Assembly: GCF_003131205.1 (NCBI RefSeq)
Contig: NZ_QFFY01000003.1
Location: 124,001 to 188,000 of the forward strand
Length of the DNA stretch: 64,000 nucleotides
Reading direction: 5' to 3'
From: Occallatibacter savannae
GTDB taxonomy: Bacteria > Acidobacteriota > Terriglobia > Terriglobales > Acidobacteriaceae
Below the pieces are notes generated by a model that saw only the letters and a program-made list of their open reading frames with translations, was not told the origin of the DNA and did not search any database. Made by a program: the position numbers and the translations under genes. The first letter of the stretch is position 1, and each line of letters starts with the position of its first letter. This document shows, one piece after another, positions 1-64,000 of the stretch.

Positions 1-1
1 A

Positions 2-469
2 GCGTTTCCCGGTGCAATGGGACCTCTGTTGGGGTGGACTGCCGCTCGCGGACGCATAGAGTGGCCTGCGATCGCGCTGTTCGCGATTCTGTTCGTGTGG
101 CAATTTCCGCACTTCATGGCGATCGCGTGGATGTATCGCGACGATTACGCGCGGGCAGGGATCAGGATGCTTCCCGTGGTGCAGCCAGACGGGTTGTCGA
201 CCGTTGTGGAGGCTCTGTTCTACGCGGTCGTAATGATTCCAGTAAGCCTCGCTCCATGGAGGCTGGGAATGGCCGGGGCTGTATATGCTGTGCCGGCGAC
301 AATCCTGGGGCTGTTCTATCTTGCGTACACGATCCGCTTCACGCGCATTCTTCGCACGACTTCTGAAACAGAAAGCCGGTCGGTAGCGCGCGACCTGCTG
401 AAGGTGAGCGTGATCTATCTGCCGCTTCTGCTCACCACGCTGATGGTGTGCGCGATTGCCCAGCACTAA
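2..469 (+). CDS. ctaB: Protoheme IX farnesyltransferase (heme O synthase), C-terminal part
   Basis: The reading frame is open from the left window edge, so the N-terminal half lies outside. The visible ~155 residues show the UbiA-type prenyltransferase pattern of CtaB/CyoE: a GAFPGAMGPLLGW stretch, then WQFPHFMAIAWMYRDDYARAG, which holds the conserved WQ.PHF..IAW..R.DY core, and alternating membrane helices to the end. The family transfers a farnesyl group from farnesyl diphosphate to heme B in the inner membrane to make heme O for terminal oxidases. Downstream come a DUF420 protein and a small membrane protein on the same strand with short gaps, as in oxidase-assembly operons. The family call is firm; the start cannot be seen. 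Confidence 0.93.
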   Translation, partial: AFPGAMGPLLGWTAARGRIEWPAIALFAILFVWQFPHFMAIAWMYRDDYARAGIRMLPVVQPDGLSTVVEALFYAVVMIPVSLAPWRLGMAGAVYAVPATILGLFYLAYTIRFTRILRTTSETESRSVARDLLKVSVIYLPLLLTTLMVCAIAQH

Positions 470-489
470 GAGCCACCACTAGGAACGAC

Positions 490-1050
490 ATGGGGACAAC
501 GGCAACCAGTTCGCAACCGAGAGCAAACACCCGTCCGGCAATCTTCGCCATTCTGGCCATCAGCGCGGCTGCTTCCCTGTTTCTGTTCTGGCTGATCTAC
601 CAACACCCGGCGGCGGACACGGCGAGCGTGAGGCTGCCATTTCTGCCGGCGCTGAACGCCATCCTGAACGGGCTGTGCGCGACCTCTCTCATCATTGGGT
701 TCACCTTCATTCGAGCGCGCAACATCGCCGCGCATCGCGCTGCGATGATGACGGCTTTCGTTTTCTCGACGCTGTTTCTGGTCAGCTACATCCTGCACCA
801 CTACTTGCACGGCGATGTGCGGTACCCACATGAGGCTGCGTACCGGTCCATCTACCTGCCTCTGCTGGCGAGCCACATTGTGCTGGCGATTGTCGCGCTA
901 CCGCTGGTACTGGTGACTTTCTTCTTTTCGCTCACCGGGCGTTTTCCGCAACATCGGAAGGTGGCGCGCTGGACTTTGCCACTCTGGCTCTATGTCTCCG
1001 TTACCGGCGTCATTACGTACGCGATGCTGCGGCTTGCGCAGGGAAGGTAA
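490..1050 (+). CDS. DUF420 family membrane protein (CtaM/YozB-like)
   Basis: The product is 186 residues with about five predicted membrane helices and His-rich loops, including IAAHRAAMM and ILHHYLHGDVRYP, the pattern of DUF420 (YozB/CtaM). CtaM is needed for cytochrome aa3 oxidase maturation in Staphylococcus; a role in heme-copper oxidase assembly is inferred here from family and from the ctaB neighbour 20 bp upstream. The ATG at 490 is chosen because the upstream in-frame extension overlaps the end of ctaB and lacks membrane character. Confidence 0.82.
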   Translation: MGTTATSSQPRANTRPAIFAILAISAAASLFLFWLIYQHPAADTASVRLPFLPALNAILNGLCATSLIIGFTFIRARNIAAHRAAMMTAFVFSTLFLVSYILHHYLHGDVRYPHEAAYRSIYLPLLASHIVLAIVALPLVLVTFFFSLTGRFPQHRKVARWTLPLWLYVSVTGVITYAMLRLAQGR

Positions 1051-1055
1051 ACGGA

Positions 1056-1343
1056 ATGCCCGTGAGCGAACAGATGCCGACCAGTACGAATCGCGCAACG
1101 GCTACGCCGGATGACGGAACCCGGCAGCTTCTGCAGTGGGGTTCGTCGATGGTGGGCGCGGGCCTGTTCTCCGCCATCCTGTTGGAGACCGTTCTTGGCG
1201 GCTTCGGTCCTACTGGCGCTCACACCAACACCGGGTGGTTTGCCCTGATTATCGCCCTGATGAGTCTTCCCTTCGGGGGACTGCTCCTGGCACTCGGGGT
1301 AGCGAAGTGGCTGCGCAATCGCAATCTACGACGAACCGAATAG
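1056..1343 (+). CDS. Small two-helix membrane protein, unknown function
   Basis: The gene codes 95 residues: a polar N-terminal ~27 residues, two hydrophobic helices (roughly 31-50 and 60-83) joined by a Gly/Thr-rich loop, and a basic tail (LRNRNLRR). It begins 5 bp after the DUF420 stop, so it is probably translated from the same message. No family was recognised. Position suggests a minor partner of the oxidase-assembly group, but this is inference. A second in-frame ATG at 1074 is possible. Confidence 0.6.
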   Translation: MPVSEQMPTSTNRATATPDDGTRQLLQWGSSMVGAGLFSAILLETVLGGFGPTGAHTNTGWFALIIALMSLPFGGLLLALGVAKWLRNRNLRRTE

Positions 1344-1472
1344 AGCGAAAAACCTCCCTCTTTATGACCGAATACCTCTGCTGCTGCCGAAGCGCATTGC
1401 TCCGTGCGGAGAACATTTGACCTCGGTGAGGATCAACTCCTCGACCATTGGTCACATTAACGCCAATGAGCC

Positions 1473-1502
1473 TTGACTCCTATTTTATTACCTGGTTACT
1501 CT
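1473..1502 (+). promoter_or_regulatory. Possible sigma70-type promoter for the PadR-permease pair
   Basis: TTGACT (1473-1478) lies 18 bp ahead of TACTCT (1497-1502), 22 bp before the padR start codon at 1525, in an AT-richer stretch. The -10 box is a weak match, so the call is tentative. PadR repressors often bind near their own promoter. Confidence 0.35.
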
Positions 1503-1524
1503 ATGCCTGTTTGCGCGAGGTCTC

Positions 1525-1878
1525 ATGGAGAAAGATACATCTCGTGACTTGTTCCCCGGCGCCCTTGAGATGATGATTCTCGAATCTCTTCGCCGCCAAC
1601 CGGCACACGGATATGCTCTCGTTCAGCACATTCAACAACGATCCAATAATCTGCTGCAGGTGGAAGAGGGTTCGCTCTATCCCGCCCTGCAACGGCTGTT
1701 AAAGAGCAAACTCGTCAAGGCAGAGTGGACAGTCTCATCCACAACTAATCGTCGAGTGCGCATATACCAGATCACCAAGGCAGGCTTGCGCCACCTGGAG
1801 CGCGAAATCTCGGCCTTCGACCGAATGCTCGATGGCATCCAGATGGTGCTCGGTCCTGAACGTATCGAAAACTCCTAG
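1525..1878 (+). CDS. PadR family transcriptional regulator
   Basis: The product is 117 residues, the usual size of small PadR proteins. It opens with DLFPGALEMMILESL and continues with HGYALVQHI and EEGSLYPALQRL, the conserved PadR winged-helix pattern, followed by a basic wing with RRVRIYQITKAG and a C-terminal dimerisation helix. GAGG lies 4-5 bases before the ATG. The stop is 12 bp before the start of the large permease gene. This PadR-plus-ADOP pairing is widespread in acidobacteria, where the regulator is presumed to control its permease. The ligand is unknown. Confidence 0.92.
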   Translation: MEKDTSRDLFPGALEMMILESLRRQPAHGYALVQHIQQRSNNLLQVEEGSLYPALQRLLKSKLVKAEWTVSSTTNRRVRIYQITKAGLRHLEREISAFDRMLDGIQMVLGPERIENS

Positions 1879-1890
1879 GAGGTCCGGTCG

Positions 1891-4569
1891 ATGAGTTGGT
1901 GGGACCAGTTTTCCCGAGGGCGACAACGTGATAACGATCTTTCTGAAGAGTTACAAGAACACATCGAAGAGAAGACCGAGCAGTTGATGCGCCTTGAGCA
2001 TCTCTCTCGCGCCGACGCACGCAAGGCAGCGCTCGTCGCTTTTGGAAATCCTGCTCTTGTGGAGCAGCACAGCCGTGAAGTGTGGCAGTGGCGAGCGCTC
2101 AATTCAGTGTTCGCGGATGTTCGCCTGGCTTTGCGCCGCTTAGGCAAATCTCCCGGCTTTGCCTTCACGATTCTGTTGACGCTTGCCATCGGCATCGGGG
2201 CTAACACGGCGGTATTCAGTGTTGTCGACACCGTGTTGCTGAAGCCTCTTCCATATCCCAATTCAGACCGGCTGGTTTCGTTGTGGTTGCGGGCTCCCGG
2301 GGCAGGCATCGCGGATTTTGCGGACGGGCTGATGATGTCGCCGTCGATGTATCTCATATTTTCAGAACACAACCGAAGCTTCGAATCGATGGGTATCTGG
2401 TCGCCGCGGACTGCAAATGTCACCGGACTGGCACAGCCGGAAGAGGTTCACACCATTGTTGTGAGCGATGGCGTGCTGCAGGCGCTTGGTGTTCAGCCGG
2501 TGATCGGACGATGGTTTTCTCAAGCGGACCAGGAATCTCACGGAGCCAAGACCATCATCCTCAGTTACGGGTATTGGCAGCGACGCTTCGGTGGTGACCC
2601 TGGGGTAATTGGCCGAACCATCCAGGTGGATTCGCAAGCGCGTGAGATTGTGGGCGTGATGCCGCGGGATTTCCGTGTGGTGGATAGGGATTTCGACATC
2701 TTCGTACCGCTTGCTCCGGAGCGCACGATCAGCGACGGCCCTCCGTTCGGCTATTTCGGCGTCGCCCGGCTCAAGCCTGGAATCGCCATCAATCAGGCCG
2801 ACGCGGATGTTACGAACCTGTTGCCGATCTGGATGAATTCGTGGCGCTTCGGACACTACTTCGCGATCTGGCGCATCACGCCGGATTTCCGACCGCTCAA
2901 GAAGCAGGTAATCGGTCAGGTGGGCAGCATCTTGTGGGTGGTGATGGCAACTGTCGGCCTGGTGATGCTGCTCGCCTCGGTCAACGTCGCCAACCTGCTT
3001 CTGGTGCGGGCCGATTCGCGGCAGCAGGAACTTTCAATCCGCGCGGCGCTCGGGGCCGGACGCGCCCGCATTGCGCGCGAGTTGCTCACGGAGAGTCTGG
3101 TTCTTGGCCTGCTCGGCGGTGGACTATCGATTGGAGTTGCCACGGGCGGATTGACACTGCTGAAGGCGTTGGGACCGGCTCAGCTTCCGCGTCTCAGCGA
3201 GGTTGCGTTGGATAGCCGTTCGACCCTGTTCACGCTCTTTCTCTCCGTGTTCTCAGCTCTGTTTTTCGGCTCGATTCCAGCTATCAAATATGCCAGCACA
3301 AAGGCGTCCGATACTCTTTCGGGTTCGAATCGCACGTTGAGCAGCAGCCGCACCCAGAATCGCTCACGAAATGTGCTGGTCATCGCACAAGTAGCCATGG
3401 CTCTGGTGCTGCTGATCAGCTCGGCGCTGATGATTCGGACTTTTATTGCACTGCGAAATGTAAACCCCGGGTTTAGCGATCCGGCGCATGTGCAGACGAT
3501 GCGGATCTCGATTCCGTCTTCAATGGTTCCAGACGAACGGATGGCAACCCGCGTTGAGAACGATATTCTTGACCGGCTCTCGGCGATTCCCGATGTCACG
3601 GCGGTCGGATTCGCAGCCTCGGTGCCGCTCGATGGAGTCGACGCCGATTGGAACCAGCTTCAGGTAGAAGGGAAAGACTACAACATCAACAAACCCCAGA
3701 TGTGGCTCTACGACTACGTTTCGCCTGGATACTTCGGGGCCATGGGCATTCATATGGTTGCGGGTCGCGACTTCAACTGGACTGATAACTATGACCTGCG
3801 GCACAAGGTGATCGTGTCGGAGAGTTTCGCCCGGGCAGAGTGGGGCTCGGCCGCGAACGCGATTGGTAAACATGCACGCCAATCTAACAGGAATCCATGG
3901 GACGAGGTGATCGGCGTTGTTGCCGATGTGCATCAGCACGGTGTCGACGAAAAGGCGCCCACCATCATTTATTGGCCAGTCCTGATGATCATTCCCTATC
4001 TACCTCAGACAACGATCGGCGCCGATCGAAATGTCACGTTTGCCATTCACTGCAGACGCGCGGGAACCGAGGTCTTTCTCAGTCAGGTGCGGCAGGCGGT
4101 CAGTTCAGTGAATCCGAATCTGCCCGTTGCCGGCGCGCGTACCATGCAGGAGGTGTACGCGCAGTCGCTGCAGCGGCAATCGTTCACGCTGGTGATGCTT
4201 GCCATCGCTGCCGCAATGGCGCTTGCCCTCGGCATTGTTGGTATCTACGGCGTGATCTCCTACTCGGTATCCCAGCGCACGCGCGAAATCGGCATTCGCA
4301 TGGCGCTCGGTGCGCAGAAGGGCGGGGTTAAATGGATGTTTGTGCGGTCTGCATTAGCCCTGACCGCCATCGGTATTAGTGTCGGCGTCGTGACCGCAGC
4401 GGTGCTCGTGCAGTTCATGAAGGCGCTGCTGTTCGGGATTCATCCCATCGATCCCGTCGCGTTCATCGGGGTTCCCGTTGTTCTGATTACGGCTGCAATG
4501 GCGGCAAGCTATTTACCGGCTGCGCGAGCTGCTGGCCTCAATGCGGTTGACGCGCTCAAGTCGCAATAA
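1891..4569 (+). CDS. ADOP-type ABC transporter permease (MacB/FtsX family)
   Basis: This 892-residue protein has the duplicated layout of acidobacterial orphan permeases: a cytoplasmic N-terminal prefix (about 1-70, with EELQEHIEEKTEQLMR), a first helix with LAIGIGANTAVFSVVDTVLL, a MacB-type periplasmic domain, FtsX helices near 345-465 (MLLASVNVANLLLVRADSR..ELSIRAALGA), then a second periplasmic domain and FtsX set ending near 885 (GIYGVISYSVSQRTREIGIRMALGAQ). No ATPase gene is adjacent, hence orphan. Substrate is unknown; such proteins may act with an unlinked ATPase or in envelope stress. AGGAGG lies 7 bases before the ATG. Confidence 0.93.
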   Translation: MSWWDQFSRGRQRDNDLSEELQEHIEEKTEQLMRLEHLSRADARKAALVAFGNPALVEQHSREVWQWRALNSVFADVRLALRRLGKSPGFAFTILLTLAIGIGANTAVFSVVDTVLLKPLPYPNSDRLVSLWLRAPGAGIADFADGLMMSPSMYLIFSEHNRSFESMGIWSPRTANVTGLAQPEEVHTIVVSDGVLQALGVQPVIGRWFSQADQESHGAKTIILSYGYWQRRFGGDPGVIGRTIQVDSQAREIVGVMPRDFRVVDRDFDIFVPLAPERTISDGPPFGYFGVARLKPGIAINQADADVTNLLPIWMNSWRFGHYFAIWRITPDFRPLKKQVIGQVGSILWVVMATVGLVMLLASVNVANLLLVRADSRQQELSIRAALGAGRARIARELLTESLVLGLLGGGLSIGVATGGLTLLKALGPAQLPRLSEVALDSRSTLFTLFLSVFSALFFGSIPAIKYASTKASDTLSGSNRTLSSSRTQNRSRNVLVIAQVAMALVLLISSALMIRTFIALRNVNPGFSDPAHVQTMRISIPSSMVPDERMATRVENDILDRLSAIPDVTAVGFAASVPLDGVDADWNQLQVEGKDYNINKPQMWLYDYVSPGYFGAMGIHMVAGRDFNWTDNYDLRHKVIVSESFARAEWGSAANAIGKHARQSNRNPWDEVIGVVADVHQHGVDEKAPTIIYWPVLMIIPYLPQTTIGADRNVTFAIHCRRAGTEVFLSQVRQAVSSVNPNLPVAGARTMQEVYAQSLQRQSFTLVMLAIAAAMALALGIVGIYGVISYSVSQRTREIGIRMALGAQKGGVKWMFVRSALALTAIGISVGVVTAAVLVQFMKALLFGIHPIDPVAFIGVPVVLITAAMAASYLPAARAAGLNAVDALKSQ

Positions 4570-4883
4570 AGCAGAATTCGCAAAATCAAATGCTCCGATT
4601 CGCGAAGCTGCGCTTCCCATGGCCGTGAGCGGCTATCCACCCCACGCCCCTCAGGTGAAGCTGAACTCTACCTCCGGATCGCTTGTCCCCTCAAAATGGG
4701 TGCTCCCCGGCGACGGGCTTGCGATCGCTCATTGCGCGAGTGACCGACATGAGGGCTGATCTTCTACGAAGAGCCAGGCGTAGATACGGGATGCTCTTCG
4801 CGGGCCGAGAACGCAGGTCATGCCCGGCCTGCGCGCCCTTGCGCTCATGCCTTATTATGTTGGGGCAAAGGATGCCAGGCCCT
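4570..4883 (+). other. Intergenic region ahead of the GH9 gene
   Basis: These 314 bp hold no convincing gene. An in-frame extension of the downstream gene runs back to 4683, but it is Arg-rich and lies ahead of a good signal peptide, so it is treated as non-coding leader. AAAGGA at 4867-4872 is the likely ribosome site for the start at 4884. No clear promoter or terminator was found. Confidence 0.5.
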
Positions 4884-7595
4884 ATGATCACCCGAATTAA
4901 AGCGATTTTCCTGCTTGCGGTCGTATCCGCATCGAGCCTCTACGCGGCAGAAGTCTCGATGACCGTCACGGACAAGAATTACCTCAACACGCAGGGGTTC
5001 AGCGTCTTCCTCTACGACAGCACGTACCATCCGGTCTTCGTGGATCAGAAGAACACGGCGATGGAGATGATCCTACACGGGCAGCGCATCGCGACAAACG
5101 GAGACGTGCGCCTGATGCCGACACCGGAGCAATGGGACCTGGTTGCCACGTTGAAGGGGCGTCATGCCGACAAGGTCGGCAACAAGCTGAGCGCGGAACT
5201 CGCTTTCCCGACTTTCGATTTGAGCTACACGCTGGAAGTTGCCGCCGAGCCGGGCGGGGTGAAGGTCAGCATCAATCTCGATAAACCGCTGCCGGAAAAG
5301 CTCGCAGGGCGCGCAGGGTTTAATCTTGAGTTCCTGCCTTCGATTTACATGGGCAAGGCATACCTTGTCGACGGAACGAGGGCCGGCATCTTCCCGCGGA
5401 CCCCCAACGATGCCATGAAGGTCTCGCTGCCTTTGGCCGGCGAGCCCAAAAAGGCCTACTACCTCGAGGACTGGGACAAGGCGAAGGGCTACACCGAACC
5501 GCTGCCCTTCGCGCAGGGGAAAAGCATCACGCTGGGAGTGGATGATTCGCTGGCGCGCATCAATATCGTTTCCGATACCGCCGACCTGATGTTGTACGAC
5601 GGTCGCGATCGCGCGCCGAACGGGTGGTTTGTGCTGCGTTCGCTGATTCCTTCGGGCAAGACGGCTGGCGCCATTGTGTGGCACATCCGGCCAGATGTTA
5701 TTCCGAACTGGACGCGCCCGCCGGTGATCGCTCACAGCCAGGTCGGCTATGCGCCCGAGTTCAAGAAAGAGGCTGTGCTCGAACTCGACCCGAAGTACGA
5801 CTCACCTAAGACGGGGAAGGTTCTGCGCCTGATGGAGAACGGCGAGTACAAGCAGGTCTTTGAGGGGCCGATCACGCCTTCGACGCCGTGGCTGCGATAC
5901 GTCTATTCCAAGTTTGACTTCACGTCTGTCAAGGACCCGGGCCTCTACGTCATAGAGTATGCCGGTCAGCGCACCGCGCCCTTCCCTATCTCGAAAGATG
6001 CCTACGCGAACATCTGGCAGGATAGCCTGGACCACCACATTGCAGCGCAGATGGATCACGTTTCGGTCCGGGAAGGCTACCGTATGTGGCACGGCGCGTC
6101 GCACCTTGATGATGGCCGCATGGCGCCCGTAGTAGGCGAGCAATTTGACGGTTGGAATCAGGCTACTGCGACGGATGGCAAATGGAAAGGCGGGGATCAT
6201 ATTCCGGGAATGAATGTGGGCGGCTGGTACGATGCCGGTGACTTCGACCTTGAGGAGCCAGCGCAGCTCAGCGTGATTCAGAGCCTTTCGCTGGCGTATC
6301 GCGAGTTCAACCTGAAGTATGACGAGCTTACGGTGGACGAGAAGGCGCGGCAGGTCGAGATGCATCGGCCGGACGGCGTGCCCGATACGTTGCAGCAGGT
6401 GAAGCACGGAGCGATGCTCATCCTGGCGCAGTTCCACAACATTGGCCACGCGATCCGCGGGACGCACGAACCGGATCTGCGCCAGTACACGCAGATTGGT
6501 GACGGCGCCTCAAAGACGGATGGCCGCATTTACGACCCCAAGCTCGGGTCGAATGAAGTGAAGGGCGACTACTCGGGCCGCCCCGACGACCGGTGGATAT
6601 TCACGACGAACAATCCTTTCTTCCAATGGCAGGCCATCGCGGCGCTGGCCGCGGCGGCCGACACGCTGAAAGGCTACGACGATGCGATGGCGAAAGATTG
6701 CCTCGACACCGCGATCAAAGCGTGGAACGACGAGAAGGCTCACCCCACGCAATTCCCAGGCGGCGGCGGATTCGGCGGGGATCCGGAAAGTGCTCCCCCG
6801 GCCGGCGTACTAGCCGCTTCTCAAGGCGCTGTGAACGGCGCACAGAAGAACAAGAAGCCGCAGAGCACCTCGGCTGCTCCGGCGAATGCCCCTGCTGCAA
6901 CGAACGCCGCACCAGCCGCACCGCCGGCAAACTCCCGCCGCCGCGCATTCGGCGTCGGCATGGAGTGGCCCGCCGCTCTTGAGCTGACCATCGCGACGCA
7001 CGGCGCAGATCCCTACAAGGCTCGCCTCAAAGAGCTGTTCCCGCAGATGATCAAGCCGGAGCAGATCGACTTCTTCGGCTGGACCGCGGTGCGCGCCATC
7101 GCTTACCTCGACGCCAGTGAGAAAGATCAACTGCGCGAAGCGGTGAAGACCTACGTGGCCGGACTTGACAAGAAGCTGGATGCAACACCGTTCGGCGTGC
7201 CTCCGAGCATGGGTACGTGGGGCGGATCAGGCGCCGTGGTGGACATGGCCATCAAAATGTATTTCCTGCACAAAGCGTTCCCTGACCTTGTGGGTCCGGA
7301 ATACACGCTTCGCGCCGTGAACTACATTCTTGGCACGCACCCTGTGTCGAGCACATCGTATGTCGCGGGCGTCGGCACCGTCTCAAAGACGAAGACCTAC
7401 AGCAATAACCGCGGCGACAACTCGTACATTCCGGGTGCGGTGATTCCGGGGTACATCGTGATCAAGCCAGATTTCCCGGAGTGCATCGACGATTTCGGAT
7501 TCTTGTGGTTTGAGGACGAGGCAGTTGTTGCCGGTTCCGCAAGCTGGGTGGTTGCTGGAAATGCGGCGGAGGCACTTGTTCAGGAATCGAAGTGA
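4884..7595 (+). CDS. Secreted glycoside hydrolase family 9 protein
   Basis: From the ATG at 4884 the product is 903 residues with a signal peptide (IFLLAVVSASSLYAA). Residues ~24-275 form an unassigned beta-rich domain; ~279-372 resemble the Ig-like CelD_N domain (VIAHSQVGYAPEFKK); the rest is a GH9 (alpha/alpha)6 catalytic domain. GGWYDAGD places the catalytic-base aspartates at about D450 and D453; the acid Glu is probably in WFEDEAVV (E877/E879). The family usually hydrolyses beta-1,4-glucans. Two oddities: an Ala/Pro/Gln/Asn-rich insert at about 627-688 inside the catalytic domain, and no PHHR motif where GH9 endoglucanases carry it (SNNRGDNSYIPGA instead). Specificity may therefore differ from ordinary cellulases. 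Confidence 0.85.
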   Translation: MITRIKAIFLLAVVSASSLYAAEVSMTVTDKNYLNTQGFSVFLYDSTYHPVFVDQKNTAMEMILHGQRIATNGDVRLMPTPEQWDLVATLKGRHADKVGNKLSAELAFPTFDLSYTLEVAAEPGGVKVSINLDKPLPEKLAGRAGFNLEFLPSIYMGKAYLVDGTRAGIFPRTPNDAMKVSLPLAGEPKKAYYLEDWDKAKGYTEPLPFAQGKSITLGVDDSLARINIVSDTADLMLYDGRDRAPNGWFVLRSLIPSGKTAGAIVWHIRPDVIPNWTRPPVIAHSQVGYAPEFKKEAVLELDPKYDSPKTGKVLRLMENGEYKQVFEGPITPSTPWLRYVYSKFDFTSVKDPGLYVIEYAGQRTAPFPISKDAYANIWQDSLDHHIAAQMDHVSVREGYRMWHGASHLDDGRMAPVVGEQFDGWNQATATDGKWKGGDHIPGMNVGGWYDAGDFDLEEPAQLSVIQSLSLAYREFNLKYDELTVDEKARQVEMHRPDGVPDTLQQVKHGAMLILAQFHNIGHAIRGTHEPDLRQYTQIGDGASKTDGRIYDPKLGSNEVKGDYSGRPDDRWIFTTNNPFFQWQAIAALAAAADTLKGYDDAMAKDCLDTAIKAWNDEKAHPTQFPGGGGFGGDPESAPPAGVLAASQGAVNGAQKNKKPQSTSAAPANAPAATNAAPAAPPANSRRRAFGVGMEWPAALELTIATHGADPYKARLKELFPQMIKPEQIDFFGWTAVRAIAYLDASEKDQLREAVKTYVAGLDKKLDATPFGVPPSMGTWGGSGAVVDMAIKMYFLHKAFPDLVGPEYTLRAVNYILGTHPVSSTSYVAGVGTVSKTKTYSNNRGDNSYIPGAVIPGYIVIKPDFPECIDDFGFLWFEDEAVVAGSASWVVAGNAAEALVQESK

Positions 7596-7740
7596 GGAGC
7601 GAGCCTCGGTGGTGATGGGCAGGAGTTCATCTCTAGGGGCGAGGGTGTCTTCACGGTTGGGGTTCACAGCAGGACGCTCAGAACGATCCGAACCTCCAGC
7701 TACGAGTGCGCGAGTGACGGAGGGCGTTGAGCGCTGACGT

Positions 7741-9282
7741 TCACTGCGGATCAACGAGCGGCATCTGTACTGTGAAAGTGCTCCCGACTCCGATGGTGCT
7801 GGCGAGTGTGATTGTGCCTCCCATCATGCTGCAGAGTCTTTTGCTGATGGCCAGACCTAGACCGGTTCCGCCGTGGCGGCGCGTCGAAGAAGAATCGACC
7901 TGACTGAAAGGTTGGAAGAGCCTCTTCATATCCTCATCGGATATACCGATACCGGTATCGGTGACGTCCCACCGGAGCATCTCTTTGCCTCCCTCAACGG
8001 CGCGGGATACGGTGAGGGAGATCTTACCGTTGCTTGTGAACTTGCAGGCATTGCTGAGGAGGTTGAGCAGGCTCTGCCTGAACCTCATCACGTCGACGCG
8101 TATGAAGCCGCCGTCATCGACTCGGAATTCCAGCCGATTTCCATTTCGTCGGGCCAAGGGATCGACAGTAGCGACCAGTTCCTTTGTCATGTCGTGGCTG
8201 TGGACAGTTTCAAGATGCAACTGCAAAGCTCCAGCTTCGATTTTCGAGATATCGAGAACGTCATTGACCAGGTCAAGGAGGTGGCGTCCCGCGAACAAGA
8301 TGCGCTGCAAATCAGTAACCGCTGAGGTGTTGCCGGTAGCCCGCGCATCCTCCTCGAGCATCTCGCTATAGCCGAGGATTGCGTTGAGGGGAGTTCTCAG
8401 TTCATGACTCATGTTGGCCAGAAATCCGCTTTTCGCGGCGTTTGCGGCTTCAGCAGCGAGCTTGGCATTGACCAGAGATTGCTCAACGGCCTTTCGTTCC
8501 GCGATCTCAATGAGTAAGCTTTGCGTCCTCTCCTGCACGCGGGTTTCCAGCTCATCCTGCGCCCGCTGCAATTGGCGATCGCGTTCGCCGATTTTCGCCA
8601 TCATGTCATTGAACTGATCGATGAGCTGGCCGGTTTCGTCGTCTGAGGTCTTGACAGCGCGAAGGGAGTAATGGCCGCTACCTGAAACCTGCCCAGCGAT
8701 GCTGGCTAGATGGAGGATCGGTTCGGAGATGGTGCGCTGCAGCTTTGAAGACAGCGCCATTGCAAAGAGGGTGGCCAGGGATAAGACGAAAGTGCTGATG
8801 ATGCCGAAGCGAAGCCACATGCCGTACATCTCCGCCAGATCAACTTCGAGATACACGGAGCCGAGTGAATCTCCGTTGAACGACACGGGATGGAACATGA
8901 GAAGGTGGTGAGCGGTGAAGCGCGCAGTGACACCTGAGGTCACAGGCGGACAATCACGCGGCTCGCCATTGCGTGCATAGGTCGCAAGCACGGCGCCAGT
9001 GGAACCGAACAAGCATGCTTTCGCAACTCGAGGCTCGGCCCGCAGGGTGTTCGCAATCTCAGTGGCCGCAGCCCTGTCGCTAAATGTGAGCGCGGCGACG
9101 CTGTTATCGCCTAGCATTTGAGCAATGGTAGAGGACTCGCGTTTAAGAGCTTCAACATACAGAAGGGACTGGTAGATCCAGAATGCAATTCCTGCAAGCA
9201 GCAGTGCGCTCCCCGCGACAACAGTAGACAGGACGACCAGCTTTGCACGGATACGCCTACGCGCGACAAATTTGCTGATCAT
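7741..9282 (-). CDS. Sensor histidine kinase with CHASE8-like periplasmic domain
   Basis: The 513 residues comprise a membrane helix (~13-38), a periplasmic segment (~40-150), a second helix (~158-179), HAMP (~180-233), a coiled coil (~234-285), HisKA with SHELRTPLN (phospho-acceptor His293), and HATPase_c with NLLSNACKF (408-416), DTGIGI (442-447) and GGTGLGL (471-477). The periplasmic pattern NSVAALTFSDRAAATEIANTL, then VAKACLF.STGAVLATY, matches CHASE8, the sensor of YfiN-type cyclases. It has no receiver, so it likely phosphorylates one of the receivers in the same operon. Its ATG overlaps the stop of the yfiR-like gene by 4 bp, indicating coupled translation with that putative periplasmic partner. 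Confidence 0.9.
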   Translation of the reverse strand: MISKFVARRRIRAKLVVLSTVVAGSALLLAGIAFWIYQSLLYVEALKRESSTIAQMLGDNSVAALTFSDRAAATEIANTLRAEPRVAKACLFGSTGAVLATYARNGEPRDCPPVTSGVTARFTAHHLLMFHPVSFNGDSLGSVYLEVDLAEMYGMWLRFGIISTFVLSLATLFAMALSSKLQRTISEPILHLASIAGQVSGSGHYSLRAVKTSDDETGQLIDQFNDMMAKIGERDRQLQRAQDELETRVQERTQSLLIEIAERKAVEQSLVNAKLAAEAANAAKSGFLANMSHELRTPLNAILGYSEMLEEDARATGNTSAVTDLQRILFAGRHLLDLVNDVLDISKIEAGALQLHLETVHSHDMTKELVATVDPLARRNGNRLEFRVDDGGFIRVDVMRFRQSLLNLLSNACKFTSNGKISLTVSRAVEGGKEMLRWDVTDTGIGISDEDMKRLFQPFSQVDSSSTRRHGGTGLGLAISKRLCSMMGGTITLASTIGVGSTFTVQMPLVDPQ

Positions 9283-9836
9283 TTGCCGGCGACCTTTCGA
9301 ATGACTTTTGCGACACCCAGCAGGCGACTGCTGATGGCAATGCCGCTCTGCTCGGCGCAGGCCAGGTTGATCTGGATCTCAATGCGATCGCCGATGACGG
9401 GCAGCCCGATGATCCCGCCGGATGTGGCAAAGGCCGGATCATCGCTGATGGTCAGAACTCCAGCTTCGATCAAAGACGCGTACAGGCCGTCGAAGTGATG
9501 CCTCTCCGTAGAGGACATATACAGAACCTGACACTCGTCGAAGCGCTCAGAACTTGATACCCGACGCACCTGGAATGGCCGGCCGTCAACGGAATGCGCA
9601 CTGAGGTAGTTCTCGAGCGCCGAGCTTTGCTGGTCGTATCCAAGCAGGCAGATATGAAGCGGTCCGTGCATCTCGTCACGGTTCGACTTGAAGGTTATGA
9701 AGCGAACGAGGTTTACGACGATTGCCGCGCGGACCTGAAGTTCATCTGGCATGGGCTCCTGGGCCGAACAGAGCGCGAGTGATGTCGCGACGAAGGCGAT
9801 TACTCCGGCCAGGCAGATCAGTCGTATTGCTCTCAT
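9279..9836 (-). CDS. YfiR/HmsC-like periplasmic protein (DUF4154)
   Basis: The product is 185 residues with a signal peptide (ICLAGVIAFVATSLALCSAQ). The mature part begins ELQVRAAIVVNLVRFITF, then HICLLGYD, CQVLYMSS, GVLTISDDPAFATSGGIIGL and IEIQINLACAEQSGIAISSRLLGVAKV, the hallmark order of YfiR-like proteins. In Pseudomonas YfiR restrains the cyclase YfiN from the periplasm. Here the downstream partner, overlapping by 4 bp, is a histidine kinase with a CHASE8-like sensor, so YfiR may gate kinase activity (inference). The gene starts 10 bp after the TonB receptor stop. Confidence 0.88.
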   Translation of the reverse strand: MRAIRLICLAGVIAFVATSLALCSAQEPMPDELQVRAAIVVNLVRFITFKSNRDEMHGPLHICLLGYDQQSSALENYLSAHSVDGRPFQVRRVSSSERFDECQVLYMSSTERHHFDGLYASLIEAGVLTISDDPAFATSGGIIGLPVIGDRIEIQINLACAEQSGIAISSRLLGVAKVIRKVAGK

Positions 9837-9846
9837 GGAAGCAGTC

Positions 9847-11847
9847 TCAACGAGCCCAGTTCAGTGACAGATACAGTCCGCGAGGCACAAAGGCGTTCAG
9901 AGTGTAGTCTTCCGGATAGAACTCCTGGTGGCTGGAGCGCAGAAGGTTCGTGCCGCCGACCGCGAATTCCAATCCTTCGCCAAAGCTGTGCGTAACGCGC
10001 ATGTCGAAGCGCGTATGTCCCGCAACAACCGCGATGGGAATGTTCAGTGAGGATGGGACGGTCGAATTGCCATTGAGAGCAGCGTTGATGCTCCAAGTCC
10101 GAGTTGCGCTCCAGTGAGCTCGAACGTCAAAGGTGTTGCGCGGCGTACTCCAGTCCTGTCCTCCGGAAGGCTGGACCATGACGTCCCCATGTTTGTGCAG
10201 CCTTGCCTGCATCCAGGCATAGCTGCCAAGCACTCGAACAGACGCGACTGGAGTCCAGCCTATCGATGCTTCGACGCCCTGAGCGTGAGCGGAAAAGCCA
10301 TTCACATATTCAAACGGCTGGACGAGACCTGCCGGCGGGCCCGGGAGAAGGTATGGCTCCCCTAAATACGTTGCCTGGAGGTCCGAATACCTGTTCAGGA
10401 ACCCCGCGAGGTCCGCGGAGAACCATTTTGCGAAGCGGCGGCGGTAGCCCACCTCTTCTGCGATTACGATTTCTGACTTTAAGCCGGGATTGCCGGAGAT
10501 CAATCCGAAAAGAGGCATTGCGTCCGCCTCGCCCATGGGGTAGAGAAACTGCACGTCTCGGTCCTGGTCAGATGGTGTACGGACTGCCCGGGACATTGCT
10601 CCCCATAGTGCCTGCGTCGAGTCCGGTGTCCAGATGAGTGACACGCGCGGCTGCCATTCGAAGTTCGTGTAGGAATTCCACTGGACCTTCGATCCCGCCG
10701 TGAGCGTCAGCTTGGCGGGTAGAAGCGGATAGCTGTCCTGCATGAAGGCGCTGAACAAGCTTACGAGATGGTCTGAGTGCGTGAAGTACGCCTGCTGCCC
10801 CAGAACCTTGTCGGATGTCCACCGGAAGCCAGTGCCCCAGACGATGTCATTACCGGAGCCGGTATTGATGTGGTGCTGGAAATCGATGTCGGCAACCCGC
10901 ATGTCGAGCTTCATGCCGATTTCGTTTCGGTGCTCATCTGTGAAGTAGCCCTGCAGAGCCAAATCGGACGTGCCGAACTTGCGTTCCCACTTCCCCATGG
11001 CGAAGCCGCCGGCACCATAGATCTTGCTGTAAGTAAATTCAGAAGGGCTGTAGCCGAAGCAGATTCGCTGCTGCTCCGGATTTCGAAACAGGTTCGCTTG
11101 AAAGGTCAGCTGATCCCGATTTGAGGCGTGCCAGTCGAGACGCCCCCCGATCCTTTCAGATGTGCCACCGTCCCCCGCGGATGCGTTATCGATGGAAAGC
11201 AAGTCTCTGTGCCGCACGTACCTGGCGTAAATGCGAGACCTGACGAGATTGCTCGATGCGAAACTCACGCGCTCAGATGCAACTTCATCGATGTTCCCGC
11301 CGTGCAGGACGGACAAGGTACGGTCAGAGGCGCGCGGCTTCGAAGTCACGATATTGATGACGCCATTTACGGCATTGGCTCCCCACATCGTTGCTCCGGG
11401 GCCGCGGACGATTTCGATTCGATCGATGTCTTCGATGAGCAGATCGTTCTGGTCCCACAGGGTTCCAGAATAGACGGGGTTGTAGATGCTCCGTCCATCG
11501 ATCATGATGAGCATTTTGTTGGCAAATCTGCTATTGAAGCCCCGTGCGCTCACGGCCCACTTATTCGCGTCGATCTGAGCGACTTCGATTCCTGGAACCA
11601 TGCGCAACGCTTCGGGCACGCTCGTCGCACCCGAGCGCATCAACTCCTCGTGCGTGATGACATAGACGGCGGCGGGAGTTTCGAAGAGGCTTTGATCGCG
11701 ACGCGATGCGGTGTTCACTTCAATTCTGGTGAGCTGCTCCAGATTGAGCGCAGACAGATCCGGAAGCGCGCCGTTCTGCGCGTTTGATTGGGAGCAGCAT
11801 CCTAGAACGACGATGGCTGCAATGGACGTGATTACACTCTTGATCAT
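9847..11847 (-). CDS. TonB-dependent outer membrane receptor
   Basis: This 666-residue protein has a signal peptide (SIAAIVVLGCCSQSNAQ), a plug domain at about 45-170 (TPAAVYVITHEELMRSGATSVPEALRMVPGIEV; DIDRIEIVRGPGATMWGANAVNGVINIVT) and a beta-barrel to the C-terminus, ending LYLSLNWAR. It lacks the carboxypeptidase-like N-terminal extension of many acidobacterial receptors. The plug class resembles vitamin B12/iron-complex receptors, but the ligand cannot be read from sequence. The receptor start overlaps the GGDEF-EAL gene stop by 4 bp and YfiR follows 10 bp downstream. This suggests that uptake or sensing at the outer membrane is wired to the signalling operon. Confidence 0.93.
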   Translation of the reverse strand: MIKSVITSIAAIVVLGCCSQSNAQNGALPDLSALNLEQLTRIEVNTASRRDQSLFETPAAVYVITHEELMRSGATSVPEALRMVPGIEVAQIDANKWAVSARGFNSRFANKMLIMIDGRSIYNPVYSGTLWDQNDLLIEDIDRIEIVRGPGATMWGANAVNGVINIVTSKPRASDRTLSVLHGGNIDEVASERVSFASSNLVRSRIYARYVRHRDLLSIDNASAGDGGTSERIGGRLDWHASNRDQLTFQANLFRNPEQQRICFGYSPSEFTYSKIYGAGGFAMGKWERKFGTSDLALQGYFTDEHRNEIGMKLDMRVADIDFQHHINTGSGNDIVWGTGFRWTSDKVLGQQAYFTHSDHLVSLFSAFMQDSYPLLPAKLTLTAGSKVQWNSYTNFEWQPRVSLIWTPDSTQALWGAMSRAVRTPSDQDRDVQFLYPMGEADAMPLFGLISGNPGLKSEIVIAEEVGYRRRFAKWFSADLAGFLNRYSDLQATYLGEPYLLPGPPAGLVQPFEYVNGFSAHAQGVEASIGWTPVASVRVLGSYAWMQARLHKHGDVMVQPSGGQDWSTPRNTFDVRAHWSATRTWSINAALNGNSTVPSSLNIPIAVVAGHTRFDMRVTHSFGEGLEFAVGGTNLLRSSHQEFYPEDYTLNAFVPRGLYLSLNWAR

Positions 11848-13979
11848 CTAAGTTCACCTGTGACGACGTCAGCGCCTGCTTCAAGATGCGCGGACTTCCA
11901 CCGGGTTGCCAGTAGCTCTTCCGTATCTGCTGCACTGACGGGTTTGGAAAAGAAATAGCCCTGGCCAAACTGGCATCCAAAGGCCAAGAGTTTTTGGACA
12001 TGCTCCTCGGACTCGACGCCCTCGGCGATGACGCCCATCTTCATGTTTTCAGCCATAGCAATGATGGTCTTGATCATGGAAGATTCGCCTGAGTCGATCA
12101 CGCTTGACGCCAGCTGCACGGTGAAGGACCTATCGATCTTGAGAGTGTCGAAGGGCAGGTCGCAAAGATATCTGAGGCTTGAGTATCCAGTGCCAAAGTC
12201 GTCGATCTTGAGGCCGACGCCCAAACGCTTGAGATCCTGGAGGAGCCTTTTTGCGGATTCAACGTCTTCGAGGAGAAGGCTCTCTGTGAGCTCAAGGTGG
12301 AGGCACTCGGGAGGCAATCCGGTTTCACAGAGGATTGCCTTAATCTGATTGACCAATCCAGGCTCGCGGCATTGCCGTACAGACAGATTGACGGCCACAT
12401 CGAGAGGAGGAACGTGCGGGAAGCGGGTGTGCCACTCATGCATCTGACGGCAGGCTTCCTGGAGCACCCAGGCACCTATGCCGATGATGAGACCCGTCTC
12501 CTCGGCTACCGGTATGAACTCTGCAGGCATGATGAGCCCTCGTACAGGATGGATCCACCGCACAAGCGCTTCAAAGCCGCGGATTTCTCCGGTCTCGAGC
12601 ATCACGCGTGGCTGGTAAAAGACGCGAAGTTCTCCACGATCGAGCGCGTGGCGAAGATCTGTCTCAGTTTGCAGCCGCAACCGGACGCGATCCTGCATTG
12701 CCGGTTCGAAGACTGCCCAACGCCCGCCGCCTTCGGCCTTAGCCGCGTACATTGCTGTATCCGCGTCGCGAAGCAGGAGAGAGGCATCCGTTGAAGTCTC
12801 AGAAGCCAAAACAATACCGATGCTCAACGAACAGTAAACTTCGTTTTCAGGCAAACGAAAGACGGGGCGCATGGACATGGCGATCCGTTCGCAAGCCTTT
12901 TCAGCCAGCATGCGATCGCCGATCCCGTTCAGAATGACGGCAAACTCGTCTCCCCCGAGCCGTGCGACCACGTCATTGTCGGCACGGCTGGAAATCTCGA
13001 TGTCTCGCACGGATCTGCGCAACCGGAGGGCAACTTCACGGAGCAATGTGTCGCCCGCAGCATGACCAAGACTGTCGTTGATCAGCTTGAAGCGATCCAC
13101 ATCGATGAAGACGACTGCGAAAGGGGCGCCTCCACTCTGGTGAAGGCGCAGCAACGAGTCAGAGAGCTGGGTTTCAAAAAGAAGGCGGTTGGCCAGACCC
13201 GTTAGAGAGTCGGTTGTAATCTTCTCGGTTACGTCGCTCTGAGAGCCTACCATGCGGACAGCCATACCTTGCTCGTTGCGAACAGAAAGAGCCCGAACGG
13301 ACATCCAGCGGTAGGATCCATCCCGATGGCGAAGGCGGTACTGGCACTCGAAGGTGGCATCGGCTCCGGGGGCGATATGTTGCTGAAAGGCCTCTTCGAG
13401 AAGTTCACGATCAGTTTCATGGACCCGAGAGATCCACTCTGAAGGATCTTGTGACAACTCGCTCTCGCCGTAGCCAACCATCTCCTTCCAGCGCGGCGAA
13501 TAGTAGACGATGTTACCGGCAAGGTCCCAATCCCAGAGGCCATCGTTGGCGCCGCGAGCGGCAAGAGCGTATCGCTCTTCGCTCTGGCGTAGAGCGGCTT
13601 CGGCCCGCTTGCGAGAGAGCTGCGAACGGATCCGGGCCATTGCAACGGAAAAGTCGATTGGCTTGGTGATGTAGTCGTTGGCGCCTTCGTCAAGGGCTTC
13701 GGCGATGCTCGTGCTGTCTGTCACGGCGGTGACCATGATGATGGGCAGTTCTTGAGCGGACCATGAGCGACGCAGGAACCTGAGCAGGTCAAGCCCGCTA
13801 AGTCCAGGCATCATGTAATCGAGGAGCACGAGGTCGAATGTCTGCCGCTGCAAGTGTTCGATCGCCTCATGAGCGGAAGCCGCAGGCACAGCGTGGAGCC
13901 CTTTGCGCTCGAGGCGACGCATACAGATGTCGCGATTCAGCTCTTCGTCGTCAACAACGAGTATTCGGTTGTAAATCAT
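11844..13979 (-). CDS. Response regulator with PAS, GGDEF and EAL domains
   Basis: The 711 residues comprise a receiver (1-120, phospho-acceptor Asp54 in VLLDYMMP, Lys106), PAS/PAC (~134-252), GGDEF (~257-425) and EAL (~437-690). Both enzymatic halves look intact: FIDVDRFKLIND and GGDEF (342-346) for cyclic-di-GMP synthesis; EALVRW (470-475), NLSVRQ, ELTES, DDFGTGYSSL, KIDRSF and GQGYFFSKP for hydrolysis. The RxxD product-inhibition site five residues before GGDEF is not canonical: the slot reads ADND (333-336) with Arg one position early. Which activity wins after phosphorylation is unknown. The start overlaps the stop of the upstream receiver gene by 4 bp. Confidence 0.95.
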   Translation of the reverse strand: MIYNRILVVDDEELNRDICMRRLERKGLHAVPAASAHEAIEHLQRQTFDLVLLDYMMPGLSGLDLLRFLRRSWSAQELPIIMVTAVTDSTSIAEALDEGANDYITKPIDFSVAMARIRSQLSRKRAEAALRQSEERYALAARGANDGLWDWDLAGNIVYYSPRWKEMVGYGESELSQDPSEWISRVHETDRELLEEAFQQHIAPGADATFECQYRLRHRDGSYRWMSVRALSVRNEQGMAVRMVGSQSDVTEKITTDSLTGLANRLLFETQLSDSLLRLHQSGGAPFAVVFIDVDRFKLINDSLGHAAGDTLLREVALRLRRSVRDIEISSRADNDVVARLGGDEFAVILNGIGDRMLAEKACERIAMSMRPVFRLPENEVYCSLSIGIVLASETSTDASLLLRDADTAMYAAKAEGGGRWAVFEPAMQDRVRLRLQTETDLRHALDRGELRVFYQPRVMLETGEIRGFEALVRWIHPVRGLIMPAEFIPVAEETGLIIGIGAWVLQEACRQMHEWHTRFPHVPPLDVAVNLSVRQCREPGLVNQIKAILCETGLPPECLHLELTESLLLEDVESAKRLLQDLKRLGVGLKIDDFGTGYSSLRYLCDLPFDTLKIDRSFTVQLASSVIDSGESSMIKTIIAMAENMKMGVIAEGVESEEHVQKLLAFGCQFGQGYFFSKPVSAADTEELLATRWKSAHLEAGADVVTGELR

Positions 13980-14353
13980 CGCGGAGGTTCTCCCACTGTC
14001 AACGAGGACATCTTATGAATGAGCCGCTCAAACTCGATTGGCTTAGTTTCGAACTCGTCGCATCCTGCATCGAGCGCAGATGCGCGATCATCCCGCATGG
14101 CGTGCGCGCTGAGCGCAATGATGGGGATGGAACGAAGGTTCGCGTCTGCTTTGATCTGGCGGGCGGCGTTCCATCCGCTGAGGAGTGGGAGGCTGAGGTC
14201 CATCAGGATCAGATCCGGCCGGTATTGCTCTGCCAGTCGCACTCCCTGGAGCCCGTCTTCGGCGCACGTGACCTGCCAGCCGCATTTGGTGAGACGGCGC
14301 GAAAGCATGTCGCGATTCAGTTCGTTATCCTCGACCAGCAAAACCCGCGCCAT
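13976..14353 (-). CDS. Stand-alone receiver (CheY-like response regulator)
   Basis: This 125-residue single-domain receiver has the acidic pair in LLVEDNE, phospho-acceptor Asp52 in LMDLSLP, Ser82 in ALSAH and Lys104 in ETKPI. Nothing follows the receiver, so it acts as a phosphate shuttle or by binding a partner. It overlaps the REC-PAS-GGDEF-EAL gene by 4 bp, suggesting equimolar production. A 229-bp gap without a gene separates it from the next receiver gene upstream. Confidence 0.93.
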   Translation of the reverse strand: MARVLLVEDNELNRDMLSRRLTKCGWQVTCAEDGLQGVRLAEQYRPDLILMDLSLPLLSGWNAARQIKADANLRSIPIIALSAHAMRDDRASALDAGCDEFETKPIEFERLIHKMSSLTVGEPPR

Positions 14354-14582
14354 CGCGCATTCCTCTCAGTGGTTCCTAGCACGCCTGTTTCAAGGCGGAG
14401 CGACCTGGATTCCTTATCGGCAGATGCTGCCAGAAATTCAGGCGATGAGTGATTGGGCATCGAAGAAGGCAAGCATTGCGGCGTATGCGAACTCGCTGTG
14501 GGCAGACCATGGGCTCGCGTCCCGCTTATCGCACCTGGATCAGTGAGCGATTCACGCAAAGGCAGGGTCGATACGAGGGGCT

Positions 14583-15131
14583 TCAGCGCTTCGATGGATT
14601 CAGCAGCTTGAAATCGATGAGATGCTGTTTCAGCTGCGACGCACTGATAGGTTTCAACAGGTAGGCATCGCATAACGATCTGTAGGAGGAGCTGACCGTC
14701 TTGAGATCGCCCAATGCAGTCGTCATAAAGATTTTGACGCCAGAGGTGGACAGCACTCCCTCACGTTCTTCAATCAACCTGATCTGTCGAAGAGCTTCGG
14801 TGCCGTCCATTTCCGGCATATGCACATCCATGCAGATCAAATCGTATCTTCTTCCTGTTTTGAACACAGCGCCGAAGGCGTCAACGGCTTCCCTTCCATT
14901 GACTGCTACATGAGAGTCTCCGTAAGGAAGAAGGATGCCCTGCAACATGGCTCTCGAGGCGAAGTCGTCTTCAACGAGGAGAATCTTCAGTCTTGCCCTG
15001 CGTCGCAGGGTAGCCGGAAGAGATGCGTTGGCAACAGCGAATTGATTCCGCGAGCTGTCTTTGTTGTCATGGTTCAGGGTTTGATGCTTTCGCGCCTTGA
15101 ACTGCTGTCGTACTCCACTTGCTCTAGACAT
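14583..15131 (-). CDS. Receiver-domain protein with basic N-terminal extension
   Basis: The 182-residue product has an unassigned polar, basic N-terminus (~1-46), then a receiver with LLVEDD (51-56), phospho-acceptor Asp102 in CMDVHMPEMDG, the TTA switch segment near 137-139 and Lys160 in LLKPI. There is no output domain. GAGG lies five bases before the ATG at 15131. It sits 50 bp downstream of the Hpt gene on the same strand, consistent with an Hpt-receiver pair in a phosphorelay. Confidence 0.9.
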   Translation of the reverse strand: MSRASGVRQQFKARKHQTLNHDNKDSSRNQFAVANASLPATLRRRARLKILLVEDDFASRAMLQGILLPYGDSHVAVNGREAVDAFGAVFKTGRRYDLICMDVHMPEMDGTEALRQIRLIEEREGVLSTSGVKIFMTTALGDLKTVSSSYRSLCDAYLLKPISASQLKQHLIDFKLLNPSKR

Positions 15132-15181
15132 AATGCCTCAGGGTTTCAAGTCTGCCTCAGGATTAGGCGCCTGGTTACCGG

Positions 15182-15529
15182 TCACTTTGTCCAGTTCCGA
15201 ATGACCGCCATGAGAAGTTCCGCCTGTGACTCCAGATCGGCAATCAAAACCGGCAGTTCACACGCGATTTCGTTCTGTTCAATCCTTTGTGCAACGTTGC
15301 TGAGGGCTTCACCGCCGACATTCGCGGCTGAACCCTTGATGGTGTGAATGGAACCCTGAAAGGCTTCTGTTGCGCCTTTCGCCATGCTTTCTTTAACTTC
15401 GTTGAGCAGAGCCGGCAGTCGACCAGCGAAGATGGCTGCGATTGCCCGGGCAAACTCTTCGTCGCCCATCATCCGTTGAACGAACGCCTCCCGGTTGAAG
15501 ACATCGCAGTCAAGGTGTCGCCGCAGCAT
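15182..15529 (-). CDS. Stand-alone Hpt (histidine phosphotransfer) protein
   Basis: The 115-residue helical protein carries IHTIKGSAANVGG, the Hpt motif, with phospho-acceptor His62. The start at 15529 is preferred over an upstream in-frame ATG at 15676 because GGAGGAGGG lies just before it and the 49-residue extension looks non-coding. Hpt proteins relay phosphate between receivers; the hybrid CheA on the opposite arm and the neighbouring receivers are candidate partners. It is the first gene of the minus arm. Confidence 0.88.
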   Translation of the reverse strand: MLRRHLDCDVFNREAFVQRMMGDEEFARAIAAIFAGRLPALLNEVKESMAKGATEAFQGSIHTIKGSAANVGGEALSNVAQRIEQNEIACELPVLIADLESQAELLMAVIRNWTK

Positions 15530-15756
15530 GATTCCCTCCTCCGACGCAGACGCCGAGGGAGCGTTCAAGTCTCTGACAGCGGCAGAAGTATTCCATCGTC
15601 GCGCTCTCGCGTAGCTCATTGCAGGTGGAACCCGATTGACTCCCTCATTGCTACCTATCGTCAGAAGCGGGATCACCCATGAGGGGAAGCGGACTCCGCA
15701 GCAGATGAGCGCGGAGAGATTGCTCGCTCAAATCTGCCGATAGACAAGCCAGAACC
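15530..15756. promoter_or_regulatory. Divergent regulatory region between the two signalling arms
   Basis: This 227-bp region separates the Hpt gene (minus) from the REC-PP2C gene (plus) and must hold the promoters for both arms of the locus. No strong sigma70 boxes were recognised. A low-quality pair TTGCTC (15720-15725) and TAGACA (15741-15746) faces the plus arm. An in-frame extension of the Hpt gene crosses part of it. Confidence 0.4.
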
Positions 15757-16899
15757 ATGTGTGATGACTGCGGCATGTCGCCGATGTATGACAAGGAACC
15801 CTCGCCGCTGGTGGTGGTTGTCGATGATGAGCCCAGCGTTATCCGATCGCTGACCGGATTTCTAGAACGAGCAGGATTGCGCACGGCGACTGCAGGCAGC
15901 TGTTCGACAGCTCTGCAACTGATCCGCTCAAAACGCCCCGATCTGATCCTGATGGATGTCGGACTGCCCGACGGTTCAGGCCTTGATCTTTGCCGCCTGT
16001 TGCAGACGGAAGGAACGACGTCGAGGACGCCGATCCTTTTCATTTCTGCGCACGATGATCCCTCTATCAAGGTGCGCGGTTTCGAAGCCGGGGGATTGGA
16101 CTTTATCACAAAGCCGATTGTGGGAGTTGAGGTCATTGCCCGAGTGCGAACGCATTTGCGGCTCAGACAGGCGTACGACCGGTTGTCAGAGCTTCATGCA
16201 GAACGACTGCACAACCTGGCAAGCGCGCAGCAGACTCTTATGCCGGCACTGAAGGATGATCACCCGACGCGGTTTTTTGCTTCGATCCGGCAGGCGTTGA
16301 CCGCGGGAGGCGACTTTTATGACGTGATTCCGACCGGCCCGGAGGTTGTGGATTATCTGGTGGCTGACGCGAGCGGGCATGACCTTGCGGCATCGCTATG
16401 GACTGCTTCATTGAAAGCACTGACTGCAGAATTCGCGACTCCCCTGAATACTCCCGGGGACATTGTGCATGCGCTGAACAGCTCATTGCACCACTTCATG
16501 CCTTCTGGGGCGTTCTTCACATTGACCTATGCAAGGCTCAACCATCGCACCAGGCGTCTTTCCTTGGTGAGCGCGGGTCAGCCGCCAGCGATCGTCATAC
16601 ACGCCACTGAAGAGAAGCCGCTGATCCTGAGGGTGGAAGGCGACGTGCTTGGAGCCTTCCCGGACGCTGTCTTTGGGAATATCGAGACGACCCTGCAGCC
16701 AAGCGATCGGCTTTGGCTCTATACGGACGGCCTGATTGAGAACGGCTGCACGCACGATCTTGGTCTGAGTCGACTCATCTCGGCCTGCATTTCCCGAAAG
16801 GATATGCCGCTTGCCATGGCAGTTCCCTCGGTGGTTGACGATCTGATCGGTGATCGCAGTGCAAACGACGACCTTCTGCTTCTAGGAGTGGATGTCTAA
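15757..16899 (+). CDS. Response regulator with PP2C-type (RsbU/SpoIIE-like) phosphatase output
   Basis: The 380 residues comprise a receiver (~17-138; Asp67 in LMDVGLPDGSG, Lys119 in ITKPI), a short helical linker, and a PPM/SpoIIE phosphatase domain (~170-380) with metal-site motifs GGDFYDV (184-190), VADASGHD (202-209), YTDGLIE (322-328) and NDDLLLL (370-376). In RsbU-type proteins this domain dephosphorylates a STAS anti-anti-sigma factor; a STAS protein and its likely kinase follow immediately. The receiver would let phosphorelay control the switch. The start is uncertain: ATG codons at 15757, 15775 and 15784 are in frame and none has a clear ribosome site. Confidence 0.92.
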   Translation: MCDDCGMSPMYDKEPSPLVVVVDDEPSVIRSLTGFLERAGLRTATAGSCSTALQLIRSKRPDLILMDVGLPDGSGLDLCRLLQTEGTTSRTPILFISAHDDPSIKVRGFEAGGLDFITKPIVGVEVIARVRTHLRLRQAYDRLSELHAERLHNLASAQQTLMPALKDDHPTRFFASIRQALTAGGDFYDVIPTGPEVVDYLVADASGHDLAASLWTASLKALTAEFATPLNTPGDIVHALNSSLHHFMPSGAFFTLTYARLNHRTRRLSLVSAGQPPAIVIHATEEKPLILRVEGDVLGAFPDAVFGNIETTLQPSDRLWLYTDGLIENGCTHDLGLSRLISACISRKDMPLAMAVPSVVDDLIGDRSANDDLLLLGVDV

Positions 16900-17384
16900 T
16901 GTCGTCTTCTCGGCGGAAATCAATCTGCAAATTCAGTCGGGAGATTGCTCTGCGCCTGGAGGCAGCCGAGCCGCTGTATGTAGAGCTCCGACTTTTTGTG
17001 CAGAGTGCAGGACTGGCGAGTCTTTGCTTCTCGATTGAACTGCTGGCGAGGGAATGCCTTAACAATGCAGTAATTCATGGCGCGCCCGCTGACGCCGATA
17101 ACACAGTTGGTCTGACCCTCTCTGTTGGCCGGAAATGGATCCGCCTCACAGTAGAGGATCACGGCCCGGGTTTCCGGTGGCAAAAGACACGGGAGGGGCT
17201 GCCGGACAGCGTCACGCCGTCCGGTCGCGGACTACAGATTTGCATGCTGTATGCAGAACGAGTCCGATTCACTCGCAGCGGAAACGCTGTGGAGATGTGG
17301 CTTGAGAAGCCGAGAGAAAGGGATGACCAGGATGGCCGCATGCAGTGTGAAACGCGAACAAGAAGACGTATTGATTCGGCTTGA
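16899..17384 (+). CDS. RsbW-like anti-sigma/serine kinase ATPase
   Basis: The 161-residue GHKL ATPase has the N-box ECLNNAVIHG (52-61), G1 box VEDHGPGF (85-92) and G2 SGRGLQI (108-114), as in RsbW/SpoIIAB. The family binds a target protein and can phosphorylate a STAS antagonist. The ATG shares one base with the upstream stop (TAATG), and the last ~60 bp overlap the STAS gene, so the three genes are translationally coupled. No sigma factor is encoded nearby in this arm, so the target may be something other than a sigma factor. Confidence 0.88.
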   Translation: MSSSRRKSICKFSREIALRLEAAEPLYVELRLFVQSAGLASLCFSIELLARECLNNAVIHGAPADADNTVGLTLSVGRKWIRLTVEDHGPGFRWQKTREGLPDSVTPSGRGLQICMLYAERVRFTRSGNAVEMWLEKPRERDDQDGRMQCETRTRRRIDSA

Positions 17385-17649
17385 TGGAAATCTGACCGCA
17401 CTTGTCGTCCCCGACCTTCAGGCAGAGCTAAAGAACCTGCTGACTGAGGGGATCCGCAGGCTCACTTTCGACCTCGCAGAAACAGCAATGCTCGACTCGA
17501 CAGGTATCGGCTTGCTGATCGCAGCGACAAACACTGCGATGCGTACTGGGGGAGAGCTTCGCGTGATCAACGCGTCGCCCGAGATCTTTCGGTTGCTGCA
17601 GAACATGAGGCTAACGGCACGTCTGAATGTGAGCGCCAGAGTCGCATAG
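17323..17649 (+). CDS. STAS domain protein (RsbV-like anti-sigma factor antagonist)
   Basis: The 108-residue STAS domain contains DVLIRLDGNL, TFDLAETAMLDSTGIGLL and LRVINASPEIFRLLQ. Ser59 in LDSTGIG is the expected phosphorylation site. It overlaps the RsbW-like gene by 62 bp and ends 10 bp before cheA. Its state would be set by the RsbW-like kinase and the REC-PP2C phosphatase just upstream. An alternative start at 17332 has better spacing to AAAGGG; the domain is unaffected. Confidence 0.9.
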   Translation: MTRMAACSVKREQEDVLIRLDGNLTALVVPDLQAELKNLLTEGIRRLTFDLAETAMLDSTGIGLLIAATNTAMRTGGELRVINASPEIFRLLQNMRLTARLNVSARVA

Positions 17650-17659
17650 GAGCGCCTTG

Positions 17660-20600
17660 ATGGATTCAGAACTGAATGTGGCACTTAACGATGAACTGCT
17701 TGTGGAGTTCATCAGCGAGTCTCGGGATCACCTCACTACGATTGAGTCGGACCTTCTGGCCATGGAGGAGGGAGGCTCCAACATCGATTCTGAGTTGGTG
17801 AACAAGGTCTTTCGGGCAGCGCACTCGATCAAGGGCGCAAGCGGATATTTCGGGCTAACGAAAGTGAAGGAACTTGCCCATCGCGCAGAAACTGTGCTCG
17901 ACATGATCCGCTCCGGCAGGATCCCACCGAATGCCGAAGTGACGAACCTGCTGCTGTGCGCTTTCGATCGACTGCGCGAGATGATCAACCGACCGGGCGA
18001 GAGCAACGGGACGAACATTGATGACCTGGTCGAGAGCCTGACCGCTCTCGCCTCCTCTTTTCTTCCGGGAGAGAAGAAGTCCTCCGTTTGGGAACGGGTC
18101 ACGCTTGAGCCTCAGGGTGGCGGCGCACCGGTCATGCTATCGAAGTTTGACTATGAACGGGCGAAAGATGCCGGCAATCGCTTCTACGTCGTGGAAATGG
18201 ATCTCATCCATGACATCGAACGACGCGGCGAAAATGTGCTCGCAGTGTTTCGCAGATTGTTTGCTGCCGGACAAGTCGTGGATTGCGAGGTCGACTTCGA
18301 ATCGGTTGGGACGCTTGATGATCCGATCTGCAACCGTGTGCCTTTGAAGCTTGTTCTCGCAACTACGCTCGGTCCTGACAAGATCGACGTTCTGTTTCCG
18401 GAGATGCAGGACAGAGTGAAGCTGCTCAGCGAGCATTCCGCGGAAGCGGCGAAAGAAGGATCTGAGAAGACGAGAGAGGATTCTGTCGCTGAAATGCAGG
18501 CAGTTCTCGAGACACCGGGCAGTGAAGTTGCACAAGCGCAGACGTCACATACATCCATCGGAACATCGCGCCCGGTAAAGTCAAACTCAACGGAGGATAG
18601 TGTCCGCGTAAATGTAGCAACGCTGGAGTTGCTCATGAATTTAGCCGGCGAGCTTGTACTCGGCCGTAATCAGCTGCGAGCTTCTATCGCGCAGAAGAAC
18701 GGGCAAGCTCTCGATGCCGCCGATCAGAGGATCAACCAGATAACGTCGGAGTTGCAGGACGCTGTCATGCAGACCCGGCTGCAGCCGATTGGAAACGTGT
18801 TCGGTAAATTCCCGCGGCTCGTGCGTGACCTAGCTGCTTCCCTCGGCAAAGAAGTGCAGCTGGAAATTCAAGGCAAGGAGGTGGCTCTCGACAGGAGCAT
18901 TATCGAGTCGCTCTCCGATCCATTGACCCACATGGTGAGGAATGCCGTCGATCACGGAATCGAACCTCCGGAGATCCGTATTCGAGCGGGAAAAGCTCGT
19001 CAGGGAGTACTGAATCTCGACGCACGCCATGAAGCAGGGCACGTGGTCGTAGAGATTGCCGATGATGGGCGCGGACTCGATGCCGAGCGGATCGCCAAGT
19101 CGGCAATGAGTAAAGGTCTGGTGACTGCCGAGAAGCTGGACCGGATGACCGCAAAGGAAAAGATGTCCTTGATTTTCCTGCCAGGTCTCTCAACCAACTC
19201 AGAGGTCAGCGAGATTTCAGGCCGGGGAGTTGGGATGGATGTGGTCAAAACGAACCTGGATAGGCTCGGCGGAAAGGTGGAGATCATCTCTACGGTGGGG
19301 AGCGGGACCAGGTTTCGCATCAAGCTGCCGCTGACCCTGGCCATCATTCCATCGCTGATTGTCTCTGTTGAAGGTGAGCGCTTCGCTATTCCACAAATCA
19401 ATGTTGAAGAGATGTGTCACGTGGTTCCCGGCCAGGGGAGAGCCCGCGTCGAAACCGTGGGCAACGCCCAAGTGTTGGTGTTGAGGGACCGCCTCATTCC
19501 GCTGGTGCGGCTCGGCGAATACCTTTCAGCAGGAGAGATCTCGGATCGGAGGGGCTCGGAGAGAGACTCCCAGCGCGAGAAAGGCGACGCGTCAAACATC
19601 GTTGTGGTTACAACGGGCGCCCAAAGTTATGGGTTGGTTGTAAGCGGTTTCCACGATGCCGAAGAGATTGTGGTGAAGCCACTCGGAGGCCACTTGAAGG
19701 GACTGGAGGAGTATGCAGGCGCCACCATCTTAGGGGATGGTTCACTCGCCCTGATTCTCGACGTTGCCAACCTTGCTGTTAAAGCGAGCCTGAGTGCGAC
19801 CGGTATTTCCGATACCGCCGCAAAGATCGCCCACGAGGACGCATCGAACGACCGGCATACTTTTGTCCTGTTTCACAACCCGCCCAACGTGCTGTGCGCT
19901 CTTCCCCTGAACACTGTGAGGCGGATCGAGCGCGTTGATGCCGCTTGCGTGGAGATGATCGGCGGTAGACGCACGATGAAACTCGATGGTGGCCTGCTGC
20001 CGCTGGCAACATTATCAGACGCTGCGCAGGTGGAGCCGATTCCCGCCTCTGGTGAACTTGCAGTCATCCTCGCCACAGTACGTGGAGTAGACATCGGGCT
20101 GCTTGGAACTTTGCCGGTTGACGTAGTGGAAACCAGCGGGAGCGTCGAACATACGACCCACCGGCAGAGCGGAATCGCAGGATCGACAATCATTCAGGGC
20201 AGGACGGCACTTATCGTCGACCTCTATGAGCTGGCTGATTCGCTGCTTCCGGAACGCGGAAACGGAAGACTGGCAACAGAGAGGCCAGAGCCGGGAATCG
20301 AGCGACAGCTGACGGTTCTGCTGGCAGAAGACTCGGACTTCTTCCGGTCGCAGATTGAGCGCTTCCTCAAGGAGGATGGCTATGCGGTGCTGGCGGCGAA
20401 TGACGGAGAGGCTGCGTGGGAGTTGCTGCTGAGAAGCCTGGACGAAGTGAGTGCAGTTGTCACCGACATTGAGATGCCGCGGCTTGACGGCCTGGGTTTG
20501 ACGCGGCGGATTCGAGCCGACGCTCTAACCGCACACCTGCCTGTGATTGCGCTGACTTCGCTGGCTGCGGACGATGATGCGGCGCGCGGGCTGGCCGCCG

Positions 20601-20692
20601 GTATTAGCGACTATCAGACGAAGCTCGACCGAGACAGGCTGCTGGAGCGATTGAGGGAATACACGCATGCGGCAGCAGCGGCCAATGTTTGA
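17660..20692 (+). CDS. cheA: Hybrid chemotaxis histidine kinase CheA with two CheW-like domains and C-terminal receiver
   Basis: The 1010-residue protein has an Hpt P1 (1-105, AAHSIKGASG, phospho-acceptor His55), an unassigned alpha/beta segment and acidic linker (~150-310), a P3 dimerisation domain (~314-378), P4 ATPase (HMVRNAVDHG at 424-433, DDGRGLD at 468-474, SGRGVGMDVV), P5/CheW (~557-710), a second CheW-like region (~733-865) and a receiver (~885-1005, Asp936 in VTDIEMPRLDG, Lys near 989). Fused receivers are common in chemosensory systems that control functions other than flagella, often acting as phosphate sinks. No flagellar or pilus motor gene is visible in the window. AGGAGC precedes the ATG at 17660; a TTG at 17657 abuts it. 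Confidence 0.95.
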   Translation: MDSELNVALNDELLVEFISESRDHLTTIESDLLAMEEGGSNIDSELVNKVFRAAHSIKGASGYFGLTKVKELAHRAETVLDMIRSGRIPPNAEVTNLLLCAFDRLREMINRPGESNGTNIDDLVESLTALASSFLPGEKKSSVWERVTLEPQGGGAPVMLSKFDYERAKDAGNRFYVVEMDLIHDIERRGENVLAVFRRLFAAGQVVDCEVDFESVGTLDDPICNRVPLKLVLATTLGPDKIDVLFPEMQDRVKLLSEHSAEAAKEGSEKTREDSVAEMQAVLETPGSEVAQAQTSHTSIGTSRPVKSNSTEDSVRVNVATLELLMNLAGELVLGRNQLRASIAQKNGQALDAADQRINQITSELQDAVMQTRLQPIGNVFGKFPRLVRDLAASLGKEVQLEIQGKEVALDRSIIESLSDPLTHMVRNAVDHGIEPPEIRIRAGKARQGVLNLDARHEAGHVVVEIADDGRGLDAERIAKSAMSKGLVTAEKLDRMTAKEKMSLIFLPGLSTNSEVSEISGRGVGMDVVKTNLDRLGGKVEIISTVGSGTRFRIKLPLTLAIIPSLIVSVEGERFAIPQINVEEMCHVVPGQGRARVETVGNAQVLVLRDRLIPLVRLGEYLSAGEISDRRGSERDSQREKGDASNIVVVTTGAQSYGLVVSGFHDAEEIVVKPLGGHLKGLEEYAGATILGDGSLALILDVANLAVKASLSATGISDTAAKIAHEDASNDRHTFVLFHNPPNVLCALPLNTVRRIERVDAACVEMIGGRRTMKLDGGLLPLATLSDAAQVEPIPASGELAVILATVRGVDIGLLGTLPVDVVETSGSVEHTTHRQSGIAGSTIIQGRTALIVDLYELADSLLPERGNGRLATERPEPGIERQLTVLLAEDSDFFRSQIERFLKEDGYAVLAANDGEAAWELLLRSLDEVSAVVTDIEMPRLDGLGLTRRIRADALTAHLPVIALTSLAADDDAARGLAAGISDYQTKLDRDRLLERLREYTHAAAAANV

Positions 20693-20778
20693 ACCGGAGA
20701 TGAGAATCGCGGAGCCTCTCGCGAAGTCTCGCTTCGAACGGGAGGGCTCCGGCCAATGAAAGGGAAGGTACTGTAACG

Positions 20779-22470
20779 ATGAAGATGCGCGGACAGTTGA
20801 TGCTCGCATTCGCCGCGGTTCTTGGACTAGTGACGATCTCATCCATGGTGGTGTATTGGAGAACCGTGGAAATCAAAAGCAAGCTCGGACGGTTCAAGCA
20901 AGTGCGAATGCCTCTTACGCTCGCGGTGGCCGCTATCGATTCAGACCGGGAGCGGGCCAAATCCGAGATAAGAGCTGTATTTCTCGACGTACGACGCGGG
21001 GATCTGAAGTCAGCGCAACTTTCAAAGCAGAGGTTCGAAGATGCGTGGAAGGATCTTAATGGAGCTTTCGCGCCGCTTCCCGAACTCAGCAAGAGCTTCG
21101 TCTTGCAGGCCAACAAGGACCGCGTAGCCCGGCTTGCCGATGAACTTCCGAAGATGGAACGAGAGGAAGGCACCATTATTGCTGAAGCGATCGCGGGGGG
21201 CCAGAGACGCATCACGGCGGTGGAGAACGACTACCGGACGCGGGTTCAGCCGTCGGGCGATGCGGTTATGACGGTCACCGATGAACTGGGCGACAGTTCT
21301 ACGTCATTGATGAAGGATGACGTTGACGAGAGTACCCGGTTCCAGAGTCAGTCGGAGATGATCCTGATCGTCACGACCTTGCTGGCGGTCGGGGCCGGTA
21401 TGGGCATTGCGATCGTGCTGAGCGGACGCATGGCGACCGTTCTGTCCCTGGTGGCAAACCGACTCAAAGCCATTGCAAGTGGAGACTTGAGCGGCACGAG
21501 GCTGCCGCAAACGATTCTTGAACGACCTGATGAGTTCGGGGAGTTGGCAGTGGCGTCTCAGACGATGTCTGAGAATCTCCGCACGTTGCTGGGCGACATC
21601 TCCGCGGGCGTGCGCACACTAGCGGCGTCTGCGAGCGAACTCACGGCAGTGGCGAACCAGACCGCCGAGTCTACCGCTTCGACGATGAACCGGGCGCGAA
21701 CAGTGGCGGCGGCAGCCGAGGAGACGAGCGCGAACACAATCTCGATCGCGGCAGGCATGGAACAGTCTTCGAGCAGCCTGTCTTCCGTTGCTGCGGCAAC
21801 CGAGCAGATGAGTGCCACGGTTGGGGACATCTCCTCGAACACTTCAAGAGCTCATGCCATCAGCGAACAGGCGACTGCGCGGGCCCAGACCATTGCTCAG
21901 CAAATGCAAAAACTCGGCCAGGCCGCGCAGGAGATTGGCCAGGTGACCGAGACCATCACCCACATCTCGGCTCAGACCAATCTGCTGGCGCTGAACGCGA
22001 CGATCGAAGCGGCTCGTGCCGGGACAGCAGGCAAAGGCTTTGCTGTGGTGGCCAGCGAAATCAAGGAACTGGCCAGGCAAACGGCGGGGGCCACCGAAGA
22101 CATTAAAGCGCGCATCGGCGGTATCCAGCGGTCGACCGGAGCGGCCATCACCGACATTGGACAGATCACGACGGTGATCAAGGATGTGGGAACGATCGTG
22201 ACCAGCATCGCGGCAGCCATTGAGGAGCAAGCTACGGTGACCCGGGATGTGGCCGGCAACATTGCCCAGGCTTCGAGCGGCGTGCGCGATGCAAATGATC
22301 GTGTATCACAGACCGCGCAGGTATCGAGAAGCATCGCAGAAGACATCAGCAACGTCACTGCGGCGGTTACGGAAATCGAGAGGGGCGGCGAACACGTTCA
22401 GGACCGCGCGATCGAATTGACTCGCCTAGCGGAGCAACTCGGGGCACAGGTAGCTCAGTTCAGGGTTTAG
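20779..22470 (+). CDS. Methyl-accepting chemotaxis protein (four-helix-bundle sensor)
   Basis: The 563-residue receptor has a membrane helix (~7-27), a largely helical periplasmic domain (~28-190) like the 4HB_MCP type, a second helix (~193-215), HAMP (~217-272) and a long signalling coiled coil. The hairpin tip is recognisable as [20 protein letters not shown]. There is no C-terminal CheR-tethering pentapeptide; it ends VAQFRV. The signalling half is very close to that of the next gene, so the pair probably arose by duplication. The ligand is unknown. Confidence 0.95.
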
Positions 22471-22536
22471 AAGGACGTGTAGATCAGGCCCATGCCGCGA
22501 CCGGTCGGCAGTGATCACCGGGAACAGGAAACAAAA

Positions 22537-24255
22537 ATGTTCAGACGAATGAAGCTCTCCGGCAAGGTCGCAGGAACGGTGGTAGCCGTTCTTGCGGTTT
22601 CCTCGATTATCAGTTTCTGGATAACGCAGCGGCGCATCAACCGGCAGGCAGAAGAGGCTTTCCGGGACAAGATTCGCCAGATTACCGGAATGACAACGGC
22701 AACGCAGCGCTGGTATTCGAGCAATCTGGATACTCTGGTCCCGGGCGGGAAGTTCAAGAGCCTCAAACAGGTTCCAGTCGTAGCGGCATGGAGCGTCGCA
22801 GAAGCGTACGCACAACGGAACGGGATGAAATTCAGCACACCCTCCCTGGCGCCGAGGAATCCTCTGCATCGGCCCGATGAGTTTGAACGGCGCGCACTGC
22901 TCGCGTTTCAGGCCGATCCCAATCTGCAGGAATTTTCAGAGCGGGAGGGCAGCGGAGATCGGCAGGTCATGCGTTATGCGCAGCCGGTTCGCCTGACACA
23001 GGATTGTCTGGTTTGCCACGGAGATCCCGCCGGATCGCGAGATGCAGTGGGAGGAATCAGGGAAGGCTACAAGGTTGGCGATCTTCGCGGCGCGTTCTCT
23101 GTCACGGCTTCGACCGAGGAACTGGTATCAGCTTCAAACGCCAACTCTGTGGCAACGTTTCTGCTGTCGATGTTGACGCTTCTCGCATCATCGGCTGCAG
23201 TGTACCTCGCGATTCGCAGGCTCGTGATTAGGCCGCTGGGACGCTCGGTTCAGCTTGCCAACCGGATAGCGAACAGCGACCTGAGTTCAGCTGATCTCGC
23301 CGTGGAGTCGGAGGACGAAATTGGCGACGCAACGAAGGCTCTGAACGCGATGAAGAACAGTCTTCGTCAGCTGCTCGCAGCGATCTCAGCTGGTGTTCAA
23401 GCACTGAGCGCCTCGGCGGCTGATCTGGCCGCTTCCTCAAGGCAGACCGTATCCGGGACTGCGGAAGCATCGGAGAAGGCGCACACGGTAGCTGCCGCGG
23501 CAGAAGAGGCAAGCGCTAACACGATTTCGATCGCTGCCGGCATGGAGCAATCATCGAGCAGCCTGTCCTCGATAGCCGCAGCAACCGAACAAATGAGCGC
23601 CACGGTGGGCGACATCTCGTCGAACACTGCCCGAGCGCACATGATCAGCGAACAGGCGACTGCACAGGCTCAAACCATAGCCGGGCAGATGCAGAGGCTT
23701 GGGCAAGCCGCGCAGGAGATCGGCAATGTAACTGAGACGATCACAAACATCTCGGCTCAGACCAATCTTCTCGCTCTCAATGCGACGATTGAAGCCGCCC
23801 GTGCAGGAACGGCTGGCAAAGGTTTCGCCGTGGTCGCCAACGAGATCAAGGAGCTGGCGCGCCAGACTGTGGATGCAACGGAGGATATCAAGGCGCGTAT
23901 CGGCAGTATCCAGCAGTCTACCGGAGCAGCGATTACAGAGATCGGACAGATCACGACGGTAATTGGAGATGTGGGCACGATCGTGACAAGCATTGCGGCG
24001 GCGATTGAGGAGCAGGCAACTGTAACGCGAGACGTGGCCGGGAACATCGCCCAAGCGTCACAAGGCGTGCGCGACGTCAATGAGCGGGTTTCACATACGG
24101 CCGTCGTTTCGAAGAGCATCGCCGCAGATATAGCCGGAGTCAACGGTGCAGTAAGTGACATACGCCAGGGCGGAGAGCGGGTGCAAACGAATGCAGCCGA
24201 TCTCTCGAGACTGGCAGAACAGCTGGGCGCGCGAGTAGCCCAGTTCAAGGTCTGA
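22537..24255 (+). CDS. Methyl-accepting chemotaxis protein with Tll0287-like (DUF3365) haem-binding sensor
   Basis: From the ATG at 22537 (AGGA eight bases upstream) the product is 572 residues: helix ~11-29, a periplasmic Tll0287-like/DUF3365 domain (~35-195), helix ~205-226, HAMP and a signalling coiled coil ending VAQFKV. The sensor holds CLVCHGDP, a CxxCH motif (Cys157, Cys160, His161) for covalent c-type haem, followed by [13 protein letters not shown], typical of the family. It likely senses redox state or a diatomic gas (inference). Haem attachment needs a cytochrome c maturation system outside this window. Confidence 0.92.
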
Positions 24256-24263
24256 GGTGCACG

Positions 24264-24749
24264 ATGCAGGAAAAAGTCGTCAACTCTGAATATGCCGGTG
24301 AACTGCTGGTCTGCACCTTCGCACTCGGCGAAAACGGGGTTTTCGGGATCGATGCCACGCTGGTCCAGGAGGTAGCGATGATGGGCGAGTTGACTCCGGT
24401 CCGCCATGCACCGGCTTTTGTGGCAGGGATTCGCAATCTGCGGGGGCGGATCATCACGGTTATCGATTTGTGCGAGCGGCTCGGGCTTGGCGTGGTTCGC
24501 GCCACTCCGGAGACACGTCTTCTGATCGCAGACTGGAATGGAGAACCGGTTGGCCTGCTGGTGGACAGGGTTGAGGGGACACTTGCAATGGAAGCCGGCG
24601 CTCTGCAGCGCGCCCCATCCAATATATCGAACGTGCAATCGGAGAAACTTCGCGGGGTCTTCCGAACGGGACACGGGCTGGCAGGACTTCTGCACCTGCC
24701 CTCCGTACTTGACGGCAACAGTGGAAGCGACACGTCGTTGGCTGAGTAA
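24264..24749 (+). CDS. cheW: CheW-like coupling protein
   Basis: The 161-residue protein is a single CheW domain: TFALGENGVFGIDATLVQEV at the N-terminus, FVAGIRNLRGRIITVIDLCERLGL in the middle and PVGLLVDRVEG later. It bridges chemoreceptor tips to CheA. It starts 9 bp after the second receptor gene and is followed by cheB, so it belongs to the same operon. Confidence 0.94.
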   Translation: MQEKVVNSEYAGELLVCTFALGENGVFGIDATLVQEVAMMGELTPVRHAPAFVAGIRNLRGRIITVIDLCERLGLGVVRATPETRLLIADWNGEPVGLLVDRVEGTLAMEAGALQRAPSNISNVQSEKLRGVFRTGHGLAGLLHLPSVLDGNSGSDTSLAE

Positions 24750-24768
24750 ATCGGCAGAGGAGGACTGC

Positions 24769-25890
24769 GTGAAGGTCTTGGTTGCTGACGATTCCGTTCT
24801 CTTTCGACGTCTGCTCGCCGACGTCCTCGCCACGATCCCGGGTGTGGAGATTGTCGGAACTGCCGCAAACGGCAGGATCGCCTTGCAGAAGGTGAAGGAA
24901 TTGAGTCCCGATCTACTGACGCTTGACATTGAGATGCCTGAACTGGATGGCGTCGGAGTGATCGACGCGCTTCTACGCCAGGGATACCCCAAGTTGGAAG
25001 TGCTGGTGGTCAGTTCGACTTCACCGCGCGCCGGCGATCTTACGATGCAAGCGATGGAGAGAGGCGCATTCGACTTCATATCGAAACCGGAGGCGAATGA
25101 TTCCGATCAAGCCAGGCGAACGTTGCAGTCGGATCTGGTGCCGAGACTTCGGGCGATTGCGCATCGTCTCGAGGTTCGATCTATCCTTGGAGGAAAACGG
25201 TCGCAGGAGCAGCCAAGTGGGCCATCGACGGGGCCGGACGCTTCTCCAGAGCAGACGTCTGTCGAGCGAGTCGCCGGGCGTATGCAGCGTATATTTCGTC
25301 CTGCCAGGCCGGAGATGGTGCTGATCGGTGTCTCGACAGGAGGGCCAAAAGCTTTGGGTGAGCTACTTCCGGCCCTTCCGCGAGATCTTGGTGTACCGAT
25401 CGTCATTGTTCAACATATGCCTCCCGTATTTACGAAGTCGCTCGCAGACAGCCTTGCTTCAAAATGCCTGGTGCGAGTGGTCGAGGCGGTGCAGGGCGAG
25501 GCGATCGTGGCGAATACGGCCTATATTGCTCCGGGCGGCCGCCATCTGCGATTGGACACAAGCGCTGATGGTCGTCCTGTGGTGAACTTGAGCGACGATC
25601 CGCCCGAGAACAATTGCCGGCCTGCTGTTGACTGTCTACTTCGTTCGGCAGCAAACCGGATTCCGGGACGTTCGTTGGCGGTAATTCTGACGGGCATGGG
25701 GAATGATGGGACTCTTGGCTTGCGCCTGCTCAAGAGGCACGGCTGCTATGCAATCGCGCAAGATGAAGCGAGTTGCGTTGTATATGGCATGCCGAAATCC
25801 ATTGTCGATGCAGGGCTGGCCGATGTGGTTCTGCCTTTGAACGCGATCGCACCGCACATCGTTGCGGCAGTGCGTGAAGGACGGCGATGA
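24769..25890 (+). CDS. cheB: Chemotaxis methylesterase/glutamine deamidase CheB
   Basis: A GTG start at 24769 is set by a strong GAGGAGG six bases upstream; the longer upstream frame overlaps cheW and is rejected. The 373 residues comprise a receiver (phospho-acceptor Asp53 in TLDIEMPELDG, Lys106 in ISKPE), a Pro/Ser-rich linker (~140-178) and the methylesterase domain with catalytic triad Ser189 (GVSTGG), His216 (VQHMP) and Asp313 (GMGNDG). It removes methyl groups from receptor glutamates when phosphorylated by CheA. Confidence 0.96.
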   Translation: MKVLVADDSVLFRRLLADVLATIPGVEIVGTAANGRIALQKVKELSPDLLTLDIEMPELDGVGVIDALLRQGYPKLEVLVVSSTSPRAGDLTMQAMERGAFDFISKPEANDSDQARRTLQSDLVPRLRAIAHRLEVRSILGGKRSQEQPSGPSTGPDASPEQTSVERVAGRMQRIFRPARPEMVLIGVSTGGPKALGELLPALPRDLGVPIVIVQHMPPVFTKSLADSLASKCLVRVVEAVQGEAIVANTAYIAPGGRHLRLDTSADGRPVVNLSDDPPENNCRPAVDCLLRSAANRIPGRSLAVILTGMGNDGTLGLRLLKRHGCYAIAQDEASCVVYGMPKSIVDAGLADVVLPLNAIAPHIVAAVREGRR

Positions 25891-26723
25891 CCGTAGTACT
25901 GCGACGTGAGGAGATGCCGGCATGGTCGCGGTATATACAGGACATTTGCGGCGTTCATCTGGATGACTCGAAGGGCTACCTACTGGAGACCCGCCTCGGG
26001 AGCTTGCTCGTCGAGGTTAACGCATCGAGCTTTTCAGAACTTGTGCAAAAGGCGAAGGCGGATCGGACAACGCGCCTGCGCAATAAGATCATTGAGGCGA
26101 TCACGACCAATGAAACTTCCTTCTTTCGAGACAGTGCGCCGTTCGATCTACTGCGGCACAAACTGATTCCTGATCTGATTGATAAGAGGAGCAGCAACGG
26201 CGGCCGCGTCACTCTTCGAATCTGGAGTGCGGCGTGCTCCACCGGACAGGAAGCTTACAGCACCGGGATTGTGTTGAAGGAGTTGCTGGGCGACCTTAGC
26301 CGGTACGACATCAGGATCCTGGGGACGGATATCTCGAATAAAGTTGTCGCTCATGCGAGTTATGGAGAGTACAACCGGCTAGAGGTGGAACGGGGTCTGT
26401 CTCCGGATGCCGTCGCGCGCCACTTCATTCGATCAGGAGATCGATGGAAAATTCGGGATGAGATTCGAGCGATGGCAAGTTTCAGGACCATGAATCTGCT
26501 GGAGCCGTTTTCATTTCCGACACCCTTCGACATCATTTTCTGTCGCAACGTAGCGATCTACTTTACCGACCCGGATAGAACCAGGCTCTTCCAGAACCTC
26601 GCGAAATGCCTGGCTAAAGATGGCGGCCTTATCATCGGCGCGACCGAATCAATCTCGGGATTTTGTCAGGAGTTGGAGCCTAAACGCTACCTGCGCTCCG
26701 TCTTCTATCAACGGAAGCAGTAG
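25887..26723 (+). CDS. cheR: Chemotaxis protein methyltransferase CheR
   Basis: The 278-residue protein has the N-terminal helical CheR domain (~10-70), TNETSFFRD (74-82) and the SAM-binding domain with IWSAACSTGQEAYS (112-125), LGTDIS (145-150) and FCRNVAIYF (218-226). It methylates receptor glutamates. Its ATG overlaps the cheB stop by 4 bp. It lacks TPR repeats and is the last gene of the plus arm. Confidence 0.96.
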   Translation: MTVVLRREEMPAWSRYIQDICGVHLDDSKGYLLETRLGSLLVEVNASSFSELVQKAKADRTTRLRNKIIEAITTNETSFFRDSAPFDLLRHKLIPDLIDKRSSNGGRVTLRIWSAACSTGQEAYSTGIVLKELLGDLSRYDIRILGTDISNKVVAHASYGEYNRLEVERGLSPDAVARHFIRSGDRWKIRDEIRAMASFRTMNLLEPFSFPTPFDIIFCRNVAIYFTDPDRTRLFQNLAKCLAKDGGLIIGATESISGFCQELEPKRYLRSVFYQRKQ

Positions 26724-26820
26724 AGATTTGCACTACAAACGTATGTCACTTGTCTTCAGTCTCTGCTCCTGACCCTCCGTCAGTCGATGCGAGCTGGCGA
26801 GCGCGCAGTCTCGCCGAGGC

Positions 26821-27390
26821 CTAGGATCCAGGCGGTTCACGAAATGGCTCAACGGGAATGTGCTCATAGTGCACCTCCAGCACGGTGAGATGCTCAATGC
26901 CGCCTGGCGCTCGCAGAACTACTTCGTCGCCTTCTGCAGATTTCATCAACGCGCGCCCCAAAGGAGAGACATAACTGATGTGGTTTCGAGTGAGATCGAC
27001 TTCGTCGGTACCGACGATGCTTACCAATCGCTCCTCTCCGGCTTCGTTGGCATAGCGTACAGTAGCGCCAAAGAACGCTCTGAGGGCAGCCTGGCCCGAC
27101 CGTGGAGCCTCGGGATCTACCACTTCTGCCGCTTCGATTCGCTTGGTGAGAAAACGAATTCGGCCGTCGATCTGCCTCAGGCGGCGCTTGCCGTACTGAT
27201 AGTCGGCGTTTTCACTGCGATCGCCATTGCCCGCAGCCCAAGCTACCATCTCCGCCACAGCCGGGCGGTCCCGGGTGAGTAGAAAGCGGTGCTCGTCCTT
27301 GAGGCGCTGCAGTCCGCCGGGGGTTATGTAGTTCTTGACTTCCGGCCCGGAATCATCTGGTCTCGGTCTTCTGGTGAAACCTTTGCGCAT
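26821..27390 (-). CDS. greB: Transcription elongation factor GreB
   Basis: The product is 189 residues. It has the GreA/GreB N-terminal coiled coil with YITPGGLQRLKDEH and the GreB-type tip GNGDRSENADYQYGKRRLR, whose acidic residues reach into the RNA polymerase secondary channel and stimulate transcript cleavage, followed by RIRFLTKRIEAAEV. The C-terminal FKBP-like domain contains SIVGTDEVDLTRNHISYVSPLGRALM. A basic ~15-residue extension (MRKGFTRRPRP) precedes the fold. Its start lies 4 bp after the stop of the GH43 gene, so the two may share a message. Confidence 0.92.
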   Translation of the reverse strand: MRKGFTRRPRPDDSGPEVKNYITPGGLQRLKDEHRFLLTRDRPAVAEMVAWAAGNGDRSENADYQYGKRRLRQIDGRIRFLTKRIEAAEVVDPEAPRSGQAALRAFFGATVRYANEAGEERLVSIVGTDEVDLTRNHISYVSPLGRALMKSAEGDEVVLRAPGGIEHLTVLEVHYEHIPVEPFREPPGS

Positions 27391-27394
27391 CTTC

Positions 27395-28474
27395 TTAGTC
27401 CTTCCTCTGCGAGGTCAGGACGCGCGCAGCCGGACCATCTTTTGTGATGACGACGGGTTCAATGTTGCCGTTTTTATCAAAGACCATCTTGTCGATGGCA
27501 AGGACGCGTTTGCTGATGCCTTCGGAGTTGAGAGGATGACGGTGATACACGATGTACCAATCATCGGTGTTCGGAATGTGCAGCACGGAATGGTGACCTG
27601 GGCCCTTGGCGATGGCGGGATCGCTTTGCAGGATCTTTCCTACGCGCGTGAAAGGACCGCTGGGGCTGTTGCCGCGAGCATACGCCACGCCATAGTCAGC
27701 GCCGCCCCAATCACCCTCAGACCACATGAAATAGTAGACGCCTTTACGTTTGATCATGAAGGGCCCTTCAACATAGTGCTCTGGCGTGATCTCTTTGTAG
27801 AGTTGCCCATCCGACATCGGAATCACTTGCTTCAGATCATTGGAGAGCCGCGCGACTACACAATGGCCTTGTCCGCCGAAGTAGAGGTAAATTGAGCCGT
27901 CGTCATCGCGGTAAACCATGGGATCGATAGGCTGCGCTGCATCCTCGAAGCGGCCAATCAGCGGTTTCCCGATAGTGTCGATGAAAGGCCCGCCGGGATT
28001 ATCACTCACCGCAAGGCCGATGCCTCCCTGGAATTTCTCTGTTTTTTGGATGTCGTTGGCAGCGAAGAAGAGATAGTACTTGCCGTTGAGGTGAATTGCA
28101 GATGGGGCCCAGACGGCATACGCAGCCCATTTGACATTCTCGATGCTAAGCACTGAGGTGTGCCTGGTCCAGTGGATGAGGTCGGGAGATGAGAAATCGT
28201 CCAGGCCTGTTTGAAGAAGATAGTCCTGATGGATCACATGTTGTTTGCGCAGCTCGATCTGGAGTGCATTGAAGGCAGGCTGCTCGATGACGGGGTCATC
28301 GGCAGAGACGCTGCGAGTCGGATAGATCCAGTACTGGTTCTCGAATACCCGAACCTCTGGATCAGCATAGTAGCCCTGCGCCGACAAGGCTGCGGTTGAC
28401 TGCGGATAGAGCGGCAGTGTTGTGCAGGTCATCCCAAGCAAGAGGAGGTTGGAGAGGCAACGCGGAACGGACAT
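27395..28474 (-). CDS. Secreted glycoside hydrolase family 43 protein
   Basis: The 359-residue form starting at 28474 has a signal-like N-terminus (CLSNLLLLGMTCTTLPLYPQS) and a five-bladed propeller with GH43 residues: base Asp38 (YADPEV), pKa-tuning Asp184 (QPIDPMVYRDDDG) and acid Glu236 (YVEGPFMIKRKG). WAPSAIHLNGKYYLFF is the usual second-blade strand. The family holds arabinanases, arabinofuranosidases and beta-xylosidases; sequence alone does not separate them. A GTG at 28549, with AAGGA at good spacing, would add 25 residues ahead of the signal peptide, so the start is not certain. Confidence 0.9.
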   Translation of the reverse strand: MSVPRCLSNLLLLGMTCTTLPLYPQSTAALSAQGYYADPEVRVFENQYWIYPTRSVSADDPVIEQPAFNALQIELRKQHVIHQDYLLQTGLDDFSSPDLIHWTRHTSVLSIENVKWAAYAVWAPSAIHLNGKYYLFFAANDIQKTEKFQGGIGLAVSDNPGGPFIDTIGKPLIGRFEDAAQPIDPMVYRDDDGSIYLYFGGQGHCVVARLSNDLKQVIPMSDGQLYKEITPEHYVEGPFMIKRKGVYYFMWSEGDWGGADYGVAYARGNSPSGPFTRVGKILQSDPAIAKGPGHHSVLHIPNTDDWYIVYHRHPLNSEGISKRVLAIDKMVFDKNGNIEPVVITKDGPAARVLTSQRKD

Positions 28475-29345
28475 TAATTCGATTTTATGATCCGAGTTTG
28501 AGGCCGATGCCGACCTGATCCCTGAAATGTGCGTGGGCGTTCGGTTCACTCCCCTGTTCCTTCGCAGAACCTAAGGGTCTTGTGTTTTGTTCGAGTAGTT
28601 CTCTTCAATCCCCCTACCGGCCGGAGCTTGGAGATAACGGTTGCGGACGGACCAGCTGGAGCTGATTCCAGTCGCCATTGAGCTGCCCGTTGGGATTGAA
28701 GTTCGGATCGTCACTCATGTACTCGTAGGAGCCATTCAGCCAAGCGTGATCGGTACCGGCAGGCATGGCGTGATGAGGATCCTGAACGGCGACTGGAACG
28801 ATAGCGTTGTTGTTGCAACCACCATGAAATGGAGGCACTTGCAAGCTATTCGACAGGGCTTCCGCCAGCCCTGCTGATTTCCGAATCCCTGGTGATGGGT
28901 AGAGCCGGATCACGTTGCTTTGCGAGTGCTTGCTTGGTAATGCCTGCTCACTGATTGCAAGAACGCTCGTTAACCGTCTCCGATTCAAACCTTGACCACG
29001 AGCGGCTAGGTTTCAGATCTGTTTTCGGCTGGTCTACGCCGGTGTCCGCATGTCGCACCCGGATGAGATGAATATCCACTGGTCGAGAGCTAAAGGGCGG
29101 CTTCCGCCGAGTACGTGCCCAAGACTGAAGATTTATACTTTCAGAGACCGTAAAGGAATTCACGGAAAGGAGTTCTCTGCAGAGTTCACTGTGTTGCGGA
29201 GTTTTCCGCCCTCCTCAATTGTGTCAACGGAGGTTAGCATCTCCGGCTGACATCGAGGATTTGGCGCGGCAGCGGTTCGTGAAGCCCACAAGGGCAGTAC
29301 CGACGAGAATCAGGCAGGGGACAGCGGGCAGGGGGGCGAGAGTTT
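28475..29345. other. Gene-poor region between GH43 and ssb, with a possible gene remnant
   Basis: About 870 bp without a convincing gene. A minus-strand frame at 28614-28988 begins at TTG with no ribosome site. Its last ~70 residues (HGGCNNNAIVPVAV, then HAWLNGSYEYMSDDPNFNPNG) look protein-like and could be the decayed C-terminus of a secreted enzyme; no family was recognised. The ssb promoter must lie toward the right end, where TATACT (29133-29138) is a candidate -10 box without a good -35. CTCTGCAGAG near 29176-29185 is a 10-bp palindrome. Confidence 0.4.
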
Positions 29346-29816
29346 ATGGCAAAGTCAGTAAACAAAGTTATTCTTCTCGGCAACGTTGGAAAGGATCCGG
29401 AGATCCGTTCCACGGGCGGAGGAACCATGGTTGCGAGTTTTACCCTGGCTACCAGCGATCGCACGAAGGATCCCCAGGGTAATTGGCAGGATCGTACAGA
29501 ATGGCACAACCTGAAGGCGTTTGGGCGCACCGCGGAGATTGTGCGCGATTACGTCAAGAAGGGGCACAAGCTCTTTGTCGAGGGCAGAATTTCGACTAGT
29601 AGCTGGGACGATAAAGAGTCCGGCCAGAAGAGGTATCGAACCGAGATCATCGTGAATGACCTGTCTCTGCTTTCTGGACGAGATGACGGGGGCGGAGGAG
29701 CAAGTCCGTATAGCCGGCAGTCCAGCTCGACGAGCGCAATGGATCAGAGGCAGCCCGCACACCAAGACGAGTATGCGCAGTCGGCCGAGATCTCAGATGA
29801 CGATATCCCGTTCTAA
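29346..29816 (+). CDS. ssb: Single-stranded DNA-binding protein
   Basis: The product is 156 residues. The OB fold runs from SVNKVILLGNVGKDPEIRST to about residue 112, with WHNLKAFGRTAEIV and KGHKLFVEGRI. A Gly/Ser/Gln-rich linker leads to the acidic tip DDDIPF, the docking tail for repair and replication proteins. It binds ssDNA as a tetramer. A purine-rich GGGGGCGAGAG precedes the ATG and a strong terminator follows, so it appears to be transcribed alone. Confidence 0.97.
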   Translation: MAKSVNKVILLGNVGKDPEIRSTGGGTMVASFTLATSDRTKDPQGNWQDRTEWHNLKAFGRTAEIVRDYVKKGHKLFVEGRISTSSWDDKESGQKRYRTEIIVNDLSLLSGRDDGGGGASPYSRQSSSTSAMDQRQPAHQDEYAQSAEISDDDIPF

Positions 29817-29844
29817 TTGACACCAGCTCAGACGCCGAAGCAAC

Positions 29845-29890
29845 GCGAACCGCCCCTTACCGGGCGGTTCGCCATTTAGAGCCTTTTTTT
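29845..29890 (+). terminator. Rho-independent terminator after ssb
   Basis: A perfect 11-bp inverted repeat (GCGAACCGCCC at 29845-29855, GGGCGGTTCGC at 29862-29872) with a 6-nt loop is followed 11 nt later by a run of seven T at 29884-29890. It lies 28 bp past the ssb stop. Confidence 0.85.
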
Positions 29891-29978
29891 GGTGCAGTCC
29901 AGGTAGTGTCACGATGGTGCCATACAGCGGGCGAGGAAGATGCCACTATAATCATCGGAACTTAAACCAAAAACCACC

Positions 29979-32900
29979 ATGTCAATCGCCGATTCCGATG
30001 CTCTTGAAGCACCCGCAATCTCTGAGGCCCGACGCAGCGAGCGCGGCTTCTGGGCACTGATCGCAACACAATTCCAAGGTGCGTTCAGCGACAACGTCCT
30101 ACGCAACCTCCTGCTGGCGATGATCGTCGGCATGGGACTTGGGAAAGACCAGCGCGACAGTTTTGTCTCAATGGTCACCTTCCTGTTTTCTATGCCGTTT
30201 GTGCTTTTCAGCATGACGGGCGGATGGCTGGCCGATCACTTCAGCAAGCGCCAGGTGACGATCTGGACCAAGATAATGGAGATCGGCGCGATGACGATCG
30301 CCGCCGCCGGACTGGGGCTGCACATGCGAAGCCTGACGCTGCTCGCGCTGGGACTGGTCGCAACGCAGGCAGCGCTGTTCGGACCCTCAAAATATGGACT
30401 GCTTCCAGAGTTGCTGCCGGCCAAGCGCCTCTCCTTTGGTAATGGCGTGATCGAGCTGGGAACTTTTCTGGCAATTATTCTGGGGACCGTCGCCGGAGCC
30501 GCAATGGCCGAGCGATTTGCGGGACGTGAGGCCTATGCGGGCTATCTTCTGATCGCTTTTGCATGCGCCGGGCTTGGAACGAGTTTGGGAATCGATCGCG
30601 TCGGTGCGGCAGCACCGCAGAAGAAGTTTCACGCGAACTTCGTCGGCGATCTCTGGCGACAGGTCAAGCTGATGCAGCAAGATCGACCACTCTTCCTCGC
30701 GGTGGTTGGCAACACGTACTTCTGGTTTCTTGGTTCGCTGCTCTTCTCTACCGTTGTTGTGTACGGACCAGATGTGTTGCACGTAGGTCAGACAAAGACT
30801 GGCTACCTGAACGCGGCGCTCGCCGTGGGTATCGGAATCGGCAGCATGATTGCGGGACTCATCAGCAGCAACAAGATCGAATATGGCTTGATTCCGTTGG
30901 GTTCGATTGGCATGACCTGCACGGGCATTGCGCTGGGTACGACGCATGTGGGTCTAGGCGGATCGGCTGTGCTTCTTGCGACTCTTGGATTCTGGGCTGG
31001 ATTCTTTGCCGTGCCTGTGAATGCGCTGATCCAGCATCGCCCTGCCGAGGCGGATAAGGGCGGAATCATCGCCGCTGCAAATCTGTTGTCGTTTGTAGGC
31101 ATCGCAATCTCTTCCGGTGCATACTTCGTGTTCACGAAGTTTGTTCACCTCAATCCTCGTGGCGTGATCTTGGCGGCATCGTTGATCACAGCAACAGGGA
31201 CTGCTTACGTTTTATTCCTACTGCCAGAGTGGTTCGGGCGGCTGATTCTCTTCTTCCTCACGCACACGATTTATCGTGTCAAAGTTCTCGGGCGGGATAA
31301 TTTTCCAGATAGATCAGGGGCGCTTCTGGTGTGCAATCACATGTCGTTTGTGGATGCCTCACTGCTCATTGCGTCAACCGACCGACCTATCCGCTTTCTG
31401 GTGTACAAGGGTATCTACGAGAACCGCTTCGTATATCCGTTCGCCAGAATGTTGAAAGCTATTCCTATCTCCGGCGAGCAGCGGCCGCGGGAGATGATCC
31501 GCTCTCTGCGAACTGCGAGTGATGCGCTGCGCAACGATGAAATTGTCTGCATCTTCGCGGAGGGCCAGATTACGCGAACGGGCCAGATGCTTCCCTTCCG
31601 CCGAGGACTAGAGCGCATCATCAAAGGTATTGATGTTCCTATTATTCCCGTGAACCTTGACGGTGTGTGGGGCAGTATCTTCAGCTTCGAACGCGGGCGA
31701 TTCCTATGGAAGATGCCCCGCCGGATCCCTTACCCAGTCACGGTAAGCTTTGGCTCTGCAATGCCATCAACGTCGTCAGCGCTTGAGGTGCGTTCTGCCG
31801 TTCAGGGACTTCAGGCGGAAGCATTCGTGCAGCGCAAAGGACGGATGGTCACGCTCGACCGCGCGTTTGTGCGCACAGCCCGCCGCTTCCCGTTGCGTTT
31901 CATGATGGCGGATGGCAAAACGCCGAAGGTTCGTTTCTTTTCCGCTCTTACGAAGGCCATCTATCTTGCGCGGCGAATTCGGCCGGCGATCGGAGACCAG
32001 CAAATGGTTGGGCTTCTGCTGCCCCCATCAGCGGGAGGAGCACTGACCAACTATGCACTTACTCTGCTGGGTCGCGTTCCCGTGAATCTGAATTACACCG
32101 CCTCCAGCGAGGTAGTTGCGTCATGTGCGAAGCAGTGCGGCGTGGATGTCGTCATCACGTCCAAGGCTTTCGTTGAGCGGTTCCCAAAGCTGGAGATTCC
32201 CGGACGCATTCTGTTTCTGGAAGATGTGCTGGCGTCGCAACGAGCCTTTGAAACGCTCCTTGCATTTGCGGTTGCGGTGGCAGCGCCACAGGATTTGCTT
32301 CGCAGGGTCATCGGAGCCTCGCCGGTGCGGCGCAGCATCGATGACCTGGCGACGGTGATCTTCTCGAGCGGCAGCACCGGCGATCCAAAGGGAGTGATGC
32401 TGACCCACTACAACATCGCGTCGAATATTCAGCAGGTATCGCAGGTTTTCATGCTGGGTAGCGGCGATCGGATCCTTGGCATTCTGCCATTCTTTCACTC
32501 GTTCGGATTCATGGCTGCGCTATGGATGCCAGCAGCAAACGGGATCGGCGTGGTCTACCATCCCAATCCGCTGGACTCCAAAGTGATCGGCGAATTGGTT
32601 TCTCAGTATCGAGTCACGTTCCTGATTGCAACGCCAACTTTTTTGCAGGCCTACATGCGTCGGTGTTCGCCGGAGAGCTTCGGCAGCTTACAGTATGTGC
32701 TTGTGGGAGCGGAAAAGCTGCCCGACCGCGTTGCACTCGGGTTTGAGGACACGTTCGGCATTCGTCCGCTGGAGGGCTACGGCTGCACGGAGTGCTCTCC
32801 GGTGGTGACTGTGAATACACGAGATTTCCGGGCGCCGGGTTTTCGCCAAGTCGGCTCACGCCGCGGGAAGATCGGCCATCCGCTCCCGGGAATTACGGTG

Positions 32901-33419
32901 AAGGTAGTGGACATCGAGACCGGCGAGCCTGTTAAGCCGGGGCTACCGGGCATGCTTCTAGTGAAAGGCCCGAACGTGATGAAGGGCTATCTCGGCAGGC
33001 CTGAGAAGACGGCGGAGGTGCTGCACGATGGCTGGTATACGACGGGAGACGTGGCGGTGCTTGAAGACGACGGCTTTCTCACCATCACCGACCGGCTGTC
33101 GCGTTTCAGCAAGATCGGGGGCGAAATGGTTCCGCATGTTCGGATCGAAGACAAGCTTCAGGAACTCGCTGGGGTCACCGAACAGGTTTTTGCCGTTACC
33201 TCTCTGCCGGATGATAAGAAAGGCGAGCGCATCGTGGTGGTCTCTACGCTTTCCGACGACAAGCTGGGGCAGGTGATCGAGAAGTTTGCCCAGTGCGATT
33301 TGCCGGCGCTCTGGAAGCCTCGCAGCAATCAGTTCTTCCATGTTGAAGCGCTGCCCGTTCTCGGCACCGGCAAGATCGATCTGCGCGGGGTAAAGGCTCT
33401 GGCGTCTGCAATGGCTTAA
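29979..33419 (+). CDS. LplT-PlsC-Aas fusion: lysophospholipid transporter / acyltransferase / acyl-ACP synthetase
   Basis: The 1146 residues hold three modules: an MFS transporter like LplT (~25-420, 11-12 helices), a PlsC-type acyltransferase (~430-620; NHMSFVD gives HX4D at His454/Asp459, and FAEGQIT at 527-533), and an AMP-forming acyl-ACP synthetase (~640-1140; P-loop SSGSTGDPKG near 796-805, GYGCTECSP, YTTGDVA). In Escherichia coli the first two functions are separate proteins, LplT and the bifunctional Aas, which import and re-acylate lyso-phosphatidylethanolamine; here all are in one chain. This would scavenge lysophospholipids at the inner membrane. The substrate head group is inferred from the family. 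Confidence 0.93.
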   Translation: MSIADSDALEAPAISEARRSERGFWALIATQFQGAFSDNVLRNLLLAMIVGMGLGKDQRDSFVSMVTFLFSMPFVLFSMTGGWLADHFSKRQVTIWTKIMEIGAMTIAAAGLGLHMRSLTLLALGLVATQAALFGPSKYGLLPELLPAKRLSFGNGVIELGTFLAIILGTVAGAAMAERFAGREAYAGYLLIAFACAGLGTSLGIDRVGAAAPQKKFHANFVGDLWRQVKLMQQDRPLFLAVVGNTYFWFLGSLLFSTVVVYGPDVLHVGQTKTGYLNAALAVGIGIGSMIAGLISSNKIEYGLIPLGSIGMTCTGIALGTTHVGLGGSAVLLATLGFWAGFFAVPVNALIQHRPAEADKGGIIAAANLLSFVGIAISSGAYFVFTKFVHLNPRGVILAASLITATGTAYVLFLLPEWFGRLILFFLTHTIYRVKVLGRDNFPDRSGALLVCNHMSFVDASLLIASTDRPIRFLVYKGIYENRFVYPFARMLKAIPISGEQRPREMIRSLRTASDALRNDEIVCIFAEGQITRTGQMLPFRRGLERIIKGIDVPIIPVNLDGVWGSIFSFERGRFLWKMPRRIPYPVTVSFGSAMPSTSSALEVRSAVQGLQAEAFVQRKGRMVTLDRAFVRTARRFPLRFMMADGKTPKVRFFSALTKAIYLARRIRPAIGDQQMVGLLLPPSAGGALTNYALTLLGRVPVNLNYTASSEVVASCAKQCGVDVVITSKAFVERFPKLEIPGRILFLEDVLASQRAFETLLAFAVAVAAPQDLLRRVIGASPVRRSIDDLATVIFSSGSTGDPKGVMLTHYNIASNIQQVSQVFMLGSGDRILGILPFFHSFGFMAALWMPAANGIGVVYHPNPLDSKVIGELVSQYRVTFLIATPTFLQAYMRRCSPESFGSLQYVLVGAEKLPDRVALGFEDTFGIRPLEGYGCTECSPVVTVNTRDFRAPGFRQVGSRRGKIGHPLPGITVKVVDIETGEPVKPGLPGMLLVKGPNVMKGYLGRPEKTAEVLHDGWYTTGDVAVLEDDGFLTITDRLSRFSKIGGEMVPHVRIEDKLQELAGVTEQVFAVTSLPDDKKGERIVVVSTLSDDKLGQVIEKFAQCDLPALWKPRSNQFFHVEALPVLGTGKIDLRGVKALASAMA

Positions 33420-33420
33420 G

Positions 33421-33474
33421 CAAAAAATGAGGCCTCAGGCGCGAATCCTGCAATTTGCATCGCGCGTGAGGCCT
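33421..33474 (-). terminator. Rho-independent terminator of the Ig-domain gene
   Basis: The arms AGGCCTCAGGCGCG (33430-33443) and CGCGCGTGAGGCCT (33461-33474) pair with one mismatch around a 17-nt loop. Read on the minus strand the hairpin is followed by six T (33427-33422), 21 bp beyond the stop at 33495. It may also slow transcription arriving from the plus-strand fusion gene. Confidence 0.75.
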
Positions 33475-33494
33475 TCGCTCAGAATGGTCGTCTG

Positions 33495-34517
33495 CTACCA
33501 GCGTGTGATTGTCAGGTTATCGATGTATGCGTTCGCAGTACCGTAGCCGCCAAGCCCGTCAATCTGGAAGTTGGTCAGCAGAGTCGGTCCCCATCCGAGG
33601 GCGAACGCCGCCGGAACTGTCTCGTTGATGCTCTTCTGCACGCCATCAAATGTCACGTTTTTGTAGGTCACATTGCCGCTGTTGTCTCGCGAGTAGGCCA
33701 CCTGGACGTGATGCCAGGTATTTCTGGTCCAGTTACGTGGATTGCAGGGAACCGAGGAGTGCAGCCATTCATCGACCGGATGATCAGGCGTCCCGGCGTT
33801 CGTGGTGTAGTCCCAGGTGCTCGTGTAGCCATCACACTGGAATCCGTAGATGATCGTCTGCCCATTGCCAATCACCTGGTTCATGTCCATCTCGATATTT
33901 GCGATATCCGTTGCCGTCGAGTCCAGATAGACATAGACGTCGTAGAGGAAATTGTGCGCATTTGTGTCTGCGCCAAATGAGGTCCAATACCGCTCGCCGC
34001 CTGAGTAGCGATAGCTGGTGACGAACTTGCGGGTAGACCCGCTGAGAGAGGGAGAAGAGGTCACGCTCATCGACCCGCTGGAGATGCCATTGGTACCCGA
34101 GTCGCTGGCTTGCTTCCAATAGTAGTTTGATTTCTGAAGGCCGGAGACGACCGTCGCGCCTGACGGTGAGATGGCCGATGTTGAAGTCGATCCGGAGCCC
34201 ACTGAGATTGCTACATCGGTAACGCATGCGGCACCCTGGTTTCCCCATGACTTGACATGCAAGGTGTGCGAACCGGACGAGGACGAGACCGTGGCATTGA
34301 TGGCGCTACTGTAAAAGACGGTTGTGCTCGTGCTGCTATCGATGGAATAGCCCATCGATGCGATCGACTGACCGGAGCACGCGGACGCGGTCGCAACCAG
34401 GTTGAAAGGCGAGCTCACCTGAGAGCCGTTGGTGGGCGATGTAACGGTAACGCTGGAAAACGCGGGCACTGCTGAGACGATCAGCGCAAGACTAGATACT
34501 GCGAATAAATATTTCAT
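33495..34517 (-). CDS. Secreted Ig-like domain protein, unknown function
   Basis: The 340-residue form starting at 34517 has a signal peptide (YLFAVSSLALIVSAVPAFS). Residues ~20-110 form a bacterial Ig-like domain (VTVTSPTNGSQVSSPFNLVATA, then GSHTLHVKSWG), followed by a Ser/Thr/Gly linker. The C-terminal ~200 residues look like a concanavalin-type jelly roll (YDVYVYLDSTATDIANIEMD, NTWHHVQVAYSRD, NAYIDNLTITRW). Surface or carbohydrate binding is plausible, but no catalytic residues could be named. An upstream in-frame start at 34583 adds 22 residues and is less likely. Confidence 0.78.
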   Translation of the reverse strand: MKYLFAVSSLALIVSAVPAFSSVTVTSPTNGSQVSSPFNLVATASACSGQSIASMGYSIDSSTSTTVFYSSAINATVSSSSGSHTLHVKSWGNQGAACVTDVAISVGSGSTSTSAISPSGATVVSGLQKSNYYWKQASDSGTNGISSGSMSVTSSPSLSGSTRKFVTSYRYSGGERYWTSFGADTNAHNFLYDVYVYLDSTATDIANIEMDMNQVIGNGQTIIYGFQCDGYTSTWDYTTNAGTPDHPVDEWLHSSVPCNPRNWTRNTWHHVQVAYSRDNSGNVTYKNVTFDGVQKSINETVPAAFALGWGPTLLTNFQIDGLGGYGTANAYIDNLTITRW

Positions 34518-34713
34518 TCGGGCACTTCCACTTCCCCGAGCGCAGAAACGGCTTGCAAGATCCCTTGCTCGAGAAGCGGACACACGCCTCTTAACGGTGC
34601 GCCCGGCACTCTCTGTTCAGATCTACTCGACCCGCAATCTCTGGATTGATGTTTTGAAATTACGGGAGTACAACTAAAGCGTCAACGCCAAAAACCGCGT
34701 TTTATGCAGCTTG

Positions 34714-34729
34714 AGTGACCATCGTCACT
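34714..34729. promoter_or_regulatory. Short perfect inverted repeat, possible operator
   Basis: AGTGAC (34714-34719) and GTCACT (34724-34729) are perfect arms around CATC, in a 281-bp gap without a gene. It lies about 200 bp upstream of the Ig-domain gene and 70 bp past the end of the ABC operon. No known regulator was matched. Confidence 0.25.
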
Positions 34730-34798
34730 TGTAAGTAGAAGCAGGGTCGAACGGTGGGGGGGTCTACACGTCCATGCAACGGCGCCGGTTCTACGCGC

Positions 34799-35650
34799 TC
34801 AGTCTGTTGTGTAGCGGATCTCAAGGCGTCGCATTCTGATGCAGCAGTAGATCAGCACCACCGCAATGAGGGCGAGCAGGCCGATCACGGCAACCCACGC
34901 GGCCACGGGTTCAGTTTCAACCGTAAGAAGAGCGAATATTCCTTCGGCCGGAACACTGACCGGCATGAGGTGACGCAGATATGAGGCGACGCTGAATTTT
35001 TGCAGCAATGAGGGCATGACGGGGTTGATCGCTTCCCATCCCCACAGCAAAAGCGCTCCAGGCATCGGATTGCGGAACATCAGGCTGAGCATCAGGAAGA
35101 GCGAGCCGTAACCGAGGCACGCCAGCACCATGATGAGCAGATAAGCCTCGAACTGGCCTGGACCGGCACCGTGCAGCATGAAATCCTGCCCCGCGCCGCC
35201 ATATCCGATATACATCAGCACAAAATCGAATGTCAGGGCCACGCCGAACAGAACCACGGCGCTTACCGAACCAGCAAAGAACTTGGCGAGCAGGATGACT
35301 TCGCGCCGCACTGGAGAAAGCAGGTAGTAGTGGAGGCTCCGCTCGATCATCTCGCCGCGAATGAGACGTGAGAAGATTCCAAGGCATCCGAAGAAGACGC
35401 CGAGCCGGACGTAGTAGAGCTGAACGATGCCGGCGAGTATGTTCGTGTCTTCAGTCATGGACGAGGGCTGGTGCCTGTCGACGATCAGATGAATGAAGAT
35501 AATTACCGCCGGCACAAACGCAAGAAAGTAAATCCACCATGCGCGCTTTGTGATCAGATTGCGGCGAATTTCAATCCGTGCAAACCGGCGGAACTGGATC
35601 CACCAGAGAGACCACGGCTGCTGCTGGACTGTTCTGATCAAATCCGTCAT
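34799..35650 (-). CDS. ABC-2 type transporter permease
   Basis: The 283-residue membrane protein has about six helices. A long cytoplasmic start (WIQFRRFARIEIRRNLITKRAWW) leads into the first helix; RGEMIERSLHYYLLSPVRREVILLAKF is the usual ABC-2 amphipathic coupling region; helices follow to ~272. It overlaps the ATPase gene by 4 bp and is its obvious partner. Last gene of the sigma-factor operon. The transported substrate is unknown. Confidence 0.85.
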   Translation of the reverse strand: MTDLIRTVQQQPWSLWWIQFRRFARIEIRRNLITKRAWWIYFLAFVPAVIIFIHLIVDRHQPSSMTEDTNILAGIVQLYYVRLGVFFGCLGIFSRLIRGEMIERSLHYYLLSPVRREVILLAKFFAGSVSAVVLFGVALTFDFVLMYIGYGGAGQDFMLHGAGPGQFEAYLLIMVLACLGYGSLFLMLSLMFRNPMPGALLLWGWEAINPVMPSLLQKFSVASYLRHLMPVSVPAEGIFALLTVETEPVAAWVAVIGLLALIAVVLIYCCIRMRRLEIRYTTD

Positions 35651-36600
35651 ACCGCGCTCCCGTCGGAACCGATGAGATATTGATAGATCGCGTTGGCATT
35701 GTCGTCGAAGGGCGCAACAGCTTCGATCTTGACCGCGCCTTCAATGGCGATTTCATTCAGGATTTTGTAGAACTGATCGACATCTCCGGTCCGCAGGAAG
35801 ATACCGGCTCCATCCGCGTGAAGCCGGGCCTCGACGCAATGATTCACCGCGAACATCTTTGAAGCCAGCAGGTCAGGCTTGTCGCAGCGAATAAGCAGTT
35901 GCATGGGCTTGTCGCGGACTTCCTGACGGACCTCGTGGATATTCCCCTGAGCGATAAGGTAGCCCCCGGTGATCAGAACGACACGGTCAGATACGCGATC
36001 GACTTCATCGAGAATATGGCTCGAGATCACGACGTGCATACCTTGCCGCCCAAGCTCCTGGAAGAGAGCAAGCGACTCAGCTCGCGCCATCGGATCAAGG
36101 CCGTTGAGCGGCTCGTCGAGGACCAGTACACGCGGATGATGCGCAATGGCCTGTGCCAAACGAATCTTCTGGCGCATGCCCTTGCTGTATCCGGCAATGT
36201 TGCGGTGCGCCGCTGCTGCATCCAGCTGTACCCGCTCGAGCGCTTCGACGGCCAGAGCATGCGCATCTTCTTCGCTCATTCCGAAGAGCATGAGGCTATC
36301 CAGCACGAACTGGAAACCTGTGAGTCCGCGGGGGAAAGAATCAAATTGCGCGCAGTATCCGACGTTGCAGAAAAACTCTGTCGCGTTCGAGGGCTCAAGG
36401 CCCAGGACGGAAATTTTGCCGCGGGATGGCTGAACCAGTCCGGTCATCAGATTCATCAGCGTTGTCTTGCCGGAGCCGTTGGGACCGACGAGAGTGGTGA
36501 TTCCCGGAGAAAGAGTGAGTGTGATGCGATTGACGCCCAGAACTTCGCCGTAGAACTTCGACACATTTTCAAAGCGAATTGTTTCGATGGCCGCACTCAT
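35647..36600 (-). CDS. ABC transporter ATP-binding protein
   Basis: The 317-residue ATPase has Walker A GPNGSGKTT (39-47), a variant signature YSKGMRQKI, Walker B with the catalytic Glu in VLVLDEPLNGLDP, and switch His in VISSHILDEVD. A C-terminal ~90-residue extension is typical of ABC-2 exporters. It overlaps the permease genes on both sides by 4 bp, so all three are coupled. Confidence 0.93.
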   Translation of the reverse strand: MSAAIETIRFENVSKFYGEVLGVNRITLTLSPGITTLVGPNGSGKTTLMNLMTGLVQPSRGKISVLGLEPSNATEFFCNVGYCAQFDSFPRGLTGFQFVLDSLMLFGMSEEDAHALAVEALERVQLDAAAAHRNIAGYSKGMRQKIRLAQAIAHHPRVLVLDEPLNGLDPMARAESLALFQELGRQGMHVVISSHILDEVDRVSDRVVLITGGYLIAQGNIHEVRQEVRDKPMQLLIRCDKPDLLASKMFAVNHCVEARLHADGAGIFLRTGDVDQFYKILNEIAIEGAVKIEAVAPFDDNANAIYQYLIGSDGSAV

Positions 36601-37469
36601 CCGCGCACCACCTCTCGCGCACGGATGCGGGCGTTAAGAACGGCCACGCACAATAACGATGTGACGACCAAGACCGAAACTATAGCGATATTCGGAAACC
36701 AGAACATGGGATTTCCGAATGGCGGGACTCCGAGCAGCCGCATCCAGAGCTCGCTCATGACCACCGGCACATTCAGCAGGAATCCCCACCTTGTGCGTAG
36801 AATCGCGCTCACCATGCCGCCAACACCGGCCGGGACAAAGACGACGGCAAAGATTGCTCCGGTCGCAACCACCCGCCACTTTACCCATGATGATACTGCG
36901 AGGCAGACGAGCGACAATACGACGATCCAGACGAGTGCGCCGGTGAACAGACCGAATGCAACGCCAAGGTGTCCCACAGCCCACGGCACGGGCGAGGCAT
37001 AGCACTGGTAAACGAAGAGCAGCAAAAGAGGGATCCACGTTACGTAGGATAGAGAAAGCACGAGGGCGATAAACTTACCGAGTACATAGCCGAAGCGCGA
37101 GATCGGATGGCTCAGCAGAATAGGCATGGCGTTGTCGCCAAGATCGAAGGAGACCAGCCTGGGCGCGATCCATGCAGCGAGCACAAGCGCGAACCAGCTC
37201 TGGACCTCGAGCAGATTGAAAAAGAATCTCTCATTAATCTCGAGCACTTTGCTGTTGCCCACGACGAGCATCTTCGCAAGCGGATTATCCGCCAAATACA
37301 TCAGGACGAGTTCGACCAGGCAGGGCAGCAACGCCAGCACAGCCAGACCGATGGTGATTTTTGAACCCCAGGCTTCCGCGAGCCCGTAGCGTGCAAGCAC
37401 AACCGGGCGTTTCCAGAGCGGAGTGGTTGGTCCCTCGTATGGCCGGTACTCATGCTGGAAGACGGACAT
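36597..37469 (-). CDS. ABC-2 type transporter permease
   Basis: The 290-residue membrane protein has an N-terminal cytoplasmic segment (HEYRPYEGPTTPLWKRPVVLARYGL) and about six helices, with ARLVSFDLGDNAMPILLSHPISRFGYVLGKF as the coupling region. It lies 3 bp after the ATPase gene at 37473-38441 and overlaps the next ATPase gene by 4 bp. It most likely pairs with the upstream ATPase. Confidence 0.85.
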   Translation of the reverse strand: MSVFQHEYRPYEGPTTPLWKRPVVLARYGLAEAWGSKITIGLAVLALLPCLVELVLMYLADNPLAKMLVVGNSKVLEINERFFFNLLEVQSWFALVLAAWIAPRLVSFDLGDNAMPILLSHPISRFGYVLGKFIALVLSLSYVTWIPLLLLFVYQCYASPVPWAVGHLGVAFGLFTGALVWIVVLSLVCLAVSSWVKWRVVATGAIFAVVFVPAGVGGMVSAILRTRWGFLLNVPVVMSELWMRLLGVPPFGNPMFWFPNIAIVSVLVVTSLLCVAVLNARIRAREVVRG

Positions 37470-37472
37470 GCG

Positions 37473-38441
37473 TTACCCTTTCCCTCCGTCAACAAAGGCC
37501 GGCTGTTGAGCATCCCGGGGCATCACTCCTTCGTACTCCATCGCACGCAGGAAGATGTCTTCGAGCGAGTCACGGCGTGTCTGAATTCGCCGGATTTCCG
37601 CCCCGGTTTCAGCAGCTGTGATGTAAAGGTCACGCTGACTCAGCGCGTCGGGCATCACCACTTTGACGCGGCCTCCTGCAAAGCGGGCACACTCGCAGCC
37701 GAGAGCATTCATCTTTTGCGCGAAGGCCTCTGTATCTCCTGTCATCTCCATTTCGATGAAGTTGCGATGAGAGCGGCGCTCTTCTTCAATATTCGAGATC
37801 GCCGCGATCGTGCCCTTCTTCAGGATCAGCACCTCGTCGCAGGTCTCGTCTATGTCGCGCAGAAGGTGCGAGGAGATGAGCATATGCATGCTTCCCTCTT
37901 TGCGAATCTCTTTGATCAGTTGGACCATGCGCTGTCGCGCGGTGGGATCCAGGCCATTGGTGGGTTCATCGAGGATCAGTAGCTTCGGGCCATGGGCGAG
38001 CGCTTGCGCCAGCTTGATCAACTGCTTCATTCCCAGGGAGTAGGTGCTGATCTTGCGATAGCGCACTTCGCCCAACCCAACGTAAAACAGCGCCTCGTGC
38101 GCGCGTTCCAGCGCTGCAGCGGGAGGAAGCCCGGAAAGCTCGGCCATGTAGCGTACAAAGCGAACGCCGCTCATGTTTCCGATGAAGGAGTCGTTTTCCG
38201 GCATGTAGCCCACGCTCTGCCGGATACGCATCCGATCGGTTCGAGCATCCATCCCCAGCACTTTGGCGGTGCCAGCGGAGGGTTCGTGAAATCCGAGGAG
38301 CGTGTTGATCAGCGTTGACTTCCCGGCACCGTTCGGCCCGAGCAGTCCAACGGCGCGACCGCGCAGCTCTCCTGTCAGCCCGCTGAGGACGGTGCGGCCG
38401 CCAAGCCGCACCTCCAGCCGATCCAGTGCAATCACGCCCAT
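37473..38441 (-). CDS. ABC transporter ATP-binding protein
   Basis: The 322-residue ATPase has Walker [10 protein letters not shown] (35-43), signature [13 protein letters not shown], Walker [14 protein letters not shown], and switch His in [13 protein letters not shown]-terminal ~100-residue regulatory part follows ([23 protein letters not shown]). It lies 19 bp after the anti-sigma-like gene and starts the transporter part of the operon. Confidence 0.93.
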
Positions 38442-38460
38442 GCGAATCCTTACGTGTGGC

Positions 38461-41037
38461 TTACTGCTTTAGTTCCGTGCTGCTCAGCTGGCCCTGTTTC
38501 TCTGCCTTGAGTATCTGGCCCAAGGTGAGGAAGTCAAAGCCGAACATGTTGCTGTTGCTTGCTGCTTCGATTCGTGAATCCTTGCCCCACGCGCAGATTG
38601 CAGTGGGATGAGAATCTGCAGCCAATTTCCTGATGGCGTCCGCCGACGAGCCGCTCATCTGGGACAACAGCGGCGTCAGCACGGGCCCCAGGTTCTGATA
38701 CGCAACCGCTGAGTAATTCTCGTTCTGATCCACGGGCAGGAGCGCTTTGAAGCTGGACGAGTGAGCCAGCGTGTTGCCCGAAGTATGCGCCTGCATGGCT
38801 TCCATCAGCAGAGCACGCGTCGGCGCGAGGATCATATACCCGCTTGCGTAGGTGTACTCCGCGACTTGAGCGCCCGTACCCGGATCTCGAACTTCAAAGA
38901 AGGTCTGTCCGCCGGACTGCGTGCTGCTGATCGCGATGCCGTGCTTGTCCTTGCTCTGGAAGTGGGTGCCGGCTGCCTGCACAAGCCGCTCGAGCGTTGA
39001 CTGGAATCGCGCAGAGTCTTTCACCTCGGCCACGATCTTCCACGATGGTGTAGGCAACACCGGACCGTCGAGCGCGAAGGTAAACTCCCCGCCGAGATTT
39101 GCTGCAAGATCGTTGCGGATGTCGATGCCTAATTCTGCCTGGGCCTTGTTGAACTCATCGGTTTTGTGGTCGTTGCCGGCCATCATTGCCATCATGTCGT
39201 CGAGGATGGATGCCGGTTCTTTGGTCACTCCTGCAACCACCAGTGCGGCATTCGGCGAGACGAAATCGAGAGAACCCACCGGAGCCGGCGCCCCTAGCCA
39301 GGAAGCCACGCGCTGGCGACTGCCGGAGAACTGGAGATTCAGGTGGTTGTCGATTCCATTGTTCGTCTGGCGATGTTCGGCGATCAGGTAGCGCACGCCG
39401 CTTACGCCTGATTCCTGCATGAATGCAGACGCATGCTTGCCGCCATGCACTCCTGCTTCTTCCATCATGCGCTGCAGGTTAGCAGCAAGAATGATTCCCG
39501 CACCGCGATTGTAGGCCGCTGCGATCTGCTGACCGAAGTCGCCGGTTGCGAATCCACTTGCGCCCGCATTGAGCTGCGCATCGATGGTCTTGAGGGTTTC
39601 GATACTGTTGGAAAAGATAACTTCCTTTTCGCGAACCAAGGCGTATCCGCCGTGTCCGCCAGTCGCAGTCGAATTCAGGCCGTTCTCGTCGAGCACGGTC
39701 AGACCCTCATGGCCTTCTTTTGCGAACTCCTGCTTCAGCAGAGCCGCCAACCCCTGGCGCTGTACGTCCGCAACGACGGCGAAACCGGGCCCTGTCTGCT
39801 GTTTCAAAGCAACGATGACCATCTCGTCGCCGATGTACTGGCTCATATCGTGAACCTTGTTCACCAGCTCGTCCAGCTGAGCAGTTTTGTCCTGCCTGCC
39901 TGTGTTCCACCACTTCTGCAGCACGGGGCTTTGCTTCAGCTGATCGTCAAAGATCGATTTTGCCTGCGTGACGAAGTCGCCCAGATTGGGGACGCTGACA
40001 TAAAGTTGCGTGTCCGCCGGCACGCGGTTGAGCAGGTCGCTCCCGTAGCGCGGCTGCGGCATCGGGATCTGCTCGATCTTGTGTTGCAGCATTGAGAACT
40101 GCGCAAGCAGTTCCAGGTACTCATTGCGATTCGGGCTCCAAGCCACCTGTTCAGTCAGCGGCTCCGGCGCGAGGTTCTCCGTCGTGGAGAACATATCGCC
40201 AGCATGCACCATGGACCGAACACCGGAATGGCGAACCTCAACAGCGCCCTGCAGAACACCTATCCGGGACCCCTTGATGCCGGAATCCACAGAGAATACG
40301 GTGCCGGTCACCGCAACGCGGCAATCTTCGGTCTGCACGTACAGATGCCCCGACTTGCGATGCATGGCCTTAACGATCACAGCGCCGCGATCGAGATCGA
40401 GGGTTGCGTTATGACCGCGTGCCTGGAAGCCCAGCGCGCTGCGCTCGTTCATTTCTACGGTTGAGCCGTCAGCGAGTCGAACAACGGCATGCGACCCGCC
40501 GCTCGTCCGCAGAATATCGCCGTCATGCAGTTGCGCACCCGGGGCGAGAAGCCGATCGCCTGAATCGGTGATGAGAGATGCGGATCCGTCGATGGATTGC
40601 ACCTCCGCGCGAACACCGGGCGGTACCTGCCAATATGCCTGATACACAAAGAGACCAGCCGCCGCGACTGCGAGCGACGCGGCCATCGCCCAGGCCATCG
40701 CAAGCGGACGTATCCTGGGTCGGATGGGCACGACCTTTGGGACCGACCAGTTCACTGCTCCCGAGCCGGTACGCAAGCGGCGGTAGCATACGGCGCACTC
40801 GCGCAGGTGCGCTTCGACCAGCAAAGCTCGCGTTACCGGCAGTGTGCCTGCACGATATGAATCGAGGAGCGGCCGCATGTCGTCGCAGCTCTCGACCGCA
40901 TCTGCACTCGCAGCGAATACGATCCCTAGCCTTTTCGCAACCTTATCGGCAGAAACAGCCAGGTCGTCCGCACTCGGTTTCACTGCGCGCATTGCTTCGG
41001 TGGCTTGATCCAGCAGAATTTCGTCCTGATTCTTCAT
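38461..41037 (-). CDS. Membrane anti-sigma-like protein with FecR and DUF3352 domains
   Basis: From the ATG at 41037 the product is 858 residues. A cytoplasmic N-terminus carries a zinc-finger anti-sigma pattern H77xxxC81xxC84 (HLRECAVC); one membrane helix (~113-134) follows; a FecR-like domain (~150-255; [28 protein letters not shown]) and a long DUF3352-type region (~300-850) lie outside. The start overlaps the ECF sigma gene by 4 bp, so this is very probably its cognate anti-sigma factor, with an unusually large extracytoplasmic sensor. A 64-residue upstream extension overlaps the sigma gene and is rejected. The signal is unknown. Confidence 0.85.
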
Positions 41038-41594
41038 CGGTTCCCCCGTTCCATCTCGCTCAACCGCTTCTTCAGCTTCGATCGCACCTGGTGCAGCGTC
41101 ACGGCAACTACGGCTTGCGACGTGTGCATCAGTGCGGCGATCTCGCGGTTGTCCAGTTCTTCCACATAACGCAGCGTGAACATCTCTGCCGCGCGTGGGC
41201 TTAGCTCCCCAAGCGCTGTACGTAGACATTCAACCAACTGACCAGCGGCTGCCTCAGCTTCCGGTCGTGACCCTCGCCCTTGCGATGGGACAGAGGCGGC
41301 GGAGTCGAGGGACTCGGTCTGCCTTCGCCGGAGCAGGTCGAGTGCTCCGTTGATGGCAGCCCTGTACAGATAGCTACCCGCATTGCTCATGGCGAGGTCG
41401 TCGCCCGCCGTGAGCCGGAGGAAGACGCTCTGCGCTATATCTTCCGCGTCTGCCATGCTGCCGGTGATTCGGTAAGCAGCCATCAGAACGCGGCGATGAT
41501 GCATCGCGAACAGATCGGAAAGACGCTCACGCGTTTCCACCGCCGGCATGGTTGGGATGGCGATCGCCACGGGTTGCCCTTTCTGAGCGTTCAT
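41034..41594 (-). CDS. ECF-type RNA polymerase sigma factor
   Basis: The 186 residues carry region 2 (LFAMHHRRVLMAAYRITGSM, then DAEDIAQSVFLRL) and region 4 (LGELSPRAAEMFTLRYVEELDNREIAALMHTSQAVVAVTLHQVRSK). Regions 1 and 3 are missing, as in ECF sigma factors. It is the first gene of the operon and is coupled by a 4-bp overlap to the zinc-finger anti-sigma-like gene. Autoregulation from the 126-bp upstream gap is likely but no motif was confirmed. Confidence 0.93.
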   Translation of the reverse strand: MNAQKGQPVAIAIPTMPAVETRERLSDLFAMHHRRVLMAAYRITGSMADAEDIAQSVFLRLTAGDDLAMSNAGSYLYRAAINGALDLLRRRQTESLDSAASVPSQGRGSRPEAEAAAGQLVECLRTALGELSPRAAEMFTLRYVEELDNREIAALMHTSQAVVAVTLHQVRSKLKKRLSEMERGNR

Positions 41595-41720
41595 ATGGAT
41601 GACGTGAGAACCAGCCGAATATTAATCCAGCTGTGGTCCTGTACGCCAAAAACGCTAGATCAGTTCAAAAATGCAGGGGTTAGCCGAGATTTGCAAGCGA
41701 TGAGGGGGCTCGATCTTCGT

Positions 41721-43430
41721 CTATTCCGTCTTTGCCAACACTGTGATCAGGTTCTCGCGATTACGGTTAGCCAGGGAGTCGGCATGAGCCAGAACCCTGA
41801 ACCACACGACCCCAGAGATCGCGGCCAGCACCAGAAGGCAAGGTGCAGCCATCCAACTCCGGCCGAGGAATGTGCAGAGTTCGGTAATGAGAACGCCGCA
41901 CCCAATCACGAGCAACTGAATCAGCATGCTAACCAGGGCGCTGGCTTGCGAGCCGCGTTGCCTTGAAAGTCGCCCGAGGTTCACTCGATAGGGCATCGTC
42001 ATCGACAGCAGGTTTCCTGCAGCGAGATTGGTCGGGACGGCGAATAAGACCCAGGCAGCGGTTGTAGCCGCGAGCGTGGCGTCCGGCCAGCCAAGGCGAA
42101 TCGCTGCGAACACCGCGGCCAGAGAAGCCACGACACAGAACAAAGCTCCATGAAGGAGGTTCTTTGCAAGCAGCACGGTCCGCATCGGCGTTGGTGAGAG
42201 AAACAGCACCTGGATTGCAGTCCCCTCCGAGCCCAGATTGTTGAAGATCATCTGGGTGAAGCCGAGCAGTGCATAACAGACACACAGCGGGAATGCCCAA
42301 GTGAAAGCGTGGCCCGTATCGTTCGTATTCTTCAGCACCGAACTGATGACCAGTACGGTAAGCAGCGGGGCACCCATCGCAAAGAGCAGCGGCATGGATC
42401 GAGGTACGATGCGCAGTTCCTTCTCGATGACCGCGGCGATAGGGCCCGAGCCATCGAGCAGCCATTTGGAGTCTTCCGCAGATCGTTTTCGGGCAGCGGG
42501 CGTTTCACTCAAACGCTCGCCAGCGTACTCAGCACGCAACCTGAAGCCAAGCACTACGGCTGAAGCGAAGATATAGGCAATTAGACCCGCTATCGACCTT
42601 GGTAGCAGCCGCATCTCGGCTTCTGCGACCTGGAGCATCCCGTCTGCGGCGATTCCTGGCGGGAGCCACGGTTCGACCACCGTCAGAGATTTCGCCCACT
42701 TCGGCAAGTTGTTCATCACGCTCTGCCCGTCGCCGGGCTGCGTGCCATGATGGGCACGTCGCGGGTGCTGCTGTTCATGCAATGCCGGGTTCAGCAGTTG
42801 CAAACTCAGCATGAAGAGGAGAAAGAGAGCACTGACGATTTCACGCGTTCTGCGCTTGGCTAGCCATTTGTCCACCCATGCCAGCACTGCCCGGCCCAGA
42901 AGGATGTTGAACAGCGCGTAGGTGAAAAGAATCAGTGCTGTCCAACCCGCGAGAGCGGGCCGGGCCAGCGTGGTTCCGATCCAGATTCCGAGACAGCAGA
43001 TACCGCCCAGAATCGCGGGTACGTCCACCAGGCCGAAGGCTACGCTGAGCAGATAGAAGGATCCGAAGCTCACCGGAAAGCGCAGCAAGCTGCTCAGATC
43101 GAACTGTTCCTGAAAGGACGCCAGCGCGATCGGCAACACCTGCCAGACGAGAAACACCGTCCAAAACAATGCGGGCAGGTACTGGAAGTGCTCGGTCCTG
43201 ACCAGCGCGTAAGCCGCGCTCCCAAGCCCGATACCCAGGCCCATTCCCATCATCGAGTAAATGATGAAGGCCACACCCTTCGCGCTGAACTCGAAAGCTC
43301 CCTGCATTGAGCGAATGCTGTTGGTAAGCATCCGGTATCGCATCCAGAGGATGGCGGAGTACTGGTGACGGGCCAAGGAACCGAACGGGCTGGAGGATAC
43401 CGGGGCCGCCAATGCGCCTAGGTCAGCCAT
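41721..43430 (-). CDS. ABC-2 type transporter permease, large form
   Basis: From the ATG at 43430 (AGGAGC eight bases upstream) the product is 569 residues with about 12 predicted helices, twice the usual ABC-2 permease size, so one chain may form the whole channel. The start overlaps the ATPase gene by 13 bp. The last helices lie near 540-560 and the tail is short and polar. An upstream in-frame extension to 43610 overlaps the ATPase gene and is rejected. The substrate is unknown. Confidence 0.82.
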   Translation of the reverse strand: MADLGALAAPVSSSPFGSLARHQYSAILWMRYRMLTNSIRSMQGAFEFSAKGVAFIIYSMMGMGLGIGLGSAAYALVRTEHFQYLPALFWTVFLVWQVLPIALASFQEQFDLSSLLRFPVSFGSFYLLSVAFGLVDVPAILGGICCLGIWIGTTLARPALAGWTALILFTYALFNILLGRAVLAWVDKWLAKRRTREIVSALFLLFMLSLQLLNPALHEQQHPRRAHHGTQPGDGQSVMNNLPKWAKSLTVVEPWLPPGIAADGMLQVAEAEMRLLPRSIAGLIAYIFASAVVLGFRLRAEYAGERLSETPAARKRSAEDSKWLLDGSGPIAAVIEKELRIVPRSMPLLFAMGAPLLTVLVISSVLKNTNDTGHAFTWAFPLCVCYALLGFTQMIFNNLGSEGTAIQVLFLSPTPMRTVLLAKNLLHGALFCVVASLAAVFAAIRLGWPDATLAATTAAWVLFAVPTNLAAGNLLSMTMPYRVNLGRLSRQRGSQASALVSMLIQLLVIGCGVLITELCTFLGRSWMAAPCLLVLAAISGVVWFRVLAHADSLANRNRENLITVLAKTE

Positions 43431-44215
43431 GAAAGCTCCTGTGGCGTCTCCTGTTCTCCCGCACCCACGACGGATAGGAAGATCTCTTCCAGGGTGAGGC
43501 GTTGCTCGCTTTCCGTTCCCAAGAGGGTGCTCGCCACGCCCGATCGCAGCTCTTCGATCGACCCATTTGCCACCAGCCGCCCCTGCTGAATGATGGCGAC
43601 GTGACTGCAAAGCCGCTCCACGATTTCGAGCACGTGGGAAGTGAGGAAGATGGTCGCGCCGCGGTTGATCATGCCTTGCAGCATGGTCTTCAGCATGCCT
43701 GCGGCGATGGCATCCACGCCCTCGAAAGGCTCATCGAGGAACAACACGCGAGGTCCGTGAATCACGGCTGCAGCGAGCGCGAGTTTCTTCTGCATGCCAT
43801 GAGAGAAGTCTGTAATCAGTTTCCGGCGTTCGTCTGCCAGTTGCATGAACTCGAGAAGTTCTTCTGTGCGCCGGTTCACGGTTTCGCGTTCCAGCCCATA
43901 CATGCGACCGACGAAGCGCAGATATTCAGGGGCGGTGAGCCGGCCCATGAGGGCCATGCCCTCGGGAACGACGCCGATCTGCCGCTTCAAGTCGAGCGCG
44001 CCCGCGCTGAATGGTTTTCCAAGAATTTCGATCGACCCGGCCGTCGGCTCGAGAAGGCCCGTGAGCATCTTGATGGTCGTCGACTTGCCGGCGCCGTTAG
44101 GCCCGAGAAAACCGAAGAACTGGCCACTTGCGACCGTGAACGTCACATCCTGGACCGCGGTGAGTGCGCCGAAGGTCCGCGTCAGTCCACGGGTCTGAAT
44201 CGCCGGAATTGCCAT
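43418..44215 (-). CDS. ABC transporter ATP-binding protein
   Basis: The 265-residue ATPase starts at 44215 (AIQTRGLTRTFGALTAVQDV). Walker [10 protein letters not shown] (38-46), signature FSHGMQKKLALAAA, Walker B VLFLDEPFEGVDA and switch His in FLTSHVLEIVE are present. The FEGVD variant in place of the usual NGLDP is minor. It pairs with the overlapping 569-residue permease. A GTG at 44257 is an alternative start; neither has a good ribosome site. Confidence 0.92.
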   Translation of the reverse strand: MAIPAIQTRGLTRTFGALTAVQDVTFTVASGQFFGFLGPNGAGKSTTIKMLTGLLEPTAGSIEILGKPFSAGALDLKRQIGVVPEGMALMGRLTAPEYLRFVGRMYGLERETVNRRTEELLEFMQLADERRKLITDFSHGMQKKLALAAAVIHGPRVLFLDEPFEGVDAIAAGMLKTMLQGMINRGATIFLTSHVLEIVERLCSHVAIIQQGRLVANGSIEELRSGVASTLLGTESEQRLTLEEIFLSVVGAGEQETPQELSWLT

Positions 44216-44280
44216 GTGCGGCAAGGATATCAAGGTCGACGAGCCGGGCAATACCACAGCCGTAACACTGCGAGCATGAG

Positions 44281-45816
44281 CTACTGACCCTGTTCCCCGA
44301 TGGCGAAAGGATCGTTATTCCGGTCAGTCACCTCGACGATGCTCGCGAGACGCAAAGCCAAGGATTCAGTCCAGCTCCCTTCCGGTACGCGCCAGCTCCA
44401 GTTTCCATGCGGTATTGCGGGCGTATTCATCCGGGCCTCAGAACCTAACTCGAGCAGATCCTGAACCGGGTAGATCGAGACTTGCGCAACACTTGATGCG
44501 GCCGAGCGAATGAGCGGCCAAGTCGGTTTACCCTGCACGGGGCCCACGAGCGCTTCAACTGCCGCGTGCTCCACATCGCCTGTCACACTCCACCAGCCCT
44601 GCGTAGTGTCATTGTCGTGGGTTCCGGTGTACGCCACCATTCCCGGGACGAACTGATGGGGCAGGTGCATGTGCGCCCCCTTGTCGCTGAAACCAAACTG
44701 CAGCACACGCATACCCGGCATTGCCAGAGCCAGGCGCAGAGCATCCACGTCCGGAGTGATAAGACCCAAATCTTCGGCGACGAGCGGCAGTGGGCCGAGC
44801 ACCGTCTCGAGCGTGCGGAATAGCTCAAGACCTGGAGCCGTGATCCACTCGCCATTGATGGCGGTGACCTCATCGGCGCGTATGGACCAGTAGGCCGCGA
44901 AGCCGCGGAAGTGATCGAGCCGAATGATGTCATAGAGAGCACGTGACCTGCGCATGCGGTCCACCCACCAGTCGAACCCGCGCTTCTCCAGCACGTCCCA
45001 TCGATAAAGAGGATTCCCCCATCTCTGTCCGGTAGGCGAGAAATAGTCAGGTGGTACCCCAGCTATGTGAATCGGCTTGAGCTCATCGTCTAGTTCGAAG
45101 ATCTCCGGATTGGCCCACACATCCGCGGAATCCATGCTGACGAAGATAGCCACGTCGCCGAGAATGCGAATGCCGTGCTGTGCAGCTGCAGAGCGCAAGT
45201 TTGCCCACTGAGTGGCAAACGCGAACTGCAGGACCTGCTCCTGAGCCAACGTTCTGCCCGCCTCTGCTGCGATCTTTGCGAGAGCTTTGGGATCGCGGCG
45301 GCGAATTTCATCCGGCCACGCAGTCCAGGCGCCCGTGTTGTACCTTCGCCGCAACTCCGCATAAAGCGCGTAGTCAGTAAGCCAGTTCGACTCCAACGCG
45401 CAGAAGTCCTGAAAACGGTGCCATTGTCCGGCGAGTTCGGAATCGTGCGGAGCCCTGTCGAGGAAGTTGCCAGCCGCTTCGTACAGCAGCGGAAGCTTGC
45501 GCGTCTCGATCTCCTCGAAGACAACATTTCCGCCACGACCAGCGAGACCCGCGATACGCTCGCCGTCAATCCAGCCCCAGTCGGCAAGATACTCGAGGCT
45601 GATCAGGTATGGATTCCCTGCGAACGCCGAAGACCCAGCGTAAGGCGAGTGTCCATAACCAGTGGGACAGAGGGGAAGCACCTGCCAGACATGCTGTTTC
45701 GCAGCAGCGAGGAACTCGATGAACTCGTGGGCCGCAGGACCGAAATCCCCGATACTCCCGTAAGAAGGCAATGAACTGATATGTAGTAGGACGCCCGATG
45801 ACCGCTGAAAATCCAT
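44281..45816 (-). CDS. malQ: 4-alpha-glucanotransferase (amylomaltase)
   Basis: The 511-residue GH77 enzyme starts at 45816. The N-terminus SSGVLLHISSLPSYGSIGDFG and GYGHSPYAGSSAFAGNPYLISLE are diagnostic. Catalytic residues: nucleophile Asp301 in IIRLDHFRGF, acid/base Glu348 in VAEDLG and transition-state Asp401 in THDNDT. It disproportionates alpha-1,4-glucans in the cytoplasm during glycogen or maltodextrin use. A 31-residue upstream extension is rejected. No other glycogen genes are adjacent; an ABC-2 pair follows on the same strand. Confidence 0.96.
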   Translation of the reverse strand: MDFQRSSGVLLHISSLPSYGSIGDFGPAAHEFIEFLAAAKQHVWQVLPLCPTGYGHSPYAGSSAFAGNPYLISLEYLADWGWIDGERIAGLAGRGGNVVFEEIETRKLPLLYEAAGNFLDRAPHDSELAGQWHRFQDFCALESNWLTDYALYAELRRRYNTGAWTAWPDEIRRRDPKALAKIAAEAGRTLAQEQVLQFAFATQWANLRSAAAQHGIRILGDVAIFVSMDSADVWANPEIFELDDELKPIHIAGVPPDYFSPTGQRWGNPLYRWDVLEKRGFDWWVDRMRRSRALYDIIRLDHFRGFAAYWSIRADEVTAINGEWITAPGLELFRTLETVLGPLPLVAEDLGLITPDVDALRLALAMPGMRVLQFGFSDKGAHMHLPHQFVPGMVAYTGTHDNDTTQGWWSVTGDVEHAAVEALVGPVQGKPTWPLIRSAASSVAQVSIYPVQDLLELGSEARMNTPAIPHGNWSWRVPEGSWTESLALRLASIVEVTDRNNDPFAIGEQGQ

Positions 45817-45894
45817 GCAACTATTCTCTCTGATGCAGCTGCTCCGATGATTGCGGCTTGTGGGGTCGTCCCAAGAGTCGGGCCCAGATGCACC

Positions 45895-45928
45895 AAGGCC
45901 CGCTTCCAATCAATCGAAAGCGGGCCTT
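45895..45928 (-). terminator. Hairpin between the ppiD-like gene and malQ
   Basis: Perfect 11-bp arms AAGGCCCGCTT (45895-45905) and AAGCGGGCCTT (45918-45928) enclose a 12-nt loop, 23 bp past the stop of the minus-strand ppiD-like gene. There is no T run on that strand, so it may act as a weak or Rho-assisted terminator or as an mRNA-stabilising stem. Confidence 0.55.
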
Positions 45929-45950
45929 ATCCCCCCAGGGATTCCGGTAT

Positions 45951-47927
45951 CTATTCGCCCGTTTGCGGGGGCTGTTGCGACTGCGAGTTAACGCGAACAA
46001 GATTCTTCTTGCGGTATTCGCTGATTACGTTGCTGGCGAAGACCTGGAAAGCTTCCTGCTGCTTCTCATCGAGAAGCTGGTCCTTCATGCGATCCAGGTT
46101 CTTTGCGATGTCAGCGTCGTTGGGCTGCTGCTTATCTTCGAGCCTGGCTACCACGCCAGTGCGGCCCGCATTGATGGGCCCACTGATCGCTCCCGGAGCC
46201 ATGTCGAAGAGCTGGGGAGCCACCTGGCCCACGGCACCGAAATCAGGCACCTGTCCACGCTGGTCAACGAGGTCGCTGGTCTTTACCGTAGCGCCAACCT
46301 CCTTCGCTGCCTTGGCAAGATCGTTCTCTGCCTTCGCCTTGGCTGCGAGCTCTGCTGTCTTCTGGCTCAGTAGCGCTGGAACCTGGTCGTTCTTAAAGTC
46401 ATCGAGAACGTGGCTCTTCCAGTCCGCGAAACTCGGCGCGTGTGCCGGCGCGACGCTCTTGACCTGGAAAATTGCATACCCTTCACCGGTCGGAGCGGAC
46501 TGTGGCGGATCGCTCGGCTTGGATGCAAACGCACGCGAGATCAACTGCTGGCCATCCGGCAAGGCGGGAATCACGCCCTGCTGATTGATTGGAGGAGTCG
46601 TGAGTACCTGAAGGTGATGCGCCGCGGCAGTCTTGTCGAGGCCGTTCTTGATCGCTTCCGATGTGAGCGCTTTGGCGTAGGACTCCTGCGCGCCTGTCGA
46701 TTTCTGGCGCAGCAGGGTGGCTTGAATTGTGGGAAGAACCTCGTTCAAGTCCTGCGTGTGGGCCGGCGTGCGTTCTTCCACCTGAACTACGTGGTAGCCG
46801 TACTGTGTCTTGATGATCTTGATGTCGCCAATCTTCTGCGTGAAGATCGCGTTGTCAAACTGCGGCACCATCATCCCGCGGCGCGCGAAACCGAGTTCGC
46901 CGCCATTTTCCTTGCTGCCCGGATCGTCCGAGTCTTTTTTGGCGAGTTCGGTCCAGTTTCCGCCATTCTGAAGCTGCTTGAGCACTTCTTCGGCCTTGGC
47001 CTTTGCTGCGGAATCCGCTTTGGCATCTGCATTCGGGGCAAGCTGAATGAGGATGTGCCGTGCCTTGGCCTGTTCCGGAACTGAATACTCGCCCTTGTGC
47101 GCGTTGTAATACGCCTGAATCTCCTGCTGTGTGGGCTGCTGGACGCCGCCCGGTACATCGTTGGGCGTGAAGGCGAAGTACTGGATTGTGCGCTCTTCCG
47201 GAACGGCGTTCGCATACCGGGAAGCATTCTTCTTGAAGAAGGCTTCCAACTCGGCATCGCTGGGATTGATGGACTTACGAATGTCGTCGGAGGAAAGCAC
47301 CGCGTACTGGAACTTGATCTTGGTGTTCTCCTTGACGTACTCTTCGCGGGCTTCCTTTTCGCCGACGTTTACACCCGCCGTTACATAAGCCCGAAGCCGC
47401 TGGATGATGATGTCGTGACGCACGCTCTCTTCGAAGTCGGGCACCGACATGTCGAAGCGGCTTGCGATCAACGAGGTGTACTGATCCTGTCCGATGAACT
47501 TTCCGTTCGGGAACAGGATCTGCCCCGCCTGGCCCTGATGGAGGAAGCTGTTAACGTCCTCATTGGTCGCAGTGACACCCAGCTTTTCGGCTTCCGCCAA
47601 CAGGATTTCCTGCTGAACCATCTGCTGCCCGATCTGCTGCTTGAACATGTTAACGATCATCGGGTTGGATGCGTACTGGGGGTTCTGCTGCTGCAACCTT
47701 TGCCGAGTCTGCTGTTCGACCTTCTGTTCGCTGATCTCCTGGCCGCTCGCGAAGATCTTGCTGTACCAGTGCGGGTACACCACGGCGTAGGTGCTGGCCG
47801 AGATCGTGCCGCCAGCTGCAAGACCCGGGATCAGGTATACGACCATGGACACCGAGGCAGCGGCGATGATGACGATGAACAGGGCTTTAACGAGACGATT
47901 GTCTTTCGACTGCAGAAAACGGATCAT
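45951..47927 (-). CDS. SurA/PpiD-like peptidyl-prolyl isomerase, membrane-anchored
   Basis: The 658-residue protein has a cytoplasmic start (MIRFLQSKDNRLVK), one membrane helix (~15-36), a SurA_N-type chaperone domain (~50-230), a parvulin domain (~283-395; KARHILIQLAP, ENGGELGFARRGMMVPQFDNAIF, TQYGYHVVQVEER) and a second parvulin-like or chaperone region to ~620. This is the PpiD layout: a periplasmic foldase anchored in the inner membrane near the Sec translocon. It is transcribed alone as far as visible. Confidence 0.9.
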   Translation of the reverse strand: MIRFLQSKDNRLVKALFIVIIAAASVSMVVYLIPGLAAGGTISASTYAVVYPHWYSKIFASGQEISEQKVEQQTRQRLQQQNPQYASNPMIVNMFKQQIGQQMVQQEILLAEAEKLGVTATNEDVNSFLHQGQAGQILFPNGKFIGQDQYTSLIASRFDMSVPDFEESVRHDIIIQRLRAYVTAGVNVGEKEAREEYVKENTKIKFQYAVLSSDDIRKSINPSDAELEAFFKKNASRYANAVPEERTIQYFAFTPNDVPGGVQQPTQQEIQAYYNAHKGEYSVPEQAKARHILIQLAPNADAKADSAAKAKAEEVLKQLQNGGNWTELAKKDSDDPGSKENGGELGFARRGMMVPQFDNAIFTQKIGDIKIIKTQYGYHVVQVEERTPAHTQDLNEVLPTIQATLLRQKSTGAQESYAKALTSEAIKNGLDKTAAAHHLQVLTTPPINQQGVIPALPDGQQLISRAFASKPSDPPQSAPTGEGYAIFQVKSVAPAHAPSFADWKSHVLDDFKNDQVPALLSQKTAELAAKAKAENDLAKAAKEVGATVKTSDLVDQRGQVPDFGAVGQVAPQLFDMAPGAISGPINAGRTGVVARLEDKQQPNDADIAKNLDRMKDQLLDEKQQEAFQVFASNVISEYRKKNLVRVNSQSQQPPQTGE

Positions 47928-48245
47928 GGGTGGGCGGTAGCCTTCAACTCTCTATGCGCGGACAGGATGATCGTGAAGCCGTGAGACTCACGCGGCAAAA
48001 CTCAGCCGGGCTCATCCCTGAAAACGCGCAATTTCGCTCGTGGCGATTCCTCAACATTATAGACGAGGCTGGTTTCCGGTTGTCGCCTGGGAGGAAGTTG
48101 AGGGGGCGTAGATCGAGCTGCGACGGGCACTTCGAGAAAACATCATGGGCACCCGGGTGGGGTGCCCATTGTCTTACAACTGGATCGTTGTCTTACGCCC
48201 CGGGAATGGCCGTCTTACCCGAGCTTCGAAGTGTTCAAAGTCTGC
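47928..48245. other. Intergenic region between the ppiD-like gene and the BON-domain gene
   Basis: This 318-bp stretch holds the promoter of the ppiD-like gene and the terminator hairpin of the BON-domain gene at 48145-48169. The plus-strand frame crossing it is Arg-rich and has no ribosome site, so no gene is called. Confidence 0.5.
48145..48169 (-). terminator. Terminator hairpin of the BON-domain gene
   Basis: Perfect 10-bp arms ATGGGCACCC (48145-48154) and GGGTGCCCAT (48160-48169) enclose a 5-nt loop, 76 bp past the minus-strand stop at 48246. On the minus strand the stem is followed by GATGTTTTC, a short T tract. Confidence 0.6.
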
Positions 48246-48917
48246 CTAACGCCAGTAGTAGTACCCGCCAACCATGTAGTACGGCCGGTAATACACCGGG
48301 CCGTAGTAGGCAGCGTATGGGTAAGGCCTGTAGGGCCGGTAGGGATAAGCGTATGCGCGTCGCTGGTAGAGTTGCGGACCGCCGGGGTAAAGTCCCTGCG
48401 CGAGGCGCATGGCTCCTTCCGGTGTTACCGGCTCGACCGTGACGGGCGTAGACAGATGGAAGGTCACCAATGCCTCAGCCGGAATCCAGACACCTGGTCC
48501 GGAAGTCGCACCCGAAACGGCTGCACCCGTTCCGCCGCCGGCAACCGCGCCGACCGCAGCACCTGTTCCGCCGCCGACTGCTCCGCCGATGATTGCACCG
48601 AGTAGCGCTCCGCCCACTACATTGCCAGCAGAGCGGCCGCCTTTCCCGGGGCCCTTCACGCGGAAAAGATCAGACTGGAGCGGGTAGCTTTGTCCCATCA
48701 GGTCGAGCGAGGTCAACTCGAGCGCAAGTTCGTTGCTGCCTGTGAGCGCACCCGGATCGGGCCGTTTAACGTCTGCAATGACACCGTGAATGGTGGCGCC
48801 GCGGGGTATCGCCAGCGCTCCGGCGACGGTCACATCCTGGATTACGGTGAACTGGATTGGTTCGCCACCCCTGGCGTGTTTGCTGTTCACGGCCTCGCTG
48901 GTCCGAAGCTGAACCAT
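48246..48917 (-). CDS. C-terminal half of a frameshifted BON-domain envelope protein
   Basis: The frame is open upstream of the first ATG back to about 49030 and there encodes QPYPQRPGYAQAPPPPRYNIP, continuing the Pro/Gln/Tyr-rich style of the neighbouring gene. So this is most likely the 3' half of one gene. It holds MVQLRTSEAVNSKHARGGEPIQFTV-type sequence, seen in acidobacterial proteins with a beta-barrel-like fold; a glycine-zipper segment (NVVGGALLGAIIGGAVGGGTGAAVGAVAGG), likely membrane-inserting; and a Tyr/Pro/Arg-rich tail. Taken alone it has no signal peptide. Function is unknown. Confidence 0.7.
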   Translation of the reverse strand: MVQLRTSEAVNSKHARGGEPIQFTVIQDVTVAGALAIPRGATIHGVIADVKRPDPGALTGSNELALELTSLDLMGQSYPLQSDLFRVKGPGKGGRSAGNVVGGALLGAIIGGAVGGGTGAAVGAVAGGGTGAAVSGATSGPGVWIPAEALVTFHLSTPVTVEPVTPEGAMRLAQGLYPGGPQLYQRRAYAYPYRPYRPYPYAAYYGPVYYRPYYMVGGYYYWR

Positions 48918-48931
48918 GGTTCCCTGCGGGA

Positions 48932-49675
48932 TTACAACCGGCCCACGGGGAATGTTGTATCGAGGCGGCGGAGGCGCCTGAGCATACCCGGGGCGCTGTG
49001 GGTAAGGCTGCCCGTACCCCGGGGGGGAGGGGGGGGTGCCTGTTGGCCATATTGCCCCTGGTCGGGGTAGCCCTGCCCGTATGCTTGCTGCTGAGGATAG
49101 GGCTGCTGCTGGCCGTAAGCAGGACGCTGCGGGTAATTCTGCTGCCGCGGATTTTGCCCATTGCCCCAGTCGGGGGGCGGAGCCTGATTGATGCTGGGCG
49201 GCTCATTCTGGCCGGAGTTGTCGCCGTAGCTCGGATTCTGATCGTAGGGCTGGTTAGGAGAGTCCTGAGAAGGCATGGCCTGTGCGTCGGCCATATCGTC
49301 GTTTGCGGGGTCGTTGGCGGGAGCACCCTGCGCGTTGGCGTCGTCAGCCGGATTGCCAACCTTCAAGTTGTTATGAACTTTCGAAACCCCTGGCACGGCC
49401 TTGACGATCGATTCTGCAAGTTGTTTTGACGAGTCGCTCGCCACGGTGCCGGAAAGCGTGACTTCGCTTTGAATGGTCGCGGCGGTGATCAGATCGTTCT
49501 TGAGGGCCTGCGATCCGTCGAGCGCATGGACCACGTCCATCTCGATCTGGCCATCGCTCCGAGAACCGTTCGCAGGAGCCCCATCCTGCGCGAGTGCAAT
49601 CGCTCCACTTAAGGCAATCACAGCAACCCACGCCGTTGCGCGGGGAAAAGCTTTCATCATCCGTGGCCTGTTCAT
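48932..49675 (-). CDS. N-terminal half of a frameshifted BON-domain envelope protein
   Basis: From the ATG at 49675 (GGGAGA nine bases upstream) it has a signal peptide (TAWVAVIALSGAIALAQ), a BON domain (~30-100; IEMDVVHALDGSQALKNDLITAATIQSEVTLSGTV, then VPGVSKVHNNLKV) and a Pro/Gln/Tyr/Asn-rich repeat region. It leaves its true frame in the tract G7-A-G8 (49021-49036 on the plus strand) and ends in a short foreign tail. One more base in that tract would join it to the frame at 48246-48917, giving one protein of about 475 residues. BON domains bind phospholipid or envelope partners. Confidence 0.75.
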   Translation of the reverse strand: MNRPRMMKAFPRATAWVAVIALSGAIALAQDGAPANGSRSDGQIEMDVVHALDGSQALKNDLITAATIQSEVTLSGTVASDSSKQLAESIVKAVPGVSKVHNNLKVGNPADDANAQGAPANDPANDDMADAQAMPSQDSPNQPYDQNPSYGDNSGQNEPPSINQAPPPDWGNGQNPRQQNYPQRPAYGQQQPYPQQQAYGQGYPDQGQYGQQAPPPPPRGTGSLTHSAPGMLRRLRRLDTTFPVGRL

Positions 49676-49857
49676 CTCTGGTGTCTCCCGCATGCGCAGA
49701 AGCTTCGTTCTGAGCATCTTGCGCCGAAGTACCTGTTCTGACGGCGTAATCCTAACGCAGTCATGGTTGTTAACACGGCCTTTTCGGAAAAGTTTCGCCC
49801 CTTGGTAACGCCTTCCGCTACGAGGCGAAGGCGCCCAACTGGCTAGTTGTGAAAGCT

Positions 49858-51729
49858 TTACGCCTCGGCGGGAGCCTGGGCGGCGGCTTGAGCTTCAGCC
49901 GCTACTGCACGAGTCAAATCCTCGTCGTCGGGGAAGAAGAGTTGAAATACCGTGCCCGCACCTTCGCGGCTGCGAACGTGCACGACGCCGTGGTGCTTCA
50001 GGATGATCTCGTGGCTTACCCACAGGCCCAAGCCGGTGCCTGTGGCCCCTTTGGTAGTGAAGAATGCTTCGAAAAGTCGATCCCTCACTTCGGCATTCAT
50101 GCCGCTTCCGGTATCCGCAATGGTGATGCGAACTCCATCGCGCTGGGGGTGCACCCAGTCCTTCGATTTGCGTGCAGACACGATCAGCCTGCCGCCTCCT
50201 GCGGTGGCGTCCATGGCATTGCTGACGAGATTGGCGATGACCTGGCGCAGTTCACCGGCAAAACAATAGAGGTCGAGGCCGGGCTCGTAATTGCGTTCGA
50301 GCTGAATTCCCAGCGTGTGCAGGCGCACGTTGTACATGTCCAGCACGGAGTCGAGCAACTCCGCCATTGTCGTGCGTCCGGGCAAGGTTGATTGACGGTA
50401 GAAGCGAAGTGTCTGCTGCGTGATCTCAGACATCCGCCGCACTTCACGTTCGGCGATTGTCACGTAATTCAGCGCGGAATCATCGAGCCTGCAGAACCTG
50501 CGCAGCAAGTACAGGAGATTGGTGATTGCCTCGAGAGGATTATTGATCTCGTGCGCGATTGACGCGGCGAGCCGGCCGGTGGCAGCAAGCTTTTCCGTTC
50601 TCCGCAGGGCATCTTCGCTGCGCTTGCGTTCGCTCACGTCCATTACGATGACACCGATCCAGCGCACTTCCTCCTGAGCCGGTCTTACCGGATATGCGGT
50701 GACGAGCCATGTCCACGCTGCTCGACCGTCTTCCTGGCCGCTCAGTTCGAGGTCGTGGACAGTCATCTCGGTCTCGACCACGTGGCGTACAGCTTCTTCG
50801 AGTCGCTGCGCGATGGCGGAAGGCAGAAATTCCGTCACGGTTCGACTGAGCTGCCGGCCGACCGGAACGCCGGTCATCTCGGCAAACACTTCATTCACGC
50901 GAACGATCCTGCATCGACGATCGAAGAACACAAGCCCGACTGGCGCGTTCGCGAGCATGGAGTCGAGCAATGAAAGCGTGTCATTCAGTCCTGCTCTCTG
51001 CTCTTCCAGAGCCGCAACCATGCGGTTGAATGCCTCGATGAGATCGCCAAACTCGTTGTCCGTCGATACAGGGAGTGGGAATTTGGCCCTGGCCTCCGGA
51101 CCCTCCATCAGGGCTCGCGTGCCGCCGTGAAGTACGTTGAGCGGGCGGGATATCGACCGCGAAAGCAGCAGTATCAAAAGTCCCGAAGCGCCCATCCAGA
51201 TGAAGCCGAAGGAGAGAGAACTGTGAAGTACGGTGTTCAACTGCTCGCTATCCCACGAGCGATCGGTCTCGACCCATGCGTAGCCGGTCAGACGCTCTCC
51301 GTCGTAGATTGCCTTGACACCTTCCCACCGCCGGTCGCCGAACGAGAATACGAGCGGCATGTGCGCCTGCACTCGGGCGATCTGCTGTTTTTCAGCGGGA
51401 TCGAGCGGGAACCTGGCAGGCTCGCCATCGCTGACGTAGAGGACATTTCCCGCCATATCGGTGATTTTGGCCTGCGCCACGCTGGGAGCAGCGCCCATCA
51501 TCTTCAGCGAAGTGACCAGGATGTCAGGACGATTGGCACGGTAGGCCTCCTGCGCCTGGACGGCCACAGAGGTCGCCTGATGCTCAAGCCGCTCAAGCGC
51601 GCGCTGCCGGATCTCCCGCCCCTGAATCTCAATGAGAACCAGGGCGAAAAGGGCGACAGACAGCGCCTCCAGCAGCATGAGCCAGGTGATTAATTGCCAG
51701 CGAACAGTGCGCGGCCACCACCAGCGCAT
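49858..51729 (-). CDS. PAS-domain sensor histidine kinase
   Basis: The 623-residue kinase has helices at ~11-36 and ~172-192 around a periplasmic segment, HAMP (~190-245), PAS (~252-368), HisKA with IAHEINNPLEA (phospho-acceptor His393) and HATPase_c with NLVSNAMDA (500-508), IADTGSGM (537-544) and TGTGLGL (563-569). The HEINNPLE H-box puts it with NtrB/ZraS-like kinases. An Ala/Glu-rich tail ends the chain. No response regulator is adjacent, so it is an orphan in this window. Confidence 0.93.
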   Translation of the reverse strand: MRWWWPRTVRWQLITWLMLLEALSVALFALVLIEIQGREIRQRALERLEHQATSVAVQAQEAYRANRPDILVTSLKMMGAAPSVAQAKITDMAGNVLYVSDGEPARFPLDPAEKQQIARVQAHMPLVFSFGDRRWEGVKAIYDGERLTGYAWVETDRSWDSEQLNTVLHSSLSFGFIWMGASGLLILLLSRSISRPLNVLHGGTRALMEGPEARAKFPLPVSTDNEFGDLIEAFNRMVAALEEQRAGLNDTLSLLDSMLANAPVGLVFFDRRCRIVRVNEVFAEMTGVPVGRQLSRTVTEFLPSAIAQRLEEAVRHVVETEMTVHDLELSGQEDGRAAWTWLVTAYPVRPAQEEVRWIGVIVMDVSERKRSEDALRRTEKLAATGRLAASIAHEINNPLEAITNLLYLLRRFCRLDDSALNYVTIAEREVRRMSEITQQTLRFYRQSTLPGRTTMAELLDSVLDMYNVRLHTLGIQLERNYEPGLDLYCFAGELRQVIANLVSNAMDATAGGGRLIVSARKSKDWVHPQRDGVRITIADTGSGMNAEVRDRLFEAFFTTKGATGTGLGLWVSHEIILKHHGVVHVRSREGAGTVFQLFFPDDEDLTRAVAAEAQAAAQAPAEA

Positions 51730-51858
51730 TAGCTAAACCTCAGGATCATGGGGGAGCCCGTGTTACAAGAGTGTACCGGAAAAGCGGACAAATGTACTCG
51801 GCACGAAGTTACTCGGGAGTCTCACAACCTGATAAGGGCAGCTGTAGAAATGCTCGTG

Positions 51859-52914
51859 CTAATTTTGCGCGAGCAGTGCGCGGGCAATCTGGCCGCCGTG
51901 GAATCGGCCGTTCTCGATGAAGATTTCATTGGTGCGCGAACCGGCGACGATTACCCCGGCCAGGAATATGCCTGGCACGTTGCTCTCCAACGTCTGCGGA
52001 TTACAAACGGGCAGTTTGTCCGGCCCTTCGAACCGCACCCCCATGCTTTGAAGAAAGCTGAAGTCAGGGTGATAGCCGGTCATCGCAAAGACAAAGTCGT
52101 TTTTGACGGTCTGAAGCCCATGCGGCGTCTTCAGCACAACGGAGTCTTCAGCTATCTCGACGACTTCGGTATGGAAGCAGGCTTTGATTTCGCCGTTTTT
52201 GATCCGGTTCTCGATGTCCGGCTTGATCCAGTACTTTACATGCCGGTGCATGGCCTCGTGCCGATGGACGAGCGTGACGCGCGCACCGCTGCGCCAGAGT
52301 TCAAGCGCGGCGATGGCTGCGGAGTTCTTGCCTCCGATGACCATCACGTCGGTATCGAAATAGGGGTGCGGATCGTTGTAGTAGTGGTGGACCTTGCTTA
52401 GATTCTCACCGGGAATGTGCATGAGATTCGGGAGATCGTAATAGCCGGTGGAGACGATCAGCTTGCGCGTTTTGAGCTGCCCTCTCCTACCGAAGCGATC
52501 CTCGGTGTGCACCATAAAATGCCCGTCTGCTCCCGCGACGCTCTCAACCCGCTCATACTGCCGTACGTCGAGCTTGTAGTGCGCTGCGACGAGGCGGTAA
52601 TACTGCAGCGCTTCGTTGCGCGTCGGCTTAGGGTTGGGGCTTGGAAATGGGATGTTGCCGATCTCCAGCAATTCTGGAGTGGTGAAGAATGTCATGTGCG
52701 AGGGATAGTGGAAGAGCGAGTTGCAGATGCATCCTTTGTCGACTGCCACCACCTTGAAGCCGGCTTTCTGCACCTCGATTGCGCAGGCCAGGCCCGTGGG
52801 CCCCGCTCCAATGACCAGCACATCGTAAAGCGCATCTGGAGAGTTCGCTCTCTCGCGTTCGAGCGTTGAGGAGGGTTTTGCGTCGGGGATAGAATCTGCA
52901 GGAAAATCCGCCAT
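51859..52914 (-). CDS. ypdA: YpdA-like FAD/NAD(P)-dependent oxidoreductase
   Basis: The 351-residue flavoprotein has an FAD site VIGAGPTGLACAIE (34-47), the YpdA-type segment CICNSLFHYPSHMTFFTTPELLEIG, and an NAD(P) site VMVIGGKNSAAIAALELWR. It lacks the CxxC of thioredoxin reductases. YpdA (Bdr) is the putative bacillithiol disulfide reductase of Firmicutes. Whether this organism makes bacillithiol cannot be judged here, as no bsh genes are in the window. The first ~25 residues are polar and variable, so the start could be slightly later. Confidence 0.88.
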   Translation of the reverse strand: MADFPADSIPDAKPSSTLERERANSPDALYDVLVIGAGPTGLACAIEVQKAGFKVVAVDKGCICNSLFHYPSHMTFFTTPELLEIGNIPFPSPNPKPTRNEALQYYRLVAAHYKLDVRQYERVESVAGADGHFMVHTEDRFGRRGQLKTRKLIVSTGYYDLPNLMHIPGENLSKVHHYYNDPHPYFDTDVMVIGGKNSAAIAALELWRSGARVTLVHRHEAMHRHVKYWIKPDIENRIKNGEIKACFHTEVVEIAEDSVVLKTPHGLQTVKNDFVFAMTGYHPDFSFLQSMGVRFEGPDKLPVCNPQTLESNVPGIFLAGVIVAGSRTNEIFIENGRFHGGQIARALLAQN

Positions 52915-52980
52915 GCCTCCAGATTAGGGCATGGGCGAGGTAGCTTGTACTTGCTTCGGACGAATTGGCGTCTCTGGCGT

Positions 52981-54270
52981 TTACTTCAGTTCTTCTCCGC
53001 TGGTTTCGCGAATCATGAGCAGGCCGAGGATCGACAGGACTGCCGAGGCGGACAGGTAGTATCCGACGTATGCCAGCCCGAAGCTCTCGGCGAGCCAGGT
53101 GGCGATGTAAGGAGCAAGTGAGGCACCCAGTATTCCCGCCATACTGAATGCCAGTGAAGAACCCGTATATCGCACAGGGGTTGGGAACAGTTCAGACACT
53201 ACTGTTCCCAGCGGGCCATAGGTGATTCCCATCAGTGCCAGACCCAAGCTCATCATCCAGAGCGCGCCGGTGGGACCCGCCGCAAACATTCGAGCCATGA
53301 ACAGCCCAAACACAGCGATCAGAAACGAGACGCCAAACATAACCGGTCGTCGGCCACGCTCAGCCATCCACGCGGAGAGCGGAATGGTGGCTCCGAAGAA
53401 CACCACCGCGATCAGCTGCATAACCAGGAACTCCGCACGCGGATAGTGGAGCGCCGTTGTTCCCCACGAGAGCGCGAAGACCGTCATCAGGTAGAAGAGA
53501 ACGAAGGTTGCCATGCACACCAGGATTCCGGCTATCACATCGCGTGTGTGCCTACGAAAAACTTCTGCAATCGGAACCTGCGCCGGTCTCGCTTTTTTCA
53601 TTGCCGACTCGAACACAGGAGTCTCCGTGATCGACAGGCGCACATAGAGGCCGAGCAGAACCAGGACCGCACTGGCGAGGAACGGAAGCCTCCAGCCGAA
53701 CGCAAAGAACTGAGCATCGGTGAGCCAACGCGAGAGGGCGAGAAAGATTCCGCCGGAAAGCAAGAAGCCCAACGGTGCTCCCAATTGCGGAAACATCCCG
53801 TAGAAAGCGCGCTTGGAAGGCGGAGCGTTCTCGACGGCGAGCAATACGGCGCCACCCCACTCGCCGCCGAGCCCGATTCCCTGCCCGAACCGGCAAAATG
53901 CAAGCAGAACAGGCGCGGCGATTCCGATGGCGTGATAAGAGGGCAACGTCCCGATCACGAATGTAGAGATGCCCATCGTCAGGAGCGCGAGAACCAGCGT
54001 CCGCTTGCGCCCGATCCTGTCGCCAAAGTGCCCGAAAAGAGCCGATCCAATGGGCCGCGCGACAAACGCGATGGCGAATGTGGCCAGCGAAGCCAGCACC
54101 GACGAAGCGGGATCACTCTTGGGAAAGAACAGCTTTGGGAACACGAGAACTGCCGCAGTCGCGTAGATGTAAAAGTCGAAGAATTCAACGGCCGTTCCCA
54201 CCAGGCTTGCGAACAAGACCTGGCGGGGCGTGTTGATGAGCTTGTTGCCGATCGCGGGGGAGGAGGTCAT
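52981..54270 (-). CDS. MFS transporter, metabolite:H+ symporter (MHS) family
   Basis: The 429-residue protein has 12 predicted helices. VGTAVEFFDFYIYATAAVLVFPKLFF opens it, followed by HFGDRIGRKRTLVLALLTMG (the MFS signature after helix 2) and FGQGIGLGGEWGGAVLLAVENAP, both diagnostic of the ProP/ShiA/KgtP group. Such carriers import organic acids or osmolytes with protons; the substrate cannot be set. The ATG at 54270 is preferred to a TTG at 54291. Confidence 0.93.
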   Translation of the reverse strand: MTSSPAIGNKLINTPRQVLFASLVGTAVEFFDFYIYATAAVLVFPKLFFPKSDPASSVLASLATFAIAFVARPIGSALFGHFGDRIGRKRTLVLALLTMGISTFVIGTLPSYHAIGIAAPVLLAFCRFGQGIGLGGEWGGAVLLAVENAPPSKRAFYGMFPQLGAPLGFLLSGGIFLALSRWLTDAQFFAFGWRLPFLASAVLVLLGLYVRLSITETPVFESAMKKARPAQVPIAEVFRRHTRDVIAGILVCMATFVLFYLMTVFALSWGTTALHYPRAEFLVMQLIAVVFFGATIPLSAWMAERGRRPVMFGVSFLIAVFGLFMARMFAAGPTGALWMMSLGLALMGITYGPLGTVVSELFPTPVRYTGSSLAFSMAGILGASLAPYIATWLAESFGLAYVGYYLSASAVLSILGLLMIRETSGEELK

Positions 54271-54332
54271 CAGGTGTCGTTCTCTACTCAATCACGGGCG
54301 GGCAACTCCTGTCATGCTGACCGCATTACGAT

Positions 54333-54887
54333 TTGTTAGTGCCTGTCCTCTTTACCATCGGCCACTCCACGCGCTCGATCGGAGAGTTCATTGCGCTGCT
54401 CGAGGCGCACGGTGTGCGGCATCTGGTCGATGTGCGCTCGATCCCGAAATCGCGCCATGTTCCGCAGTTCAACTCGGAGGACTTTGCCTCCGCTCTGAGC
54501 GAAGCCGGGATCGGGTACACACATCTGAAAGCGCTTGGAGGGCGACGCCACAGCCGGAAGGACTCCATCAACACCGGCTGGCGGAATACCTCGTTCCGTG
54601 GATATGCCGACTATATGGCGACCACTCCGTTTGTAGAGGGATTGGACGCTCTCATCGAAATCGCTCTCGCTCGGCCGACCGCGATCATGTGCGCCGAGGC
54701 CGTACCGTGGCGGTGCCATCGCTCGCTGATCGCGGATGCGCTGATGCTCAAGGGTTGGGAGGTTCGCGACATCATCAGCGCAGCCTCGCCTGCCGCGCAC
54801 AAGCTCACACCCTTTCTCAAGCCCGTAAATGGACAGGCGACGTACCCGGATCCAAATGAATCGGGCTCACTCTTCAGCGCAAACTAG
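54333..54887 (+). CDS. DUF488 family protein
   Basis: The 184-residue protein carries the DUF488 pattern: LFTIGHSTRSIGEFIALLEAHGVRHLVDVRSIPKSR, then YADYMATTPF and IMCAEAVPWRCHRSLIADAL with its conserved Cys-Ala-Glu and Cys-His-Arg groups. The biochemical role of the family is unsettled. The start is a TTG at 54333 or GTG at 54339; no ribosome site decides. It ends 22 bp from a convergent gene. Confidence 0.88.
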   Translation: MLVPVLFTIGHSTRSIGEFIALLEAHGVRHLVDVRSIPKSRHVPQFNSEDFASALSEAGIGYTHLKALGGRRHSRKDSINTGWRNTSFRGYADYMATTPFVEGLDALIEIALARPTAIMCAEAVPWRCHRSLIADALMLKGWEVRDIISAASPAAHKLTPFLKPVNGQATYPDPNESGSLFSAN

Positions 54888-54909
54888 ATATGAAACGGAG
54901 TTGGAACGC

Positions 54910-55347
54910 TTACTGCTGTCCTACGACTAATGCCGGCCTCTCGTCCCGTAAGGGGACTGGCTTCGCTTGCTCGATTTTGGCGAGCGACCGCTTGAGCCGC
55001 TTCCGGAACCCGCGCTCATCGGAATTGTCGGCACCGACCTGCAGCATCTGCAGGTTCATCCTGCAGCCGCCATCCTGCTCTATCAGCGTGACTCGGCCCG
55101 TGTACTTGACCAGATTTCCGATCACATTGAATGACGCATGCAGGGCTAGGTCATTCACGGCGAGAACACCGTAATTGTCAGGAGTATTCAGCGTGTTCTT
55201 TACCGCCGTCCATAGCACGTCGCATGGCATGGGATAGACATCTCGCTTTGACCTTGCGTTTGCGAGGAGCACAGAACACGAGCCGAGCGATGCAATCAAA
55301 GCTGTACGCGTGTAGCGCGCTAATAACCGCTTGTGGGTCCACGTCAC
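54910..55347 (-). CDS. Small exported protein, unknown function
   Basis: The product is 145 residues. A basic start (MTWTHKRLLARYTR) and hydrophobic stretch (TALIASLGSCSVLLANA) suggest a signal peptide. The mature part has VYPMPCDVLWTAVKNTLN, then VLAVNDLALHASFNVIGNLVKYTGRVTLIEQDGGCRMNLQM, a compact alpha/beta pattern, and a basic tail with KRLKRSLAKIEQ. No family was recognised. It is divergent from the fumarase gene and shares its 160-bp upstream region. Confidence 0.6.
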   Translation of the reverse strand: MTWTHKRLLARYTRTALIASLGSCSVLLANARSKRDVYPMPCDVLWTAVKNTLNTPDNYGVLAVNDLALHASFNVIGNLVKYTGRVTLIEQDGGCRMNLQMLQVGADNSDERGFRKRLKRSLAKIEQAKPVPLRDERPALVVGQQ

Positions 55348-55507
55348 TGGTTTACGAGAGCCTCTCTTAGTTCGCCTGGATCATAGTACGAAGCTAGCTG
55401 ATGGCGATGTGATAGGGGAAACAAGGCCAGGCCCAAGCAAGCTCCGGTAGAGCCTGACGTGCCACCTCCGTTACCCTAGAGAGTTGGAGCGACCCAGGGG
55501 AGTTCTT

Positions 55508-57040
55508 ATGACCACCGTCATCAAGCAGGAAGACTTCATCGCCAGCGTCTATGGCGCGCTGCAGTACATCAGCTACTACCACCCGACCGACTACATCGAG
55601 AACCTCGCACGCGCTTACGAACGCGAGCAATCCCCTGCCGCCAAGGACGCGATGGCGCAGATTTTGATCAATAGCCGGATGTGCGCTGAAGGCCATCGGC
55701 CAATCTGCCAGGACACTGGCGTCGTCAATGCATTCGTCAAGGTTGGCATGGGTGTGCGCTTCGAAGGGCCCGACGGGGGCGCTCCAGTGCTGGACGTTCA
55801 GGAAATGGTTGATGAGGGGGTGCGCCGCGCCTATACGGATCCGGACAATACTCTTCGCGCCTCGATGCTCGCCGATCCCGCGGGCACCCGCAAGAACACG
55901 CGAGACAACACTCCCTCGGTGGTGAACGTCGAGCTGGTGCGCGGCAATACGGTCGAGATTACGGTCGCGGCAAAGGGTGGAGGGTCAGAGGCGAAAAGTA
56001 AATTTGTGATGCTGAACCCTTCTGATTCGGTAGTGGAGTGGGTACTTAAGACCGTGCCGACGATGGGCGCTGGATGGTGTCCTCCGGGGATGCTCGGAAT
56101 TGGCATTGGCGGAACGGCCGAAAAGGCGATGTTGCTGGCCAAACAGTCTCTGATGGATCCGATCGACATTCAGGACCTGATCGCGCGTGGTCCGAAGACA
56201 ACTGCGGAGAAGCTGCGCGTTGAGCTCTACGATAAGGTCAACCGGCTCGGTATCGGTGCACAGGGCCTGGGCGGCCTTACCACTGTGCTCGATGTAAAGG
56301 TTCTGGATGTACCTTGCCATGCGGCTAATCTCCCAGTAGCCATGATTCCGAACTGCGCGGCAACCCGGCACGCACACGTGGTTCTCGATGGCTCAGGCCC
56401 CGCTTACCTTGATCCGCCATCGCTCGATGCGTGGCCGAAACTCACGTACGATGTCTCAACTGCAAAGCGCGTGAATCTCGACACGGTGACTCGCGCGGAT
56501 GCGGCAACCTGGAAACCGGGTGAGGTACTCCTTCTAAATGGGAAGCTACTGACAGGCCGCGACGCAGCGCACAAACGGATGACAGATATGCTGAACCGCG
56601 GCGAGAAGCTTCCGGTTGACTTCAAGGACAGGTTCATCTACTACGTTGGTCCGGTGGATCCTGTCCGCGAAGAGGTCATTGGGCCTGCGGGGCCAACCAC
56701 CGCGACACGCATGGACAACTTCACGCGGCAGATGCTGGCGGAGACGGGTCTGCTGGGCATGGTGGGCAAGGCTGAGCGTGGACCGGTCGCGATTGAAGCG
56801 ATCAAGGAGTTCGGTGCGGTCTATCTGATGGCCGTCGGCGGTGCGGCATACCTGGTTTCGAAAGCAATTGTTGGTGCGCGCCAGCTTGCCTTCGAAGATT
56901 TGGGCATGGAAGGCATCTATGAGTTTGAGGTGCGCGACATGCCGGTTACGGTAGCGGTCGATTCAAAGGGCATCAGCGTGCACCAGACGGGGCCCGCGGA
57001 ATGGCAAAGGCGGATTGCGGGGATTCCGATTCTGCAGTAG
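55508..57040 (+). CDS. Fumarate hydratase class I
   Basis: The 510-residue protein fuses the alpha (N-terminal) and beta (C-terminal) parts of the iron-sulfur fumarase family. Candidate [4Fe-4S] ligands are the cysteines in RPICQDTG, IPNCAATRH and GAGWCPPG. The beta part shows YYVGPVDP, GPAGPTTATRMDNFTRQML and GKAERGPVAIEAIKEFGAVYLMAVGGAAYLVSKAI. It interconverts fumarate and malate in the TCA cycle and is oxygen-sensitive. GGGGAG precedes the ATG at 55508. The related L(+)-tartrate dehydratase reaction is a less likely alternative. Confidence 0.93.
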   Translation: MTTVIKQEDFIASVYGALQYISYYHPTDYIENLARAYEREQSPAAKDAMAQILINSRMCAEGHRPICQDTGVVNAFVKVGMGVRFEGPDGGAPVLDVQEMVDEGVRRAYTDPDNTLRASMLADPAGTRKNTRDNTPSVVNVELVRGNTVEITVAAKGGGSEAKSKFVMLNPSDSVVEWVLKTVPTMGAGWCPPGMLGIGIGGTAEKAMLLAKQSLMDPIDIQDLIARGPKTTAEKLRVELYDKVNRLGIGAQGLGGLTTVLDVKVLDVPCHAANLPVAMIPNCAATRHAHVVLDGSGPAYLDPPSLDAWPKLTYDVSTAKRVNLDTVTRADAATWKPGEVLLLNGKLLTGRDAAHKRMTDMLNRGEKLPVDFKDRFIYYVGPVDPVREEVIGPAGPTTATRMDNFTRQMLAETGLLGMVGKAERGPVAIEAIKEFGAVYLMAVGGAAYLVSKAIVGARQLAFEDLGMEGIYEFEVRDMPVTVAVDSKGISVHQTGPAEWQRRIAGIPILQ

Positions 57041-57054
57041 GGGACGAGCGTGTG

Positions 57055-58431
57055 TCAGGAGGCGGCGGGGGATTCTGTCCGGCCGATGACAGCGGCGGCG
57101 GCACAATTGCCGACTACGTTCATCATTGTTCGGCCCATGTCCATCAACGTGTCGACGCCGAGGATGAGCAGAATTGGCGCGGTGGGCAGATGCACCGCAC
57201 TTGCGGTTGCCAATAGCACCACGAGCGAGGCTCGAGGCACTCCTGCTATGCCTTTGCTGGCCGCCATCAGAACGAGTACGATGGCTAGTTGGCGGCCGAA
57301 TGCGAGGTGCATCCCGGCAGCCTGGCCGACGAAGATTGCGGCCATGGAGAGATACACGCTACCGCCGGTCATGTTGAAGCTGTAGCCAGTGGGAATGACG
57401 AAGGAGACGATCCAGCGCGGGACCCCGAACTCCTCCATGCGTTCCATTGCAAGCGGGAGCGCCGCCTCCGAAGTTGTGGTCGCGAATCCGACGGCTGCCG
57501 GCTCGCCGACCGCCGCAATGAACTTGCGAACCGGAACGCGAAAGAGCACGAGAGTCGGCGTCAAGACGAAAAGGCCAAAGGCGGTCAGGGCGACATAATA
57601 GGTGCCCACCAGCTTAACGAGAGGTAGCAGAGTCGCGATTCCGGTATTCCCAACGGTATAGGCGATGGCTGCTCCTGCTGCGAGCGGCGCGAGGTACATG
57701 ATGAAACGCGTGAGCTGAAACATTACTTCGACAAGCGATTGCAGTACATCTACCAAGGGCTTGCGCTTCGGCTCGGAGATCATGGCCAGCGCCGAGCCGA
57801 AAAGGATGGAAAAAATAGCGACCTGAAGAATCTGATTCTGTGCCACGGCTTCGGCAAGGTTGTTCGGGAAGAGATTGAGGATGATCTGCTGCCAGGTCTG
57901 CGGAGCCGCCGCGGATGCCGGCTGTGCTGATTCAATTGAGGCTGGTAAGGTGACGCCCCATCCAGCGCCAGACAGATTCATCGCGACCACGCCTATGATC
58001 AGGCCCAACGTCGTAACGACTTCGAAGAAAACAAGTGCTTTCAGCGCGACGCGACCGATTGACTTGAGTTCGTTGTGCCCCGCAATGCCGGTTGTGATGG
58101 TGGCAAACAGGAGCGGCGCGACGATCATGCGTATGAACCGGAGGAAGAGGTCGCCCGGCAGACGGACCTGAGCAGCGAGGTGCGGCGCGTCGATGCCAAG
58201 TTCGATTCCCGCGATCATCGCAAGAAACGTCCAAGTCATGAGCGAGGGCCGACGCACTGCAAAGAGCAACAAACCGCCGATCCCGACACAACGTACGGTG
58301 AGGGCGACCTTTTCTGGTGCGTGTACAAACGCACTCGCGAAGCCAATCGCAAGCAGCGCAATTCCAGCTAGCAGAAATAAGCGCGCAAATCTGTCCTTCG
58401 AAACAGCGCGCATTGAGGCGGTTGTAGACAT
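57055..58431 (-). CDS. Dicarboxylate/amino acid:cation symporter (DAACS family)
   Basis: The 458-residue membrane protein resembles GltP/DctA. It shows PGDLFLRFIRMIVAPLLFATITTGIAG, FATTTSEAALPLAMERMEEFGVPRWIVSFVIPTGYSFNMTGGSVYLSMAAIF (hairpin and TM7 region with the NMTG ion-site motif) and GIAGVPRASLVVLLATAS. It imports glutamate, aspartate or C4-dicarboxylates with Na+ or H+. The ATG lies 2 bp after the threonine synthase stop, so the two are co-transcribed. Confidence 0.94.
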   Translation of the reverse strand: MSTTASMRAVSKDRFARLFLLAGIALLAIGFASAFVHAPEKVALTVRCVGIGGLLLFAVRRPSLMTWTFLAMIAGIELGIDAPHLAAQVRLPGDLFLRFIRMIVAPLLFATITTGIAGHNELKSIGRVALKALVFFEVVTTLGLIIGVVAMNLSGAGWGVTLPASIESAQPASAAAPQTWQQIILNLFPNNLAEAVAQNQILQVAIFSILFGSALAMISEPKRKPLVDVLQSLVEVMFQLTRFIMYLAPLAAGAAIAYTVGNTGIATLLPLVKLVGTYYVALTAFGLFVLTPTLVLFRVPVRKFIAAVGEPAAVGFATTTSEAALPLAMERMEEFGVPRWIVSFVIPTGYSFNMTGGSVYLSMAAIFVGQAAGMHLAFGRQLAIVLVLMAASKGIAGVPRASLVVLLATASAVHLPTAPILLILGVDTLMDMGRTMMNVVGNCAAAAVIGRTESPAAS

Positions 58432-58433
58432 TT

Positions 58434-59633
58434 CTAATTCGAAGCCAGACCCTTCAGCTTCATTGCCGCTGCGGTCATGTCGGTGTACTTCAAACCGGCG
58501 CCGGTGTTGAATAACACCACCCGATCACTCGGCTGGAGATAGCCACTGGCAAGGAGCTTATCGTAGGCGGCCGTGACACTGGCACCCTCAGGCGAGAGGA
58601 AGAGACCTTCATTGCGGCCCCAATCGAGGATGGAAGCCAGAATTTCATCGTCGCTGACCGCCATCGCCAGACCGCCGGATGCGCGTACGATGTCGAGGAT
58701 GATGGCATCGCCATACGGCTTCGGGACGCGAAGGCCAGCTGCGAAGGTTGCGGCATCCTGCCACATGGTACTGACGGTTTCGCCCTGCTCAAAGGCGCGT
58801 GCGACGGGGGCACATCCGGTAGATTGCACCGCGATCATCCTGGGACGCTTGCTGCCGCGGACCCAGCCGAGCTGCTCCATCTCTTCGAATGCTTTCCACA
58901 TTCCGATGAGACCAACGCCGCCGCCCGTGGGATAGAAAACTGCGTCGGGATACTCCCAGCCAAGCTGCTCCACCAATTCGTAGCCCATGGTCTTCTTGCC
59001 TTCGACGCGGAAGGGTTCTTTGAGCGTGGAGATATCGAACCATCCTTCCTGCTGCTTCCGCTCGCTTACCACGCGAGCGCAGTCGGAGATAAGACCGTCC
59101 ACCAGCTGCACGTGAGCACCATATGCGACCGCCTCGACATAGTTGGCGAAGGGCACGTCGCGTGGCATAAAGATGTAGGCCTCGATCTGAGCCGCAGCGG
59201 CATACGCCGCCAGCGCGCCGGCTGCGTTGCCGGCAGATGGCACGGCGAGCTTCTTCAGGCCGTAGTGTCGCGCCATTGTGACGGCCATCGAGAGCCCGCG
59301 GGCTTTGAAGCTTCCGGTCGGGTTTGCGCCTTCTTCCTTCAGCCACGCGGCGGGATGGCGCCGGCTCTTGAGCATCGGAGTCCAGCCTTCGCCAAGCGTA
59401 ACCGGATCCGCTGAGGGCAGGACGGATCGATAGCGCCACATTCCCGACCAAGGGCCGGCGGCATCGCGTTCGATCACATTTCGAGGATCCGTACTCTTCA
59501 GCGTGGAAAGATCGTACCGAACGAAAAGCGACCCTGCCGGTGCGGTGAGGCACTGCGGGCAGACGGTCTGCGGGATATCTGCAGAGATGCGAGCATGGCA
59601 GCGTGCGCACTCAAGAAAAGCAATGGATGGCAT
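58434..59633 (-). CDS. thrC: Threonine synthase
   Basis: The 399-residue PLP enzyme has an N-terminal four-cysteine zinc-ribbon (C9, C12, C25, C28), LGEGWTPMLKS, and ANPTGSFKARGLSMAV with the PLP Lys110. Next come VPSAGNAAGALAAYAAA, YPTGGGVGLIGMWKAF for phosphate binding, and VLFNTGAGLKY at the end. It converts O-phosphohomoserine to threonine. The class II fold with a zinc-ribbon is usual in archaeal and many bacterial enzymes. It lies directly upstream of the DAACS symporter. No thrA or thrB gene is in the window. Confidence 0.92.
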   Translation of the reverse strand: MPSIAFLECARCHARISADIPQTVCPQCLTAPAGSLFVRYDLSTLKSTDPRNVIERDAAGPWSGMWRYRSVLPSADPVTLGEGWTPMLKSRRHPAAWLKEEGANPTGSFKARGLSMAVTMARHYGLKKLAVPSAGNAAGALAAYAAAAQIEAYIFMPRDVPFANYVEAVAYGAHVQLVDGLISDCARVVSERKQQEGWFDISTLKEPFRVEGKKTMGYELVEQLGWEYPDAVFYPTGGGVGLIGMWKAFEEMEQLGWVRGSKRPRMIAVQSTGCAPVARAFEQGETVSTMWQDAATFAAGLRVPKPYGDAIILDIVRASGGLAMAVSDDEILASILDWGRNEGLFLSPEGASVTAAYDKLLASGYLQPSDRVVLFNTGAGLKYTDMTAAAMKLKGLASN

Positions 59634-59701
59634 CGATTCCTTTTGACTACTGAATCAGCTTACCCGCACCGAAGCTGTGAGACTAATCAGCTGGCCACAT
59701 T

Positions 59702-61336
59702 TCAATACTTCGCTTCGAACTCGCGGAAACGACGTTCCAGTTCCCACTGAGCTGCCGCTTTCTCGTTCGCATCCAGAAAGCTCTTACACGACTCGGATGG
59801 CTTAGGTTCACCAACGACCTGGCCTCGGCATGCAGGTGACAGAGCGTCGAATGCATCGCGCACTGCCCAGAGGCTCGAGCCCGGCAAGAAGTTGTGCTCC
59901 ATTCCGGTACGCACCAATTGCTTCAGATCTGCATAGCTTAAGTGGTATTCGTTCGCGGCCCTGACATACTCGTGCGTCAGATCGATACGACTTACAGCCT
60001 GATCGTCCGTAGAAAGGGTGACGGGAACGTGCGCTGCCCGGTAGTACTGGAAAGGGTGCCGGTCGCCCGTGATGCCAAGGATACCGTCATTGGACGTGAG
60101 ATTGATCTCGACCATGACGTGCTTGCGAGCCATCTCTTTCAGCAGTTCGGGGGCTTCGTTTTCAAACATCACGTCAACGCCGTGTCCGATGCGTTCGGCG
60201 TGCCCGATCTCCACTGCTTGCCGGACGTGAAATCTCAAACCCTCGGGTGGAACCATACCCGGGGCGAGCTCTCCAGCGTGTAAGGTGATGTGCACCTTGG
60301 GATAGAGACCGTGAAGGTAGTCGATCATTTTCATGTGCAGCGAGTAGTCGCGCATCGAGACCAAGTAGTCTTCCGGCTGAACGAAGTTGAGGCCCACCCA
60401 GTCGTCTGAGCCCTGATCGATGGCCTGCTCCACCGTTTCGACGCCAAGCAGCGTCTGCGCGAAGACCTGTTCAGGCGAGTATGCGCGAAGTATTTGGTAG
60501 ATGAAGCGCACTTCTACCTTGCAAGCTGAGCTCGCCTGAGGCGTGCCGCACTTCTGAATCTCGCTCCGGGCCGAGACGGCCCTTTGAATCTCCTCGCGAT
60601 CCGTCGCGATCTCATCGCGCAGGCCATGATCGAGCAAGCTTTGCCGCATCTGACTGAAGTCAGGATTCCAGCCGATCTCGTGGGCAATGCGCGCCGCATG
60701 GCCGAAAGAAGGCGTATGCATCAGCTCGAGGTATTGATTGTTCTCCGCATCAGACCGCCGCGTGATTTCGTCGAGCCACTGACCGATGTGCCCTTTGTCG
60801 AGACCGCCGAATCGATCGAATGTTGCAAAGAATTGATCGTGTCCGCTGTAGCCGGAGGTCGGAACGTAGTTGCGCAACGAGAAGGCGTCGACAATGCGAT
60901 CGTATAGATCCTGCTCCGCGGGCGTGAGACTGCTTCCGTTCAGCTCCGCCGCTGAAACCAGAGGCGCTGCACATGGCTCCTTGAGCGTCTTACCCTGCTC
61001 GTCGCGCGCAAATTGCGCCTTATCCGCATCGATGCACACTCTGTCCTCAGCGGCCGCGCGGATCAATGTCTCGGCATATACGCCGGCCGTGAGATGAAAG
61101 TGCAGATCCGCACCCTTGGGAAATGTTGCGAGGAAAGCCTGCACTGCGAGCGGCCCCTGATGCACGGCACGCTCATAGGCACGTGTCGCATGCGCTTCAT
61201 GCTCAGCGCGGGTCGACGCGCCTTGTTGCGGTGCAGCGGCGAGGGCAACCGCGGGTCCGAGACTCAGCACCGAGGTAACCAGCGTGGACGACACGAGCCG
61301 GGAGAGGCGAAGAGATTGGGTGAGCATGCTTTGCAT
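59702..61336 (-). CDS. Exported adenosine deaminase-like protein
   Basis: The 544-residue protein has a signal peptide (VSSTLVTSVLSLGPAVALAAA), so it acts outside the cytoplasm, unlike classic Add. Metal and catalytic motifs of the amidohydrolase fold are present: ADLHFHLTAG (His79, His81), HITLHAGE, ERIGHGVDVMFE and STDDQAVSR. The ~150-residue N-terminal extension recalls secreted ADGF-type deaminases. It would turn adenosine to inosine for purine scavenging; substrate is inferred. The ATG at 61327 is an alternative start. Confidence 0.9.
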   Translation of the reverse strand: MQSMLTQSLRLSRLVSSTLVTSVLSLGPAVALAAAPQQGASTRAEHEAHATRAYERAVHQGPLAVQAFLATFPKGADLHFHLTAGVYAETLIRAAAEDRVCIDADKAQFARDEQGKTLKEPCAAPLVSAAELNGSSLTPAEQDLYDRIVDAFSLRNYVPTSGYSGHDQFFATFDRFGGLDKGHIGQWLDEITRRSDAENNQYLELMHTPSFGHAARIAHEIGWNPDFSQMRQSLLDHGLRDEIATDREEIQRAVSARSEIQKCGTPQASSACKVEVRFIYQILRAYSPEQVFAQTLLGVETVEQAIDQGSDDWVGLNFVQPEDYLVSMRDYSLHMKMIDYLHGLYPKVHITLHAGELAPGMVPPEGLRFHVRQAVEIGHAERIGHGVDVMFENEAPELLKEMARKHVMVEINLTSNDGILGITGDRHPFQYYRAAHVPVTLSTDDQAVSRIDLTHEYVRAANEYHLSYADLKQLVRTGMEHNFLPGSSLWAVRDAFDALSPACRGQVVGEPKPSESCKSFLDANEKAAAQWELERRFREFEAKY

Positions 61337-61582
61337 TCCAGTTTACGAGGACAACTTCACTTGGGAAGCGTTATCTCGGGCGAGAGGGAGCCTTGGCGTT
61401 CATGGAAAAGTCATCTTTGTGCGGCACAGTACCGGTATGTGCGGATCGCGTGACCTTTGGGCGCGCGGAGGACAGACGCGTCGCGGTTTCGATTGCATCA
61501 TAAGAATAGGCGCGATTGAAGCAATTCTCATCAGCTCGCTTACGGAATTATCGAAATAGTCTTAAAAGGGTCGACAACATAG

Positions 61583-62470
61583 ATGGATTCAACCATTACT
61601 GCTGAAGCGCAGCAGGTCTCAAGGCGTTCCTTTCTGAAGGGAGCGATGTTCGGCGCGGGTGGCCTGGCGCTGTATGCGGGAGTTTTCGAACGGCATTGGC
61701 TCGAAATCGTCCACAAGGAAGTCGCGATCGGCGGATTACCTGAGGCCTTCGACGGCATCAAGGTGGCTCAGCTGAGCGATATCCACCTCGACGAATTCAC
61801 CGAGCCATTCCTGCTGCGCGAATCAATTGACGAAATTAATCGTGCCAAGCCCGATGTAGTGCTGCTCACAGGGGATTACGTGAGCGCCGAGGTGCTTCCT
61901 CGGAACCTGACGGCGAAAGCGGCGTGGCAATGCGGAAGCATGCTGAGCCGCATCCAGTGCCCTCAGCGCTACGCGATATTCGGCAATCATGACGTCTGGG
62001 CCGGTGAGGAACACGTCGGTGAGGCACTTACGACGAACGGTATATCCGTTTTGAGAAACTCCTATCTGCCGCTGGAACGGGGCGGAGCAAGGGTATGGCT
62101 CGCAGGGCTCGACGATCCGGTGTGCGGGAGGCCTGATCCAGACCTAGCGATTCCAGCTTCAATTCGAAACCGGGCGGGCGAGCCTGTCATCCTGATGTGT
62201 CATGCGCCAGACTTCGTTGACGAGTTGCGGGATCATCCCGCGGGGCGCGCGATTTCACTTGTACTCAGCGGGCATACGCATGGAGGACAGATTCGGCTGC
62301 CCTTCGTGGGCGCACTTCATTTGCCGCCGGGCGGCCGTAACTACGTCGAAGGCATGTTCCAAGTCGGCGCGATGCAGCTATATGTGAACCGCGGCATCGG
62401 CAGCGTCGGAGTGCCGTTCCGATTTGACTGCAGACCGGAGATCACCATCTTCACGCTTCGTTCTGTCTGA
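61583..62470 (+). CDS. Tat-exported metallophosphoesterase (YaeI-like)
   Basis: The product is 295 residues. A twin-arginine signal SRRSFLKGAMFGAGGLALYAG lies at ~13-33. The calcineurin-like fold has all metal motifs: QLSDIHLDEF, LLTGDYVS, FGNHDVWAGEEH, LMCHAPD and LSGHTHGGQIRLP. The ending VNRGIGSVGVPFRFDCRPEITIFTL matches YaeI-type phosphodiesterases, some of which act on lipid A precursors. The substrate is open. It is convergent with the next gene, 9 bp apart. Confidence 0.9.
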   Translation: MDSTITAEAQQVSRRSFLKGAMFGAGGLALYAGVFERHWLEIVHKEVAIGGLPEAFDGIKVAQLSDIHLDEFTEPFLLRESIDEINRAKPDVVLLTGDYVSAEVLPRNLTAKAAWQCGSMLSRIQCPQRYAIFGNHDVWAGEEHVGEALTTNGISVLRNSYLPLERGGARVWLAGLDDPVCGRPDPDLAIPASIRNRAGEPVILMCHAPDFVDELRDHPAGRAISLVLSGHTHGGQIRLPFVGALHLPPGGRNYVEGMFQVGAMQLYVNRGIGSVGVPFRFDCRPEITIFTLRSV

Positions 62471-62479
62471 GGGTCGGAA

Positions 62480-63538
62480 TCAGTGCGTCGCAGGCGGGTT
62501 GTTGAGCGCCTGCGGCTGCGTGCCCGGAGCGATCTGTTCCATAGGCAGTTCAAGCGCGAAGACACTGGAGTCGCCTTGATCAGCGTGGACCCACATGCCA
62601 TGGAATGCCTGCCGGAGGCCGGGGTGCTGTGCGAGGAGCGCGGTCATGATGTCTGTAACCTGCTTGCGGGCCTCTGTAGGGGTTCTGAGTTGCGCCGTCT
62701 GCGTCGGGTTCGGAATGTAGTGGACATCGAGATCGAGTCCACCGAACTGGGTCGTCGTATCGACCGCACTAAGGCTATACGAAGCTCCCTGCGTGTTGAG
62801 GCTTGTCTGCGATTTGTCAGCAGGAAAGTCCTTGGGATGGGCTTGCTGAGCTTCCTGCTGCAGCTTCTGCAGGTTTGGGCTGGAGAGGAAGTCCACAGGA
62901 CTTAGGAGCGCTTCTGCGATGTGGTAGTAAAGCCACGCTGTCCAATCATCTTTCATCTGGGCGTATCTACGCGCTGAGGTCCAGTACCAAATTCCATCGT
63001 GATCGGCGTGAATCATCGGCTTGGCGTAGAAGCCGGCAAGCTGCCATTGATTCCCTGGCGCGCTGGCCAGAATCAGAGCAATCTGCTGCGGGTCTTTCAC
63101 ACCCGTTGCGTGCAGAATGGCAAGCGCGTAAGTGCCGGGAGGAATTCCGTTGAAGGTGAGGACAACGATTGGCGAACCGCAGAAGAATTGCGTGCGTTCG
63201 GCGCCGGGCGCGTCTTTTGAAGCATCAAGCAGGTAAACAGAATCGACCGTCATGGTCGCCGTCTGAATCTGCGGCTTCAGCGCCGTGACGGATGCGGCGA
63301 TGCCATCGAAATCCGATGCAATGGCCGGCAGGATCTTTGCGCGCAGAGCCTGCGTGTCGCCGCTCTGCACGATGGCACCGATCGTGCGAGCCTCGCCCAT
63401 GAAGGTCGAGCGCTGTGCCGCAGTCATCTGAGATTGAGTTGTGCAAGTAGCGCCGTGGAGGCTCGGCGTCAAGACGGCAACGGCCGCACACGCAGATACA
63501 AGGAGGGTGCGACGCAAGGATTCCTTTTTCACGAACAT
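62480..63538 (-). CDS. Exported protein of unknown function
   Basis: The 352-residue protein has a signal peptide (RRTLLVSACAAVAVLTPSLHGA). It starts with a helical segment (MTAAQRSTFMGEARTIGAIVQSGD), then a beta-rich domain with TVDSVYLLDASKD and IVVLTFNGIPPGTYALAILHATG; WYWTSARRYAQMKDDWTAWLYYHIAEAL looks like a TPR-type helical hairpin. The C-terminal part contains SYSLSAVDTTTQFGGLDLDVHYIP. No catalytic motif or known family was recognised. Confidence 0.7.
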   Translation of the reverse strand: MFVKKESLRRTLLVSACAAVAVLTPSLHGATCTTQSQMTAAQRSTFMGEARTIGAIVQSGDTQALRAKILPAIASDFDGIAASVTALKPQIQTATMTVDSVYLLDASKDAPGAERTQFFCGSPIVVLTFNGIPPGTYALAILHATGVKDPQQIALILASAPGNQWQLAGFYAKPMIHADHDGIWYWTSARRYAQMKDDWTAWLYYHIAEALLSPVDFLSSPNLQKLQQEAQQAHPKDFPADKSQTSLNTQGASYSLSAVDTTTQFGGLDLDVHYIPNPTQTAQLRTPTEARKQVTDIMTALLAQHPGLRQAFHGMWVHADQGDSSVFALELPMEQIAPGTQPQALNNPPATH

Positions 63539-64000
63539 GCTCTCGTCCAGCGGGTTGGAGTAGGAAAGAACCGCTACTTACTCAGATGCGAGTTGATGGC
63601 GCGGAGAAGTGCCTCTCGTTTTTGGAGTAAGCGAGAAGCGGAGTGCGGCGATCGCGCGTTGTAGCCGATGCGAGGTCGGCTGCCGCGGACCGGTGTGCGC
63701 CGATCGATCTCAGATTATGAACTGAAACCTTCTACAAACCCCTACAAACAATGGATTTCCGGGTAATTCTTACCGGAATTGCGTAGGAAGTTCTCGCTAC
63801 AAAGATCCTTCTCGCGCCTGTGCAATTTTGTTGCTGGAATGGGGTTGTTGGGCTGCTCTGAACGTGAAATATTTCTTGAAAGCTTTTAGCGATTGGTTGC
63901 CTCAGCCTGGAAGTTTTTGAGTCGATGCACAGCCGTTCGATCAGATGGCTCGTTTCGACGTAGGAGTGTCAGGCTGTGGCGCGGGGAAAGCCGGAAGATT
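63539..64000. other. Intergenic region at the right window edge
   Basis: No gene is supported in these 462 bp. The AT-richer middle (63,720-63,900) holds direct repeats and a stem described separately, suggesting a control region for a gene beyond the edge or for the minus-strand gene ending its 5' side at 63538. A short plus-strand frame near 63434-63664 is Arg-rich and overlaps the known gene, so it is not called. Confidence 0.45.
63732..63778. repeat. Direct repeats plus imperfect stem, possible regulatory site
   Basis: CTACAAAC occurs at 63732-63739 and 63742-63749, exactly one helical turn apart; CTACAAA recurs near 63797. Just after the pair, TTCCGGGTAA (63757-63766) and TTACCGGAA (63770-63778) form a stem with one bulged G and a 3-nt loop. 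The arrangement suggests a protein-binding site or RNA stem, with no known match. Confidence 0.3.

Follow-up and report, generated by a model that had tools for sequence, protein, structure and literature searches.

The window that was analysed, a stretch of 64,000 nucleotides of Occallatibacter savannae, encodes a complete RsbU/RsbW/RsbV-like switch, of a type that ordinarily serves to regulate sigma factors, consisting of a response-regulator phosphatase, a GHKL-type kinase and a STAS protein, that directly precedes cheA and thereby heads a chemotaxis operon (Table 1). The association of the switch with the che operon is no chance cluster, as the gene order recurs in six more genomes of the same phylum and in named relatives. 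It is considered fairly probable that this unit represents a dedicated serine/threonine output branch of a chemosensory system, in which the signal would be passed from CheA~P to the REC-PP2C phosphatase and onwards to STAS, and in which STAS would bind a target other than a sigma factor.

Table 1. Genes of the switch, the downstream che operon and the divergent arm in the window.
Feature	Position	Strand	Supporting match
REC-PAS-GGDEF-EAL protein	11844..13979	-	GGDEF and EAL motifs present; common to same-genus relative G562
Stand-alone receiver protein	13976..14353	-	Response_reg
Stand-alone receiver protein	14583..15131	-	Response_reg
Single-domain Hpt protein, divergent arm	15182..15676	-	Hpt 4.9e-9; HTIKG motif
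REC-PP2C (RsbU/SpoIIE-type) response-regulator phosphatase	15757..16899	+	Pfam Response_reg 19-130, 1.1e-25; SpoIIE 201-379, 2.8e-34
RsbW/SpoIIAB-like GHKL Ser/Thr kinase	16899..17384	+	HATPase_c_2 1.7e-12
Single-domain STAS protein (RsbV/SpoIIAA-like)	17323..17649	+	PF01740 1.3e-13
cheA: Hpt, P2-like region, dimerisation, ATPase, two CheW stretches, REC	17660..20692	+	AAHSIKG at residue 53; VTDIEMP at 934
Methyl-accepting chemotaxis protein (MCP)	20779..22470	+	MCPsignal
Methyl-accepting chemotaxis protein, Tll0287-like sensor domain	22492..24255	+	PF11845 7.7e-29, HAMP, MCPsignal
cheW	24264..24749	+	CheW 7.4e-26
cheB	24769..25890	+	NCBIfam CheB 374 bits, over cut-off
cheR	25887..26723	+	NCBIfam CheR 1.8e-35, below model's cut-off; homologue in relatives

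The start of the kinase gene overlaps the stop of the REC-PP2C gene by one base (TAATG), the STAS gene starts inside the kinase gene, and the ATG of cheA lies 10 bases past the STAS stop. REC-PP2C consists of 380 amino acids and its chain ends after the PP2C domain, the kinase being encoded by the next gene. The characteristic residues are intact in the receiver (D23/D24/D67/K119), in the PP2C domain (D186, D204, D324 and D371/D372) and in the kinase boxes (E52..N56..H60, D87-x-G-x-G91 and G109-R-G111), and their catalytic roles, like that of the STAS position, would be those usual in these families. The window thus holds what characterizes an Rsb-type system, i.e., a PP2C phosphatase with metal-binding aspartates, a GHKL kinase with N, G1 and G2 boxes, and a single STAS domain with a phosphorylatable serine, which bears out the original prediction of a complete switch heading a chemotaxis operon, including its designation of Asp67 as the receiver aspartate. 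Its designation of Ser59 as the STAS site holds when residues are counted from the ATG at 17323 (D58-S59); however, the STAS starts of relatives align with the ATG at 17332, from which the residue is Ser56.

The kinase profile matches the solved SpoIIAB structure 1til at 2e-7, and anti-sigma F SpoIIAB proteins are the closest solved relatives of the kinase by sequence, but its score of 21.4 bits does not reach the cut-off of 135 of the SpoIIAB/anti-sigma F equivalog of NCBIfam. The STAS profile matches solved SpoIIAA (1th8) at 2.9e-10, and the nearest NCBIfam model for this protein is that of an anti-sigma factor antagonist, with a score below the cut-off. For REC-PP2C, profile positions 7-322 match the solved chain 3eq2 ('probable two-component response regulator') at 2.3e-30. 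This chain, which we take to be RssB, likens REC-PP2C to the RssB-type regulator of Pseudomonas, from which it differs in scoring far under the cut-off of the NCBIfam Pseudomonas RssB model (74.8 versus 700); RssB acts on RpoS. A plasmid search with REC-PP2C yielded at least 5000 records, and among those listed the identity was at most 31% and 30 span most of the query. The window's genome has 27 SpoIIE-type, 14 STAS and 21 HATPase_c_2 matches, 12 of the latter over the cut-off; some of the HATPase_c_2 matches are in frames long enough for histidine kinases.

The genes downstream of the switch constitute a CheA-REC, MCP, CheW, CheB, and CheR operon with the gene set of the Wsp/ACF class, in which cheB has a probable GTG start, judged from where the domain match begins, within an open frame that extends further upstream. 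Wsp systems comprise MCP, CheW, CheA-REC, CheB, and CheR, with the REC-GGDEF protein WspR as output. The window operon shares these components and a response regulator other than CheY as output, and differs in that the output consists of REC-PP2C, RsbW and STAS, and in having a single cheW gene alongside two CheW stretches within CheA. A REC-GGDEF output regulator is absent from the window operon, with REC-PP2C in its stead, and the GGDEF protein nearest to it is the divergently encoded REC-PAS-GGDEF-EAL protein, a candidate for a lineage-specific target. The Hpt protein of the divergent arm is a possible second phosphate source for REC-PP2C. Beyond the REC-PAS-GGDEF-EAL gene, the divergent arm encodes a protein resembling TonB-dependent receptors (assigned by eye), one resembling YfiR (102 bits, where the model has its cut-off at 125), and a histidine kinase with CHASE8.

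Within the window's own phylum the module is patchy but coherent. The kinase was searched for in three overlapping samples, each drawn from a larger group: as a single protein in the family (150 genomes), and as a two-row profile in the phylum (396) and the order (397), where at most nine candidates per genome received a profile score. Weak matches were frequent at the thresholds used (107/150 family, 276/396 phylum, and 350/397 order genomes), and six genomes stand out beside that of the window. Five of these (G586, G562, G653, G206, and G169) have kinase scores of 115 to 158 bits, the next best genome having 63, and the sixth (G063) scored 99 bits with the single protein, the profile match there holding by construction. 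All seven own-phylum loci, the window included, display the order REC-PP2C, RsbW, STAS, cheA, mcp, cheW, cheB, cheR, with extra genes between mcp and cheW in L116 and a second mcp in the window. The divergent REC, GGDEF-EAL, TonB, YfiR and kinase genes are kept in G562, and not in the other five relatives. The assembly of G586 is 97% complete and in about 90 contigs.

Named genomes were scanned once with the REC-PP2C alignment, and the best 80 of 567 confirmed stretches were analysed, loci being called module-positive at a REC-PP2C profile score of at least 190 bits combined with at least 30 for RsbW or 150 for CheA. By this definition 31 of the best 80 of 567 loci are module-positive and 49 are not; the number of positive loci and the following counts are lower bounds, because many stretches stop at contig ends. 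REC-PP2C is accompanied by the kinase in 29 of the 80, by STAS as well in 23, and by a CheA-profile gene as well in 22, and REC-PP2C and a CheA-profile gene co-occur in 24. The CheA-profile gene of L134 and L143 is a Hpt-STAS protein that lacks the kinase core, which leaves cheA in 22 loci, 20 of them with kinase and STAS. According to record titles and tree labels, these 22 loci from the best 80 of 567 cover six named phyla, i.e., Acidobacteriota (L127, L129), Verrucomicrobiota (L119, L120), Fibrobacterota (L122), Bacteroidota (L175), Lentisphaerota (L144, L145), and Thermodesulfobacteriota, the rest being labelled Proteobacteria (L141, L158) or unclassified (L121). REC-PP2C, STAS and CheA are all present in L122 (Fibrobacteres) and L175 (Bacteroidetes), where no RsbW was found in the stretch examined. 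In a quick REC-PP2C tree with midpoint root and 10 open forks, three own-phylum relatives form a group with the window (SH-aLRT 99), which two Verrucomicrobiota rows join next (90); all of these fall in a 12-row set of mixed phyla (SH-aLRT 99), while three named Acidobacteriota rows lie apart; this mixed grouping suggests that the module has moved between phyla.

The residues on which the switch presumably depends are conserved throughout the module-positive named loci (best 80 of 567). The receiver Asp67 is present in all 30 readable sequences of the 31 loci, the PP2C aspartates 186, 204, 324, 371 and 372 in 31/31 and 189 in 30/31, kinase Glu52 and Asn56 in 29/29, and the first G-box Asp87 in 27 of the 28 readable. 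The STAS Asp-Ser pair occurs in 26/26 domains from 25 named loci (best 80 of 567), as well as in 7/7 own-phylum sequences. Moreover, STAS lies directly upstream of a CheA-profile gene on the same strand in all 29 relative loci that have both (30/30 with the window), and the adjoining gene is a CheA of full layout in 24/29 (25/30 with the window). It is otherwise the Hpt-STAS protein (L124, L152, L134, and L143) or, in L135, the Hpt piece of a split CheA, with a separate kinase piece next. The module-positive loci L133, L137, and L146 are outside this layout count and outside the sigma70 count given below, and L126 is outside the layout count since the gene caller picked an overlapping frame. 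In L144 and L145 the operon has REC-PP2C and kinase at its opposite end, and the STAS-cheA pair is nevertheless intact. Across 25 to 31 loci, distances between the four proteins correlate in all six pairings (r 0.34 to 0.79), and the observed correlation was reached in 0/1000 permutations for each of them, with a contribution of shared ancestry; PP2C-CheA has a moderate value (r 0.55) and RsbW-CheA a weak one (0.34). CheA was represented in these distances by the longest gene of each locus that matches its profile, in L134 and L143 the one for the Hpt-STAS protein.

Fusion proteins provide a further indication of where STAS may act. Kinase and STAS are encoded by one ORF in L114 of the own phylum and in seven of the best 80 of 567 named loci (L124, L126, L133, L134, L139, L143, and L152), and the Pfam domains of the fusion are shown for L124 and L139. 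The product of the next gene in L124, L134, and L143 is a single chain with Hpt, CheA P2-like and STAS_2 parts (barely over the cut-off in L143), and L152 and L126 resemble them in this Hpt-P2-STAS gene. The phosphorylatable serine is missing from the STAS part in the four Hpt fusions that were aligned (L124, L152, L134, and L143). For the kinase-STAS fusion the predicted model is good (pLDDT 84.4, pTM 0.83), its best matches including solved chains of SpoIIAB and of SpoIIAA/RsbV. The Hpt-P2-STAS model is poor (pLDDT 63.4, pTM 0.44); its P1 part matches CheA P1 (1i5n, 1.5e-4) and its STAS part matches solved STAS at E 0.16 only, so that the STAS call in these fusions rests on Pfam. We infer from the kinase-STAS fusion that STAS itself may be the effector, and the Hpt-STAS fusion may likewise be a sign that STAS works at a CheA-like phosphotransfer. 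The two culture-collection Solidesulfovibrio strains with this variant (L124, L152) have no MCP, cheW, cheB, or cheR in the stretch examined.

In the preferred reading of an output branch, receptors and CheW would control CheA, and Asp67 of REC-PP2C would be phosphorylated by CheA~P and probably also by local Hpt~P, thereby altering the PP2C activity on STAS~P. The RsbW-like kinase, going by its family and residues, would phosphorylate STAS on the conserved serine, and the phosphorylation state of STAS would set its binding partner. The effector is most likely STAS itself, as with HsbA or BgrV, rather than a kinase-held sigma factor, and its target would be the CheA complex, which would thereby be gated or receive feedback, or else a c-di-GMP enzyme encoded nearby in some lineages. 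To the extent that sequences can tell, the wiring from CheA via REC-PP2C to STAS is likely, and a phosphate path from CheA or Hpt to STAS would fit the synteny, the conservation of Asp67 and the Hpt domains beside some of the loci. A solo Hpt protein adjoins the switch in the window and L137, and a kinase with a Hpt stretch does so in L055, L116, and L139, by which REC-PP2C may take phosphate from two sources. Counted against the preferred reading are the possibility that CheA passes its signal to its own REC or to a distant CheY instead, the loci L122 and L175 in which RsbW was not found, the serine-less STAS of the Hpt fusions, the moderate to weak distance correlations, the additional sigma region-3 matches in G653, G206, and G169 (see below), and the incomplete assembly of G586.

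STAS might instead regulate local c-di-GMP enzymes, with Che as input only, in the manner of HsbA and HsbD (PMC5085249) or BgrV and BgrR (PMC8457831). This possibility is rather doubtful, and it is a special case of the preferred reading. The GGDEF match lies about 4 kb from the kinase gene in the window's genome (G000), and at 2.5 kb in G562, 4 kb in G169, and 13 kb in G063. Each genome contains 5 to 21 GGDEF matches, from which we calculate that chance would place one within 5 kb a few per cent of the time, and 3/7 own-phylum genomes have one; the divergent REC-PAS-GGDEF-EAL genes of the window and G562 do not count as independent, because both belong to the same genus. Among the named loci, REC-HD (HD_5) proteins are found beside L128 and L131, a HD-domain match beside L149, and GGDEF genes near L124 and L126. 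On the other hand, G586, G653, and G206 have no GGDEF match on the contig of the module, the type of enzyme varies between lineages, and most relative stretches have none, the other named stretches scanned yielding no REC-HD, HD or GGDEF at E 1e-6. GGDEF-EAL as a universal target is thus unsupported (within 5 kb in 3/7, off the module's contig in 3/7), and the distribution supports a lineage-specific connection with c-di-GMP only. The original prediction of a target other than a sigma factor is favoured in general terms, as the region-3 search found no SigB-type factor in the window's genome, but the GGDEF-EAL protein that it gave as an example is weak as a general target.

The switch and the Che system may also be two independent modules that share an operon, the switch answering hybrid kinases via Hpt and Che using the CheA REC or a distant CheY. 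This is deemed unlikely: the Hpt and Hpt-bearing kinases beside the switch and the presence of a REC in CheA itself would agree with it, and the invariable adjacency of STAS and a CheA-profile gene (30/30), also where REC-PP2C and RsbW lie apart (L144, L145), and the Hpt-STAS fusions argue against it.

A classical Rsb switch, in which the RsbW-like protein would be the anti-sigma factor for an unlinked sigma factor, is improbable, despite the solved SpoIIAB relatives of the kinase by sequence and the nearest, sub-threshold NCBIfam model for STAS. Sigma region 3 occurs in only two proteins of the window's genome, RpoD and a FliA-like factor, and this region-3 search, with ECF factors outside its scope, identified no cognate SigB/SigF-type factor there. 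Among the other carriers one region-3 match was found in G586 (RpoD by size and score), two in G562, three each in G653 and G206, and four in G169, so that the last three may hold other alternative sigma factors; G063 had no match, and since not even RpoD was found there its absences say little. As the original prediction had stated for this arm, the window contains no sigma70-like ORF, and neither do 35 relative stretches, with RpoD and FliA as queries. After a search that took in the window's genome, the six other carriers and the surroundings of the loci, a SigB/SigF target is accordingly judged unlikely, the content of the window's genome and the single RpoD of G586, in which no FliG was found, being what makes the classical output improbable; the fusion of kinase and STAS in several species also speaks against it. 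HsbA-like control of flagellar gene expression via FlgM/FliA is more improbable still: HsbA binds FlgM in P. aeruginosa (PMC5085249) and the window's genome has FliG and a FliA-like gene adjoining a FliM-like gene (the latter two named by eye from sequence and neighbours), but FliG, present in 5/7 carriers, was not found in G586 and G063, both of which keep the module, and FliA/FlgM is thus unlikely as a general target. The target would be expected to be either the Che complex or a c-di-GMP enzyme, a sigma factor being an unlikely candidate.

By analogy, the system that works most alike is HptB-HsbR-HsbA-HsbD of Pseudomonas aeruginosa, which has a receiver-controlled phosphatase, kinase activity, a phosphorylated STAS serine (Ser56), Hpt input and a c-di-GMP connection (PMC5085249). 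HsbR unites phosphatase and kinase in one protein, whereas the kinase is here a separate gene, inside a cheA-mcp-cheW-cheB-cheR operon; the partners of HsbA are FlgM and HsbD (PMC5085249). The BgrSTUWV-BgrR system of Sinorhizobium meliloti is likewise a partner switch, of which the STAS protein BgrV controls a diguanylate cyclase, and the available text mentions no chemosensory operon for it (PMC8457831); STAS control of diguanylate cyclases is reported there for both HsbA and BgrV. The RsbU-RsbW-RsbV and SpoIIE-SpoIIAB-SpoIIAA systems share all three enzyme or substrate classes, the catalytic residues and the closest solved structures for kinase and STAS, and differ in their SigB/SigF-type factor, none of which was found in the window's genome. 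In Campylobacterota, a gene for STAS alone appears in chemosensory clusters in a figure legend for classes F3/F7/F8/F9/F14, its class unstated, and the available text describes no REC-PP2C/RsbW head (PMC9239204). The REC-PP2C-STYK and STAS proteins of that phylum have the same three activities, with a chemoreceptor proposed as the target reached through STAS, and differ in that REC-PP2C-STYK is a fused, bifunctional protein whose input is ascribed to an unknown histidine kinase, and in not forming the three-gene head of a che operon (PMC9239204). STAS is not mentioned in the available part of the text on CheA3 of Desulfovibrio vulgaris (PMC3944678), and those of PMC4618731 and PMC5706961 have no bearing on the matter. 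Beyond the Campylobacterota proposal, no description of a che operon with a REC-PP2C/kinase/STAS head was encountered in the literature searched, outside of which most subscription papers and all preprints fall.

A more far-reaching and tentative proposal is that of a chemosensory class, spread over several phyla, in which a Ser/Thr partner switch would gate the array: CheA~P would activate REC-PP2C, dephosphorylated STAS would bind back to CheA P1-P2, and kinase and phosphatase would complement CheR/CheB methylation by a second loop for adaptation or gain control. If true, the Hpt-P2-STAS proteins of Desulfovibrionaceae would be a hard-wired form of the STAS-CheA contact. The outputs of many chemosensory systems are unknown (PMC9239204, section 6), and the REC-PP2C/RsbW/STAS head looks like a little-described way, found in several phyla, for such systems to send out their signal. 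The conserved head brings STAS partner switching together with a His-Asp relay within a single operon, and offers a directly testable link between chemoreceptors and serine phosphorylation.

A single open reading frame joins the RsbW-like kinase and its putative STAS substrate in several lineages (table), and the structure predicted for the fusion of L124, a Solidesulfovibrio locus, had a pLDDT of 84.4 and a pTM of 0.83. The STAS part of the Hpt-STAS proteins encoded at L124, L134 and L143 is devoid of a phosphorylatable serine, and a CheA kinase was not found within the L134 and L143 stretches examined.

Features of the window and of related loci
Feature	Locus	Coordinates	Strand
Genes for TonB-dependent receptor-like and YfiR-like proteins and a CHASE8 histidine kinase, after the GGDEF-EAL gene	window	7741-11847	-
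MCP with Tll0287-like domain and CxxCH motif	window	22492-24255	
Kinase-STAS fusion	L114	9503-10258	-
Kinase-STAS fusion	L124	11104-11889	
Further kinase-STAS fusions	L126, L133, L134, L139, L143, L152		
Hpt – CheA P2-like – STAS_2 protein	L124	11909-13084	
Hpt – CheA P2-like – STAS_2 protein	L134	11825-12940	
Hpt – CheA P2-like – STAS_2 protein	L143	11841-12950	

No RsbW gene lies between REC-PP2C, STAS and CheA in the Fibrobacteres (L122:9998-14651) and Bacteroidetes (L175:9974-14667) loci. At the own-phylum locus L116 (15591-17202), mcp and cheW are separated by two extra genes, the products of which (392 and 150 aa) gave no match in a Pfam search. A HEAT-repeat protein recurs near module operons (L132, L138, L141, L142, L144, L145, L147 and L163), carrying a C-terminal receiver in all four Pfam-scanned loci (L132, L138, L141 and L144).

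The whole genome of the window's strain contains 27 SpoIIE-type, 14 STAS and 12 over-cut-off HATPase_c_2 matches; despite these numbers, sigma region 3 was detected only on RpoD and a FliA-like factor. A second CheA is encoded away from the module (G000:C4:271433, L201; 728-aa frame). The receptor-like, YfiR-like and CHASE8 kinase set of the divergent arm is retained in the same-genus relative G562. Finally, the tabulated MCP of the window is possibly a haem-bearing sensor, on the basis of its Tll0287-like domain and CxxCH motif.
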